A stretch of DNA of 44,665 bases from an uncultured Bacilli bacterium (GTDB taxonomy: Bacteria; Bacillota_I; Bacilli_A; RF39; UBA660), in the NCBI GenBank assembly GCA_947632375.1, contig CANRPF010000012.1, positions 1-44,665 on the forward strand, read 5' to 3'. The notes beneath the pieces were generated by a model that ran no database searches, was not told the origin of the DNA, and was given only the letters and a program-made list of their open reading frames with translations. Position 1 is the first letter of the stretch; each line of letters opens with the position of its first letter. Shown piece after piece: positions 1 to 44,665 of this stretch. The position numbers and the translations under genes are program-made.

Positions 1-53
1 AATAAAAATCTCTCCATTTCTTTTATTTTATCATGGAAAGATTTTTTAGTCAT
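1..53 (-). CDS. Partial CDS of unknown function, cut by the window edge
   Basis: Downstream of rpe on the minus strand an open frame starts with ATG at 53 and runs off the window with no stop; the visible peptide begins MTKKSFHDKIKEMERFL. A TAA lies immediately upstream in frame, so the start cannot be earlier; an internal ATG at 17 is also possible. No good Shine-Dalgarno site sits at the usual distance. In Bacillus the gene after rpe is thiN, but this N-terminus does not let me recognise that protein or any other. The call rests only on an open frame in operon position. Confidence 0.35.
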   Translation of the reverse strand, partial: MTKKSFHDKIKEMERFL

Positions 54-87
54 TTACACAGATTTATTTACAGACTCCTCTTAAGCC

Positions 88-726
88 TTATTTTACATTT
101 CTTAGTATATTTATTTTTTCTTGAAAATTATCTGATTCACATATATAAGAACCACTTACTGCTATATCTACATCTTTTATATATTTACGTGTTTCGATAT
201 TTACACCACCATCAACACTTATTTCATAGTGATATCCATTTTCTTCTCTTAATTTTTTTAATATTTCTATTTTATATATTACACTTTTTTTAAAAGATTG
301 ACCTCCTGCTCCAGGATTTACACTTAATATTAATACTTGGTCTATATCTTTTAAATAATCTTCTATCTTTTCTATACTTGTTAATGGATTTAATGCAATA
401 CCAACTTTTATACCATAACTTTTTATCATATATATTAAATCTTTTAAATCATGTTTTATTTCACTTTGTATTGTTATATATGTAGGTTTTAGATTTTTAT
501 AATCTAATATATATTTTAATGGATCTTCTACCATTAAATGTATATCTAATTCTTTTTTTATCTCTTTTAAATAATCTTTAATTTCTATATATTGATTTTT
601 TTTTCTTGGAACAAATCTTCCATCCATTACATCTACATGTAAATAATCAGCATCAGTTAAATCAATTTTATTTAATGTAGTTTTTATAGTATATTTACTT
701 TTTAAATAAGAAACTGATATTTTCAT
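88..726 (-). CDS. rpe: Ribulose-phosphate 3-epimerase
   Basis: Interconverts ribulose 5-phosphate and xylulose 5-phosphate in the cytoplasmic pentose phosphate pathway. The 212-residue TIM-barrel protein keeps the metal and catalytic positions: H30 and D32 in LHVDVMDGRFVP, H63 in DIHLMVEDP, and the second catalytic Asp in ISVDGGVN. The phosphate-binding loop LSVNPGAGGQSF is intact. The first strand is divergent: the usual PSILSADF-like segment reads SVSYLKSKYTI, and the NITFG-like stretch after the first motif is RKKNQY. The start codon overlaps the rsgA stop as ATGA, so the two are probably translationally coupled. Family assignment is firm; the odd N-terminus may only reflect rapid evolution. 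Confidence 0.93.
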   Translation of the reverse strand: MKISVSYLKSKYTIKTTLNKIDLTDADYLHVDVMDGRFVPRKKNQYIEIKDYLKEIKKELDIHLMVEDPLKYILDYKNLKPTYITIQSEIKHDLKDLIYMIKSYGIKVGIALNPLTSIEKIEDYLKDIDQVLILSVNPGAGGQSFKKSVIYKIEILKKLREENGYHYEISVDGGVNIETRKYIKDVDIAVSGSYICESDNFQEKINILRNVK

Positions 727-1550
727 AATTCCCTCATAAATCTAATATAATTTTCATATCTACTATTTAATATTTTATTTTCTTTAACTGCATCTTTTAT
801 ACTACATTTTTGTTCATTAGTATGACTACAATCTTTAAAATCACATTTATATTTTTTAAATTCTATAAAATAATCTTTTAAAGTATATTTATCTACACCA
901 TTTATTTCTAAAGAAGAAAAACCTGGTGTATCTGCTATTAAAGAATCTTTAAATTCAAACAATTCTACATGTCTTGTAGTATGTTTTCCTCTTCCTAATG
1001 CTTCGCTTATTTCATCTGTTTTTAAATTTAAATTTTTATCTAATTTATTTAATAAAGTACTCTTGCCAGCACCTGTTTGTCCTGTTAATACTAATGTCTT
1101 TTTTTTAATTAGTTTTCTTAAACTATTTAATTTTTGATTAGTTGTAACTTTTATTCCAATACTTTTATAATATTTTATAATTTTTTTAATTTCTGATTTT
1201 TCTTTAGAAGATAATAAATCTAATTTAGTAAATACTATTATTGGTTCAATATTATTTACATCACATAAAAGTATTTGTTTATCTAATAAAGTTAAACTTA
1301 TATCAGGTTTTTTTACACTTGTTACAATTAATGCACTATCTACGTTTGCTATTAAAGGACGATTTAAACTATTCTTTCTAGGCATAATATCCAATATAAT
1401 ATTATTTTCTTTATCAAATGTAACTATATCGCCAACTAGAGGAGTTATAGAATCATTTCTAAATTTTCCTCTAGCTTTACAATCATATAGATTTATACCA
1501 TCACTTACAGTAAATAAATTACTTATTATTTTAACAATTTTCCCATTCAT
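723..1550 (-). CDS. rsgA: Ribosome small-subunit-dependent GTPase A
   Basis: Circularly permuted GTPase that acts in late 30S subunit maturation. The 275 residues show an N-terminal OB-fold (about 1-70), then GTPase motifs in permuted order: G4 FTKLD (107-111), G1 GQTGAGKST (157-165) and G3 DTPG (207-210). A C-terminal zinc finger follows with C236, C241, H243 and C249. Length is near the family norm of 280-300. It lies 2 bases after prkC and overlaps rpe by four bases. The order prpC-prkC-rsgA-rpe is the same as in Bacillus, where it links phospho-signalling to ribosome assembly. Confidence 0.96.
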   Translation of the reverse strand: MNGKIVKIISNLFTVSDGINLYDCKARGKFRNDSITPLVGDIVTFDKENNIILDIMPRKNSLNRPLIANVDSALIVTSVKKPDISLTLLDKQILLCDVNNIEPIIVFTKLDLLSSKEKSEIKKIIKYYKSIGIKVTTNQKLNSLRKLIKKKTLVLTGQTGAGKSTLLNKLDKNLNLKTDEISEALGRGKHTTRHVELFEFKDSLIADTPGFSSLEINGVDKYTLKDYFIEFKKYKCDFKDCSHTNEQKCSIKDAVKENKILNSRYENYIRFMREL

Positions 1551-1552
1551 AA

Positions 1553-3298
1553 TTAATCAGTTATGTCACCTTCACCAATTACTTCAGTGGCGATATAAAT
1601 TTTTAATGTTGCACCTTCTCCTACAACACTACCAGGTTCTTTATTTTGATCATATATTGTACCAGGTTCATATTCATTTGTTTCATAATATTCTACTTCT
1701 AAATCAATTTTATATTTTTCTGCAAATGCTTCAATATCTTTTAAACTATATTCACCCGTTCTAAAGTCTGGATATAAAATACTTGTATCAGGTATATGTA
1801 ATACTATCGTATCTCCTTCTTTTAGAAGTGAACCTGCTTCTGGTTCTGTACTTAATATTACTCCACTTTCATAATCATCTAAATTATCTACAGGTTCTTC
1901 TTTTATTTCAACATATAAATTATACATTTTTTCTAATATCGCTTTATATTCTAAATAATTCTTTCCTTTTAAATCTTCTAGAATATATCCACCTTCTCCT
2001 ACAGAAACATATAAAGTTATCATTGAACCTTTTTTTACAGTTCTTCCTGCTTGTGGACTAGTTTTTACAACTTTACCTTCTTCTATAGTATCACTTGTAA
2101 TCTCTTTTGTTTCTGTTAATACTTCAAAACCAGCTTGTTCTAATTCTTTTTCTGCTTCAACTATACTCTTATTTTGAACATCTGGAATCTTTATATCAGG
2201 AGCTTCTGTTAATTTAGGAAGAAGGAATACTATTGCAGTAATTATTACTATTAATAAAGTAAATACAATAGCTAGAATTAATAATAGTTTATTTTCTTGT
2301 TTTTTAACATCTTCTTCTGTTATTTGTTTACTTATTATTTCTTCTTCTACACCTTTTTCATCTATTTGTTCTTCTTTTTTAGCTTCTTCTAATTCGTTTA
2401 TTACTTTTTTTGTTGATTTAGTTTCTTCTTCTTGCTCAGGGAATTCAAAAACATATTCTTCTTCATCAACTCTAGAATCACTTAAACAAGTTTTTAAATC
2501 TTCATGCATTTCTCTAGCATCAGCATATCTATTTTTAGTATTTTTTGCTGTACTTTTCTTTACTATATTTGCAACAGATTGTGGAATTTCAGGATTTAAA
2601 ATCTTTACATTAGGTACTTCATCTTTAATATGTTTCAAAGCTATTTCTACTGCATTATCTCCTTTAAAAGGAACACTACCTATTAGAAGTTCATACATTA
2701 ATATTCCCATAGAATATACATCACTTTGAATTGTTGCACCTTTACCTGAAGCTTGTTCTGGTGGAAGATAATGAACACTTCCCATAACAGAATTAGTTTG
2801 TGTTAATTGAGTTGCATTTAAGGCCATTGCAATACCAAAATCTGTTATTTTTATTAAACCATTTTCCAAAATCATTATATTTTGTGGTTTTATATCTCTA
2901 TGAATTATATAAGAATCATGCGCTGCTGATATTCCATCAGTTACTTGTAACATTATATCAACAACTTCTCTTACAGTTAAAGCTCCACGCTTTTTAATTA
3001 ATTGTTTTAAATGTTTTCCTTCTATATATTCCATTACAATGTAGTAAAGTCCATTATCTTCACCTACATCATAAACTTCAACTATATTAGTATGACTTAA
3101 ACTACTAGCGGATAAAGCTTCTCTTTGAAAACGTCTTACAAATTTTTCATCAGTTGCTAAATCGCCTCTTAATACTTTAACTGCAACATTTCTATCTAAA
3201 ATAGTATCATAAGCCAAATATACATTGGCCATACCACCTTCGCCAATCGTTTTAATAATCTGATAACGATCATTAATCTTTTGCCCCTTCATAATCAT
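1553..3298 (-). CDS. prkC: PASTA-domain Ser/Thr protein kinase (PrkC/StkP type)
   Basis: Membrane kinase that senses peptidoglycan fragments or lipid II and phosphorylates division, wall and translation proteins. The kinase domain (about 10-270) has the glycine loop GEGGMANVY, K41 in AVKVL, HRDIKPQN from residue 133, DFG at 153-155 and an activation segment ending PPEQ. An acidic juxtamembrane linker precedes one TM segment (about 337-360) and three extracellular PASTA repeats (about 370-580). A TTG at 3304 is also in frame, within the upstream stop TTGA and 6 bases after AAGGA. I chose ATG 3298, two bases after the prpC stop, because it follows GGTGA at good spacing; ATG 3292 is also possible. 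Coupled to its phosphatase prpC. Confidence 0.96.
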   Translation of the reverse strand: MIMKGQKINDRYQIIKTIGEGGMANVYLAYDTILDRNVAVKVLRGDLATDEKFVRRFQREALSASSLSHTNIVEVYDVGEDNGLYYIVMEYIEGKHLKQLIKKRGALTVREVVDIMLQVTDGISAAHDSYIIHRDIKPQNIMILENGLIKITDFGIAMALNATQLTQTNSVMGSVHYLPPEQASGKGATIQSDVYSMGILMYELLIGSVPFKGDNAVEIALKHIKDEVPNVKILNPEIPQSVANIVKKSTAKNTKNRYADAREMHEDLKTCLSDSRVDEEEYVFEFPEQEEETKSTKKVINELEEAKKEEQIDEKGVEEEIISKQITEEDVKKQENKLLLILAIVFTLLIVIITAIVFLLPKLTEAPDIKIPDVQNKSIVEAEKELEQAGFEVLTETKEITSDTIEEGKVVKTSPQAGRTVKKGSMITLYVSVGEGGYILEDLKGKNYLEYKAILEKMYNLYVEIKEEPVDNLDDYESGVILSTEPEAGSLLKEGDTIVLHIPDTSILYPDFRTGEYSLKDIEAFAEKYKIDLEVEYYETNEYEPGTIYDQNKEPGSVVGEGATLKIYIATEVIGEGDITD

Positions 3299-3300
3299 CT

Positions 3301-4038
3301 TCAATCACCATCCTTAAGAAGATACGCTATAGAAACATTATCAGTTCCACCTCTAGCATTACATTTCTTTATTATTTTAATTAATTTATCTTCTATATCT
3401 AAATCGTTTTCATTTAATACTTTTTCAATTTGTTCTTTAGTAAGCATATTAGTTAAACCATCACTACATAAAAGTATTGCATCTACATTCATATCTACAT
3501 CAAATATATCCAATACTTGTTTTGTATCAGTACCTAAAGCTTTCATTAAAACATTCTTTTTTGGATGATTTAATGCATCCTCTGGTTTTATTTCACCAGC
3601 ATCAACTAATAAACTAACTAAAGTATGATCTTTAGTAATTTTGTGTAATTTACCATTTTTTAAAACAAATCCGCTAGAATCTCCAATATTACCAAATATT
3701 AAAAAATCATTTGTTAAAAGAGCTAAAACTATAGTAGTTCCCATTCCTGTAGATTCTGGATTTTCTTCTGTATATTTTAAAATATTCGTATTTATTGTAT
3801 TTATATTTTCATTTAACCAATTTACTGCATCGAATTTTGTACCTATTGTAGAAAGTTTAGAAAATCTTGAGCCTAAATGAGTAACTACCATAGAACTTGC
3901 AATTTCTCCTGCTCTATGTCCACCCATACCATCTGCAACCATCATTAAATGTTCACCTGTTTGATTTTTTACAATAGTTACAGAATCTTCATTGTGACTT
4001 CTAACTCTACCAGAATCTGTTATATAAAATGATTTCAT
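3301..4038 (-). CDS. prpC: PP2C-family Ser/Thr phosphatase
   Basis: Removes phosphates from PrkC and its substrates. The 245-residue protein is a single cytosolic PPM domain with all metal-binding motifs: GRVRSHNED with D18, VADGMGGHRAGE with D36, the GMGTT strand, LCSDGL with D193, and GGTDNVS with D233. Its start overlaps the rlmN stop as ATGA, preceded by AGAGGTGA five bases upstream. Its stop lies two bases before the chosen prkC ATG. Kinase and phosphatase are therefore expressed as one balanced pair. Confidence 0.96.
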   Translation of the reverse strand: MKSFYITDSGRVRSHNEDSVTIVKNQTGEHLMMVADGMGGHRAGEIASSMVVTHLGSRFSKLSTIGTKFDAVNWLNENINTINTNILKYTEENPESTGMGTTIVLALLTNDFLIFGNIGDSSGFVLKNGKLHKITKDHTLVSLLVDAGEIKPEDALNHPKKNVLMKALGTDTKQVLDIFDVDMNVDAILLCSDGLTNMLTKEQIEKVLNENDLDIEDKLIKIIKKCNARGGTDNVSIAYLLKDGD

Positions 4039-5051
4039 TTTTTCACCTCTTTAGCCCTCAGTTGTCCACATGCAGCATCTATATTTGCACCGAATTCTTT
4101 TCTTACAGTAACATTAATACCACATTTTTTTAATGTATCATAAAAAGCAGATATATTATCACTTTTCTTATATATAAAATTGCTAGTTTCATTATAAGGA
4201 ATTAAATTAACATATACGTTCATTCCCTTTAATAAATTAGCTAATTCTCTAGCATGCTCTAATCTATCATTTACACTATTAAGCATAACATATTCTATAG
4301 TCACTCGTCTATTAGTTTTTTCTATATATCGTTTCAAACATTCAATTAATTCATTAATATTATACGCTTTATTTACATTCATTATCTTATTTCTAATTTC
4401 ATTATTAGGAGCATGTAAACTAACTGCTAAATTAACTTGTAAATTTTCTTCACTAAACTTATCAATTTTAGGTATTAAACCACAAGTAGAAACAGTTATA
4501 TGTCTTGCTCCAATATTTATACCATAAGGACTATTAATAATTCTTATAAAGTTCATTATATTATCATAATTATCAAATGGTTCTCCAATTCCCATTATTA
4601 CAACAGAATCTATTCTTTCATTAATATCATCACTAATTAATAATATTTGTTCTACTATTTCATAAGTTTCTAAATCTCTTACCTTTTTAAGTCTTCCACT
4701 TTCACAAAAAGCACATCCCATATTACATCCAACTTGACTAGATACACATATACTAATTCCATAATCATGTCTCATTAAAACAGCTTCTATATAATTATCA
4801 TCTAATAATTTAAATAGATATTTATTTGTTAAAGAACTTCTTTGTACTTTTTTTATAGATATAAAAGAAGTATCAAAATCTTGTTTTAATTTTATTCTTA
4901 ATTCTTTTTTAATATTACTCATTAAATCAAAATCATTAACTTTTTTTATATATAACCAATCATATATTTGTCTTGCAGTAAACTTTTTTTCATTTATATT
5001 TAAAAGATATTCTTCTAAATCTTCTAGTTTATAATTATAAATACTATTCAT
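4035..5051 (-). CDS. rlmN: Dual-specificity 23S rRNA/tRNA adenine-C2 methyltransferase RlmN
   Basis: Radical-SAM enzyme that methylates C2 of A2503 in 23S rRNA and, in characterised members, A37 of some tRNAs. The 338 residues hold the CxxxCxxC cluster motif at C109, C113 and C116 (VGCNMGCAFC), preceded by the usual VSSQ. The second catalytic Cys is C328 in DAACGQL. The N-terminal helical domain has the typical ARQIYDWLY. GGTGAG stands just upstream of the ATG. It sits between rpoZ and prpC, as in many Firmicutes. Confidence 0.96.
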   Translation of the reverse strand: MNSIYNYKLEDLEEYLLNINEKKFTARQIYDWLYIKKVNDFDLMSNIKKELRIKLKQDFDTSFISIKKVQRSSLTNKYLFKLLDDNYIEAVLMRHDYGISICVSSQVGCNMGCAFCESGRLKKVRDLETYEIVEQILLISDDINERIDSVVIMGIGEPFDNYDNIMNFIRIINSPYGINIGARHITVSTCGLIPKIDKFSEENLQVNLAVSLHAPNNEIRNKIMNVNKAYNINELIECLKRYIEKTNRRVTIEYVMLNSVNDRLEHARELANLLKGMNVYVNLIPYNETSNFIYKKSDNISAFYDTLKKCGINVTVRKEFGANIDAACGQLRAKEVKK

Positions 5052-5086
5052 AAACTCACCATATACAATTATACCATATAAAAAAA

Positions 5087-5287
5087 TTACTTTTCAGTAA
5101 TTTTAATTAAACCTTTTTCTACTTCTTCTAAAGCTCTACCTAATTCTCTTTTATTAACATAATCACATTCTTTCATTTGATAATGATCATATTCATGCAT
5201 TTGTTTACTTCTTGCACTAATAACATGAACTAGTTTATATTTAGAATCGACTATATTAAGTAATTTATCAATTGATGGATATATCAT
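5087..5287 (-). CDS. rpoZ: DNA-directed RNA polymerase omega subunit
   Basis: Small RNA polymerase assembly subunit. The 66-residue protein begins MIYPSIDKLLNIVDSKYKLV, matching the omega pattern YPSIDxLLxxxDSKYxLV, and ends with a GRALEEVEKGLI helix like the family's KALEEIxxGKI. The expected RAxQ motif reads ARSKQMHE, slightly divergent. AGGAGG precedes the ATG by 8 bases. It is probably the first gene of the rpoZ-rlmN-prpC-prkC-rsgA-rpe unit, since the ytxH terminator lies directly upstream. I see no strong promoter in 5288-5372. Confidence 0.92.
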   Translation of the reverse strand: MIYPSIDKLLNIVDSKYKLVHVISARSKQMHEYDHYQMKECDYVNKRELGRALEEVEKGLIKITEK

Positions 5288-5372
5288 TTAGCCACCCTCC
5301 TACAATAAAAATACTACAATATATTTAGAAAAATTAACATTAAAACTGTAAAATATTTACATTATTTTACAC

Positions 5373-5396
5373 AAAAAAAGGAAATTAATTTTCCTT
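5373..5396 (-). terminator. Rho-independent terminator of the ytxH operon
   Basis: On the minus strand a 7-bp stem (5390-5396 with 5378-5384, AAGGAAA/TTTCCTT) with a 5-base loop is followed by seven T. The stem includes the end of ytxH and its stop codon lies in the loop region. It separates the ytxH operon from rpoZ. Confidence 0.8.
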
Positions 5397-5792
5397 CTTA
5401 TCTAACTTAGCACTAATAGAATCTAATACTTCTTTAGCAGTTTTTCTTATTTCATCAGCAGCTTTTTCTAAAACAGGAGTTCCCTTCTTTACAGCAAGTT
5501 TATATAATTCTTCACTTTTTTTAACAATCTTACGACCTTTTTCCTTTGCAATCTTCAAAGCTTTTTCTTTATCTAAATCAGCCAAATCTAATTTTATTTC
5601 TTCAATTTGTCTTTCTATTGATTCTTTTACATCTGCTGCATCAATATTTTTAACACTATCATACATTTCGCATAATTTTTTCTTTAATTTCTTTCTAGTT
5701 TCTGCTCCTTTTTCTGGTGCAAATAATATTCCTAATCCAACACCAAGACCAATTCCTGCTATTACTTTACCTGTATTTTTACTCATTTTCAT
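5385..5792 (-). CDS. YtxH-family protein
   Basis: About 135 residues. The N-terminus has a Gly-rich hydrophobic helix (KVIAGIGLGVGLGILFAPEKG), the YtxH signature ending in APxKG, followed by a long charged, helical region rich in Lys and Glu. The family is induced by general stress in Bacillus; its biochemical role is unknown. Three in-frame ATGs stand at 5798, 5792 and 5786. I chose 5792 because AAGGA lies 5 bases before it. It overlaps the end of the upstream DUF948 gene by 14 bases, as ytxG and ytxH do in other Firmicutes. Confidence 0.85.
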   Translation of the reverse strand: MKMSKNTGKVIAGIGLGVGLGILFAPEKGAETRKKLKKKLCEMYDSVKNIDAADVKESIERQIEEIKLDLADLDKEKALKIAKEKGRKIVKKSEELYKLAVKKGTPVLEKAADEIRKTAKEVLDSISAKLDKKEN

Positions 5793-6060
5793 CTTCATCC
5801 TTTCTTTTCTTTAAAATTTTATTCACAAATCCTATAAATAATTCCACTATGCCTACTAAACTATTCGTAACTGATGAGGCAGCACTATCTATAAAATTAA
5901 ATATAGGATCAAATGAACTAACTTTATTTTGTACATCATTAATTAATTTATCTGTTTTATCTATAACCATTATTAATTTTATACCCAATATTATTAAAAC
6001 AACTAATACGATTATTAATAAAATATATATTGAAGTAAGTAAAAATCCTTGTAATTCCAT
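5779..6060 (-). CDS. DUF948/YtxG-like membrane protein
   Basis: A 93-residue protein with one strong N-terminal TM helix (about 8-32), then an amphipathic region with the typical DUF948 spacing (DKTDKLINDVQNKV) and a charged C-terminus. Its position directly before a YtxH gene supports the family call. It starts two bases after the upstream stop with GGGAGAA as ribosome binding site. Shorter than many DUF948 proteins; molecular function unknown. Confidence 0.7.
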   Translation of the reverse strand: MELQGFLLTSIYILLIIVLVVLIILGIKLIMVIDKTDKLINDVQNKVSSFDPIFNFIDSAASSVTNSLVGIVELFIGFVNKILKKRKDEDENE

Positions 6061-6062
6061 AT

Positions 6063-6923
6063 CTATTCTCCCTTTTCTTCATATATTGAATCTATCAAAC
6101 TAAATAAATCAGCTTCTTCATCATCTATTTCATCATCATTATCTTTAACTTGTTTTTCTTCATCATTTATTAAATCATCTATTGAATTTTTTGGAGTTAC
6201 TACTTCTTCTTTATTAGTATTTTCTATTTCTTCTTCATTTATACTATTTTCTTCAAAATCATTTTCTAACTCTTCAATACTTTTAGATTGATCTAATTTA
6301 TCTTCTACAACATAAGGATGTTCTAATATTACTTCATGTTCTACTTTTATTTTTTCTGTCTTTATCTTTTCTTGTTCTTTAGTTAAATTATTTTCTAAAT
6401 CATCTTCTAAAGAACCAAATGCTCTTTTTCTTACTTCTTCTAAAGATAAATTGCTAGGATGTCTTAATACATCTTTTTTAACAATTACGTCTTCCTTTTT
6501 ATAATTTTGATCTAATATTCCATAAACAGGAGATATAATTGGAGTTGGTTTAAAATGTTTCTTTTCTTCTTTTCTATTTAAAAACTCACTATAATTTCTT
6601 TCATTATAACTTCTTGTTTCAGTTCTTTTAGGAATATCAGGTTTTTCTACTTTTTCTTTATGAACAACAACTTCATCTTCTTGTTCTAAAAAATCATCAT
6701 CAAAATCCATTGGAAAAGTAAAAGTAGTTTCAGATTTATAATTTTCTTTATCACTAAAATCTTCTTTTGGCAATTTAATTTCTTTAATAGGATCTCTTTC
6801 TACTTTTTCTTCTTCAACTATTTGTTTTTTTGGTTTCTCTTTAACTTCTTCTTTTTTTATTTCAGGTAATTCTATTTCTTCTTCATCAAACAAAATTCCT
6901 TTTATTTTATTTAACAATCCCAT
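6063..6923 (-). CDS. Acidic, mostly disordered protein of unknown function
   Basis: 286 residues, very rich in Glu, Asp and Lys, with no signal peptide or TM segment. Three short stretches are less biased and may be functional: an N-terminal amphipathic MGLLNKIKGILFDEEE (SepF starts in a similar way, but no SepF domain follows), a central FKPTPIISPVYGILDQNYKK, and HPSNLSLEEVRKRAFGSLED. Proteins of this shape often act as cytoplasmic scaffolds with short binding motifs; that is inference. It lies between a lipoprotein gene and the ytxG/ytxH pair, 14 bases after the former, so it may take part in the same envelope stress function. Start supported by GAGAGGA. Confidence 0.8.
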   Translation of the reverse strand: MGLLNKIKGILFDEEEIELPEIKKEEVKEKPKKQIVEEEKVERDPIKEIKLPKEDFSDKENYKSETTFTFPMDFDDDFLEQEDEVVVHKEKVEKPDIPKRTETRSYNERNYSEFLNRKEEKKHFKPTPIISPVYGILDQNYKKEDVIVKKDVLRHPSNLSLEEVRKRAFGSLEDDLENNLTKEQEKIKTEKIKVEHEVILEHPYVVEDKLDQSKSIEELENDFEENSINEEEIENTNKEEVVTPKNSIDDLINDEEKQVKDNDDEIDDEEADLFSLIDSIYEEKGE

Positions 6924-6937
6924 ATTAATTATCCTCT

Positions 6938-7582
6938 CTAATTAATAACGTCATAATCTGGTACTTCAGTTTCCTCATCATAACTATCATACTCTTCTAT
7001 TATATCTAAAAGATCATCACCCTTAATATTATTACCAAATATATTAAGAACCTCTTCTTGATTATTTAAATCATTATCACCTATTATATTTTTTATAATA
7101 TCATCATTATATTTTATAGTAGATAATATAATAATAGAATTATTAATAGCTTCATTAATATCTATTTTCTCTACCATCACTTCTATTTTAGCATAATTAT
7201 AGATAATTTCAACTAAGTATTTACCATTAATTTCATTTACTTCTAAATAACCATTTATTCCATTATAGTTAAATAAATAACTAATATAGCTGGTATTTTC
7301 TTCATATTTATTATTAACTTTATTATAATAACTTATTACATCAACATGTAAATAATAAGTATAATCCCCTCCATTTAATAACTCATTATATAAATTTACA
7401 TCTTTATTACTCATATATTTAGGTAAATAATATTTATAACCTTTATGAAATTGATTATAATATTTATTATTTTTATTTTCTTTTATTACATCATCTATGA
7501 TATTGTTATACTTAAGTTTATTTATATCAGTACAACCTGTTACAATAAACATAATTGCAAATATAAGTAAAACTCGTTTCAT
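6938..7582 (-). CDS. Lipoprotein of unknown function
   Basis: From ATG 7582 (with TAGGTGG just upstream) the protein has 214 residues. A TTG at 7600 would add six polar residues and give a worse signal peptide. The N-terminus MKRVLLIFAIMFIVTGC is a lipoprotein signal with lipobox VTGC and lipidated Cys17. The mature part is rich in Asn, Asp and Tyr with alternating strands and a long acidic tail (EEYDSYDEETEVPDYD). I recognise no domain. It is the first gene of an operon with the acidic protein, YtxG-like and YtxH genes. Confidence 0.85.
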   Translation of the reverse strand: MKRVLLIFAIMFIVTGCTDINKLKYNNIIDDVIKENKNNKYYNQFHKGYKYYLPKYMSNKDVNLYNELLNGGDYTYYLHVDVISYYNKVNNKYEENTSYISYLFNYNGINGYLEVNEINGKYLVEIIYNYAKIEVMVEKIDINEAINNSIIILSTIKYNDDIIKNIIGDNDLNNQEEVLNIFGNNIKGDDLLDIIEEYDSYDEETEVPDYDVIN

Positions 7583-7604
7583 AGTCCACCTACTTTTCAA
7601 AAAT

Positions 7605-7613
7605 ATTATAGCA
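7605..7613 (-). promoter_or_regulatory. Extended -10 promoter of the lipoprotein-ytxH operon
   Basis: Minus strand TGCTATAAT: a consensus -10 with the TGn extension, 22 bases before the lipoprotein ATG. The -35 region is only T-rich. No other good promoter is seen before the next three genes. Confidence 0.55.
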
Positions 7614-7687
7614 AAAAAAACTAAATATTAAAACTTTTTTCTATAATAGATAATTATACTATAAATTATATAAAATAAAAAGATAGT

Positions 7688-8869
7688 TTATTCTAAAGAA
7701 CTACCCGTTAATTTTTTTCTTAAAGTTTTAATAGTTACTGTTCTATCTCTTAATAAATCAGATATAGATAAATTATTATGTATTCTATAAATTATATCTG
7801 CTAATTGAAGAGAACAATCACATATATGTAACCACTTTTCATCTTTAAATTTTTTATCTATAAAAGTTAAATTAGTAGTATAAACACCATCTAAAAGACC
7901 TGATTCATAATACTCTCTAAATTTATCAATTCCATTAGTAAATAAAGAAAACGTTACAAATAAATAAATCTTTTTAACTTTTCTTTTCTTCAATTCATCT
8001 ATAACATCAAACATACTTTTTCCACTTGAAATCATATCGTCTGATACTAAAGCAACCCTACCTTCTAAGTCATCTACTCCACAATAATCATGTGAAATAA
8101 TAGGATTTTTACCATCAACAATAAGATTATAATCTCTTACCTTTACAAAACTTCCTGCAATTCTATCAACTAAAGAACAATTAAATGAATTTAAATAAAC
8201 ATTTCTTCTTCCTGTTGCACCATTATCAGGTGCAATAAAAACTAATTTTTTTAAATATTCAGCATCGGTTTCTTTAATAAATCTATCTAACATTATATCT
8301 GTTGCAAAAAAATTATCAAATTCAGTATATTGTACAGCATGTTCAACACCTGGATCATGTGCATCAAAAGTTATAATACTTCCTATATTAGGATTATTAT
8401 CTAACTCTCTTAAAAATTGTCCACATGCTAAATTTTCTCTATCATTTCTTCTATGTTGTCTTCCTGCATATAAAAGAGGCATAACTATATTTAAATTTCC
8501 AGCATGACTATTACAAGCTCCTATAATATCTCTTAATTGTTGTGATATATCATTAGGACTCATATGGTTTAAATAACCACGCATATTATAAGTAACACTA
8601 CAATTACCAATATCAGTTAAGATAAATAAATTTTTATCTCTAACAGTATCTTTAATAACTACTTTTAAATGACCATCTTCAAAAAATATCTCATCCATTG
8701 GAAGTATAAAAGATAAATCTGTATCATACATATTTTTTAAATGATTATTTACACTTTCTCCTAATTCTTTAGCAGTTTGTGATACAATTAATCTTAATCT
8801 ATCAGCCTCTAATTCTTCTTTAATTTTTTTAATTTGTTCTAATCTTTTTAACTTTTCTTCACTACTCAT
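7688..8869 (-). CDS. prs: Ribose-phosphate pyrophosphokinase (PRPP synthetase), long form
   Basis: Makes PRPP from ribose 5-phosphate and ATP for purine, pyrimidine, His, Trp and NAD synthesis. At 393 residues it exceeds the usual 310-320; an N-terminal charged helical extension makes up the difference, a form I know from Clostridia. Motifs: the flexible loop MPLLYAGRQHRRNDRE, the ITFDAHDPG metal and ATP motif, APDNGATGRR, and the PRPP-binding loop VSDDMISSGKSM in place of VDDMIDTAGT. GTGGAG precedes the ATG. The gene stands 17 bases after a strong terminator that overlaps a short leader ORF, so attenuation control is likely. Confidence 0.93.
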   Translation of the reverse strand: MSSEEKLKRLEQIKKIKEELEADRLRLIVSQTAKELGESVNNHLKNMYDTDLSFILPMDEIFFEDGHLKVVIKDTVRDKNLFILTDIGNCSVTYNMRGYLNHMSPNDISQQLRDIIGACNSHAGNLNIVMPLLYAGRQHRRNDRENLACGQFLRELDNNPNIGSIITFDAHDPGVEHAVQYTEFDNFFATDIMLDRFIKETDAEYLKKLVFIAPDNGATGRRNVYLNSFNCSLVDRIAGSFVKVRDYNLIVDGKNPIISHDYCGVDDLEGRVALVSDDMISSGKSMFDVIDELKKRKVKKIYLFVTFSLFTNGIDKFREYYESGLLDGVYTTNLTFIDKKFKDEKWLHICDCSLQLADIIYRIHNNLSISDLLRDRTVTIKTLRKKLTGSSLE

Positions 8870-8885
8870 ACTTACTCCACATATA

Positions 8886-8918
8886 AAAAACTAGTTATCA
8901 AAAATATAACTAGTTTTT
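8886..8918 (-). terminator. Attenuator hairpin directly upstream of prs
   Basis: A perfect 13-bp inverted repeat (8886-8898 with 8906-8918) with a 7-base loop. On the minus strand it ends in a run of six T, then reaches the prs ribosome binding site after a few bases. A competing 7-bp hairpin is possible: 8918-8924 can pair with 8906-8912, with a 5-base loop, removing the proximal arm of the terminator. Three mutually exclusive segments of this kind are the hallmark of attenuation. The repeat could also stop transcription on the plus strand. Confidence 0.8.
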
Positions 8919-8966
8919 AGTTATGATAGCAAGAAATAAATTAGATAAATTAATTATATATTTCAT
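8910..8966 (-). CDS. Putative 18-residue prs leader peptide
   Basis: Minus strand ATG at 8966 preceded by GGGTGG at 4 bases; the frame reads MKYIINLSNLFLAIITKN and stops with TAG at 8912-8910. The stop lies inside the proximal arm of the prs terminator hairpin. A ribosome at that stop would mask the arm and prevent termination. The codons are almost all A/T-rich with U-rich tracts, as in the E. coli pyrBI leader. No known homologue; identified from position only. Confidence 0.5.
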   Translation of the reverse strand: MKYIINLSNLFLAIITKN

Positions 8967-9002
8967 ACTACCACCCAAGATTTATTGTAACACTCGAATA
9001 TT

Positions 9003-9011
9003 ATTATATCA
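9003..9011 (-). promoter_or_regulatory. Extended -10 promoter of prs
   Basis: Minus strand TGATATAAT, an extended -10, lies 37 bases before the leader-peptide ATG and just after the upstream regulator gene ends. No good -35 at 16-18 bases. It would place the start of transcription near 8996. Confidence 0.5.
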
Positions 9012-9029
9012 ATTAATTTGACATATTAT

Positions 9030-10439
9030 TTACTCACAATCACAATAATCATAAATATCTTTATTTAATTCATTTTTATTATTAATAATTTTTTCATAAT
9101 TTTCTTGAGATAAAGTAATAGATTTAACTTTATAAAAATCTACATCATCATAATTTCTTAATGTATCTTTTTTTAAATCATTTAAGAAATTATTTAACAT
9201 ATCTAATATATTAATTCTATAATCAATATAATATTCATTATAAGCTTTATTATTATAATCAAAATTAATAAAATCACTTAAATAAATTTCTATTTCTTTT
9301 AAATAATCTACTTCTATTAATATATTTTTTTCATTATTATCTATTATTATATTATCAGTATTATTAATATTTTCTAATAATAAATTATCTTTAGCTTTTA
9401 TACTTAAAGTTTTGCTATTATACATTAAATTCATAGATGTAGAATTTAAAGATAAAAATTTACTTATACTAAAGCCCATTCCAACTCCACTTAATACTAA
9501 ACCTACTATAAAAAATATAAATGATTTTTTAAAATTAACAGCTTTATTAAAAGGAAGTTTAATTATTATTTCTAATAAATCATAATTTATTAAAATAATA
9601 CCAATTACACCTATAAATATACCTGCAAAAATACTACCATATCTAAGCCAAAATAAACTAATTGTACCAATAACAATAAATGCAATAAAAGATAATACTA
9701 AAGGTATTAAAAGAAATGATAATAATAACTTTAAAATACTAGAAATTATTTTACTTAAACCATTAAAGAATGAATAAGTAGAATGTTTTGGATCTCTTAT
9801 AATAATTCTTTCTTTTTTATCAATTGGATTATATTTTTTCTCAATATCTTTTTCTATTTGTTTTTCATTAACATTATTATCTTCTATAGTAACAAAATAA
9901 TCTAAATAACGTATTTTAAATATATGTAAAAATATCATAATACCTAAAATAAATGCACATATACTATAAGCAAGTTTTCCAATTCTAAAAAGCAAAAAAT
10001 ATATATAACTTGAACTTAATTCGCCAAATATATCAACAAATAAATTTAATAATAAAGAACCGATTCCATAAAATGCTAGAAATACAGAAATACCAACTAT
10101 AATAAGTTCCAAAATACATTTAATCTTTTCTTTAAAAGTCATACTTAAAAACATATTATAAGTTTTAGTAATAAAGTTTAAAAAATCATTCAACCATTTA
10201 TTAATGCTAAATTTATCATTATTATTTACTTTATTACCAAGTGCAGCATCATCTAATAAATCTTCTATAGAACAATTAAGTATCTTACATATTCTTATCA
10301 TAGTAGACATATCAGGATAACTATTACCACTTTCCCATTTAGATATAGCTTGTCTTGACATACCTAACTTCTCTGCTAATTGTTCTTGACTTAAATTATT
10401 TTCCTTTCTAAGCTTGGTAAGCTTGTCACAAAATTTCAT
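9030..10439 (-). CDS. Membrane-anchored XRE-family transcriptional regulator
   Basis: 469 residues. Residues 1-65 are a clear HTH-XRE domain (LSQEQLAEKLGMSRQAISKW, typical recognition helix). After a linker there are about five to six TM helices between residues 105 and 325, interrupted by a charged loop, and then a roughly 130-residue polar C-terminal domain outside the last helix, ending YDYCDCE. A DNA-binding domain on a polytopic membrane protein suggests a one-component sensor that binds DNA at the membrane; the ligand is unknown. It has its own promoter (10460-10489) and AGAGGTGA site. It lies directly upstream of prs, but prs has its own promoter. Confidence 0.85.
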   Translation of the reverse strand: MKFCDKLTKLRKENNLSQEQLAEKLGMSRQAISKWESGNSYPDMSTMIRICKILNCSIEDLLDDAALGNKVNNNDKFSINKWLNDFLNFITKTYNMFLSMTFKEKIKCILELIIVGISVFLAFYGIGSLLLNLFVDIFGELSSSYIYFLLFRIGKLAYSICAFILGIMIFLHIFKIRYLDYFVTIEDNNVNEKQIEKDIEKKYNPIDKKERIIIRDPKHSTYSFFNGLSKIISSILKLLLSFLLIPLVLSFIAFIVIGTISLFWLRYGSIFAGIFIGVIGIILINYDLLEIIIKLPFNKAVNFKKSFIFFIVGLVLSGVGMGFSISKFLSLNSTSMNLMYNSKTLSIKAKDNLLLENINNTDNIIIDNNEKNILIEVDYLKEIEIYLSDFINFDYNNKAYNEYYIDYRINILDMLNNFLNDLKKDTLRNYDDVDFYKVKSITLSQENYEKIINNKNELNKDIYDYCDCE

Positions 10440-10459
10440 AATAAATCACCTCTACCAAA

Positions 10460-10489
10460 ATTATATTTTAATAATAATCAGTAGCACAA
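10460..10489 (-). promoter_or_regulatory. Promoter of the membrane XRE regulator
   Basis: Minus strand -35 TTGTGC (10489-10484), 18-base spacer, -10 TATAAT (10465-10460). The expected start near 10453 leaves a 5' leader of about 13 bases holding only the ribosome binding site. A 9-bp inverted repeat (10491-10499 with 10513-10521) lies just upstream of the -35 and could be an operator or a weak terminator of the preceding gene; it has no T-run. Confidence 0.6.
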
Positions 10490-10517
10490 CCTAAATTTAG
10501 TATCATTTTGTATAAAT

Positions 10518-11087
10518 TTAGTTGCAAGCCTTGGCGAAAACTAATTTTAATTCTTTTTCTGGTTTACCTAATGATAATATATAAGAATTTGTACCTATTT
10601 CATGTTCTTGAACTATTGAAGTTTCCGTCACTTCTTTTCTATTATCATAAGTTGGCATCATAATATATTTATACTCAACTAATTTTGGTAATTTTTCTTT
10701 TTTTACTACTTTATAAGTTTTTTTATAAAGTGTTGATTTAGATATTAATTCTAAATCAGTTTCTAAATATAAATCATTTAATTTTTTAATTAATTCACAT
10801 AATTCAATAAAAGCAGTTAAATAATAAAGATCAACCTTAGTAACTTTCTTTGCTATTAAATCAGGTAATATATAATAACCAGCTAAAAAAGATAATTCCA
10901 TTAATATAGAAATTATTATACTTCTTAAAGTTGTAAATTTATTAATATTACCTAATAAAATTAATGTATATATAGAAAATACAGTATAAATATATTTTCT
11001 TTTTTTTCTTAATACTTTTAATACACCAAAACGTTCATTAAAATCATCTAACGCATCAATCAAATCGAAATCATTTTCTAATTTCAT
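10518..11087 (-). CDS. Membrane protein of unknown function
   Basis: 189 residues with two predicted TM helices (about 32-52 and 58-82) between a charged N-terminal segment and a cytoplasmic-looking C-terminal domain of mixed strands (about 85-189). No motif I recognise. It starts 15 bases after the RNHCP gene with an AGGTGGGG site, so the two are probably co-transcribed. It precedes the XRE regulator, which has its own promoter. Confidence 0.75.
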   Translation of the reverse strand: MKLENDFDLIDALDDFNERFGVLKVLRKKRKYIYTVFSIYTLILLGNINKFTTLRSIIISILMELSFLAGYYILPDLIAKKVTKVDLYYLTAFIELCELIKKLNDLYLETDLELISKSTLYKKTYKVVKKEKLPKLVEYKYIMMPTYDNRKEVTETSIVQEHEIGTNSYILSLGKPEKELKLVFAKACN

Positions 11088-11102
11088 AAAACCCCACCTA
11101 AT

Positions 11103-11417
11103 TTAAATATCTTTTTTCATAATATTTAATATCATATCAAAATCATCATCATTTGCAACAATATTTTTTCTTATTTCTCCACATTTTTTACATTTATATA
11201 TTATTTTATAAGTATCTTTCTTACCCTTTTCAATATCTATTGGTTCTAAAATACCTTTACATAAACATGCTCTATCACCAGGATTAATATCAACATGTTT
11301 AGAAGATAAACAATAAGGACAATGATCTCTTGCAGTATAACCTAATTTAGTAACTTTTTTACCACATACTTCACAAATAAAATCTTCATCAATCATTTTA
11401 AATTTTTTAATATCCAT
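11103..11417 (-). CDS. RNHCP-domain zinc-ribbon protein
   Basis: 104 residues. The core RDHCPYCLSSKHVD matches the RNHCP domain signature (RNHCPxCLxSxHVD). Two CxxC pairs (CEVCGKK at the N-terminus, CKKCGEI near the C-terminus) and further Cys residues point to bound zinc. The function of the family is unknown. GAGGAA precedes the ATG by 7 bases. Followed by the two-TM protein gene. Confidence 0.85.
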   Translation of the reverse strand: MDIKKFKMIDEDFICEVCGKKVTKLGYTARDHCPYCLSSKHVDINPGDRACLCKGILEPIDIEKGKKDTYKIIYKCKKCGEIRKNIVANDDDFDMILNIMKKDI

Positions 11418-11468
11418 AATAATTCCTCAAAGTAATACATATTTTATCATTTATTAAAAAAATAGTAA

Positions 11469-11494
11469 ATAAAAAGATAACGTTTCGTCATCTT
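11469..11494 (-). terminator. Terminator after the Nudix gene
   Basis: Minus strand 9-bp stem (11486-11494 with 11474-11482, one G-U pair) and a 3-base loop, followed by five T. It overlaps the Nudix stop codon and ends the ftsW-Nudix unit. Confidence 0.75.
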
Positions 11495-11888
11495 ATAAAT
11501 TCGATAATTTATCCTTTATAAAATCATCTAATAAATTAGAATCTTTCTTAACCCATTTATAACAACTATGTTCATTACTTAATTTAATATCTATATTTTT
11601 TCTATCAACGTTAATAATAAAATCAATTTCTAAATTATGTACTAAAACACCATCTATTTCTTTAACTTCATCATAATAATTAGTAATTATTGGATTAAAT
11701 TCACAAGTAATACCTATTTCTTCTTTTAATTCTCTTTTTAGACCTTCTTTTAAAGTTTCGCCACGTTCTAAATGTCCACCTGGAAATTCCCACGCACTTG
11801 GATACAACTCATCAAAATCATTTCTTTTTACTATTAAAAATAAATCATTATCTTTTAAAATACCCGTAACTACAATTTTAGTTTCCAT
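11493..11888 (-). CDS. Nudix hydrolase (MutT-like)
   Basis: 131 residues, one Nudix domain. The Nudix box is complete: GGHLERGETLKEGLKRELKEEIGI, given here in two parts as GGHLERGETLKEG and LKRELKEEIGI, with the RELKEE metal-binding glutamates. Such enzymes hydrolyse nucleoside diphosphates linked to another moiety, for example 8-oxo-dGTP; the substrate cannot be told from the sequence. It follows ftsW by 23 bases and ends at a terminator. AAAGGTG lies before the ATG. Confidence 0.9.
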   Translation of the reverse strand: METKIVVTGILKDNDLFLIVKRNDFDELYPSAWEFPGGHLERGETLKEGLKRELKEEIGITCEFNPIITNYYDEVKEIDGVLVHNLEIDFIINVDRKNIDIKLSNEHSCYKWVKKDSNLLDDFIKDKLSNL

Positions 11889-11911
11889 AAAACACCTTTC
11901 TCATATTATTA

Positions 11912-12997
11912 TTATATATTATTTTTAGAAATATTTAAAATAATTCCGATACTAGCCATACTTACAAGTAAACTTGAACCTCCATAGCTAATAAAAGGTA
12001 AAGTTACTCCTGTTACAGGTATTAAACCTACAACAACACTTAAATTTAATATTGTTTGAAATATAATAATAAAAGAAAGACCAAATGAAAGATATTTTCC
12101 GAATAAATCTTTAGTATTTAAACTAACTTTTATACATAATAAAAATATAAAGAAAAATAATGAAGTTACTATTAATACACCTATAAAACCTAATTCTTCA
12201 GATATAATAGAAAATATAAAATCAGTTTGAGGTTCTGGTAAATAAAAGTGTTTTTGAATACTATTTCCAAAACCTAATCCAAATAATCCACCTGGACCTA
12301 TTGCATATAAAGATTGTATGATTTGAAATCCACTTCCTAATGGATCACTCCATGGATTTAAAAAAGATACTATTCTTGCCATTCTATATGGTGCAATTAT
12401 AATTAATAAAACTATACCTATTAGGCCTGTTAAACCTATTTTTAAAAAGAAAGATACTTTTACTTTAGAAATAAAAATCATAGCGATTAAAGATATTGTA
12501 ATTACCATTGCTGTTCCAAAATCAGGTTCTAACATAATAAGTACAAAAAATAATAATACTATACTAAGTATAGGAAATACACCTTTTTTTATATTAGACA
12601 TAATATCATAGTTATTTGATAAATATTTAGATACAAAAATAATTAAACCTATTTTAGCAGCTTCACTAGGTTGAATTCCAAAACCGCCTATTCCAAACCA
12701 ACTTCTACTTCCATTTCTAATTACACCTATACCAGGAATTAATACTAATACCAAAAGAAGAAAACATATAAAAATAATTAAATTAGATTTCTTTTTATAA
12801 AAATGATAATCTATCTTAGATAAAAATATCATAATAAAAACACCTATAATAAAAAATACTAGTTGATTTTTTAAATATTTATAAGCATCATTAAATTTAT
12901 ATAAAGCCCATATATGACTAGATGAATATATCATTATAGTTCCAAATAAACTTAGTATTATTACACTTATAAATAATTTATATCCTATATGTTTCAA
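11912..12997 (-). CDS. ftsW: SEDS peptidoglycan glycosyltransferase FtsW
   Basis: Polymerises lipid II at the septum together with a class B PBP. The 361-residue protein has about ten TM helices. Diagnostic stretches are YSSS after TM1, GIQPSEAAKIG, PEPQTDFIFSIISEELGF and the C-terminal LPFISYGGSS. The PEPQTDFIF form and length fit FtsW/SpoVE better than RodA. I place the start at TTG 12997 because AGGTGA stands 5 bases before it; a GTG at 13006 would add three residues but has no ribosome binding site. Outside any dcw cluster; its probable partner FtsI is at 28216. Confidence 0.93.
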   Translation of the reverse strand: MKHIGYKLFISVIILSLFGTIMIYSSSHIWALYKFNDAYKYLKNQLVFFIIGVFIMIFLSKIDYHFYKKKSNLIIFICFLLLVLVLIPGIGVIRNGSRSWFGIGGFGIQPSEAAKIGLIIFVSKYLSNNYDIMSNIKKGVFPILSIVLLFFVLIMLEPDFGTAMVITISLIAMIFISKVKVSFFLKIGLTGLIGIVLLIIIAPYRMARIVSFLNPWSDPLGSGFQIIQSLYAIGPGGLFGLGFGNSIQKHFYLPEPQTDFIFSIISEELGFIGVLIVTSLFFFIFLLCIKVSLNTKDLFGKYLSFGLSFIIIFQTILNLSVVVGLIPVTGVTLPFISYGGSSLLVSMASIGIILNISKNNI

Positions 12998-13032
12998 CCA
13001 AATCACCTATTAAATTTTATTAGATTATAAAG

Positions 13033-13059
13033 AAAAAAGACCGTTTATATTAACGATCT
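13033..13059 (-). terminator. Terminator of the NPQT surface-protein gene
   Basis: Minus strand 8-bp stem (13052-13059 with 13038-13045, one G-U pair), 6-base loop, then six T. It separates the surface-protein gene from ftsW. Confidence 0.8.
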
Positions 13060-13065
13060 AATTCT

Positions 13066-14427
13066 TTAGTTAAATAACTTCTTTTTCTTTATATATAAAC
13101 TAGTACCTACTAAAGCAATTATAGAAATTCCACCAATAATTAAGTAAGTTCCAATTCCGTCATATGTTTGTGGATTTGGTACAGTAGATGGAGCTTCAGC
13201 ATCTTCTACTTTAGCATCTAAATAAGCGATAGCATAAGTAGAAAATTTATCAGTAGAGAATGCAATAGTTTTTCCATCTTCAGAAACAGTAGCATCTAAC
13301 TTTTCAATTTTTCCACCATGATTTCTTAGAACATAATATGTTCTTTTATATCCATCTTTCAAAGATGGAATATTTTCTGGAATTGCTACAGATAACTTAA
13401 TTGGAGCAGTTAACTCTTTTAAATAACGTTCTTCTGTTTTAGTTTTAACTAATATTGAAACATCAAAGAAATTAGATAATTCTAAATCTTTAGCTGCTTC
13501 CTTAAATGTTTCAGTTAATTCTGTAGTAGCTTCTAAGTTTTCAGAAACTAAAGAAACTGTTGCATCATTTTTTTCAATTAAATTTTTAAGAGTTTCATCT
13601 TTTTCAATTGAACTTTTAAATACACTATCTAAATCTTTAGATTCTTCAACAACTAATCCATTACTTTCAGTATTAACATCTACTGTAGTTTCTGGAACTT
13701 TAGAATAAACATCTATTCCATTTTCTAAATTAATTCCATAGAACCATAAATATCCAGCATAAACATTATCAATTTCTTCAGGATTAATTTTAAATTCAGG
13801 GCCAACTTCTGTAACGTCTAATTCCCCAGAATTATAAACAACTTTATCATCTTTAGAAACTGTCATAGTAAGATATACTTTAGAATCTTTAGTTGACCAA
13901 TCCCATTTATAAGTGTAAAGCCCATCTTCAGTAACTTCATATTTATTATCATCTTTTGTTAAATCAGATTTAATATATACTTTGTCACCTATTTTTATAG
14001 TATCAACTCTGGCTTCTGTCTTGTATGCTCTTTTAGGCTCTCCTTCTGCTTGAGGAGTTACAGTGTCTAATGAGTTTGTTACTTCAAATCCTTGTACTGC
14101 CCCTTCACTTGCTGCAACCTTTGCATCATTAGGATTTAAGATATCTGCAACTTTTATATATACACTAATTTCTTCTGTTATTCCATTTGGATCTATTAAT
14201 TTAGAATCATCATTATATACATAAGGACCATTATAAGTATTATTTTCATACTTTGTTTTAGCTCCTTCTAAATGTGTAATAATATCGTTTACCTTTGTTG
14301 CAAATCCATTTTCGTTACTTTCTCCTACTTTCCAATCTCCTATAGCTGTTGCAGATTTTGCATTTACTGAAATAGCTGCCACAGACATTAACACTACTCC
14401 CAAAACCGCACTAAAAATCTTTTTCAT
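13066..14427 (-). CDS. Cell-wall-anchored surface protein with NPQT sorting signal
   Basis: 453 residues. The N-terminus has a signal peptide (MKKIFSAVLGVVLMSVAA, cleavage probably after VNA near 23). The C-terminus carries NPQTYD at 418-423, a TM helix (about 427-446) and a KKKK tail: a complete sortase signal of the NPQT type used by class B sortases. In between are beta-rich regions with no family I recognise. The stretch before the sorting signal (GYKRTYYVLRNHGGKIEKLD, then FSTDKFSTYAIAY) resembles a repeat common in gut Firmicutes surface proteins. Divergent from the sortase gene at 14605, its likely partner. AAAGGAG precedes the ATG. Confidence 0.9.
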   Translation of the reverse strand: MKKIFSAVLGVVLMSVAAISVNAKSATAIGDWKVGESNENGFATKVNDIITHLEGAKTKYENNTYNGPYVYNDDSKLIDPNGITEEISVYIKVADILNPNDAKVAASEGAVQGFEVTNSLDTVTPQAEGEPKRAYKTEARVDTIKIGDKVYIKSDLTKDDNKYEVTEDGLYTYKWDWSTKDSKVYLTMTVSKDDKVVYNSGELDVTEVGPEFKINPEEIDNVYAGYLWFYGINLENGIDVYSKVPETTVDVNTESNGLVVEESKDLDSVFKSSIEKDETLKNLIEKNDATVSLVSENLEATTELTETFKEAAKDLELSNFFDVSILVKTKTEERYLKELTAPIKLSVAIPENIPSLKDGYKRTYYVLRNHGGKIEKLDATVSEDGKTIAFSTDKFSTYAIAYLDAKVEDAEAPSTVPNPQTYDGIGTYLIIGGISIIALVGTSLYIKKKKLFN

Positions 14428-14452
14428 ATTTTCTCCTTTCTATAATTAATAT

Positions 14453-14533
14453 AACATATAATTTACGTAAATTATATGTTTTTTTATAAAAAAACATATA
14501 ATTTACGTAAATTATATGTTTTTTTATAAAAAA
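14453..14533. repeat. Two tandem 40-bp units, each holding a perfect palindrome
   Basis: Two copies of a 40-bp unit, identical where compared, start at 14454 and 14494. Each holds a perfect 26-bp palindrome (14454-14479 and 14494-14519) centred on ACGT, with TATAAT readable on both strands. The second palindrome extends through flanking A7 and T7 to 38 bp (14488-14525). The linker between copies, T7-ATA-A7, is itself palindromic. It lies between two divergent genes, 27 bases upstream of the surface-protein ATG. It could be a pair of operators, a double bidirectional terminator, or both. Confidence 0.9.
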
Positions 14534-14561
14534 ACATGTAAAGATTACACTCTAAAGAATA

Positions 14562-14590
14562 TAGACTTTTTGTTTATTATCTAGTAAAAT
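14562..14590 (+). promoter_or_regulatory. Promoter of the class B-like sortase gene
   Basis: -35 TAGACT (14562-14567), 17-base spacer, -10 TAAAAT (14585-14590). Transcription would start near 14597, only about 8 bases before the ATG at 14605, and no ribosome binding site is visible. The message may be close to leaderless. Confidence 0.55.
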
Positions 14591-14604
14591 TATTATGATG
14601 ATAT

Positions 14605-15438
14605 ATGAGAAAAAAGAAAAAATTAAAAGTTAAATGGAAAAATTTATTTTTGCTATTAATTTTATTATTTGCATCTATCTTAATAATATTATCTATATAC
14701 AATGGTATGAAATGGTATTTTGACAATATTAAATTAAATAAACAAATAGATAATATTAATGATAAAGTAAATATTACTATAAAAGAAGATAATGAAAATA
14801 CAGAGATAATTAATCAAGATAAAGATATTCCTAGAGAAGATCCTTATTGGGATTATATTAAAATGAATTTAATAGATATAGATTTTAAAGAATTAAAAAA
14901 AATTAATAAAGATACAGTTGGATGGATTCAAGTAAATGGAACTAATATTAATTATCCTTTTGTACAAGGTAATGATAATTCTTATTATTTAAATCATGAT
15001 ATTAATAAGAAAAGTAATGGTGGTGGATGGGTATTTTTAGATTATAGAAATAATATTAATGAATTAGATAAAAATACTATTATTTATGCTCATGGTAGAC
15101 AAAATAAAACTATGTTTGGTTCTTTAAAAAATATATTAACTAGCGGATGGTTAGAAAATAATGAAAATTTCGTTATAAAATTATCTACAGCTACTGAAAA
15201 TACATTATGGCAAGTATTTTCTGTATATAGAATACCTACTACATCAGATTATTTACAAATAGAGTTTAAAAATGATTTTAATAAGTTTAGTGAAATGCTT
15301 ATAAATAGAAGTGCTTATAATTTTAATACTTCTTTAAATGAGTCTGATAAAATATTAACATTATCTACTTGTTATGATGATAATGATAAAGTTGTATTAC
15401 ATGCTAAATTAATTAAAAAAGAAAAAAAGATTGATTAA
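14605..15438 (+). CDS. Class B-like sortase
   Basis: 277-residue transpeptidase with an N-terminal TM anchor (about 14-32), a charged linker, and a sortase domain (about 95-270). Class B features are TVGWIQVNGTNINYP, the NSYYLNHD motif, catalytic H163 in YAHGRQ and catalytic C256 in LTLSTC. The active-site Arg expected shortly after the Cys is replaced by Lys (K262 in DKVVLHAKLI). The probable substrate is the NPQT protein encoded divergently. No Shine-Dalgarno site. The gene ends convergently to mraY, sharing a terminator. This is one of only three plus-strand genes in the window. Confidence 0.9.
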   Translation: MRKKKKLKVKWKNLFLLLILLFASILIILSIYNGMKWYFDNIKLNKQIDNINDKVNITIKEDNENTEIINQDKDIPREDPYWDYIKMNLIDIDFKELKKINKDTVGWIQVNGTNINYPFVQGNDNSYYLNHDINKKSNGGGWVFLDYRNNINELDKNTIIYAHGRQNKTMFGSLKNILTSGWLENNENFVIKLSTATENTLWQVFSVYRIPTTSDYLQIEFKNDFNKFSEMLINRSAYNFNTSLNESDKILTLSTCYDDNDKVVLHAKLIKKEKKID

Positions 15439-15453
15439 AAATCAATTTTTTTT
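15422..15453. terminator. Bidirectional terminator between the sortase and mraY genes
   Basis: A 6-bp core stem (15430-15435 with 15441-15446) and 5-base loop, flanked by A-run and T-run arms so that either strand ends in a T-run. The core includes the end of the sortase gene. It would serve both convergent genes. Confidence 0.75.
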
Positions 15454-16444
15454 ATAACCAAACACCATATATTATACCAAGCATACCTAATATAAAGCCT
15501 GCTATCCAAAACATTTTTACGATATCTGTCTCTAACCAATTTAATTGTTCAAAATGATGATGTAATGGAGCTCTTAAAAATACTCTTTTTTTAAATTTAC
15601 GTATTGCGATTATTTGTATTAAACTAGATAATGTTTCTATTACAAAAACACCACCTATAATCGCTAAACTTAACTCATGTCTTGTTAATATTGCAATAGT
15701 TCCTAATGCACCGCCTAAGGCTAAAGAACCTGTATCTCCCATAAATATTTTAGCAGGATGTGTATTAAATACCAAAAATCCTAATACTGAACCAACTAAT
15801 ACGAAACAAAATATTGCAAGTTCTTCATACCCTGCTATCCAATCTGAACCCCAAGCGATAACTCCATAAGATAAGAATGCCATAACACATAGACCGCCAC
15901 ATAAGCCATCTAACCCATCTGTTATATTAACTGCATTTGTTGTACCTACTAGTAAGAATAAAATAAATAATCCAAAGAAGAATCCTAATTGTAATTTAAA
16001 TCCAAATAAACTTATTGTTAAGTCTGTTAATCCACCATTACTTTTATAAATAACATAGAATATTATTGCAATTGCAACTTGAAATATAAATTTTACTTTA
16101 CTAGATAGTCCTTTATTATTTTTATATTTTAATTTTAAATAATCATCTAAAAATCCTAATAGTGCATATGCTAAAAAAACAAACACTATAATTATTAAAT
16201 TATGATTTAAGTTTATACTACCCTTTATATATAAAAATAATAAACTAATGATAGTAGATATTATAAAAATTAAACCTCCTAATGTAGGTGTTCCTTCTTT
16301 ATTAACATGTCTTTCGTTTATAAGTCTTGATGTACATTGTCCTATCTTTTTCTTTCTTAAGATAGGCAATATAATTAAGCTTAAAACTAAAGAAATTATA
16401 AAACCTAACATTACTCCTAATACTGTTTTTGCTAATATTAACAT
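15452..16444 (-). CDS. mraY: Phospho-N-acetylmuramoyl-pentapeptide transferase MraY
   Basis: Transfers phospho-MurNAc-pentapeptide to undecaprenyl phosphate, giving lipid I at the membrane. 330 residues and about ten TM helices. Conserved parts are GTPTLGG after TM1, FLDDYLKLKYKNNKGLS with the catalytic DDxxK pattern, NAVNITDGLDGL, FNTHPAKIFMGDTGSLALGG, and APLHHHFE near the end. AGAGGTG precedes the ATG. It stands alone, not with ftsW, ftsI or mur genes, and is separated from the upstream ABC genes by a terminator. Confidence 0.97.
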   Translation of the reverse strand: MLILAKTVLGVMLGFIISLVLSLIILPILRKKKIGQCTSRLINERHVNKEGTPTLGGLIFIISTIISLLFLYIKGSINLNHNLIIIVFVFLAYALLGFLDDYLKLKYKNNKGLSSKVKFIFQVAIAIIFYVIYKSNGGLTDLTISLFGFKLQLGFFFGLFILFLLVGTTNAVNITDGLDGLCGGLCVMAFLSYGVIAWGSDWIAGYEELAIFCFVLVGSVLGFLVFNTHPAKIFMGDTGSLALGGALGTIAILTRHELSLAIIGGVFVIETLSSLIQIIAIRKFKKRVFLRAPLHHHFEQLNWLETDIVKMFWIAGFILGMLGIIYGVWL

Positions 16445-16493
16445 TTTTGCACCTCTAATTAATTATACACTAGAAAGTTATTTTATAAAACTA

Positions 16494-16519
16494 AATAAGG
16501 TGTCATTTGACACCTTATT
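16494..16519. terminator. Terminator after the ABC exporter operon
   Basis: A perfect 12-bp inverted repeat (16494-16505 with 16508-16519) with almost no loop; the stop codon of the ABC gene begins inside it. On the minus strand it is followed by T-rich sequence. The symmetric arms could work in both directions. Confidence 0.7.
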
Positions 16520-18827
16520 ATATATTCTTCTTAAATTGTGAATTATATAATTCTGCATAAAAGCCATTTTTCTTCATTAAATCATCATGATTTCCTTGTT
16601 CTATTATATTACCTTCATTCATAACAAGAATAATATCTGCATTTTTAATAGTAGAAAGTCTATGTGCAATAATAAATGAAGTTTTTCCATCTGTTAATTT
16701 ATCCATAGCTTTTTGAACTAATTCTTCAGTTCTAGTATCTACACTACTAGTAGCTTCATCTAATATCAAAAATGGAGCATTTTCTATCATACCACGTGCT
16801 ATAGTCAAAAGTTGTTTTTGACCAGCAGAAATACTTTCATTATCTCTTAATTCATAATCTAATCCATTTGGTAATGACTTTATAAAATGATCTACTCCTA
16901 CTACTTTACAAGCATTCATTATATCTTCATCTGAAACATTTTCTTTATTATATTTTATATTATCTCTTATAGTACCATTAAATAACCAAGTATCTTGTAA
17001 TACCATTATAAATAATCTATGAATATTTTCTCTAGTTAAATCTTTTATAGAAACACCATCTATTTTAATATCACCAGAATTTATATCATAAAATTTCATA
17101 AGTAAATTTACTAATGTAGTTTTACCTGCACCTGTTGGTCCAACAATTGCAACTTTTTGACCACTTTTAACATTACAAGAGAAATCTTTAATAATTACTT
17201 TTTCATCATTATAACCAAATTTAACATGACTAAATTCTATATTTCCTTTTACTTTATCTTTATCTAAATATATATTTTCTTCTTCAAAAGGCATTTCTTC
17301 CTCTTCTAAGAATTCAAATACTCTTTCACTAGCGGCTGCTGTAGTTTGTAATGTACTCATTCCTTGAGCAATTTGAGAAAGAGGTCCAGAGAATAATCTA
17401 ATATAAATCATAAAAGCAACTATTACACCAAACGTAATACTATTTTTAGATACTAATATTGCACCGACAACACAAACTGCAACATAACTTAAATTACCAA
17501 TAAAATTCATCATAGGAGGCATTAATCCTGATAAGAATTGACTTTTCTTATTACATTCATATACTGATTCATTTAAAGAATCAAATTTTTCTAATGCTTC
17601 GTTTTCTCCATTATATACTTTAACTACGTTATGTGCTGAATATATTTCTTCAATATGACCATTTAATTTACCTAATTCTACTTGTCTTAAATCAAAGTAT
17701 TTTTGTGATTTAGATAATACAGCAAACATAAATATAAATCCAATTAAACTAGATAATATAGCAGTTATTGCCATTATATAGTTAGTTATAAACATCATTA
17801 ATATAGTTCCTAAAAATAATGTTAATGCACCTATTAATGAAGTTAAACTTTGTGATAAAGACATTCCAATAACATCAACATCATTAGTTATACGACTTAA
17901 TATATCTCCAAAAGTATTTGTATCAAAATATTTTAAAGGTAATTTATTAATTTTATGAGATATTTTTCTTCTTAAATCTCTAGCAAAGTTATTTGATACT
18001 GTTGCCATAATATAACTTTGAAAGAAATTAAAGAATGCACTTAATAAATATATAATTAATAAAAACGTTGCAATATTTTTTATCTTATTAAAATTCATTT
18101 TAGGTTCTATAATACTCATTATACTTTTTGGAACTTTATCTAATTTTTTATATATTTTATTTACATCACTATAATCTTTTATATCATTCATTATTTTAAG
18201 AAATTCTACCTGATCATAGCTATCTATAGTTTTATTTTTATATTTAATACTAGGTACTAATACTTTTTCTATATTAGTTGGTATACCATTTAAATCAATA
18301 TTATTACTTTTTATATTAGATAAATTTCTAATAAATTCTATTTTATCTTTTTTAGTTATCAATATATTATCTATTTTAGTATCTTCTAATATAATATTAA
18401 AAGTATTATCAGATAACTTACTAATTACTAAAATATCTTTACTATTTTCTTTTAATTTACTTAATATTTCTTTATCTTCTGAAGATACATCCTTAGAAGA
18501 CATTACTTTCTTAATAGTATCTTCATCTATTTTAAAATCAATTATACTATAATATTTCTTAATTAAACTCTCACTATCAAAATTACTTATAATAGTTTTA
18601 GATAAATCTTCTAATTTATTAGAATCAATAGCTAAACCATTACTAATTTCATCAGTTAAATCAGATAATTTATTAGGACCTATTATAGAAAATATAGAAG
18701 AAAATGTAGCAAGTACGATAGCAATTATTATAAAAGGTATAAAACTTTTTAAATAAGTAATTAATTTTTTTAAAGTAACTTTTAAATTTTTAGGTTTTTC
18801 AAAATTACGATTTCTACCATTACGCAT
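16518..18827 (-). CDS. ABC exporter subunit with a large extracytoplasmic insert
   Basis: 769 residues from ATG 18827; a TTG at 18833 is too close to AGGAGG. Type IV exporter half-transporter with TM region (about 20-490) and ATPase domain (about 525-765). The ATPase has Walker A GPTGAGKTT, Walker B FLILDEATSS with the catalytic Glu, and a deviating signature ISAGQ. Between TM1 and TM2 there is an extra segment of about 200 residues (45-245), polar and outside the membrane. Overlaps its partner gene upstream by 8 bases. With that partner it would form a heterodimer with one consensus and one degenerate ATP site. Substrate unknown. Confidence 0.93.
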   Translation of the reverse strand: MRNGRNRNFEKPKNLKVTLKKLITYLKSFIPFIIIAIVLATFSSIFSIIGPNKLSDLTDEISNGLAIDSNKLEDLSKTIISNFDSESLIKKYYSIIDFKIDEDTIKKVMSSKDVSSEDKEILSKLKENSKDILVISKLSDNTFNIILEDTKIDNILITKKDKIEFIRNLSNIKSNNIDLNGIPTNIEKVLVPSIKYKNKTIDSYDQVEFLKIMNDIKDYSDVNKIYKKLDKVPKSIMSIIEPKMNFNKIKNIATFLLIIYLLSAFFNFFQSYIMATVSNNFARDLRRKISHKINKLPLKYFDTNTFGDILSRITNDVDVIGMSLSQSLTSLIGALTLFLGTILMMFITNYIMAITAILSSLIGFIFMFAVLSKSQKYFDLRQVELGKLNGHIEEIYSAHNVVKVYNGENEALEKFDSLNESVYECNKKSQFLSGLMPPMMNFIGNLSYVAVCVVGAILVSKNSITFGVIVAFMIYIRLFSGPLSQIAQGMSTLQTTAAASERVFEFLEEEEMPFEEENIYLDKDKVKGNIEFSHVKFGYNDEKVIIKDFSCNVKSGQKVAIVGPTGAGKTTLVNLLMKFYDINSGDIKIDGVSIKDLTRENIHRLFIMVLQDTWLFNGTIRDNIKYNKENVSDEDIMNACKVVGVDHFIKSLPNGLDYELRDNESISAGQKQLLTIARGMIENAPFLILDEATSSVDTRTEELVQKAMDKLTDGKTSFIIAHRLSTIKNADIILVMNEGNIIEQGNHDDLMKKNGFYAELYNSQFKKNI

Positions 18828-20574
18828 TTTCAAGTTCCTCCTTTGATAATTGAGAATATGCTATCTCTTTATATACTTTACATTTTTTTAATAATTCTTT
18901 ATGAGTACCTATTCCAACACATTTACCATTATCTAAAACAACAATTTTATCTGCATTTAAAATAGTTCCTATTCTTTGTGCAACAATCATTAAAGTAGCA
19001 TCTTTAGTATATTTTTTTAAAGAGGATCTTAATTCATAATCTGTTTTATAATCTAAAGCAGAAAAAGAATCATCGAAAATATATATTTCAGGATTTTTAT
19101 AAATAGCTCTTGCTATAGAAAGTCTTTGTTTTTGACCACCAGAAATATTTGTACCATTTTGAGATATCATATAATCATATTTACCTTCCATTTTAGAAAC
19201 AAATTCACTAGCTTGTGCAACTTTAATACTATTTTCTAATCTATCTATATCAATACTATCTTTAGTTCCATAGCTAACATTATATTTAACACTACCATTA
19301 AACATAACTGCTTTTTGAGAAATATAACCTAATTTATCATATAAACTAGATAATTTATAATCTTTAACATTAACACCATCTACTAAAACTTCACCATCAG
19401 TTACATCATAAAATCTAGGTACTAAATTAATAAGAGTAGATTTACCAGATCCTGTTGAGCCTATAAATGCTATAGTTTCTCCTTTTAAAACTTTAAAAGA
19501 AATATCTTTAATAATATATTCTTCACTATCTGGATATTTAAATGAAACATTTTTAAACTCTACAGTTCCATCTTTATTATCTTCATTAGTAATATTACCA
19601 TCTTTAATCTTTAAAGGTGTTTCTAATACTTCATTTATACGACTTGCAGAAACACTTGCTCTTGGATACATAATAAATATCATTGCAATCATTAAAAATG
19701 ACATAATTACTTGCATAGCATAGCTAGAAAATACAACCATATTGCTAAAAGTAGTTATCTTTGATGAAAGATAAGAATTAGATATTAAATAAGCTCCAAC
19801 AAAATAAATTGATAAAGATAAAAAATTCATTATCATATACATAATAGGAGACATTACAGACATTGCTCTTTGATTAAATAATTGAGTATTAGTTAACTTA
19901 TTATTAGCTTCTTCAAATTTATCTTCTTGAAATTTTTCTGCATTAAATGCTCTAACTACTCTTAATCCTGTTAAATTTTCTCTAGTTATACCATTTATAT
20001 TATCAATTAATTTTTGAACTAATTTAAATTTAGGGAATACTAATACACTTAAAGTTGCAATAGTAGATAGTAAAATTAATACTGCAATACCTGTAATTAA
20101 ACTCCATTGCCAACTTTTATTTAATATTTTAAATACAGCCCATATTGCAGTAATTGGAGCTTTAATTATAGTTTGTAAACCCATAGAGAAAAACATTTGA
20201 ATATTAGTTATATCATTAGTTGTACGAGTTATTAAACTACTAGTTTTAAAATTCTTAATTTCTTCATCACTAAAACTTTGTACTTTTAAATATAACTTTC
20301 TTCTTAAATTCAAAGAAAAATTAGCAGAATTATAAGATATTAAATAACCAACTATAATAGCAGAAATTAAACTACCAAAAGCACAAGAAAGCATAATACC
20401 ACCATTATATAAAATTTCTTTAATTTGACTACCTTCACTTTGTACTAAAGTAGTTATTTTAGCCATATAATCAGGTAATTTTAAATCTAAAAATACTTGA
20501 AAAGCTATTAATAATACACTTATTATAACAATAAATACATTCTTTTTAGTTAAATTTTTTAATATTTTTGACAT
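18820..20574 (-). CDS. ABC exporter subunit, degenerate-Walker-B partner
   Basis: 584 residues, standard half-transporter length: six TM helices (about 15-310) and an ATPase domain (about 340-575) with Walker A GSTGSGKST and canonical signature ISGGQKQR. Walker B reads IYIFDDSFSALD, with Asp where the catalytic Glu should be, as in the non-catalytic site of heterodimers such as TM287/288 and BmrCD. The consensus site therefore pairs the DEATSS of the 769-residue subunit with the ISGGQ here. AAGGAA before the ATG; follows the MarR gene by one base. Confidence 0.93.
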   Translation of the reverse strand: MSKILKNLTKKNVFIVIISVLLIAFQVFLDLKLPDYMAKITTLVQSEGSQIKEILYNGGIMLSCAFGSLISAIIVGYLISYNSANFSLNLRRKLYLKVQSFSDEEIKNFKTSSLITRTTNDITNIQMFFSMGLQTIIKAPITAIWAVFKILNKSWQWSLITGIAVLILLSTIATLSVLVFPKFKLVQKLIDNINGITRENLTGLRVVRAFNAEKFQEDKFEEANNKLTNTQLFNQRAMSVMSPIMYMIMNFLSLSIYFVGAYLISNSYLSSKITTFSNMVVFSSYAMQVIMSFLMIAMIFIMYPRASVSASRINEVLETPLKIKDGNITNEDNKDGTVEFKNVSFKYPDSEEYIIKDISFKVLKGETIAFIGSTGSGKSTLINLVPRFYDVTDGEVLVDGVNVKDYKLSSLYDKLGYISQKAVMFNGSVKYNVSYGTKDSIDIDRLENSIKVAQASEFVSKMEGKYDYMISQNGTNISGGQKQRLSIARAIYKNPEIYIFDDSFSALDYKTDYELRSSLKKYTKDATLMIVAQRIGTILNADKIVVLDNGKCVGIGTHKELLKKCKVYKEIAYSQLSKEELENA

Positions 20575-20575
20575 A

Positions 20576-21022
20576 TTATTTCCTTTCTTTTAAATAATTT
20601 ATATTACTTTCTATTTTTTTCATTACACTTAAAAATATATTAAAATCATCTTTTTCTATTCCATTAAAAAATTGTTTAAAAACTTCTTGTTGTTTAAAAG
20701 CTAATAAAGATATTAATTCATCTGATTTAGAATCAATACTTAGTTTTTGATATCTTTTATCTTTATTATCTAAATAAATACTAATATATCCCTTTTTTAA
20801 AAGAGAAGATACTGCTTTAGAAACATAAGATTTTGAAAAACCTCTTATCTTAACTGCATCTTTAGCATTTAAACAACTTGGATTATTATAAAAAAATAAT
20901 AAAATATCAGCTTCACATTTAGAAATATCCATATTTTTAATATAATCTTCTATTACCCTATCATAATAATCACTAGCTATTTTAATAGTATATAATATTT
21001 TTAAAGTTCTATCTTTCTCCAT
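20576..21022 (-). CDS. MarR-family transcriptional regulator
   Basis: 148 residues, winged-helix fold: helices to about 40, the helix-turn-helix LNAKDAVKIRGFSKSYVSKA, then the wing GYISIYLDNKDKRYQ with the DxRxxxxxLT-like pattern, and a C-terminal dimerisation helix. First gene of the operon with the two ABC exporter genes. A perfect 8-bp inverted repeat lies just downstream of its promoter, so autorepression relieved by a ligand exported by the transporter is the simplest model (inference). AAGGGA precedes the ATG. Confidence 0.92.
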   Translation of the reverse strand: MEKDRTLKILYTIKIASDYYDRVIEDYIKNMDISKCEADILLFFYNNPSCLNAKDAVKIRGFSKSYVSKAVSSLLKKGYISIYLDNKDKRYQKLSIDSKSDELISLLAFKQQEVFKQFFNGIEKDDFNIFLSVMKKIESNINYLKERK

Positions 21023-21034
21023 ACAAATCCCTTA

Positions 21035-21058
21035 GAATAGTTCACACAGAAACTATTC
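21035..21058. promoter_or_regulatory. Probable MarR operator
   Basis: Inverted repeat GAATAGTT (21035-21042) and AACTATTC (21051-21058) with an 8-base spacer. It lies about 10 bases downstream of the -10 of the marR promoter, where a bound dimer would block transcription. The 24-base size fits a MarR dimer site. Confidence 0.65.
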
Positions 21059-21067
21059 GTAATATAA

Positions 21068-21096
21068 ATTATATAATTAAGAAATACTTAAGTCAA
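21068..21096 (-). promoter_or_regulatory. Promoter of the marR-ABC exporter operon
   Basis: Minus strand -35 TTGACT (21096-21091), 17-base spacer, -10 TATAAT (21073-21068). It is the closest to consensus of all promoters in the window. Confidence 0.85.
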
Positions 21097-21141
21097 TACA
21101 TAATATTTAAAAAAAATAATATAATTATAATGAGGTATAAA

Positions 21142-21585
21142 ATGAAAAAAATAAAAAAAATATTTTACTTATTTACTCCAATAATTCTAGGTTCAATAGT
21201 AGGATTAATAATAAAAAATCAAATAGATTATAGTATATTAAATAAACCACCACTATCTCCACCAAAAATACTATTTCCAATAATGTGGTCTATATTATAT
21301 ATATTAATGGGTTTATCTTATTATATATATATTAAAAATTCAAATAAAGAAAATAAATATTATTATATACAACTAATATTTAATCTAATATGGCCAATAC
21401 TATTTTTTATGCTAAAGAAAAGATTTCTATCTATTATATGGATACTTATATTAAATGCATTAATAGTAATAACAATATTATCATTTAAAAATAAAAGTAA
21501 AAAAGCAAGCTACATACTAATACCATACTTTTTATGGACATTATATGCAACTTACTTAAATATAGGAATATACTTACTAAATTAA
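21142..21585 (+). CDS. TspO/MBR family protein
   Basis: 147-residue integral membrane protein with five TM helices. Family features are KPPLSPPKILFPIMWSILY in loop 1 and TM2, a Trp/Pro motif NLIWPILFF, and PYFLWTLYATYLNIGI in TM5. Bacterial TspO proteins bind porphyrins and related ligands. I start at ATG 21142 because GAGGT lies 7 bases upstream; an ATG at 21130 would place that site inside the gene. Divergent from the marR operon with about 120 bases between them. Ends in its own terminator. Confidence 0.9.
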   Translation: MKKIKKIFYLFTPIILGSIVGLIIKNQIDYSILNKPPLSPPKILFPIMWSILYILMGLSYYIYIKNSNKENKYYYIQLIFNLIWPILFFMLKKRFLSIIWILILNALIVITILSFKNKSKKASYILIPYFLWTLYATYLNIGIYLLN

Positions 21586-21598
21586 GTATATTTTTTTT
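21568..21598 (+). terminator. Terminator of the tspO-like gene
   Basis: 9-bp stem (21568-21576 with 21583-21591), 6-base loop, followed by eight T up to 21598. The stop codon is in the distal arm. Confidence 0.85.
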
Positions 21599-21992
21599 AT
21601 AACTTAACCTTCATCATAATATTAAATACTCTTTTCAAATTCTCTTTCTTATCATGATTCATATCAATAAAATTCAAATGTAATTGATAACCACTATCAA
21701 AACTAAATAATAATTCTACTTTACCAGGTTTAAAATTAATAGCATGAGTAGATATAGAAACATAAGGAATAACATGAATTTTCTTATAATAAACTGCCAT
21801 AGGATCTCTATCAAATAAAATAATCTTATAATCAGTAAATAAAACATAATCCTTACTATTCTTATAAGCTAATATTATCTTTTCACCATTTAAAACATAT
21901 TCCTTAGTATAATCAGGAAGATCATCTTTATCAGTAATCTCTTTTTTAAAATCAAAATACTTTGTTAATTCTTTAAACTTTATATAAGCCAT
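21597..21992 (-). CDS. PH-domain protein of unknown function
   Basis: 131 residues. After a short helical N-terminus, residues 30-128 form a beta-rich domain typical of bacterial PH domains: GEKIILAYKNSKDYVLFTD, then KIILFDRDP, IHVIPYVSISTHAINF and VELLFSFDSGYQLHLNF, closing with a C-terminal helix. No TM segment. GAGGTAA lies before the ATG. Such small PH proteins are common in Firmicutes and lack an assigned role. Converges on the tspO-like gene. Confidence 0.75.
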   Translation of the reverse strand: MAYIKFKELTKYFDFKKEITDKDDLPDYTKEYVLNGEKIILAYKNSKDYVLFTDYKIILFDRDPMAVYYKKIHVIPYVSISTHAINFKPGKVELLFSFDSGYQLHLNFIDMNHDKKENLKRVFNIMMKVKL

Positions 21993-22040
21993 AATATTTA
22001 CCTCATAGTAATTTTAACACAATAAATAAATTACTAGAAG

Positions 22041-22071
22041 AAAAAAAGTTAAGACTTTACATCTTAACTTT
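22041..22071 (-). terminator. Terminator of the giant Ig-repeat protein gene
   Basis: Minus strand 10-bp stem (22062-22071 with 22045-22054), 7-base loop, then a run of T. It starts at the stop codon of the gene. Confidence 0.85.
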
Positions 22072-25000
22072 AAAATCTACTTAAACGAGCTAAAATTTTA
22101 TTCATCTCTATAGATAAAGTATTACTAACAGGTTCTACAATTTCAGAAGTAGCTATTTCACTAACTTCACTACTTGTAACTTCATCTGCTTCTGGAATAG
22201 TTTCTGTTTCTGAAGCAGGTGTTGCTTCTACTTCTTTATACAAAGCTTTTACACTTTGAATAGCTACACCAGCATAAGTATCTTCATAAACTTCCCATCC
22301 AGCAAATTCAAAACCTTCTCTAGCAGCAGGAGCTTCCATAGTAATGTCTACATCTCCTCTTCTGCCTTCAAATATAGATTCTACTTTAGTGTTAGTCTCA
22401 CGATTAGTAAAACCTTCACATTGAGTCATATCACAACTATATTTTGACCACCAAATTACTGATACTTTATCAAAATTCTTTTCTTTAATATATTCATTAA
22501 AATATCTATCATCTTGAGATGAAACTGTAATAGTATTTGCAGATTCTTTTCTTATAAGACTTCCTTCAGTAGATACTTCTTTCATATAAGGAAAAGCTTG
22601 ACTAGTATAATTAACACTATAAGCACTTGCTACTTCTGACTTAGATTGACTTGAAGCGTTTTCATCAGAATAAACAGGTTGTCCGTCTACTCCAACTTTA
22701 ACTGTATCTAAGTCTTTAACTAAATCAGCAGTTTGAATAGTAACAAAATAATTAGTTTTACCTCTATCATCAATATCAGTACTATTACTTATTCCCTCAA
22801 AATTATTTGCTTCATATAAACCTCTTGCAGTATATGAAACAGCTAAGTTTTCATCTTTTCCTACTACAATACCAGCTATAACAGCATTTGGTTCAGTATA
22901 TTTAATAGTATTACCTGAAATATCTAAAGATTCTTTTGTAGTACCTTTAAAATTCCAAATTTGAATACCACCTGTTGTCTCAACACCATGAATATGAACT
23001 TCATTAGCGTCATGTATTTGGATCGCTCCTACACCTTGATAAGAATTTGTTGATACTTTATATTCACCATTTTCAATAGTAGCATTATCTCCGGTAATAT
23101 TTAATGCAATTATACCATCAGTTGTAGCATTAACATTTTTTAATGTTACATTATTTCCTTCAATAGTAAGTTTACCTTGAATTTTTTCTTCAGCGTCACC
23201 TATTATTGTAACATCATTTGCCTTAATAGTTACATCTTCAGTAATAGTTGCTCCAGAAATATCAACTGTATCACCTGGTTGAACCATTTTTAAAGCTTCA
23301 GTTTTATTAGATTCTGCTGTTTTAGGATAAACATAAATAGTATATGTATGTTCATTATCTAATTCATCATAAACAGTAATTGTTTTAGTATAACTTTGAG
23401 CTCTATTAAAAATGTTTACTTGATGTCTATCAGTGTATGAACTATCTCCAACTATTTTATTTGCAACACCAATAGATGTGCCAGGAACATGTTCTTCTAC
23501 AGCTTTACCAACAGCTGTTTTATCTATATAAATACTTGCTTTATCATTATCTGGTGTTAAAACTGTTTCTTTACCATCTATCATAATGCTTAAGCTTGGT
23601 GCAGTTCTTTCAACTACAACTCCACCTTCACTAGATTTGATGTCAGCATTAGTAAGTTCTTCACCTTCATTACCAGCTGAATCTTCATAACCATAAACAC
23701 TAAGGTTAACTAAACCATCTTCTAATTTAGTTTCTTCTTTATTAAGATATATGTCAGCTTCATAACGTCCAGCATTATCGTTATACTTTAATTCTCCAGA
23801 AATTTCATGATTATTATTATCACTAATAGTAAATTTTGGATTATTTCTTATTTCTTCATTAAAATTAGCATATATACGAATTCTATTATTTGCATAATAT
23901 ACTGTTTTTCCATCTATCTTATCTTTTTTATCATTTCCACTTGAAACAATTCTTAAAGAATTTTCACTTATATCAGGTTTATCTCTATCGATTACTACAA
24001 TTCTGTTATTATTAGTTAATTTACCATAATCAACATAGTCTAATTTTTCACCACTAGAGATTACACCTTCAACGCCTAATTTATCTTTAATATTTGTTAT
24101 TTTAACAGAAATTTCTCCATCTTTTAAAGTTGTAGCTTCACTAACAGGATAGCTAGCTCCATATTTATATGTTCCGTTTTCTTCTGTTTTTGTAACATAT
24201 TTATCAGGAATAACTAACTCAGTTCCTTCGCTATCTTTTAAAGTGAATACAGGATTTTCTCCTAATTCTTCATCTACTACTATGTAAGGTAAAATATTTT
24301 TTTCCTCATTTGCATAGTAATATGTTTTACCATCTTTTACTATTTCTTTTACATTGGCCCATATTGTTGAAGCAGTCATTTTAACAGGAGTTGCATCAAT
24401 AGTAAATTCTAATGTACTTACATTTCCAACTCTATCTACAACAACAATTTTATATGTTCCTTCATCTTCATATGTCAAATTAGATTCCATAACTTTGTTT
24501 GGATCATAATTTGGGTTTACATCTTCAGTACCAAGTTCTACGTCATTTTTTGTAGCTGTAATTTTTGTTAAACTGCCATCAGTTATTTTTACAAAAACAG
24601 GTCCTCTATATGTTTCGCCGTTAACTACTGCCTCATCACTATTTAATAATGATCCTTTAGCAGCAATAACAGGTTTTTTATTATCTATGTAAACTTCAAT
24701 AGCTGATCCTTTTGCTTCGCCATCTCTTGTTTTTACATTTCCAGCTTTATCATAAGCAGTAATATATAATTTTAAATTATCAGAATTTTCAATACCTTCA
24801 ATACTTGCTAAGTCAAATGTTAAAGTTCCATCTTCTTTAGCTTCAACTGTAGTAGTTTTTTTAGTTATTGAATTGTAAATAGTCATATGACTATTATTTT
24901 TATCTGCTACATTTATAGATGTAGCGTAATTTGAATTACTTTCATCTTGTGAATTTACAATATTTCCATTACCAACATTTGTTCCGTTACTCCAAGTAAT

Positions 25001-27433
25001 TATAGGTTCTGTTTTATCTATTTCAATAGTTACTTTTGTAGCATTACCTGCAACATCAGTAACAGTTACTGTATATTCACCATCTGTCATTGCAGAATAG
25101 TCATCTACAGTGTTTCCTTCTTTATCTGTTACTACTATAGTAGCCCCTTCTTCAGAAGTAATATCTTCTATATTATTATATAGTGATTTAGGTTCTTCAC
25201 CATTTATTTGTACTTCTGGTGCTTTTGTATCTACTACTATTACATTGTGTTTTAAAGTCCAATGATCAATATCACTAATAGCATTTCCAGCTTTATCTTT
25301 AATATTTTTTACTTTAATAGTATAAGTACCATCTGCAAATTTATCTTCACCTGTAAGAGTATAAACTATAGAACAAGCATATAAACCATCTTCATCAGTA
25401 TCACAAGTAACTTCTTCAAAAGTAAATACTTCTTTTTCTGTTGCTCTATCTACTAATACGAAAGTTGGGATTTCTGCTAATTCTTCATCGAATTTAATAG
25501 TAGAACGAATTCTTTGTTTTACTGTTACATAGCTAGTATCTCCAACAACTTTTCCACTTGTTCCAATACCGAAAGCTTTAATCTTTGGATCTTTTGCATC
25601 AACTGTAATAGTTTTTGTTTCTGTATTTCCAAATCTATCAGTAGCAGTAATAATATAAGTTCCATCAGTTAATTTAATTTCATCTGAAACTACCTTATTA
25701 GCAGTATAATTATTTTTAAATTCAAATGTAGTAACTTCTTCGCCTTTTTTAACTTCTACCTTCTTTAAGCTTCCATCACTTACTTGTAATGTAACGCCTT
25801 CTTTAGGATAAAGTTCTTTTAATTCTGCATTAGTTGCATCATAAATTTCTGGTTTTTTATTATCATGATATAAACTTAAATAATATACCATTCTACCATT
25901 ACTATCTTTATAATAAGCTTTGTTACCAGCTTTATCAACAGCAACTACATCATATTTAACATTATCTGCTTCTCCTTCTGGTAAAGTAAATTCAACCTTT
26001 TTTACACCATCAGTAGCAGTAATTGTTTTTGTTTCTTTAGTAAATGCATTTGTAACTGTCATATAATCTAAGTTATCGTCTTCTGCTATAATAGTAAATT
26101 CATCTATTATATATCCATTTCCAAAATTTAATTTTGGTGAATCAATATCATATATAACAGGTACTTCATTATATTCTGTTCCGTCTGAAGTTATTTCTTC
26201 TTCGTCTTCTTTAGGTTCATTTCCTAATAAATCTTCAATTCCAGATACTGTAACATTAATTTTATCTCCAGAACTTAAATTCATATCTTCTGTTATTTCA
26301 ATTTGTTTATAAGTATATCTATATCCTGTCTTTATTGTTTCGATTGTTGGTGTTACATCAATAATCTTGTTACCAATTTTTACAACAGGTGCATTCTTTA
26401 TTTCTTCATCAACTTGTACAGTTATCATTAACTTATCTTCTGCATTTGCATAAGGAACATCTTTTCCATGAACTTGTACTTTTATTCTTGTTACACTAGC
26501 AGGTTTTGTATCAATTACAATAGTAAATGTTACTTTATTAAATGCAGCATCAGTAACTGTAATTTCATAAGTTCCAACTTCTTCTGGTAACTTATATTCT
26601 TTAGCTTTTACTGTTGTTACACTGCCTTCTTCATCGCCAATTGTAACAATTTCAATAGTTACATCATTATCATCTGTAACTTTTAATGTTCCGCCTTTAG
26701 TTGTTAATGTTGCTCCTTCTTCTAAAGTATCACCGTCATCTACTTTAACTTCTGGTGCAACTTCATCATTTAATAATGGACTAACTTTATCTAATTCAGT
26801 TTGTAAACTTGATTTTAACTTTTCGTCAGTCAATTTACTTACTCTATCAGTAATATTATTTGTTGATTCATTAGTACGAGCGTTGTCCATATCTTCGACA
26901 CTTTGACTTGTTTCTACTTGATCTACTAGTGCTTTAACTAATGCTTGTAAATCTATACCTTCTTTTACGTTTGCTAATCTTTTTTGTAAATTTTCTTTAT
27001 CTTGTGTTGATGGTAATTTATCTACAGCTTCTTTTGCACTATCATAATCTCCATTTTTATATGATTCTTCTGCTTTTTTAACTAAAGCTTCAGCATCAGC
27101 TAGAGAATTATCTGATACAGGACTATCTGATGCAGGATCAAATATTTCTGGTTGTGAAGAAGATCCAGGATCTACTTCTGCATCATTATTAGTAGCAGTA
27201 TCATTATTTACATTTCCACTAGTTGTATTTCCATGTGTTGAATTTGATCCGTCATTATCATTATCATCTGATTCAACACGCTTTGTAGTTGTTGTAGTTT
27301 TTGTGGAATTACCACTGTTATTTTCTCCTCTTTTTTCAGAATAATCTTCACGTTGACTTGCAAAAGTGAATATCATCAATCCGATAAAGATAAATAGGAT
27401 AATAGCAATAAAATATTTTTTCTTGTTATCCAT
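22070..27433 (-). CDS. Giant membrane-anchored Ig-repeat surface protein
   Basis: 1787 residues. An N-terminal TM helix (about 7-26) without a clear cleavage site suggests a type II anchor. Then a Ser/Thr/Asn/Asp-rich linker (27-112), a helical region (113-222), and about ten Ig-like beta domains (about 223-1380), most closing with DKAGN or DRxGN motifs. From about 1384 a parallel beta-helix-like stretch begins at GDTVDISGATITEDVTIKAN and runs to about 1530. A further beta domain (FAGWEVYEDTYAG) and a Ser/Thr/Glu-rich tail follow. No LPXTG signal or C-terminal TM helix. The Ig domains follow a supra-repeat order. GGGAGGT precedes the ATG; own promoter and terminator. Probably an adhesin or wall-spanning stalk (inference). 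Confidence 0.9.
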   Translation of the reverse strand: MDNKKKYFIAIILFIFIGLMIFTFASQREDYSEKRGENNSGNSTKTTTTTKRVESDDNDNDGSNSTHGNTTSGNVNNDTATNNDAEVDPGSSSQPEIFDPASDSPVSDNSLADAEALVKKAEESYKNGDYDSAKEAVDKLPSTQDKENLQKRLANVKEGIDLQALVKALVDQVETSQSVEDMDNARTNESTNNITDRVSKLTDEKLKSSLQTELDKVSPLLNDEVAPEVKVDDGDTLEEGATLTTKGGTLKVTDDNDVTIEIVTIGDEEGSVTTVKAKEYKLPEEVGTYEITVTDAAFNKVTFTIVIDTKPASVTRIKVQVHGKDVPYANAEDKLMITVQVDEEIKNAPVVKIGNKIIDVTPTIETIKTGYRYTYKQIEITEDMNLSSGDKINVTVSGIEDLLGNEPKEDEEEITSDGTEYNEVPVIYDIDSPKLNFGNGYIIDEFTIIAEDDNLDYMTVTNAFTKETKTITATDGVKKVEFTLPEGEADNVKYDVVAVDKAGNKAYYKDSNGRMVYYLSLYHDNKKPEIYDATNAELKELYPKEGVTLQVSDGSLKKVEVKKGEEVTTFEFKNNYTANKVVSDEIKLTDGTYIITATDRFGNTETKTITVDAKDPKIKAFGIGTSGKVVGDTSYVTVKQRIRSTIKFDEELAEIPTFVLVDRATEKEVFTFEEVTCDTDEDGLYACSIVYTLTGEDKFADGTYTIKVKNIKDKAGNAISDIDHWTLKHNVIVVDTKAPEVQINGEEPKSLYNNIEDITSEEGATIVVTDKEGNTVDDYSAMTDGEYTVTVTDVAGNATKVTIEIDKTEPIITWSNGTNVGNGNIVNSQDESNSNYATSINVADKNNSHMTIYNSITKKTTTVEAKEDGTLTFDLASIEGIENSDNLKLYITAYDKAGNVKTRDGEAKGSAIEVYIDNKKPVIAAKGSLLNSDEAVVNGETYRGPVFVKITDGSLTKITATKNDVELGTEDVNPNYDPNKVMESNLTYEDEGTYKIVVVDRVGNVSTLEFTIDATPVKMTASTIWANVKEIVKDGKTYYYANEEKNILPYIVVDEELGENPVFTLKDSEGTELVIPDKYVTKTEENGTYKYGASYPVSEATTLKDGEISVKITNIKDKLGVEGVISSGEKLDYVDYGKLTNNNRIVVIDRDKPDISENSLRIVSSGNDKKDKIDGKTVYYANNRIRIYANFNEEIRNNPKFTISDNNNHEISGELKYNDNAGRYEADIYLNKEETKLEDGLVNLSVYGYEDSAGNEGEELTNADIKSSEGGVVVERTAPSLSIMIDGKETVLTPDNDKASIYIDKTAVGKAVEEHVPGTSIGVANKIVGDSSYTDRHQVNIFNRAQSYTKTITVYDELDNEHTYTIYVYPKTAESNKTEALKMVQPGDTVDISGATITEDVTIKANDVTIIGDAEEKIQGKLTIEGNNVTLKNVNATTDGIIALNITGDNATIENGEYKVSTNSYQGVGAIQIHDANEVHIHGVETTGGIQIWNFKGTTKESLDISGNTIKYTEPNAVIAGIVVGKDENLAVSYTARGLYEANNFEGISNSTDIDDRGKTNYFVTIQTADLVKDLDTVKVGVDGQPVYSDENASSQSKSEVASAYSVNYTSQAFPYMKEVSTEGSLIRKESANTITVSSQDDRYFNEYIKEKNFDKVSVIWWSKYSCDMTQCEGFTNRETNTKVESIFEGRRGDVDITMEAPAAREGFEFAGWEVYEDTYAGVAIQSVKALYKEVEATPASETETIPEADEVTSSEVSEIATSEIVEPVSNTLSIEMNKILARLSRF

Positions 27434-27490
27434 AACTAACCTCCCTTATAAATTTATGCTATATTCAAGTATATATAACGGCATAATACA

Positions 27491-27502
27491 CTTGAATTCA
27501 AG
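27491..27502. promoter_or_regulatory. Perfect palindrome at the transcription start of the giant gene
   Basis: CTTGAATTCAAG, 12 bases, extended by one flanking pair to 14. It begins 3 bases after the -10 box, over the expected start of transcription. A further half-site ACTTGAAT (minus strand) occurs about 30 bases downstream. Probable binding site of a dimeric repressor; no regulator is identified. Confidence 0.55.
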
Positions 27503-27505
27503 TTT

Positions 27506-27534
27506 ATTATACACACTTTATAGTATTTTGTCTA
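27506..27534 (-). promoter_or_regulatory. Promoter of the giant Ig-repeat gene
   Basis: Minus strand -35 TAGACA (27534-27529), 17-base spacer ending GTG, -10 TATAAT (27511-27506). The 5' leader would be about 65 bases. Confidence 0.8.
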
Positions 27535-27582
27535 CAAAAATTTAATATTTGTTTTACAATATTTTTTTTCTGTTTTTTCCAT

Positions 27583-27607
27583 AAAAAAAGCATCTTTGTT
27601 TAATGCT
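27583..27607 (-). terminator. Terminator after lepB
   Basis: Minus strand 5-bp stem AGCAT/ATGCT (27607-27603 with 27593-27589) with a 9-base loop, followed by seven T. The stem is short, but position and T-run support it. Confidence 0.6.
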
Positions 27608-28143
27608 CATTTTAATACTTTAAATTCATTTAATGGCCAAATTTGTATACGTACTTTTCCAATAACATCTTTTTTAGGAATTAAACCAACTTCTGGGTCT
27701 CTACTATCTTGAGAAATACTTCTATTATCTCCTAGAACTAAGTACATATCTTCTGGTATTTTTTGATAACCTAAAACACTTAAATCAAAATCTTCTGTAA
27801 TAACACTTTCATCTAAATAGTTTTCTTTAAAACTTTCTCCATTTATATATAATGTATTATCTTTGTAGCTAATAACTTCATTAGGAAGTCCTATTACTCT
27901 TTTAATTAAAAATTTAGTATCTTTATTATTAAGAGCAATAACATCTCCTCTTTTAATATCTTTAAATCTATAAGTTAACTTATCTAATATAACAACATCT
28001 TTATCAGTAAATGTAGGATCCATAGAAGAACCAATTACTTGTTGTAATCCAACTACATATAAAGCTAATACTAATACTATAATTATAAATATAACATACT
28101 TTAGTAAATCTTTAATAGCTTCTTTAAAGCTTAACCAATCCAT
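27607..28143 (-). CDS. lepB: Signal peptidase I
   Basis: Cleaves signal peptides of exported proteins outside the membrane. 178 residues with one N-terminal TM helix (about 14-32), the single-anchor Gram-positive (SipS) form. Catalytic Ser40 lies in GSSMDPT and catalytic Lys81 in FLIKRVIG. The C-terminal box GDNRSISQDSRD is complete. AGGTGA precedes the ATG; a TGATAAAAT box just upstream may be a promoter. It follows ftsI, and the neighbouring adhesin gene encodes an exported protein. Confidence 0.95.
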   Translation of the reverse strand: MDWLSFKEAIKDLLKYVIFIIIVLVLALYVVGLQQVIGSSMDPTFTDKDVVILDKLTYRFKDIKRGDVIALNNKDTKFLIKRVIGLPNEVISYKDNTLYINGESFKENYLDESVITEDFDLSVLGYQKIPEDMYLVLGDNRSISQDSRDPEVGLIPKKDVIGKVRIQIWPLNEFKVLK

Positions 28144-28215
28144 ATTGTATCACCTAATATATTTTATCATATGATTTTTAAAGTTTAAAAAATTTTTATA
28201 AAACTTGTCACATAT

Positions 28216-30123
28216 TTACTCTAGCATTAATTTTATAGTACTATTTTCTTTTACATATTGATTAGGATTAGGTTCTTGATAAATAACATTATCTCCATCT
28301 CCCGAATACTCTAATTTAAATCCTTTTAATTCTTTTTTAGCCTCACTTAAACTCATACCAACAACATTAGGTAATAATACATATTTAGTATCTAACCAAG
28401 TATACTCTTTTCTAACCATTCCACTATTATCTTGTTTTAAACCTTTTAAATCAATTATACTTTTCATAATATTTTTTACTACAGGAGCAGATACAGTACC
28501 ACCATATTGTGTAATTCCTTTAGGATTATCTATTGCAACATATACTAAATATAAAGGATTATCAGCAGGAATAAATCCCATAAAAGAAACAATATAATTT
28601 CCTTGCATATAAATACCATTATCAACCTTCTGAGCAGTACCTGTTTTTCCACCTACTCTATAATTTTCGATATAAGCATTCTTACCCGTTCCATTTGCAA
28701 CAACACTCTCTAAAGCATATCTTACCATACTACTAGTTTCTTCACTAATAACTTGTCTAACAGTATTTTTCTTATTCTCAAGTATAATCTGATTAGTTTC
28801 AGGTTCACTTAAATATTTAACTATATAAGGTTTATTTAAATAACCACCATTAATTGCAGCACTAACACCTGCTATTTGTTGAATAGGAGTTACACTAATT
28901 CCTTGACCAAAAGACATAGTCGCCTGTTCAAGTGGTCCGATATTATCATATTTAAATAATATTCCACTACTTTCACCATTTAAATCAATTCCTGTTTTTT
29001 CTCCAAATCCAAAATTTCTTATATAATTATAAAGTTTTTCTTTACCTAACTTTTGCCCCATTACAACAAATCCTGGATTACAAGAATTTTCAACCACTTC
29101 TAAAAAAGTTTCCGCACCATGTCCTCCTGATTTCCAACACTTTATTCTTGCACTATTTACCATAATAGAACCACCATCATAATAATGATCATCAAATAAA
29201 TTAATAGTCCTTTCTTCTAAAGATGCTGCTAAAGTAATTATCTTAAAAGTTGAACCTGGTTCATAAGTTGCCCATATTGGTAAATTTCTATTTATTGTAT
29301 TAATATCATATTCTTTATAATTATTAGAATTAAAATTAGGTCTACTTGACATTGCAATAATTTCTCCACTATTAGGATCTGCTACAACTGCTAATGCTTG
29401 TTCAGGATTATATTTTGCAACTACATTATCTAATTCTCTTTCTACAGCAAGTTCTATATCTAAATCTATTGTTAAATTAACATTAATACCATTCTGAGGT
29501 TCAACATAAACCTCAGACATATCTAATCTATTTCCTTTTCCATCACTATAATATTTTATTGCACCATCTTTACCTGTTAAATATTTATCATACTCTAATT
29601 CTATACCTGATAAACCTTGATTATCTATACCAACATATCCTAATACATGACTAAGTACATTATTATAAGGATAATATCTTTTACTTTCTTTAACAAGATA
29701 AACACCATCATAACCTAATTTATCTATTTCATCTGCAACTTCATAAGATAATTGCCTACCTTCAGGATGCACTCTTTCAATACTAGTTTTTTTACTTACA
29801 TGCTTATATATTTCATCATAATCAACATTTAATATATCTGCTAAAGATTTGCTAACCAACTCTTTATCTTTTATTTGATTAGGTATTAAAACCAAACTAA
29901 CTGTAGTAATATTATCAGCAAGTACTTTACCATTTCTATCTAATATTAATCCTCTATCAGCAGTAATAGGTAAATTTCTACTCCATAAACTATCTGCTAA
30001 ACTATTTAACTTTTCATAATCAATAACTTGTATATAAAATACTTTTATAATTATTAAAGCAAATAAAACAACAACTAATCCAAATACAAAATATATTCTA
30101 TTGTGTATATTATCAACAAACAT
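28216..30123 (-). CDS. ftsI: Class B penicillin-binding protein with PASTA domain (FtsI/SpoVD type)
   Basis: Septal peptidoglycan transpeptidase that works with FtsW. 635 residues: N-terminal TM helix (about 10-32), dimerisation domain with RGLILDRNGKVLA, transpeptidase domain (about 240-560) with catalytic Ser in EPGSTFK (near 290), SCN (near 344) and KTGT (near 494), and one C-terminal PASTA domain (about 575-635). The single PASTA domain is as in SpoVD or some PBP2B; no sporulation gene is seen here, so a division role is more likely. AGGTGA precedes the ATG. Same strand and close spacing with the upstream sortase gene. Confidence 0.94.
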   Translation of the reverse strand: MFVDNIHNRIYFVFGLVVVLFALIIIKVFYIQVIDYEKLNSLADSLWSRNLPITADRGLILDRNGKVLADNITTVSLVLIPNQIKDKELVSKSLADILNVDYDEIYKHVSKKTSIERVHPEGRQLSYEVADEIDKLGYDGVYLVKESKRYYPYNNVLSHVLGYVGIDNQGLSGIELEYDKYLTGKDGAIKYYSDGKGNRLDMSEVYVEPQNGINVNLTIDLDIELAVERELDNVVAKYNPEQALAVVADPNSGEIIAMSSRPNFNSNNYKEYDINTINRNLPIWATYEPGSTFKIITLAASLEERTINLFDDHYYDGGSIMVNSARIKCWKSGGHGAETFLEVVENSCNPGFVVMGQKLGKEKLYNYIRNFGFGEKTGIDLNGESSGILFKYDNIGPLEQATMSFGQGISVTPIQQIAGVSAAINGGYLNKPYIVKYLSEPETNQIILENKKNTVRQVISEETSSMVRYALESVVANGTGKNAYIENYRVGGKTGTAQKVDNGIYMQGNYIVSFMGFIPADNPLYLVYVAIDNPKGITQYGGTVSAPVVKNIMKSIIDLKGLKQDNSGMVRKEYTWLDTKYVLLPNVVGMSLSEAKKELKGFKLEYSGDGDNVIYQEPNPNQYVKENSTIKLMLE

Positions 30124-30161
30124 TAAATCACCTATTTAATAATATTAAATAGATAAAAATA

Positions 30162-30671
30162 TTATAATTGTTTTCCTAAATAAATTACTTGATTATCATT
30201 TTTCTTACTACAAGTTATTAAATATATACTAGAAAAATTATTATATTTAACATTCATAAATCCATTACTTTCTATTTCATAAATATTTATAATTTTATAT
30301 TTATACCATTTATTATTATAATATACTTTAACAATATCATCTAAAGATAATAAATCTAATTTATTAAAATACGATATAACAGAATTACCACTATGAGATG
30401 CTACAATAAAATTACCATTATCTATATCAGGCATATCAGATCCATTTACTAATTCTATACCATAATCAACTGAATTATATTTATTTAAATATATTATTTT
30501 CTTTAAATTAATCTTAGGTATATCTAATACTATATTACTAATTTCATTATAATGATTATCTTTATTAAAAAACATCTCTACTTTATATTCTTCAATTTTT
30601 CTAAATATATTATTTCTAAATATCAAAATTAATAAAAGTATAATTAAAACAAACTTACTTAATCTTAACAT
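30162..30671 (-). CDS. Small sortase, partner of the thioester adhesin
   Basis: 169 residues: N-terminal TM helix (about 4-19) and a minimal sortase beta-barrel. IPKINLKKIIY and the NSVDYGIELV stretch are typical; catalytic His is H93 in VASHSG and catalytic Cys is C154 in YLITCS. The active-site Arg before the last strand is replaced by Gln (Q161 in NDNQVIYLG). The ATG lies inside the 3' end of the adhesin gene (17-base overlap) with no ribosome binding site, so translation is probably coupled to the adhesin. It probably anchors that adhesin through its IPKTK motif. Class uncertain, nearest to A/D types. Confidence 0.88.
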   Translation of the reverse strand: MLRLSKFVLIILLLILIFRNNIFRKIEEYKVEMFFNKDNHYNEISNIVLDIPKINLKKIIYLNKYNSVDYGIELVNGSDMPDIDNGNFIVASHSGNSVISYFNKLDLLSLDDIVKVYYNNKWYKYKIINIYEIESNGFMNVKYNNFSSIYLITCSKKNDNQVIYLGKQL

Positions 30672-33447
30672 ATATTATATTTAATAAAACAATAATAATT
30701 AAACTAATAATAACAATTTCATATTTAGAAATATTTAATTTTGTCTTTGGTATTTTTATTTCATTACTAGTATATATTTTATTATCTTCTATAACTATAT
30801 TAACTAAATTATTATTATCATTTATTTCAAAATAAAACTTATTAGGATTAATATCATAACCATCTGGACTAGATAATTCTTTTAAATAAAAATGTCCTGC
30901 AAATAAATCATTTACTTTAATATAACCATATTCATCTGTTAACCCACTATATACTAAATTATCATCTAATGTATATATACCAATTAAAGCATCTTTTAAA
31001 CCGATATTAGATAATGAATCAATTTTCTTTATAACTACTTGTCCTTTTCTCAAATGATTCATAATATTTATATCAACAGATACTTCTTTAGTATACTTAT
31101 CTTTATACTTTAACTCTATTTCATAAATATTATTATCTATAATATTATCTTTATTTGATTTAACTTCTTTTAATATATATTTTCCTAAAGGTAAAGAACT
31201 TACACTTGCTAAACCAAATGCATCAGTTTCTATAACTTTAACAATATCACCCTTTTTATATATAAGAATTTCATTTTCATATATATCTTCATTTGCAATC
31301 AAATTAAATACTACATTAGATAACTTAATATTATTATAAAAATACTTATTATCTTTAACAGATAAACTCTCTCCCATTTTTTCTATATTAATACGTCCCT
31401 TTACTCTATTATTAACATAATTTATCTCTATAATACGACCTAACTTACTATCATTAATAAAAGATGTATTTTCACCTATTTCAAACTCATAACCTAAATC
31501 ATTAATTAAATATCCTACATCAGTATCAGTTTCAATAATTTTATATTTAGAAGGATATAAAACTTCAGGAGTAATAAACTCTCCTAAATCATTAGTACTA
31601 TATTCACAAACAGATTCATTATTTGGATAATAAAGATTTTGACAAACATATTGTTTATTAATTTCATCATATATTTTAAACTTAAATTTATTTGATTTAA
31701 TTGGATTACCTAATTCATCAACCTTTTTTACAACTAACCTAGAAGTATATGGTTTATTAACTAAAGAAATATAAGTATATTCATTAGATAAAGAATTAAC
31801 TACTAAATCAATATCATCAGATAAATAATAATTCTTGATACCCTTAGTTTGTTTAATAACATAGTCTCCATAAACTAAATTAATAGTTGCTCTACCTGAG
31901 GCATCAATATGTAAAGTATCAACTAAAGAACCATCACTTTTTAAATATACTTTAAACTCTGCTCCAACTTCATTAAAAACTTTATCTTTATATTCATAAG
32001 TTTTATCAATAACTAAATTAGTATTATAAGCTTCATCATATAAAGTAACATCAACATACTTTCCATCATCTTCTTTTGTTATAGAAAAATTTTCAATTTT
32101 AGTATCTAACTTATAACCCTTAGGTGCTACTAACTCTTTTAAATAATAATTTCCAACTAATAAATCTAAATCACTCTTAGCATTACAATTACTATCAATA
32201 TTTAATTCTTTTATTAAATTATCTTTAGAATCATAAATACCATATAAAGCTCCCTTTAAAGAAGATGATCCTAAACTTTTACATGACTTAGTAAATAAAT
32301 CAAATTTATTTAAATTAACACCACCTAAATACATCTTACTATATATAGTTAAATCTTTAGAATTATTATCCATATCAAGATCAAAATAATATTTATTTTT
32401 ATCTTCCTCATAATTTAAACCAGGTTTATCTTGTTCAATATAATAGCTACCTAAATCTAAATCATCAACATTATAATTACATTCACTATCAATAACTAAA
32501 TCTTTAACAAAAGTTCCATCACTTTTATAAAGCTTATATATACTACCCTCTAATTTACCACCCTTTCTAGGTTCACAACTTCTATTATCCATATCATAAT
32601 TATGTAATTTTAAACTTCCACTAACTACACTATAAGATAAATTAATAAATATTCTATCTATATTTCCAGGTACAACTAAATTCTGACCACCAGAATTAAC
32701 ATAAACAACATATGGAGAACTCCATACTTCTTCACCCTTATTTATTCTTATATTTCCACCACTATTATTTTTAGGAATAATTTGAAAAGAATTATCATTT
32801 AATACATAATCACAATTATTACAATAATCTAAATGAAAATTTTTAAATCTACTATCAGTAAAAGTATAAGAACTTCTAATTGGTATAGATACATGAGTAT
32901 AATTAATTGGTGGAACACTTGTATAATCATTTACTAAGTTATTTATTTCATCCATCTTAGATTGTATTTCATCAGGTGTATCAATAACATTAGCGAAAGG
33001 ATGTTCTTTATCATTTTTACTTGTAAAATAATATTCTCTTCCTAAAGTATTCCAAATTAAAGCTTGAGTTGCAACAATCCATTCATCACCTATATGATTT
33101 TTGTAACCAGCTCCAAAAAAAGAAATCATAGAAATCTTATTTAATATATCATTACTTAATCCAGCATACTTAGCCATATCTGATAATGTAAGACTATAAT
33201 ATCCTTTATATGAATCAGCAGCTAAAGAAACTCTAGGTTCGATACAATATGCTGTTGCACCATCACTTTTTCTTTTAAAATGTTCAAAATCACCGTATTT
33301 ACCATCATAATCAACATAATGATATTTTCCTATAAAACTTTTAGTAAATTCATCATTTGTTATTAAAGCGAATATTTTATTTGGTTTTAAAAAAAATATT
33401 GAAAAAAACAAATTAATTATTATAAATAATTTAGTATATTTATTCAT
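30655..33447 (-). CDS. Thioester-domain adhesin with SpaA/CnaB-like repeats
   Basis: 930 residues with signal peptide (about 1-27). The N-terminal domain is a thioester adhesin domain: Cys68 in ATAYCIEPR and Gln128 in VATQALIW are placed to form the internal Cys-Gln thioester that binds host amines covalently in other Gram-positive adhesins. It is followed by about seven SpaA/CnaB-type domains, with repeated patterns such as LKGALYGIYDSKDNLI, GNYYLKELVAPKGY and AHFYLKELSSPDGY-like closings. The C-terminus has IPKTK (899-903) and a TM helix (911-927) with short Lys tail. AGGAGG precedes the ATG. The overlapping downstream gene is its sortase. Confidence 0.93.
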   Translation of the reverse strand: MNKYTKLFIIINLFFSIFFLKPNKIFALITNDEFTKSFIGKYHYVDYDGKYGDFEHFKRKSDGATAYCIEPRVSLAADSYKGYYSLTLSDMAKYAGLSNDILNKISMISFFGAGYKNHIGDEWIVATQALIWNTLGREYYFTSKNDKEHPFANVIDTPDEIQSKMDEINNLVNDYTSVPPINYTHVSIPIRSSYTFTDSRFKNFHLDYCNNCDYVLNDNSFQIIPKNNSGGNIRINKGEEVWSSPYVVYVNSGGQNLVVPGNIDRIFINLSYSVVSGSLKLHNYDMDNRSCEPRKGGKLEGSIYKLYKSDGTFVKDLVIDSECNYNVDDLDLGSYYIEQDKPGLNYEEDKNKYYFDLDMDNNSKDLTIYSKMYLGGVNLNKFDLFTKSCKSLGSSSLKGALYGIYDSKDNLIKELNIDSNCNAKSDLDLLVGNYYLKELVAPKGYKLDTKIENFSITKEDDGKYVDVTLYDEAYNTNLVIDKTYEYKDKVFNEVGAEFKVYLKSDGSLVDTLHIDASGRATINLVYGDYVIKQTKGIKNYYLSDDIDLVVNSLSNEYTYISLVNKPYTSRLVVKKVDELGNPIKSNKFKFKIYDEINKQYVCQNLYYPNNESVCEYSTNDLGEFITPEVLYPSKYKIIETDTDVGYLINDLGYEFEIGENTSFINDSKLGRIIEINYVNNRVKGRINIEKMGESLSVKDNKYFYNNIKLSNVVFNLIANEDIYENEILIYKKGDIVKVIETDAFGLASVSSLPLGKYILKEVKSNKDNIIDNNIYEIELKYKDKYTKEVSVDINIMNHLRKGQVVIKKIDSLSNIGLKDALIGIYTLDDNLVYSGLTDEYGYIKVNDLFAGHFYLKELSSPDGYDINPNKFYFEINDNNNLVNIVIEDNKIYTSNEIKIPKTKLNISKYEIVIISLIIIVLLNIIYVKIK

Positions 33448-33494
33448 ACTTTCCTCCTATACTAAATATCTACAATATTAATTTGTTTTTCCTT

Positions 33495-34304
33495 TTATAA
33501 AAAGTAAATTAATGTTAATATTCCTACTATTATTAAATATATAGAAAATTTCCAAAGCTTACCATTACGTACAATATTGCTAAGTACTTTGTAAGTAAAA
33601 TATGTAACTATTCCTGAAAATACCATACCAACTAAATAATAACCTAACATACTGCTATTTATACCAACTTCAATTATATCTTTTACACCTAAAAGCATAG
33701 TTGCTATACTTACAGGAAAATATAACATAAACGTATACTTTAAAGAAGCATCTTTTGATAAAGAACATAAAAGACATGCTGCTAATACTGTACCACTTCT
33801 TGAAATTCCAGGTACTAATGCTACAGCTTCTAATAAACCGATAATAATTGCATCCTTATATGTTATATCATAGTCTTCTTTTTTACCTTTTGAATTTTTA
33901 ACAAAAAGTAAAAGTAATGCTGTTAATATAAATGCAATTCCAACTAAATAAACTCTATCAAATAGAAAACTTTCTAAATAATCTTTTAATACTATTCCTA
34001 ATATACCTACAGGTATAGTACCTATTATAATCATTAAACAATATTTAAAATCATTATAACTTTTCTTAGTTCTTTTAAATATATATTCAAAAAAACCTTT
34101 AATTAATTTAAACACATCTTTTCTAAATATAATAAATATTGCTATAAACGATGCAAAGTTTACAAATATTTCAAAATTAAAATCATTAAATATATCTACA
34201 GAAAACAAATGTCTAAATATATAAATATGTCCACTACTAGATATTGGTAAAGGTTCTGTTATACCTTGTATAATACCTAATATAATATATTTTAATAACG
34301 TCAT
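33495..34304 (-). CDS. uppP: Undecaprenyl-diphosphatase UppP (BacA)
   Basis: Dephosphorylates undecaprenyl pyrophosphate to recycle the lipid carrier of wall synthesis; overexpression of the family gives bacitracin resistance. 269 residues, about eight TM helices. Both active-site motifs are present: GIIQGITEPLPISSSGH near the N-terminus and LVPGISRSGTV in the middle. AGGGTGA precedes the ATG. It follows the second pseudo-kinase gene by 23 bases, so it may be in one transcript with the adenylase and pseudo-kinase genes. Confidence 0.96.
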   Translation of the reverse strand: MTLLKYIILGIIQGITEPLPISSSGHIYIFRHLFSVDIFNDFNFEIFVNFASFIAIFIIFRKDVFKLIKGFFEYIFKRTKKSYNDFKYCLMIIIGTIPVGILGIVLKDYLESFLFDRVYLVGIAFILTALLLLFVKNSKGKKEDYDITYKDAIIIGLLEAVALVPGISRSGTVLAACLLCSLSKDASLKYTFMLYFPVSIATMLLGVKDIIEVGINSSMLGYYLVGMVFSGIVTYFTYKVLSNIVRNGKLWKFSIYLIIVGILTLIYFL

Positions 34305-34327
34305 TTATATCACCCTTACATTTTATT

Positions 34328-36130
34328 CTAATATATATTAATTATTATATTAATATCATCTTTTATATTTTCTTTTATAACATAATCTGTAAATCCATCT
34401 TCTATATAATGATCTACTATATTTTCTTTATTTTTATCTATTATTAATATCAATGGTATTTTATTATTTAACTTCTTTATTTCTTTCATTGTATTATATC
34501 CGTTTATTCCATTCATTTCATCTTCAATTATTATATAGTCATATATTTTCTTACTTTTTATTTTATCTATTCCATCTTGTCCATACAATATTATTGATGA
34601 TGATATATTTTCTTCTTGTAATTTCTTTTTAATTACATTATTTATTTCTTTATCTTGACTTATTATTAATACCCTTTTAGTTGGTATTTCACTTTCATAT
34701 TTATCTATTATAGATTCTTTACTAGCAGGATCATATATCTTTTGATCTATTGTTAGTATTATCTCTGTTCCTTTTCCTAGAGTTGATTTTATTAATAAAT
34801 TACCACCAGCAGCTTTTGCTATCTTCTGACATAATTTTATATTAAAATCACTTTTTTCTAAAGCTTCTACATCTTTTGAATCAAATTCACTCGTTGTACT
34901 TAATATCTCATTTATTTTATCTATTGATAATCCTGCTCCAGAATCTTTTATTGTGAAAATTAATCTACATACATCATATCTTTCTATCGTATCTATTTTA
35001 AATTCAATAAAACCTTCTTTTGTTTTTTTAACTGAATTTAATAATAAACTTAACAATACTTGTTTTAATTTAATATAATCTCCTTCTAAATATGGAATAT
35101 TGGCTTTTATTTGAGGTCTAAATTCTATATTATCTGGTATATCATTTTTTATTTTATTTATTATATCGTCATATACTGTTTTTAAATTATATTTATTTCT
35201 TATAAATTTAACTTTTTGCATATCTAAACTAGATACATCTAAAACATCATTTACAACAAAATCTAATTCACGAACAGAATTATTAATAAGTTTTAATTTA
35301 GATTTCATAGTATCTATATCATCAGTATCTTTTAAACTTTTACATAAATTATTTAAATTCATTAATGGACTTCTAACTTCTTGTGTCATTTCAAACAAAA
35401 AGTTAGATTTATCTACATATGTCTGTTCAACTAATTCTTTATTTTTATATATTTCACTTAACATTTTTATATCTGGATTTTCTATTGTATGATACATTAT
35501 AAATGCTATAAAAATTAAAGTAGGATTTATTAAATAATTTAATGAAGGATCCATTACTTGTAATGAAAAAATTGCTCCTCCTAAGAATATCAATAAATAT
35601 ATTGGTATGAATTTTTTATTTTTTAAATTTTTATAATTTATTACTAAACAAAATAATTGAATTAAAATTCCAATTCCACAAACTAAATATGTATACATTA
35701 TTGCATATCCAGTAGCTTCACTAGTTATATCATTCATTACTACTCTAACAGGTAAAATAATTATTAATATAATGCTTAAGTATTTGATAAACTTAAATAT
35801 TGAAATATATTTATTTATCTTATTTTTATTTTTTAATGCAACATAAACCGTATAAAAAGTAAAATAGTAAACCCAAAAGAATAAACTTAATAAATAACAT
35901 TTATTTGATATAGATATGATTAATTCATTAGCATATATTATATTGCTAACCAATAATCCTAATATTAATCCTGTTAATGATACAAATAAATTTGCAATTA
36001 GAAATTTAGAATAAGTAACGCCTTCTATTTGTTTAAGATGTTTTTTTTCAAAAAATATTATACATGTAGATACGATTAGAAGAAAAGCATATAAATTTAT
36101 TAGCAAAAATCCTTGGACATTTTGCATCAT
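34328..36130 (-). CDS. 7TM hybrid-kinase-like protein with no phosphoacceptor His (copy 2)
   Basis: 600 residues from ATG 36130 (AGAGG 5 bases upstream; a GTG at 36136 is too close). Seven TM helices (about 6-218), then ENPDIKM, a HisKA-like helical pair, an HATPase domain (about 345-460) and a receiver-like domain (about 480-600). The H-box reads FEMTQEVRSPL: Gln250 replaces the phosphorylated His while Glu and Pro-Leu remain. The ATP-binding N-box (LNSVKKT), G1 (DSGAG) and G2 (GKGTE) are present. The receiver has lost its acidic pocket (IISQDKE), and Glu536 replaces the phosphoacceptor Asp (IIIEDEMNG). A signalling phosphotransfer is thus improbable. Paired with the preceding ANL gene and paralogous to 38180-40000. 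Confidence 0.88.
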   Translation of the reverse strand: MMQNVQGFLLINLYAFLLIVSTCIIFFEKKHLKQIEGVTYSKFLIANLFVSLTGLILGLLVSNIIYANELIISISNKCYLLSLFFWVYYFTFYTVYVALKNKNKINKYISIFKFIKYLSIILIIILPVRVVMNDITSEATGYAIMYTYLVCGIGILIQLFCLVINYKNLKNKKFIPIYLLIFLGGAIFSLQVMDPSLNYLINPTLIFIAFIMYHTIENPDIKMLSEIYKNKELVEQTYVDKSNFLFEMTQEVRSPLMNLNNLCKSLKDTDDIDTMKSKLKLINNSVRELDFVVNDVLDVSSLDMQKVKFIRNKYNLKTVYDDIINKIKNDIPDNIEFRPQIKANIPYLEGDYIKLKQVLLSLLLNSVKKTKEGFIEFKIDTIERYDVCRLIFTIKDSGAGLSIDKINEILSTTSEFDSKDVEALEKSDFNIKLCQKIAKAAGGNLLIKSTLGKGTEIILTIDQKIYDPASKESIIDKYESEIPTKRVLIISQDKEINNVIKKKLQEENISSSIILYGQDGIDKIKSKKIYDYIIIEDEMNGINGYNTMKEIKKLNNKIPLILIIDKNKENIVDHYIEDGFTDYVIKENIKDDINIIINIY

Positions 36131-36140
36131 TACCACCTCT

Positions 36141-38144
36141 TTAATCTTTTTTCAATTTTAAACTCTTATTTTTATCTTTTGCATATGATATTTCAATTGA
36201 TCCTACACTTAAATTAGTTTCATCAACTAAAACATTTATTTCTGTATTGTCTAATGGTTCATTTTTTAATTTATTAAAATCCACTTTACTATTTTTAGTT
36301 AATGGCATATTTTCTCTAATTTTAAATTTAGATGGTATCTGTCTAGACGACATAGTTGGATTTTTAATTATATAATCATATACTATTTCATTAACTATAT
36401 TAATATAATCTATATTTTCTTCATTTTCTTTATTTAATGTAATATGGCATATAGGCATTATCCCTCTATAATTTTCATCGTAATATTCAACTACTCGTGC
36501 TTGTTTTACTAGTGGATGACTTTCTATTACTGATTCAATTTCATATGGTTTTATTTTATAACCATCGAAACGAGCAAAAGAACGATCTTTTCTTCCTAAA
36601 TGATAAAATATTCCATCCCTATCCATGGCCATTAAATCTCTTGTTCTAATATATGATTCACCATCTAATTCATAATGAGGTACAATAATATTATCATGTA
36701 AAACTCCAGGAGTTACAGAATTTCCAGATACTATAATTTCTCCTTCTAATTTGTCTTTTCCTTCTTCAAATTTTAATGGAACTAATTTATCATCAATATT
36801 AGGGTCAACAATACCTAATGTTAAACCAGGAATTGGTATTCCAATAGAACCATATTTATTATATTCATTTTTAGCATGAGTTCCACATCCTAAAAATTCA
36901 CTCATTCCATAACCTTTTCTAACTATTGCACTACTACCATGATCTTTTAACCATTTATTTAGATTCTCTTCATCTTTTTCTGACATAGAATCTCCACCAT
37001 AAGTCATCTTTTTAATACAAGATAAATCTAAATTTTGTAAATATTTATAATTTGGTAATTGAGCAAGCCAAGCAGGGGTTGCAATTATAATATTTGGTCT
37101 ATATTTTTTAATCAAATATCCAAATTCACTAATATCAAATTCTGGTACATCTATACTTACAGCACCACTAGATAAAGTCAATAAATAATTATCAAATGCT
37201 CCAAATGGTGCAAATAAAGGTAATATTCTTAAAACTCTATCTCCTGTATCAAAATTAACTCCAGCCATTTCCATTTGATTTAATTTAGATATTATATTTT
37301 TATTAGTTGCCGTAATAGGCTTTGGTCTTGCACCACTAGTACCAGATGTATGTCCTATATAATTTATTTCATCTTCTGTAGCAATAATTCTATATAAATT
37401 TTCATATTTCGCATTATTTTTTAAATCAGTATATTTATAAACTGGTATTAATGTATTTTTAGTTGCATTATTATAGGATTCTTCCATTTTTTTCATATTA
37501 TTAAGTTTATCTTGTAATGCTTTATACCATGATAATTTTTTTACATTAGTATTTACGTTTCTTATATTTTTTAAAGAATTATAATTAATTACATCTTTCA
37601 TATAATCAATTTTACCCTTTAAATTCATTGAATCACTTGCACTTATAGTAATAATACCTTTTATACCTAATTCTTTTAATTCTTGTTCTATAGGTTTTAT
37701 CATTCCTATATAACACATATCTAAAGCAACAATATAATTAGGTTTTTCAAATTTAATTATCTCTAATAATTTATTAGCATTGGCTTGCATATTAGTAGAA
37801 TCTGGTCTAGGATCTATAAAGTCACTTATTGCGCCTATTTGAGTTGCTCCAAACCAAATTTCACCACTTTCTTTTAAATTAGGTACTAAATTCAAAATTA
37901 AATCATTTCTTTTTATCCCAATACTTGATAATGCTTTTGCATTTGTATTATCAAAAAGCATTTCATCATAAGTAAATTCTTTACCATAATATGTTTCAGC
38001 GATTAAAGATCTTCTAAATTTATTTTTATCTTTTAAATACTCAACCATATGAAAATAATTGTCATCATCAAACTTTAAATCCTTATAATACTTCATCCAA
38101 GGTTTATCAATATGTGGATATCCTGTTAAATTCTCTTTTTCCAT
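36141..38144 (-). CDS. ANL-superfamily adenylating enzyme (acyl-CoA synthetase-like, copy 2)
   Basis: 667 residues from ATG 38144, chosen because GGAG lies 6 bases upstream; ATG 38156 is alternative. Activates a carboxylate as its adenylate. Motifs: A3 HTSGTSGARPKP (near 266, PKP replacing PKG), GYGMSEF (A5), RDLMAMDRDG (A7 with TGD changed to TRD), LGRKDRSFARFDGYKI (A8) and the catalytic Lys of A10 in LTKNSKVDF (near 620). The N-terminus TGYPHIDKPWMKYY is shared with the other copy. No carrier-protein, thioesterase or oxidoreductase domain is attached. Substrate unknown; a fatty acid is the default guess. The next gene begins 10 bases later. Confidence 0.88.
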   Translation of the reverse strand: MEKENLTGYPHIDKPWMKYYKDLKFDDDNYFHMVEYLKDKNKFRRSLIAETYYGKEFTYDEMLFDNTNAKALSSIGIKRNDLILNLVPNLKESGEIWFGATQIGAISDFIDPRPDSTNMQANANKLLEIIKFEKPNYIVALDMCYIGMIKPIEQELKELGIKGIITISASDSMNLKGKIDYMKDVINYNSLKNIRNVNTNVKKLSWYKALQDKLNNMKKMEESYNNATKNTLIPVYKYTDLKNNAKYENLYRIIATEDEINYIGHTSGTSGARPKPITATNKNIISKLNQMEMAGVNFDTGDRVLRILPLFAPFGAFDNYLLTLSSGAVSIDVPEFDISEFGYLIKKYRPNIIIATPAWLAQLPNYKYLQNLDLSCIKKMTYGGDSMSEKDEENLNKWLKDHGSSAIVRKGYGMSEFLGCGTHAKNEYNKYGSIGIPIPGLTLGIVDPNIDDKLVPLKFEEGKDKLEGEIIVSGNSVTPGVLHDNIIVPHYELDGESYIRTRDLMAMDRDGIFYHLGRKDRSFARFDGYKIKPYEIESVIESHPLVKQARVVEYYDENYRGIMPICHITLNKENEENIDYINIVNEIVYDYIIKNPTMSSRQIPSKFKIRENMPLTKNSKVDFNKLKNEPLDNTEINVLVDETNLSVGSIEISYAKDKNKSLKLKKD

Positions 38145-38179
38145 TTTTTTCTCCATTCTATTTATAACCCCAGTTTATT

Positions 38180-40000
38180 CTAATAACTACTCACAATTCT
38201 ATCTATTTCATCACTTAAATTGCTTACTAATATAATATCACTAAATCCATCTTCTAAGTAATTTTGTTTTATTTTTTCTTTATTTTTATCTAATGCAATA
38301 ATAACAGGTATATCAAAATTATCAATTTCTTTTAACTTAGTTAAAATAGTATAACCATTCATACCATTCATCTCATCATCTACTATAATATACTCATACT
38401 CTTTACCACGCTTAATTTTATCAATAGCATCTTGTCCATATAACATAAATGAATAGCTCATATTTTCTTTATTAAATTTCTTCTTTAAAGTTTCAACAAA
38501 AACTTTGTCTTGACTAACAACTAATACCTTTTTAGGTCTTGCAATAAAATTAGCATACTTATCCAATACACTTTCATTATCCATTGGATTATATATTCTT
38601 TGATCAACTGTAAGAATAGTTTCAGTACCATTACCAGGATTACTCTTAATCATTAAATGTCCACCTAATAATTTTATAACTTTTTGACATAACTCAATAT
38701 CCATCTCTAACTTATCCATATTAGAAATATCTTCTTGATTTAACGCTCCTGTTGCACTTAATATTTCATTTATAGTATCTATAGACATACCTTTACCAGA
38801 ATCTTGAATAATAATTATTAATCTACAAATATCATATTTTTCTATAGTATTTATTTTAAATTCAATAAAACCACTATCTGTTTTCTTTATTGAATTCATA
38901 ATTATAGATAAAATAACTTGTTTTAATTTTAAAGAATCTCCATAAAGATAAGTAACAGTATTAACTATCTCACTTCTAAAATCTATATTATCGGGTATTA
39001 AAGCATTAACTTTAGATACAATTTCTTTAAATAAATTTTGTAAATTATATCTATTAGTAATCTTCTTTAACTTTTGAATATCTAAAGAAGAAACATTTAA
39101 TATATCATTAACAGTAAAATCTAATTGTTTTATATTGCTGTTAATTAATTTTAAACCATCATGTATTTTATTAATATCATTTTCATTATTTAAAGAATCA
39201 CATATATTAACAATATTAAATAAAGGATTTCTAACTTCTTGAGTCATCTCAAACAAAAAGTTAGATTTATCTTCATAAGTCTGTTCAACTAATTCTTTAT
39301 TTCTATATAACTCATTAATTATTTTTAAATCTGGATTCTCAATAGTAAAATACATTATTATAGTTACAAAAGAAAATACAGAATTAATAATAGTTATACC
39401 AGGTTCTATCTGTCTTATAATAAAGACAAATACCATTAAAATTAATAATATAAATAAAGGAAAATACTTCTTATTCTTAACATGATTAATGTTAGCAAAT
39501 AAACTAATAATATCAATTAAAATACATACTCCACCAATTAATAAAGGAACATTTGTTGCAGGACCATAAGAATAAATATAATCCCCATAACTATAATATA
39601 TTGGTAAAATAAAAACTATTAAAGAAATAAAAACAAATAATATAAATATAAACAAAGAAATATATTTTTTCCTAGGAACAATGTATTTTTTAAAAAAAGT
39701 TCTACCATCAAAAGAAATATAAAAAATATATTGAGTAAATAAAAATTCCCAAGCTAATAAATATATTATAAAGCCCTTATTTACAAATTCATTAAGAAAA
39801 CTATAAAGAGGACCTACATCTTTAAACGTAATAAAGAAAAAACATAAAAGTTCAGTAATAAGACCTATAATAGATGCAACTAATAATTTAACATACAGTC
39901 TATTTTCTGCGCTTTTAATTTTACTTTTAGAAAAATATACAATTGCAACTAAAATAGTAAATATTAAAACACTAATTATTACAGATAAACTGATACTCAT
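38180..40000 (-). CDS. 7TM hybrid-kinase-like protein with no phosphoacceptor His (copy 1)
   Basis: 606 residues from ATG 40000; a GTG at 40009 would abut the AAAGGG site. Same architecture as 34328-36130: seven TM helices (about 2-225), ENPDLKI, HisKA-like helices, HATPase domain and receiver-like domain. The H-box reads FEMTQEVRNPL with Gln254 for His. ATP-binding boxes are present (MNSIKKT, DSGKGM, GNGTE). The receiver keeps an Asp at the phosphoacceptor position (D541 in IIVDDEMNG) but the acidic pocket reads VVSQDKV and is lost. Own extended -10 promoter at 40036. Paired with the upstream ANL gene; sequence similarity with copy 2 extends over the whole length. Confidence 0.88.
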   Translation of the reverse strand: MSISLSVIISVLIFTILVAIVYFSKSKIKSAENRLYVKLLVASIIGLITELLCFFFITFKDVGPLYSFLNEFVNKGFIIYLLAWEFLFTQYIFYISFDGRTFFKKYIVPRKKYISLFIFILFVFISLIVFILPIYYSYGDYIYSYGPATNVPLLIGGVCILIDIISLFANINHVKNKKYFPLFILLILMVFVFIIRQIEPGITIINSVFSFVTIIMYFTIENPDLKIINELYRNKELVEQTYEDKSNFLFEMTQEVRNPLFNIVNICDSLNNENDINKIHDGLKLINSNIKQLDFTVNDILNVSSLDIQKLKKITNRYNLQNLFKEIVSKVNALIPDNIDFRSEIVNTVTYLYGDSLKLKQVILSIIMNSIKKTDSGFIEFKINTIEKYDICRLIIIIQDSGKGMSIDTINEILSATGALNQEDISNMDKLEMDIELCQKVIKLLGGHLMIKSNPGNGTETILTVDQRIYNPMDNESVLDKYANFIARPKKVLVVSQDKVFVETLKKKFNKENMSYSFMLYGQDAIDKIKRGKEYEYIIVDDEMNGMNGYTILTKLKEIDNFDIPVIIALDKNKEKIKQNYLEDGFSDIILVSNLSDEIDRIVSSY

Positions 40001-40035
40001 AAATATCACACCCTTTAGATACTACTATGCGATTA

Positions 40036-40044
40036 TTATATCAT
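40036..40044 (-). promoter_or_regulatory. Extended -10 promoter before pseudo-kinase copy 1
   Basis: Minus strand TGATATAAT, the same 9-base element seen before prs and before the first ANL gene. It would start transcription near 40029, about 30 bases before the ATG. It sits inside the loop of a short CTATG/CATAG inverted repeat. Confidence 0.5.
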
Positions 40045-40070
40045 AGCAACAAAAAGAAAGAAAGGTGCTT

Positions 40071-42002
40071 TTAACTTAAGCTTAGCTTTCTTGTTCTTTC
40101 ATCAATAATAGCATTATCTCTTTTTTGAAGTTCAACAAAATCAATCTTACCAATACTTGTAAGTGGGAAAGATTCCTCAAATTGTAATTCAGTTGGTTGA
40201 GAATACTCTGCTAACTTATCAAGACAAATATTAGTAATTTCTTTTTCTATAGTGCTATAGTCATTATAACCTTCTTTTAAAATTATATGAGCTTTAGGAA
40301 GATTACCTTGAGAATGATTTACATCTTTTACTCCTACAACAATGCAGTTGCTAACAGCAGGATGTTGCATTATAGCCTCTTCTATCATATTAGGGAATAT
40401 TTTAAATCCATCATGTCTTATAATCATTCTCTTAATTCTATCAACAATATATAAGAAACCATTTTCATCCATGTAACCTAAATCACCTGAATGAACCCAT
40501 ACCTTGCCATCACTATGAGTTTTCAAAATCTTATCAGTTTCTTCTTGATTATTATAATATCCAACCATAGTATTTGGTCCTGTAATACAAACCTCACCTA
40601 ATTCATTATATTTAAGTTCTTTTTCTGTACCAGGTTCAAATATTGATATAGTAGTTTTTGGAAAAGGTATTCCAACACTACCAATAGCATTAGTTAAATT
40701 TGAAGTACAAGCCGCAACAGCAGCATTAACTTCAGTCATACCATATCCTTTAACAATCTTATAAGGACAATTATGTTTCTCTAAAAATTCATTAGTTTGC
40801 TTTTCAAGATTTTCATCCATCTTGTCTCCGCCAACTGTAGGAGCAATTATATAATCCAAATTTTCTTTAGCCATTTTTTCACTTTTAATAATACTTCCAT
40901 AATGACTAGGTACACCAACCATATGATTTGGTTTATATTCTAATAATAATTCATCAAACTTTTTAGGATCAAATTGAGGAATTAATATAACTTCCATTCC
41001 ACAAGTTAATGGTAAATGCAATCCATTACCAATTCCATATGCTATAAATGGAGGCATTATATTAAGCCAAGAATGACTACTTTGAAAATCATATCCAGCT
41101 ATTTCACATTGGAAAGATGCAGCATTTAAATTATCATTTGATAATACAACACCTTTAGGTCTCCCTGTTGTTCCACCTGTATGAACAATAACAACAGGTC
41201 TATCTTTTTCATACTCCTCTTCAGTAGGCATATAATAATTTTTACCCAATTTTATAAACTCTTTCCAAGTTAAACAATTACCACTTTTTGCAAACTTACT
41301 TTCACCATCTTTTAATTCTTTAAAATAACTTCTTGCAACAGTTAAAAAACTTACTTTATTTATTGAATCCTTATTCTTATCATTATATAAACCCTTTATA
41401 TCTTTAAAAGCTTTAGTTAACATATTTTTTAAAGATAAAGAATCTGTAGGTGAAATAACAACAATATCTTCTACATCAGTAGTCTTTTTAATATCTTTTA
41501 CCTTATCAGCGGCAACATCAATAATCATTAATAGCTTACTTCCAGCCTCTTTAGTATAATCCTCTATTCCCTCAACACTAGTTCTAGGATCAACCATATT
41601 CGCTATTGCACCAATTTTACTCAAAGCATAAAACACATATATAGTTTCAGGTATAGTAGGCATAATAACAGTAACAATATCTCCCTTATTAATACCATAT
41701 TGTTTTAAAGCTTGTGCAGTATCATCTATTTTATCAATAAGCTCTCTATAAGTTACCTTAGTTCCAAAATAATTTAAAGCAGTCTTCTCAATATTTCTAC
41801 CACTACGTGATTTAATAAAACTATAAATAGACTTATAAGGTAAACTTGCCATAATAGCATCATCTGTATAATATTTTAACCAAGGCTTATCCTTACTAGG
41901 ATACCCTGTTTTTTCACTTTTTACTTCCCCCATATTAACTCTTTTTAAATATAAATCAACAATTTCATCAGGCATATTAGCAATATTTTTATCTTTTTCC
42001 AT
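40071..42002 (-). CDS. ANL-superfamily adenylating enzyme (acyl-CoA synthetase-like, copy 1)
   Basis: 643 residues from ATG 42002, which has AGGAGA 5 bases upstream. The frame stays open to 42113 and would add a hydrophobic segment, but this overlaps a terminator-like hairpin and is unlikely to be translated. ANL motifs: A3 HTGGTTGRPKG (near 276), GYGMTEV (A5), SGDLGYMDENG (A7), VDRIKRMIIRHDGFKI (A8) and the A10 catalytic Lys in LTSIGKIDF (near 621). The core is canonical, so an acyl-CoA synthetase or acyl-adenylate ligase activity is likely; the acyl substrate is unknown. Shares the N-terminal TGYPxxDKPWxKYY block with copy 2. Confidence 0.9.
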   Translation of the reverse strand: MEKDKNIANMPDEIVDLYLKRVNMGEVKSEKTGYPSKDKPWLKYYTDDAIMASLPYKSIYSFIKSRSGRNIEKTALNYFGTKVTYRELIDKIDDTAQALKQYGINKGDIVTVIMPTIPETIYVFYALSKIGAIANMVDPRTSVEGIEDYTKEAGSKLLMIIDVAADKVKDIKKTTDVEDIVVISPTDSLSLKNMLTKAFKDIKGLYNDKNKDSINKVSFLTVARSYFKELKDGESKFAKSGNCLTWKEFIKLGKNYYMPTEEEYEKDRPVVIVHTGGTTGRPKGVVLSNDNLNAASFQCEIAGYDFQSSHSWLNIMPPFIAYGIGNGLHLPLTCGMEVILIPQFDPKKFDELLLEYKPNHMVGVPSHYGSIIKSEKMAKENLDYIIAPTVGGDKMDENLEKQTNEFLEKHNCPYKIVKGYGMTEVNAAVAACTSNLTNAIGSVGIPFPKTTISIFEPGTEKELKYNELGEVCITGPNTMVGYYNNQEETDKILKTHSDGKVWVHSGDLGYMDENGFLYIVDRIKRMIIRHDGFKIFPNMIEEAIMQHPAVSNCIVVGVKDVNHSQGNLPKAHIILKEGYNDYSTIEKEITNICLDKLAEYSQPTELQFEESFPLTSIGKIDFVELQKRDNAIIDERTRKLSLS

Positions 42003-42065
42003 TAAATTCTCCTCTTCTTCAAAAAACCCCAAAGATATTCCACTAATAAAATAATACCACAAAAT

Positions 42066-42093
42066 AAAAAAAAGACAAACAATTAAGTTTATC
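42066..42093 (-). terminator. Possible leader terminator upstream of the first ANL gene
   Basis: Minus strand 7-bp stem (42093-42087 GATAAAC with 42080-42074 GTTTGTC, one U-G pair), 6-base loop, followed by eight T (42073-42066). It lies 64 bases upstream of the ANL start, so it would control that gene. The same bases also give a promoter-like TTGTCT-16-TATTAT (42078 to 42051), so this could instead be a second promoter. Confidence 0.5.
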
Positions 42094-42109
42094 TTAAATT
42101 TCATAATAA

Positions 42110-42216
42110 GCACAAGAAGAGAAATATAGTTATTATCTGCTTTTTGAAAAAGTAATTGTCGACACTTATTAAAAGAAGATAAGTTATATAATTTTTTAAA
42201 AGTTTCTCTCTAGTGC
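42110..42216 (-). ncRNA. Candidate structured 5' leader of the ANL/pseudo-kinase operon
   Basis: Starting at the predicted transcription start, minus strand 42216-42203 (GCAC, then GAGAGAAA) can pair with 42124-42110 (TTTCTCTT, then GTGC), about 12 bp with an internal loop. It encloses two further hairpins: ACTTAT/ATAAGT (about 42183 to 42163) and CTTTTT/AAAAAG (about 42152 to 42140). The loop region TTATCTT of the first is complementary to AAGATAA of the terminator proximal arm, which gives an antiterminator. It matches no riboswitch class I know. A+T-rich DNA forms chance stems easily, so this is tentative. The rest of 42252-42300 shows nothing clear. Confidence 0.35.
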
Positions 42217-42222
42217 AAATAT

Positions 42223-42251
42223 ATTATATCAAAAAAAATGTATTAAGTAAA
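42223..42251 (-). promoter_or_regulatory. Upstream promoter of the first ANL gene
   Basis: Minus strand -35 TTTACT (42251-42246), 17-base spacer, extended -10 TGATATAAT (42231-42223). The start would be near 42216, giving a leader of about 214 bases. Confidence 0.55.
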
Positions 42252-42303
42252 TCAATTTCTTATACTTTACACTAAAATAAATTTATTTAACTTTATAGAA
42301 AAC

Positions 42304-42331
42304 TTGAGAAATCAAAGAAAAGTGTTATAAT
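42304..42331 (+). promoter_or_regulatory. Promoter of the Lys/Glu-rich protein gene
   Basis: -35 TTGAGA (42304-42309), 16-base spacer, -10 TATAAT (42326-42331). The start near 42338 falls just before the AGGTGA site (42339-42344). Confidence 0.75.
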
Positions 42332-42350
42332 ATGTGACAGGTGAAGTATC

Positions 42351-44549
42351 ATGAATACTAATAAAAAAGATGTAAATGACTATTTTAAATATTTACGTAT
42401 ATATTATAGAGAACTTGCTTTAAAAAGAAAAAAAGAATTAGAAGAAAAGAAAAAAAAGCAACAAGAAATAGATAGAATTAGAAAAAAACATGAAATAGAA
42501 TTTATAAATTTAAAAAAAGAACAAGAACTTAATATTAAAAAGAAAAGAAAAAAAGTTAAAAAAGTTGTAAAACTTAAACTAAAGAAAAAAAATATTAATC
42601 CAACTAAAAAAGTTGATATAGCAAAAAAACCAGAAGAATTAAAAAAGCCTATAAAAGTTGCAGTAAATACTTTAAATAAAGAAACAAAAAATATAAAAAA
42701 AGAAGAAGCTAAAAAGGACGTTAAAAAAGAAACTAAAAAGGAAATAAAACCTGAAGTAAAACATGATGTTAAAAAAGAAGTTGTAAAAAAAGAAGAAAAC
42801 CCAAAAGAAATTAAAAAGGAAACAACAAAAAAAGAAGTTAAACCAATTAAAGAAGAAGTAAAAAAAGAAAATGTTAAGAAAAAAGAGCCTGATAAAAAAG
42901 AAGTAAAAGTAACACCTAAAGTTGCCGTTATAGAACCAAAGAAAGAAGCCCCTACTATTAAAAATACGGAAACAAAAAAAGAAGTAAAAAAAGAAACTAA
43001 AAAGGAAAATAATAATTCTAAAAAAAAGGTAGTCGTTAGCAAAAAATTAAAAGTTAAAGATAATAAAAAACAAGAAACTAAAGATACTAAAAATATTGAT
43101 AATAAGAAAAAAGTTGCTAATGTTAATGAAGTAAAAAAGGAATCTATATTAGAAGCTAAGAAGCTAGAAGAAAAGAAACTAGAAGAAAAAAAGATTGAGG
43201 AAAAAAAGGCAGAAGAAAAAAAGATTGAGGAAAAGAAACCTAAAGTTGTAGCAGTTAATTCAAAAGAAAAAGTTGCTCCAAAGAAAAAAGAAGTTAATGA
43301 AAAATCAGAAGAAGAAAAAGATAAAGAAGAAAATTTAAAATTAGGCAAAAAAGAATTTATAGATACTTTAAATAAAGCTCTTAAAGATGATAAAGATCAA
43401 TTAAGAGAATTAGATTTAGAAAATTATAGAATTAGAAAAGAATTAGATAATACAAAAGATTTAAATGATATTAATAAATTATTAGCTAGACTAAAAAAGA
43501 ATCAAGATATTGAAAATACAATATTATCTAGAATAAATAAAATAAAAGATGGTTCTATTATTTTAGATGTTTATGATTTATCTAAAAAACAACCTAAATA
43601 TTTAAAAGATTATATTGAAATGTTAAAAACTGATAAAAATGATATTTATTTTAAAGAATTATATGAAAACTTTAAATATGATTTAAATCATAAAGATACT
43701 ATAACACATATAATTAATGAAACTAATGCAGTAAAAAAAGAAATTGAATCTAAACAAACTCTAGTTAATGATAAGGGAGAAAAAATAGATTATGATAATA
43801 ATTTATTAGAAAATTATAAAAATAAAAAACTAAAATTAGAAAGTGCTATTTTAAAATTCCAAATATCATTAAATGATTTAGAAAATAAAGTAAAAAATAT
43901 TAGTGCTACAGAAAAATTAGAAAAAAGATACTTTTTAGGTAATAAAGAAATAAAAAACAAATTAGAATTAAATGCTATTGCACTTAAATTATTTCATTCT
44001 AAAGATAATAATTTAAGTCATTTAGAAATATATAATAAATTAAAAAATAGTTTAAGAACTGAACTAACTTCAAGAATAGTATCTAATGCTACATATAAAG
44101 ATGTATTATTAAAAGAAAAAGAAAACTTATTTAAAACTAAAAAAGACTTAGTTAGTACATTAGATGATGTAAGAAAATTAAAACAAGATTTTATATTTGA
44201 ATTTAAAGATTATCTAAGTACTAGTGAATATTATAACTTTATAAGTGATATTGAACTATTAGAAGATAAACTATCTAGTCAAAAACAAAAAATATCAATA
44301 CTAGATAAAAAAGTAGATATAACAATGTTAGAACATGATAAAAAAGTAACAGAAATAGAAAAAATGAATGAAACTAAAGATAAAAATAATAACTTAAATA
44401 ACAATCAAAATAAAAATAATAATCAAAATATAAATAATACTCAACATAATAAACAACAAATGCCTTATCAAAATAATCCAAATATAATAGAATATCCATT
44501 TTATGATTATTATGAACCAGAAGAAAAAACAAGAGGAAGATCTAGATAA
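42351..44549 (+). CDS. Lys/Glu-rich coiled-coil protein of unknown function
   Basis: 732 residues, no signal peptide or TM helix. Residues 1-90 are a basic helical segment (KRKKELEEKKKKQQEIDRI). Residues 90-330 consist of degenerate KKE/KKEVKKE repeats with Pro and Val, ending in a block of repeated LEEKK and IEEKK units (about 265-300), much like the TolA or TonB linker. Residues 330-690 are long coiled coils with normal composition, and the tail is Asn/Gln-rich, ending NIIEYPFYDYYEPEEKTRGRSR. It may be a cytoplasmic structural or nucleic-acid-binding filament protein; I do not recognise a family. AGGTGA and a strong promoter precede it. Confidence 0.85.
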   Translation: MNTNKKDVNDYFKYLRIYYRELALKRKKELEEKKKKQQEIDRIRKKHEIEFINLKKEQELNIKKKRKKVKKVVKLKLKKKNINPTKKVDIAKKPEELKKPIKVAVNTLNKETKNIKKEEAKKDVKKETKKEIKPEVKHDVKKEVVKKEENPKEIKKETTKKEVKPIKEEVKKENVKKKEPDKKEVKVTPKVAVIEPKKEAPTIKNTETKKEVKKETKKENNNSKKKVVVSKKLKVKDNKKQETKDTKNIDNKKKVANVNEVKKESILEAKKLEEKKLEEKKIEEKKAEEKKIEEKKPKVVAVNSKEKVAPKKKEVNEKSEEEKDKEENLKLGKKEFIDTLNKALKDDKDQLRELDLENYRIRKELDNTKDLNDINKLLARLKKNQDIENTILSRINKIKDGSIILDVYDLSKKQPKYLKDYIEMLKTDKNDIYFKELYENFKYDLNHKDTITHIINETNAVKKEIESKQTLVNDKGEKIDYDNNLLENYKNKKLKLESAILKFQISLNDLENKVKNISATEKLEKRYFLGNKEIKNKLELNAIALKLFHSKDNNLSHLEIYNKLKNSLRTELTSRIVSNATYKDVLLKEKENLFKTKKDLVSTLDDVRKLKQDFIFEFKDYLSTSEYYNFISDIELLEDKLSSQKQKISILDKKVDITMLEHDKKVTEIEKMNETKDKNNNLNNNQNKNNNQNINNTQHNKQQMPYQNNPNIIEYPFYDYYEPEEKTRGRSR

Positions 44550-44583
44550 AAAAACTTTCAAAATATTTTTGAAAGTTTTTATT
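44550..44583 (+). terminator. Terminator of the Lys/Glu-rich protein gene
   Basis: Perfect stem of at least 13 bp (44551-44563 with 44567-44579), 3-base loop, T-run to 44580, immediately after the stop codon. Because the arms begin with A-runs, it may also work on the minus strand. Confidence 0.9.
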
Positions 44584-44589
44584 TACTCG

Positions 44590-44612
44590 AGTGTGTAAAA
44601 ATTTTTGTGTAA
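44590..44612 (+). mobile_element. Possible terminal repeat of an IS256-type element
   Basis: The stretch beginning GAGTGTGTAAAAATTTTTG and ending TGTGTAAA resembles the ends of IS256-family elements, which often read GxxAGTGT...TTTTGTGTAAA from the outside inward. The element would continue beyond the window. Only one end is present and no transposase is seen, so this is tentative. Two small hairpins follow (44613-44627 and 44632-44652, the latter with four T), of unknown role. Confidence 0.25.
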
Positions 44613-44665
44613 ATGGAATCTTTCCATAATGAGGAACTTATAACAAGTTCCTTTTGCTATTTAAA

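Follow-up and report, generated by a model that had tools for sequence, protein, structure and literature searches.

In the ComQXPA system of Bacillus, a variable N-terminal receptor domain is joined to a conserved cytoplasmic domain, strains fall into pherotypes, and the signal-making genes lie directly upstream of the multi-TM receptor kinase (PMC4008528). In the Rpf/DSF system of Xanthomonadales, RpfF and RpfC variants are fully associated and recombination breakpoints have been predicted in the cluster (PMC4517397); RpfC also has a function independent of the phosphorelay (PMC4504480). In CqsA/CqsS of Vibrio and LqsA/LqsS of Legionella, an acyl-using synthase adjoins a multi-TM sensor kinase, and the specificities of production and detection match (PMC3285556).

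The locus described here, from a large, uncultured family of small-genome Bacilli, resembles each of these systems in part, and the best reading is that its enzyme-receptor cassettes are analogous to ComQX/ComP, CqsA/CqsS and RpfF/RpfC. As in ComQXPA, an enzyme gene directly precedes a multi-TM receptor kinase, but ComQXPA uses a peptide pheromone and an isoprenyl transferase, its receptor kinase is not a hybrid, and it has no dead-kinase branch. In Rpf/DSF a fatty acyl-CoA ligase (RpfB) is clustered with a multi-TM hybrid kinase (RpfC), as an ANL enzyme is with a multi-TM kinase-like protein here, whereas here the receptor has seven TM helices and an ENPD motif, an LPLAT may be the partner enzyme, and exchange is far more extensive. 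The likeness to CqsA/CqsS and LqsA/LqsS is that of an enzyme gene beside a multi-TM sensor kinase; their synthases are of the aminotransferase type rather than ANL or LPLAT enzymes, their kinases are active, and we know of no cassette exchange on kinase cores in either. In the pseudo-histidine kinases DivL and RcsD, the phosphoacceptor His of a HisKA-like domain is replaced and signalling occurs by contact, not phosphorylation; here, by comparison, a whole clade lacks the G2 loop, receiver residues and HPt as well, and is tied to an exchangeable enzyme-7TM head. Aas, an acyl-ACP synthetase/lysophospholipid acyltransferase, unites an ANL and a PlsC-like acyltransferase, fused in a single chain, in one system that recycles lysophospholipid, whereas here the two are separate genes, usually only one is present, and it is tied to a receptor kinase. 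A literature search did not find the pairing of an ANL or LPLAT with a 7TM kinase described.

The two gene pairs of the window

The window, i.e. the whole stretch of 44,665 nucleotides that was analysed, carries on its minus strand the co-directional genes ANL2, HK2, ANL1, HK1 and uppP, in this order and separated by 61, 23, 4 and 23 nt. The features are:

40071..42002, minus strand: ANL2, AMP-binding enzyme of cassette 2 (PF00501, 8e-68; PF13193, 3e-13; catalytic residues kept)
39329..42002, minus strand: exchangeable cassette 2, ANL2 plus the 7TM of HK2; type common to G005, G182, G218, G086 and the His-type loci of G168, G258 and G267
38180..40000, minus strand: HK2, 7TM-HisKA-HATPase-REC protein without phosphoacceptor His (Q254 from M4; Pfam, H-box alignment)
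39341..40000, minus strand: 7TM receptor domain of HK2 (AlphaFold2 model)
39329..39340, minus strand: ENPD motif of HK2, junction of 7TM head and kinase core (alignments; exchange breakpoint in relatives)
39239..39241, minus strand: Gln codon at the H-box position of HK2
36141..38156, minus strand: ANL1, AMP-binding enzyme of cassette 1 (PF00501, 4e-34)
35471..38156, minus strand: exchangeable cassette 1, ANL1 plus the 7TM of HK1; type common to G002, G003, G230, G101, G277 and G219
34328..36130, minus strand: HK1, 7TM-HisKA-HATPase-REC protein without phosphoacceptor His (Q250 from M3), receiver Asp replaced by Glu (Pfam, alignment)
35471..35482, minus strand: ENPD motif of HK1 (DNA change point, G002 vs G004)
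35381..35383, minus strand: Gln codon at the H-box position of HK1
33495..34304, minus strand: uppP, downstream of HK1

ORFs and Pfam thus confirmed two co-directional pairs of an ANL and a 7TM/HisKA/HATPase/REC protein, as described in an earlier, sequence-only reading, and its placing of Gln for His at Q250 and Q254 is right if M3 is taken as the start of HK1 and M4 as that of HK2, each of which has a ribosome-binding-like sequence. The ANL2 ORF opens at 42113, and the ATG at 42002 is preceded by a ribosome-binding-like AGGAG. Rfam and tRNA scans of the window gave no matches, and a promoter/terminator scan gave no higher signal than in shuffles.

The residues that define ANL superfamily membership are present, which places both predicted enzymes in it: across 97 ANL loci of the family, the A10 Lys and A8 Arg were kept in all, the A5 Glu in 95 and the P-loop Lys in 93, and the catalytic Lys and Arg were retained (97/97) whichever core, His or no-His, followed. 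Their best NCBIfam and PDB matches were fatty-acyl or coumaroyl ligases, with scores far under the curated cut-offs. The predicted fold of the 7TM domain may be GPCR-like. The AlphaFold2 model of the HK2 7TM (pLDDT 90.7) has seven helices and an extracellular hairpin, its VIA-align comparison with LYCHOS gave Z 17.4 (rmsd 3.5, 217 aligned), and the rows listed by VIA-align were GPCRs or proteins with GPCR-type domains; the GPCR matches in Foldseek were weak (E 0.02), and the lack of other folds there says little.

The sequence-only reading took the locus for a duplicated module. ANL1 and ANL2 are, in fact, only 32% identical: ANL1 is 94% identical to its counterpart in G002 and 84% to that in G230, of another genus, and ANL2 is 56-57% identical to those of G005 and G182, also of other genera, and to that of a His-type locus. 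The ANL copies are thus of separate types and independent origin, which that reading had itself named as a finding that would count against it. A recent tandem duplication of the whole module was rejected, as both 7TMs also differ in type and the cores of G002/G004 are closer to that of HK1 than the HK2 core is. The two cores are paralogous, but the two enzyme-7TM heads belong to unrelated types, each with closer relatives outside the genus.

Kinase cores without phosphotransfer residues

HK1 and HK2 contain HisKA, HATPase_c and Response_reg domains in that order, with the HisKA of HK2 slightly below the Pfam cut-off. Their H-boxes read MTQEVRSP and MTQEVRNP, with Gln at the phosphoacceptor position. 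The ATP boxes had been read as intact; the N-box Asn and the G1 DxGxG are retained, but the G2 GxGxG loop is degenerate (K/D/N in HK1, K/E/D in HK2). The DD pocket of both receivers is SQ, and the receiver Asp of HK1 is Glu. By their residues, both proteins lack what a hybrid kinase would need for autokinase function (His, G2) and the acidic DD pocket of its receiver; HK1 also lacks the phosphoacceptor Asp.

The comparison set comprised about 150 relatives (147 HK loci), nearly all of them draft, MAG-like genomes. Gln or another non-His residue at the H-box is a clade-wide state found in 60 of the 147, so the Gln in HK1 and HK2 is not due to chance. These proteins form one clade in the core tree (SH-aLRT 99-100), which bears out the proposal that loss of the His preceded the divergence of the two cores, and the losses of the G2 loop, receiver residues and HPt partner extend through the clade. 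HPt (PF01627) had no match in G000 and 10 other genomes of the no-His type and was present in 12 other genomes; in most of the family the core is an ordinary hybrid kinase accompanied by HPt or HPt-REC. When genome contigs were searched with the HK2 protein, the only matches were distant kinases from other phyla.

Exchange of enzyme and 7TM as a unit

The pairing of enzyme and HK is family-wide. An ANL or a PlsC-like LPLAT lies directly upstream of the HK in 124/144 proteins with a readable upstream gene, which upholds the expected conservation of the gene pairs, and within 3.5 kb or less in 39 of 48 HKs. The identity of the LPLAT was confirmed by Pfam, and both enzymes occur, as separate genes, in 11/147 loci. 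This alternative partner was beyond what the earlier reading could know.

Our main result is that the 7TM domain shares its descent with the enzyme encoded upstream rather than with the kinase core to which it is fused, as shown by identity, permutation and DNA breakpoint comparisons, which were used because the conflict between 7TM and core trees could reflect a long-branch problem. Nearest neighbours agreed between ANL and 7TM in 42/83 cases (mean 1, maximum 8 in 10,000 permutations), between core and 7TM in 4/83 and between ANL and core in 7/83. The partial Mantel correlation of ANL and 7TM given the core was 0.33, and that of ANL and core given the 7TM 0.005. In the LPLAT set, nearest neighbours agreed in 14/34 cases for LPLAT and 7TM against 2/34 and 1/34 for the other pairings (rank r 0.57 vs 0.06). 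The no-His group, intact in the core tree, did not hold together in the ANL and 7TM trees, where starred branches interrupt it and AU tests of this grouping gave p values of 1e-44 and 1e-31, respectively. Of 49 ANL types, 8 occur with both His and no-His cores. Within single genomes, cores can be up to 93-99% identical while their 7TMs are only 24-36% identical. The receptor domain thus covaries with the upstream enzyme rather than with the kinase core, as in a polymorphic synthase-receptor system. Core and enzyme do not covary (rank r 0.03), which speaks against the earlier suggestion that the kinase domain serves as a scaffold for the ANL.

One breakpoint coincides with the ANL gene start; the other is the ENPD motif that follows TM7 and is invariant or nearly so in alignments. 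G218 and G086 have 99-100% identical DNA from the ANL start to ENPD and about 70-83% outside; at the window's own locus, a swap between G002 and G004 leaves unrelated DNA followed by 97% identity from the ENPD of HK1 on. In 25 swap pairs, upstream or downstream shared DNA was not detectable. Together, these DNA and protein comparisons show that the enzyme gene (ANL or LPLAT, sometimes both) and the 7TM part of the next gene have moved as one piece, both inside a genus and from one genus to another, and been joined to resident HisKA-HATPase-REC cores; the junctions are the enzyme gene start and ENPD.

It could be argued that near-identical cores within a genome led assemblers to join the wrong heads, the swaps being chimeras. 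The genomes are drafts, the window's own bin is 9% contaminated, and in G015 and G174 contigs break off within shared sequence, at the ENPD junction. The swapped heads, however, are usually 50-75% identical on cores that are 24-40% identical and belong to different genera; a mis-join cannot create diverged copies, and the enzyme-7TM link is intact across all contig sizes, so that we consider such an artefact very improbable. Apparent stand-alone 7TM proteins in G174, G019 and G015 are not real, their contigs ending at the junction.

Candidate roles of the cassettes

Joint inheritance of enzyme and 7TM would be expected if the molecule sensed by the receptor were one that the enzyme produces or acts on. 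We consider it slightly more probable than an even bet that each pair is a cognate enzyme-receptor cassette for an acyl-type ligand. The enzyme would make, or finally process, an acyl- or carboxylate-derived ligand, and the 7TM, with its possibly GPCR-like predicted fold, would recognise the ligand of its partner; selection for distinct enzyme/ligand/receptor specificities may maintain the diversity, as in pherotypes. His-type cores would respond by phosphorelay, and the no-His cores of the window without phosphotransfer, possibly through conformation-dependent protein contacts. The acyl part of an earlier proposal, an acyl signal or envelope lipid, is plausible; its functional link to uppP, sortase and ftsI was rejected, as the downstream neighbours differ elsewhere and the synteny is local to the genus. 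A peptide pheromone of the ComQXPA/agr type was likewise rejected, the ANL-HK gaps of 4 and 61 nt leaving no room for a peptide gene, as was a DSF system proper, since a search of 23 genomes from the family gave no match to an RpfF-type crotonase (PF00378).

The same co-inheritance would be expected if both proteins bind one imported substrate or touch each other. In the first case, the 7TM would sense an exogenous fatty acid, other carboxylate or lysolipid that the ANL or LPLAT then activates or incorporates, and the cassette would be a nutrient or membrane-repair module of matched specificity in which no signal is made. Ketoacyl synthase is almost wholly absent from the family (FASII is nearly missing), which would leave import as the source of acyl chains and also counts against the cognate-cassette reading; the ANL and LPLAT found together in some loci resemble the two halves of Aas. 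Against this stand the 49 types at 50% identity among the 97 ANL loci and the fact that, within one genus, alleles whose 7TMs are 21-32% identical replace each other, in G002/G004 at a single locus. Turnover of this kind is more usual in self-recognition than in nutrient use; we regard this explanation as rather unlikely. In the second case, the 7TM would bind the enzyme and control its activity, or the reverse, and the ligand would be unrelated to the enzyme; direct contact would require the two to match. RpfC controls the DSF synthase RpfF in this way, without phosphorelay (PMC4504480), and the no-His clade retains enzyme and 7TM though phosphotransfer is lost. Yet it is the 7TM that co-varies, whereas a soluble enzyme would normally be held by cytosolic domains, and two unrelated enzyme folds occupy the same place, which makes a complex of this kind improbable in our view.

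Extending the cognate-cassette reading to the family, we tentatively propose, at somewhat under even chances, a pherotype-like system of acyl communication or self-recognition with dozens of exchangeable enzyme/GPCR-like heads of two unrelated enzyme classes, ANL and LPLAT, in which one whole clade continued signalling after core, receiver and HPt had lost phosphotransfer. If right, the chemical language of a very large uncultured family (221 of 291 sampled genomes) would become accessible, with the enzyme and receptor of each dialect readable from sequence, and since each enzyme would predict its receptor, ligand discovery would be directly testable. Swapping of heads onto a kinase core at ENPD already takes place in evolution. 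The no-His clade would be a natural experiment in which receptor kinase signalling is kept after the loss of phosphotransfer, and its core is under purifying selection despite the losses.

The enzyme–kinase pairs of the window and its family

On the minus strand of the window the genes are ordered ANL2–HK2–ANL1–HK1–uppP, with intergenic gaps of 61, 23, 4 and 23 nt, ANL standing for an adenylating (AMP-binding) enzyme. HK1 and HK2 are alike in having a seven-helix membrane domain (7TM), an ENPD motif, HisKA, HATPase_c and a receiver domain. As the sequence-only reading had it, both carry Gln in place of the phosphoacceptor His (Q250, Q254). The ATP boxes, which looked intact to that reading, are so only in part: the N-box Asn and G1 are present, but the G2 glycine loop is gone from both proteins. 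The acidic pocket is absent from both receiver domains. ANL1 and ANL2 are the sole ANL genes detected in this genome (bin 95.8% complete, 9% contamination); at 2.07 Mb, against 1.0-1.4 Mb in congeners, the bin is both larger and contaminated, so claims of gene presence or absence from it alone are weak.

Elsewhere in the window, a 1787-aa ORF (22070-27433) has zero Pfam matches at E 1e-4, and at 30162-33447 one sortase adjoins a protein of 930 aa, likely an anchored adhesin, in which six SpaA-type stretches accompany a thioester (TED) domain.

The family consists of small-genome bacteria, represented here by drafts alone; its class is probably Bacilli, judging by in-frame TGA codons in class relatives, and the family may be the RF39 group. 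Of 291 sampled genomes, 221 have HK relatives, which are spread over 122 of the 150 genera of the family. Around 140 HK neighbourhoods were retrieved and 147 HKs compared, and in 124 of the 144 cases with a readable upstream gene this gene encodes an ANL (88) or a PlsC-like acyltransferase (LPLAT; 36), the latter identity being confirmed by Pfam PF01553. Across 30 genomes, an HK is the same-strand neighbour of 26 of the 63 ANL genes and of 16 of the 41 LPLAT genes, with about 0.6% expected by position; orthologues not being independent, the probabilities computed for this comparison are no more than indicative. Some ANLs and some LPLATs are fused to HAD domains. At two loci of one genus (L047 in G011, L114 in G287) other genes separate the ANL from an HK with Gly in place of the His; in G011 they include one for a 1286-aa repeat-rich protein.

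Enzyme and 7TM domain form one exchangeable unit

Our comparison shows that the upstream enzyme and the 7TM domain form one exchangeable unit, a head joined at the ENPD motif to the HisKA–HATPase–receiver core. Among 83 ANL loci after de-duplication, the same nearest neighbour was found by ANL and by 7TM at 42, by core and by 7TM at 4, and by ANL and by core at 7, agreement in 10,000 permutations reaching 8 at most. The partial Mantel correlation of ANL and 7TM is 0.33 when the core is controlled for, and that of ANL and core is 0.005 when the 7TM is; within the core, kinase and receiver parts show a correlation of 0.81. The 7TM and ANL trees are mutually concordant, and both break up the clade of HKs without the phosphoacceptor His (no-His). 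LPLAT loci show the same pattern. We treat AU tests as supporting only, because their rows were picked as informative.

Loci L101 (Gly) and L170 (His) share 58% identity in the ANL, 65% in the 7TM and 27% in the core, the corresponding values being 66, 59 and 24% for L111 and L083 and 72, 59 and 27% for L130 and L172; in 25 swap pairs, zero similarity was detected in the sequence before the ANL or in that beyond the HK. Grouped at 50% identity, the 97 ANL loci give 49 types, and 8 of these sit on both His and no-His cores. The cassette of HK1 is 84% identical to that of G230, a genome of another genus whose core is just 39% identical, and the head type of HK2 is common to His-type loci.

The breakpoints of the exchange fall at the ANL start and at the ENPD. 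In G218 and G086, of one genus, the DNA is 99–100% identical from the ANL start to HK residue ~232, with the ENPD at 235, and mostly 70–83% identical on either side. The window's own locus lies between a divergent Lys/Glu-rich gene and uppP; there G002 carries the window's cassette 1 (ANL1 and the 7TM of HK1), and G001 has an LPLAT head in the same position before uppP. G004 and G002 are 89% identical over the ANL's first 90 nt and again share everything from the ENPD onward, with 97% identity where this shared part begins; between the two stretches BLAST finds no similarity. Within single genomes, almost identical cores can carry dissimilar 7TMs: 7TM, kinase and receiver identities are 36, 93 and 99% (G253), 29, 92 and 94% (G099) and 24, 92 and 92% (G018). 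Contigs of G015 (C108/C84) and G174 (C32/C15/C22), loci L231-L237, stop at the ENPD junction or shortly beyond it, inside shared sequence, the G015 ends being identical over 87 bases, a sign that one genome carries near-identical kinase cores under different heads.

The window's Lys/Glu-rich gene (42351-44549), divergent from the ANL–HK operon, encodes a 732-aa protein without Pfam match; partly similar genes lie near the same locus in G001, G002, G003 and G004.

Loss of the phosphoacceptor His

Among the 147 HKs the H-box residue is His in 87 and another residue in 60 (Q 46, G 4, N 4, K 2, S 2, A 1, M 1). These 60 form one clade in the core-only tree (SH-aLRT 100), recovered also in a smaller full-length tree (SH-aLRT 99). 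Practically all catalytic residues are retained in His-type HKs; the no-His HKs keep the N-box Asn in 50/60 and the G1 Asp in 53/60, their G2 glycines and H+4 Thr are gone, the receiver Thr is present in just 10/60 and the acidic pocket is often missing. Orthologous no-His cores have a dN/dS of 0.04–0.28 and therefore are not decaying; values are higher for within-genome pairs, one exceeding 1 on very few changes.

The phosphorelay partner HPt was lost together with the His. At many His-type loci HPt is part of the HK chain itself, or the next gene downstream encodes HPt or HPt–REC (HPt–REC being read from sequence). PF01627 (HPt) has a match in 12 family genomes; in the 11 genomes with no-His enzyme-linked HKs at the aligned loci it has 0 matches. 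Exceptions are G008 (His-type HKs, no HPt match), G024 (both types in one genome) and the window's congener G003 (where a 3.3-kb contig carries a His-type fragment).

Proposed cognate cassettes and their relatives

Most likely, the window's pairs and their relatives are enzyme–receptor cassettes in which the two partners are cognate. Enzyme and 7TM would be connected through a small molecule, since it is the membrane domain that covaries with the enzyme, the catalytic residues of the ANLs are kept everywhere and the enzyme's place can be taken by either of two unrelated folds. This molecule would be made by the enzyme and bound by the 7TM as its ligand. Alternatively, the ligand could be the enzyme's substrate, with the 7TM acting as a sensor; we prefer the product, i.e. 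a signal, because, as in pherotype systems, allelic heads replace one another inside a genus. Acyl chains would need an outside source, as ketoacyl synthase is absent from nearly all family genomes searched. From the no-His cores the signal may be relayed via a contact-based output.

The model of the HK2 7TM (39299-40009; pLDDT 90.7) has LYCHOS as its best match (Z 17.4, rmsd 3.5, 217 residues); the predicted helix arrangement is GPCR-like, which fits a ligand pocket and is no proof of homology, and the Foldseek match to GPCRs has an E of only 0.02. Beyond the family, relatives of the 7TM match weakly (E no better than 1e-22), and the four read through show two to three kinds of output other than kinase (GGDEF, GGDEF/EAL-like, PAS–GGDEF–HD, as judged from their sequences). 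In genus g56, from another family of the class (L218, L219, L228), a PlsC-like acyltransferase of 382-390 aa lies directly or one gene upstream of a 7TM–GGDEF protein, the same enzyme–7TM link but with a cyclic-di-GMP output. This arrangement, in one genus, is a hint that the link predates the kinase.

The evolutionary pattern is that of ComQXPA, with a variable receptor domain and a conserved kinase (PMC4008528); the window's pairs leave no room for a peptide gene as in ComQXPA. RpfF/RpfC is alike in its associated synthase and sensor variants and recombination breakpoints (PMC4517397) and in RpfC function without phosphorelay (PMC4504480); a search of family genomes for an RpfF-type protein found none. 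In CqsA/CqsS, specificity is matched for acyl-derived signals (PMC3285556). None of the three has the parts found here, and our literature search found no description of an ANL/LPLAT–7TM kinase system.

At a distance from the HKs, a cluster recurs in which an ANL (~580 aa) stands between two small PlsC-like proteins (~200 aa each); in these bacteria without FASII it may be a pathway that handles exogenous fatty acids:

Clusters of an ANL and two PlsC-like proteins (genome, contig, position)
G002, C2, 11922-14594
G016, C13, 29360-32061
G004, C40
G012, C16
G023, C11
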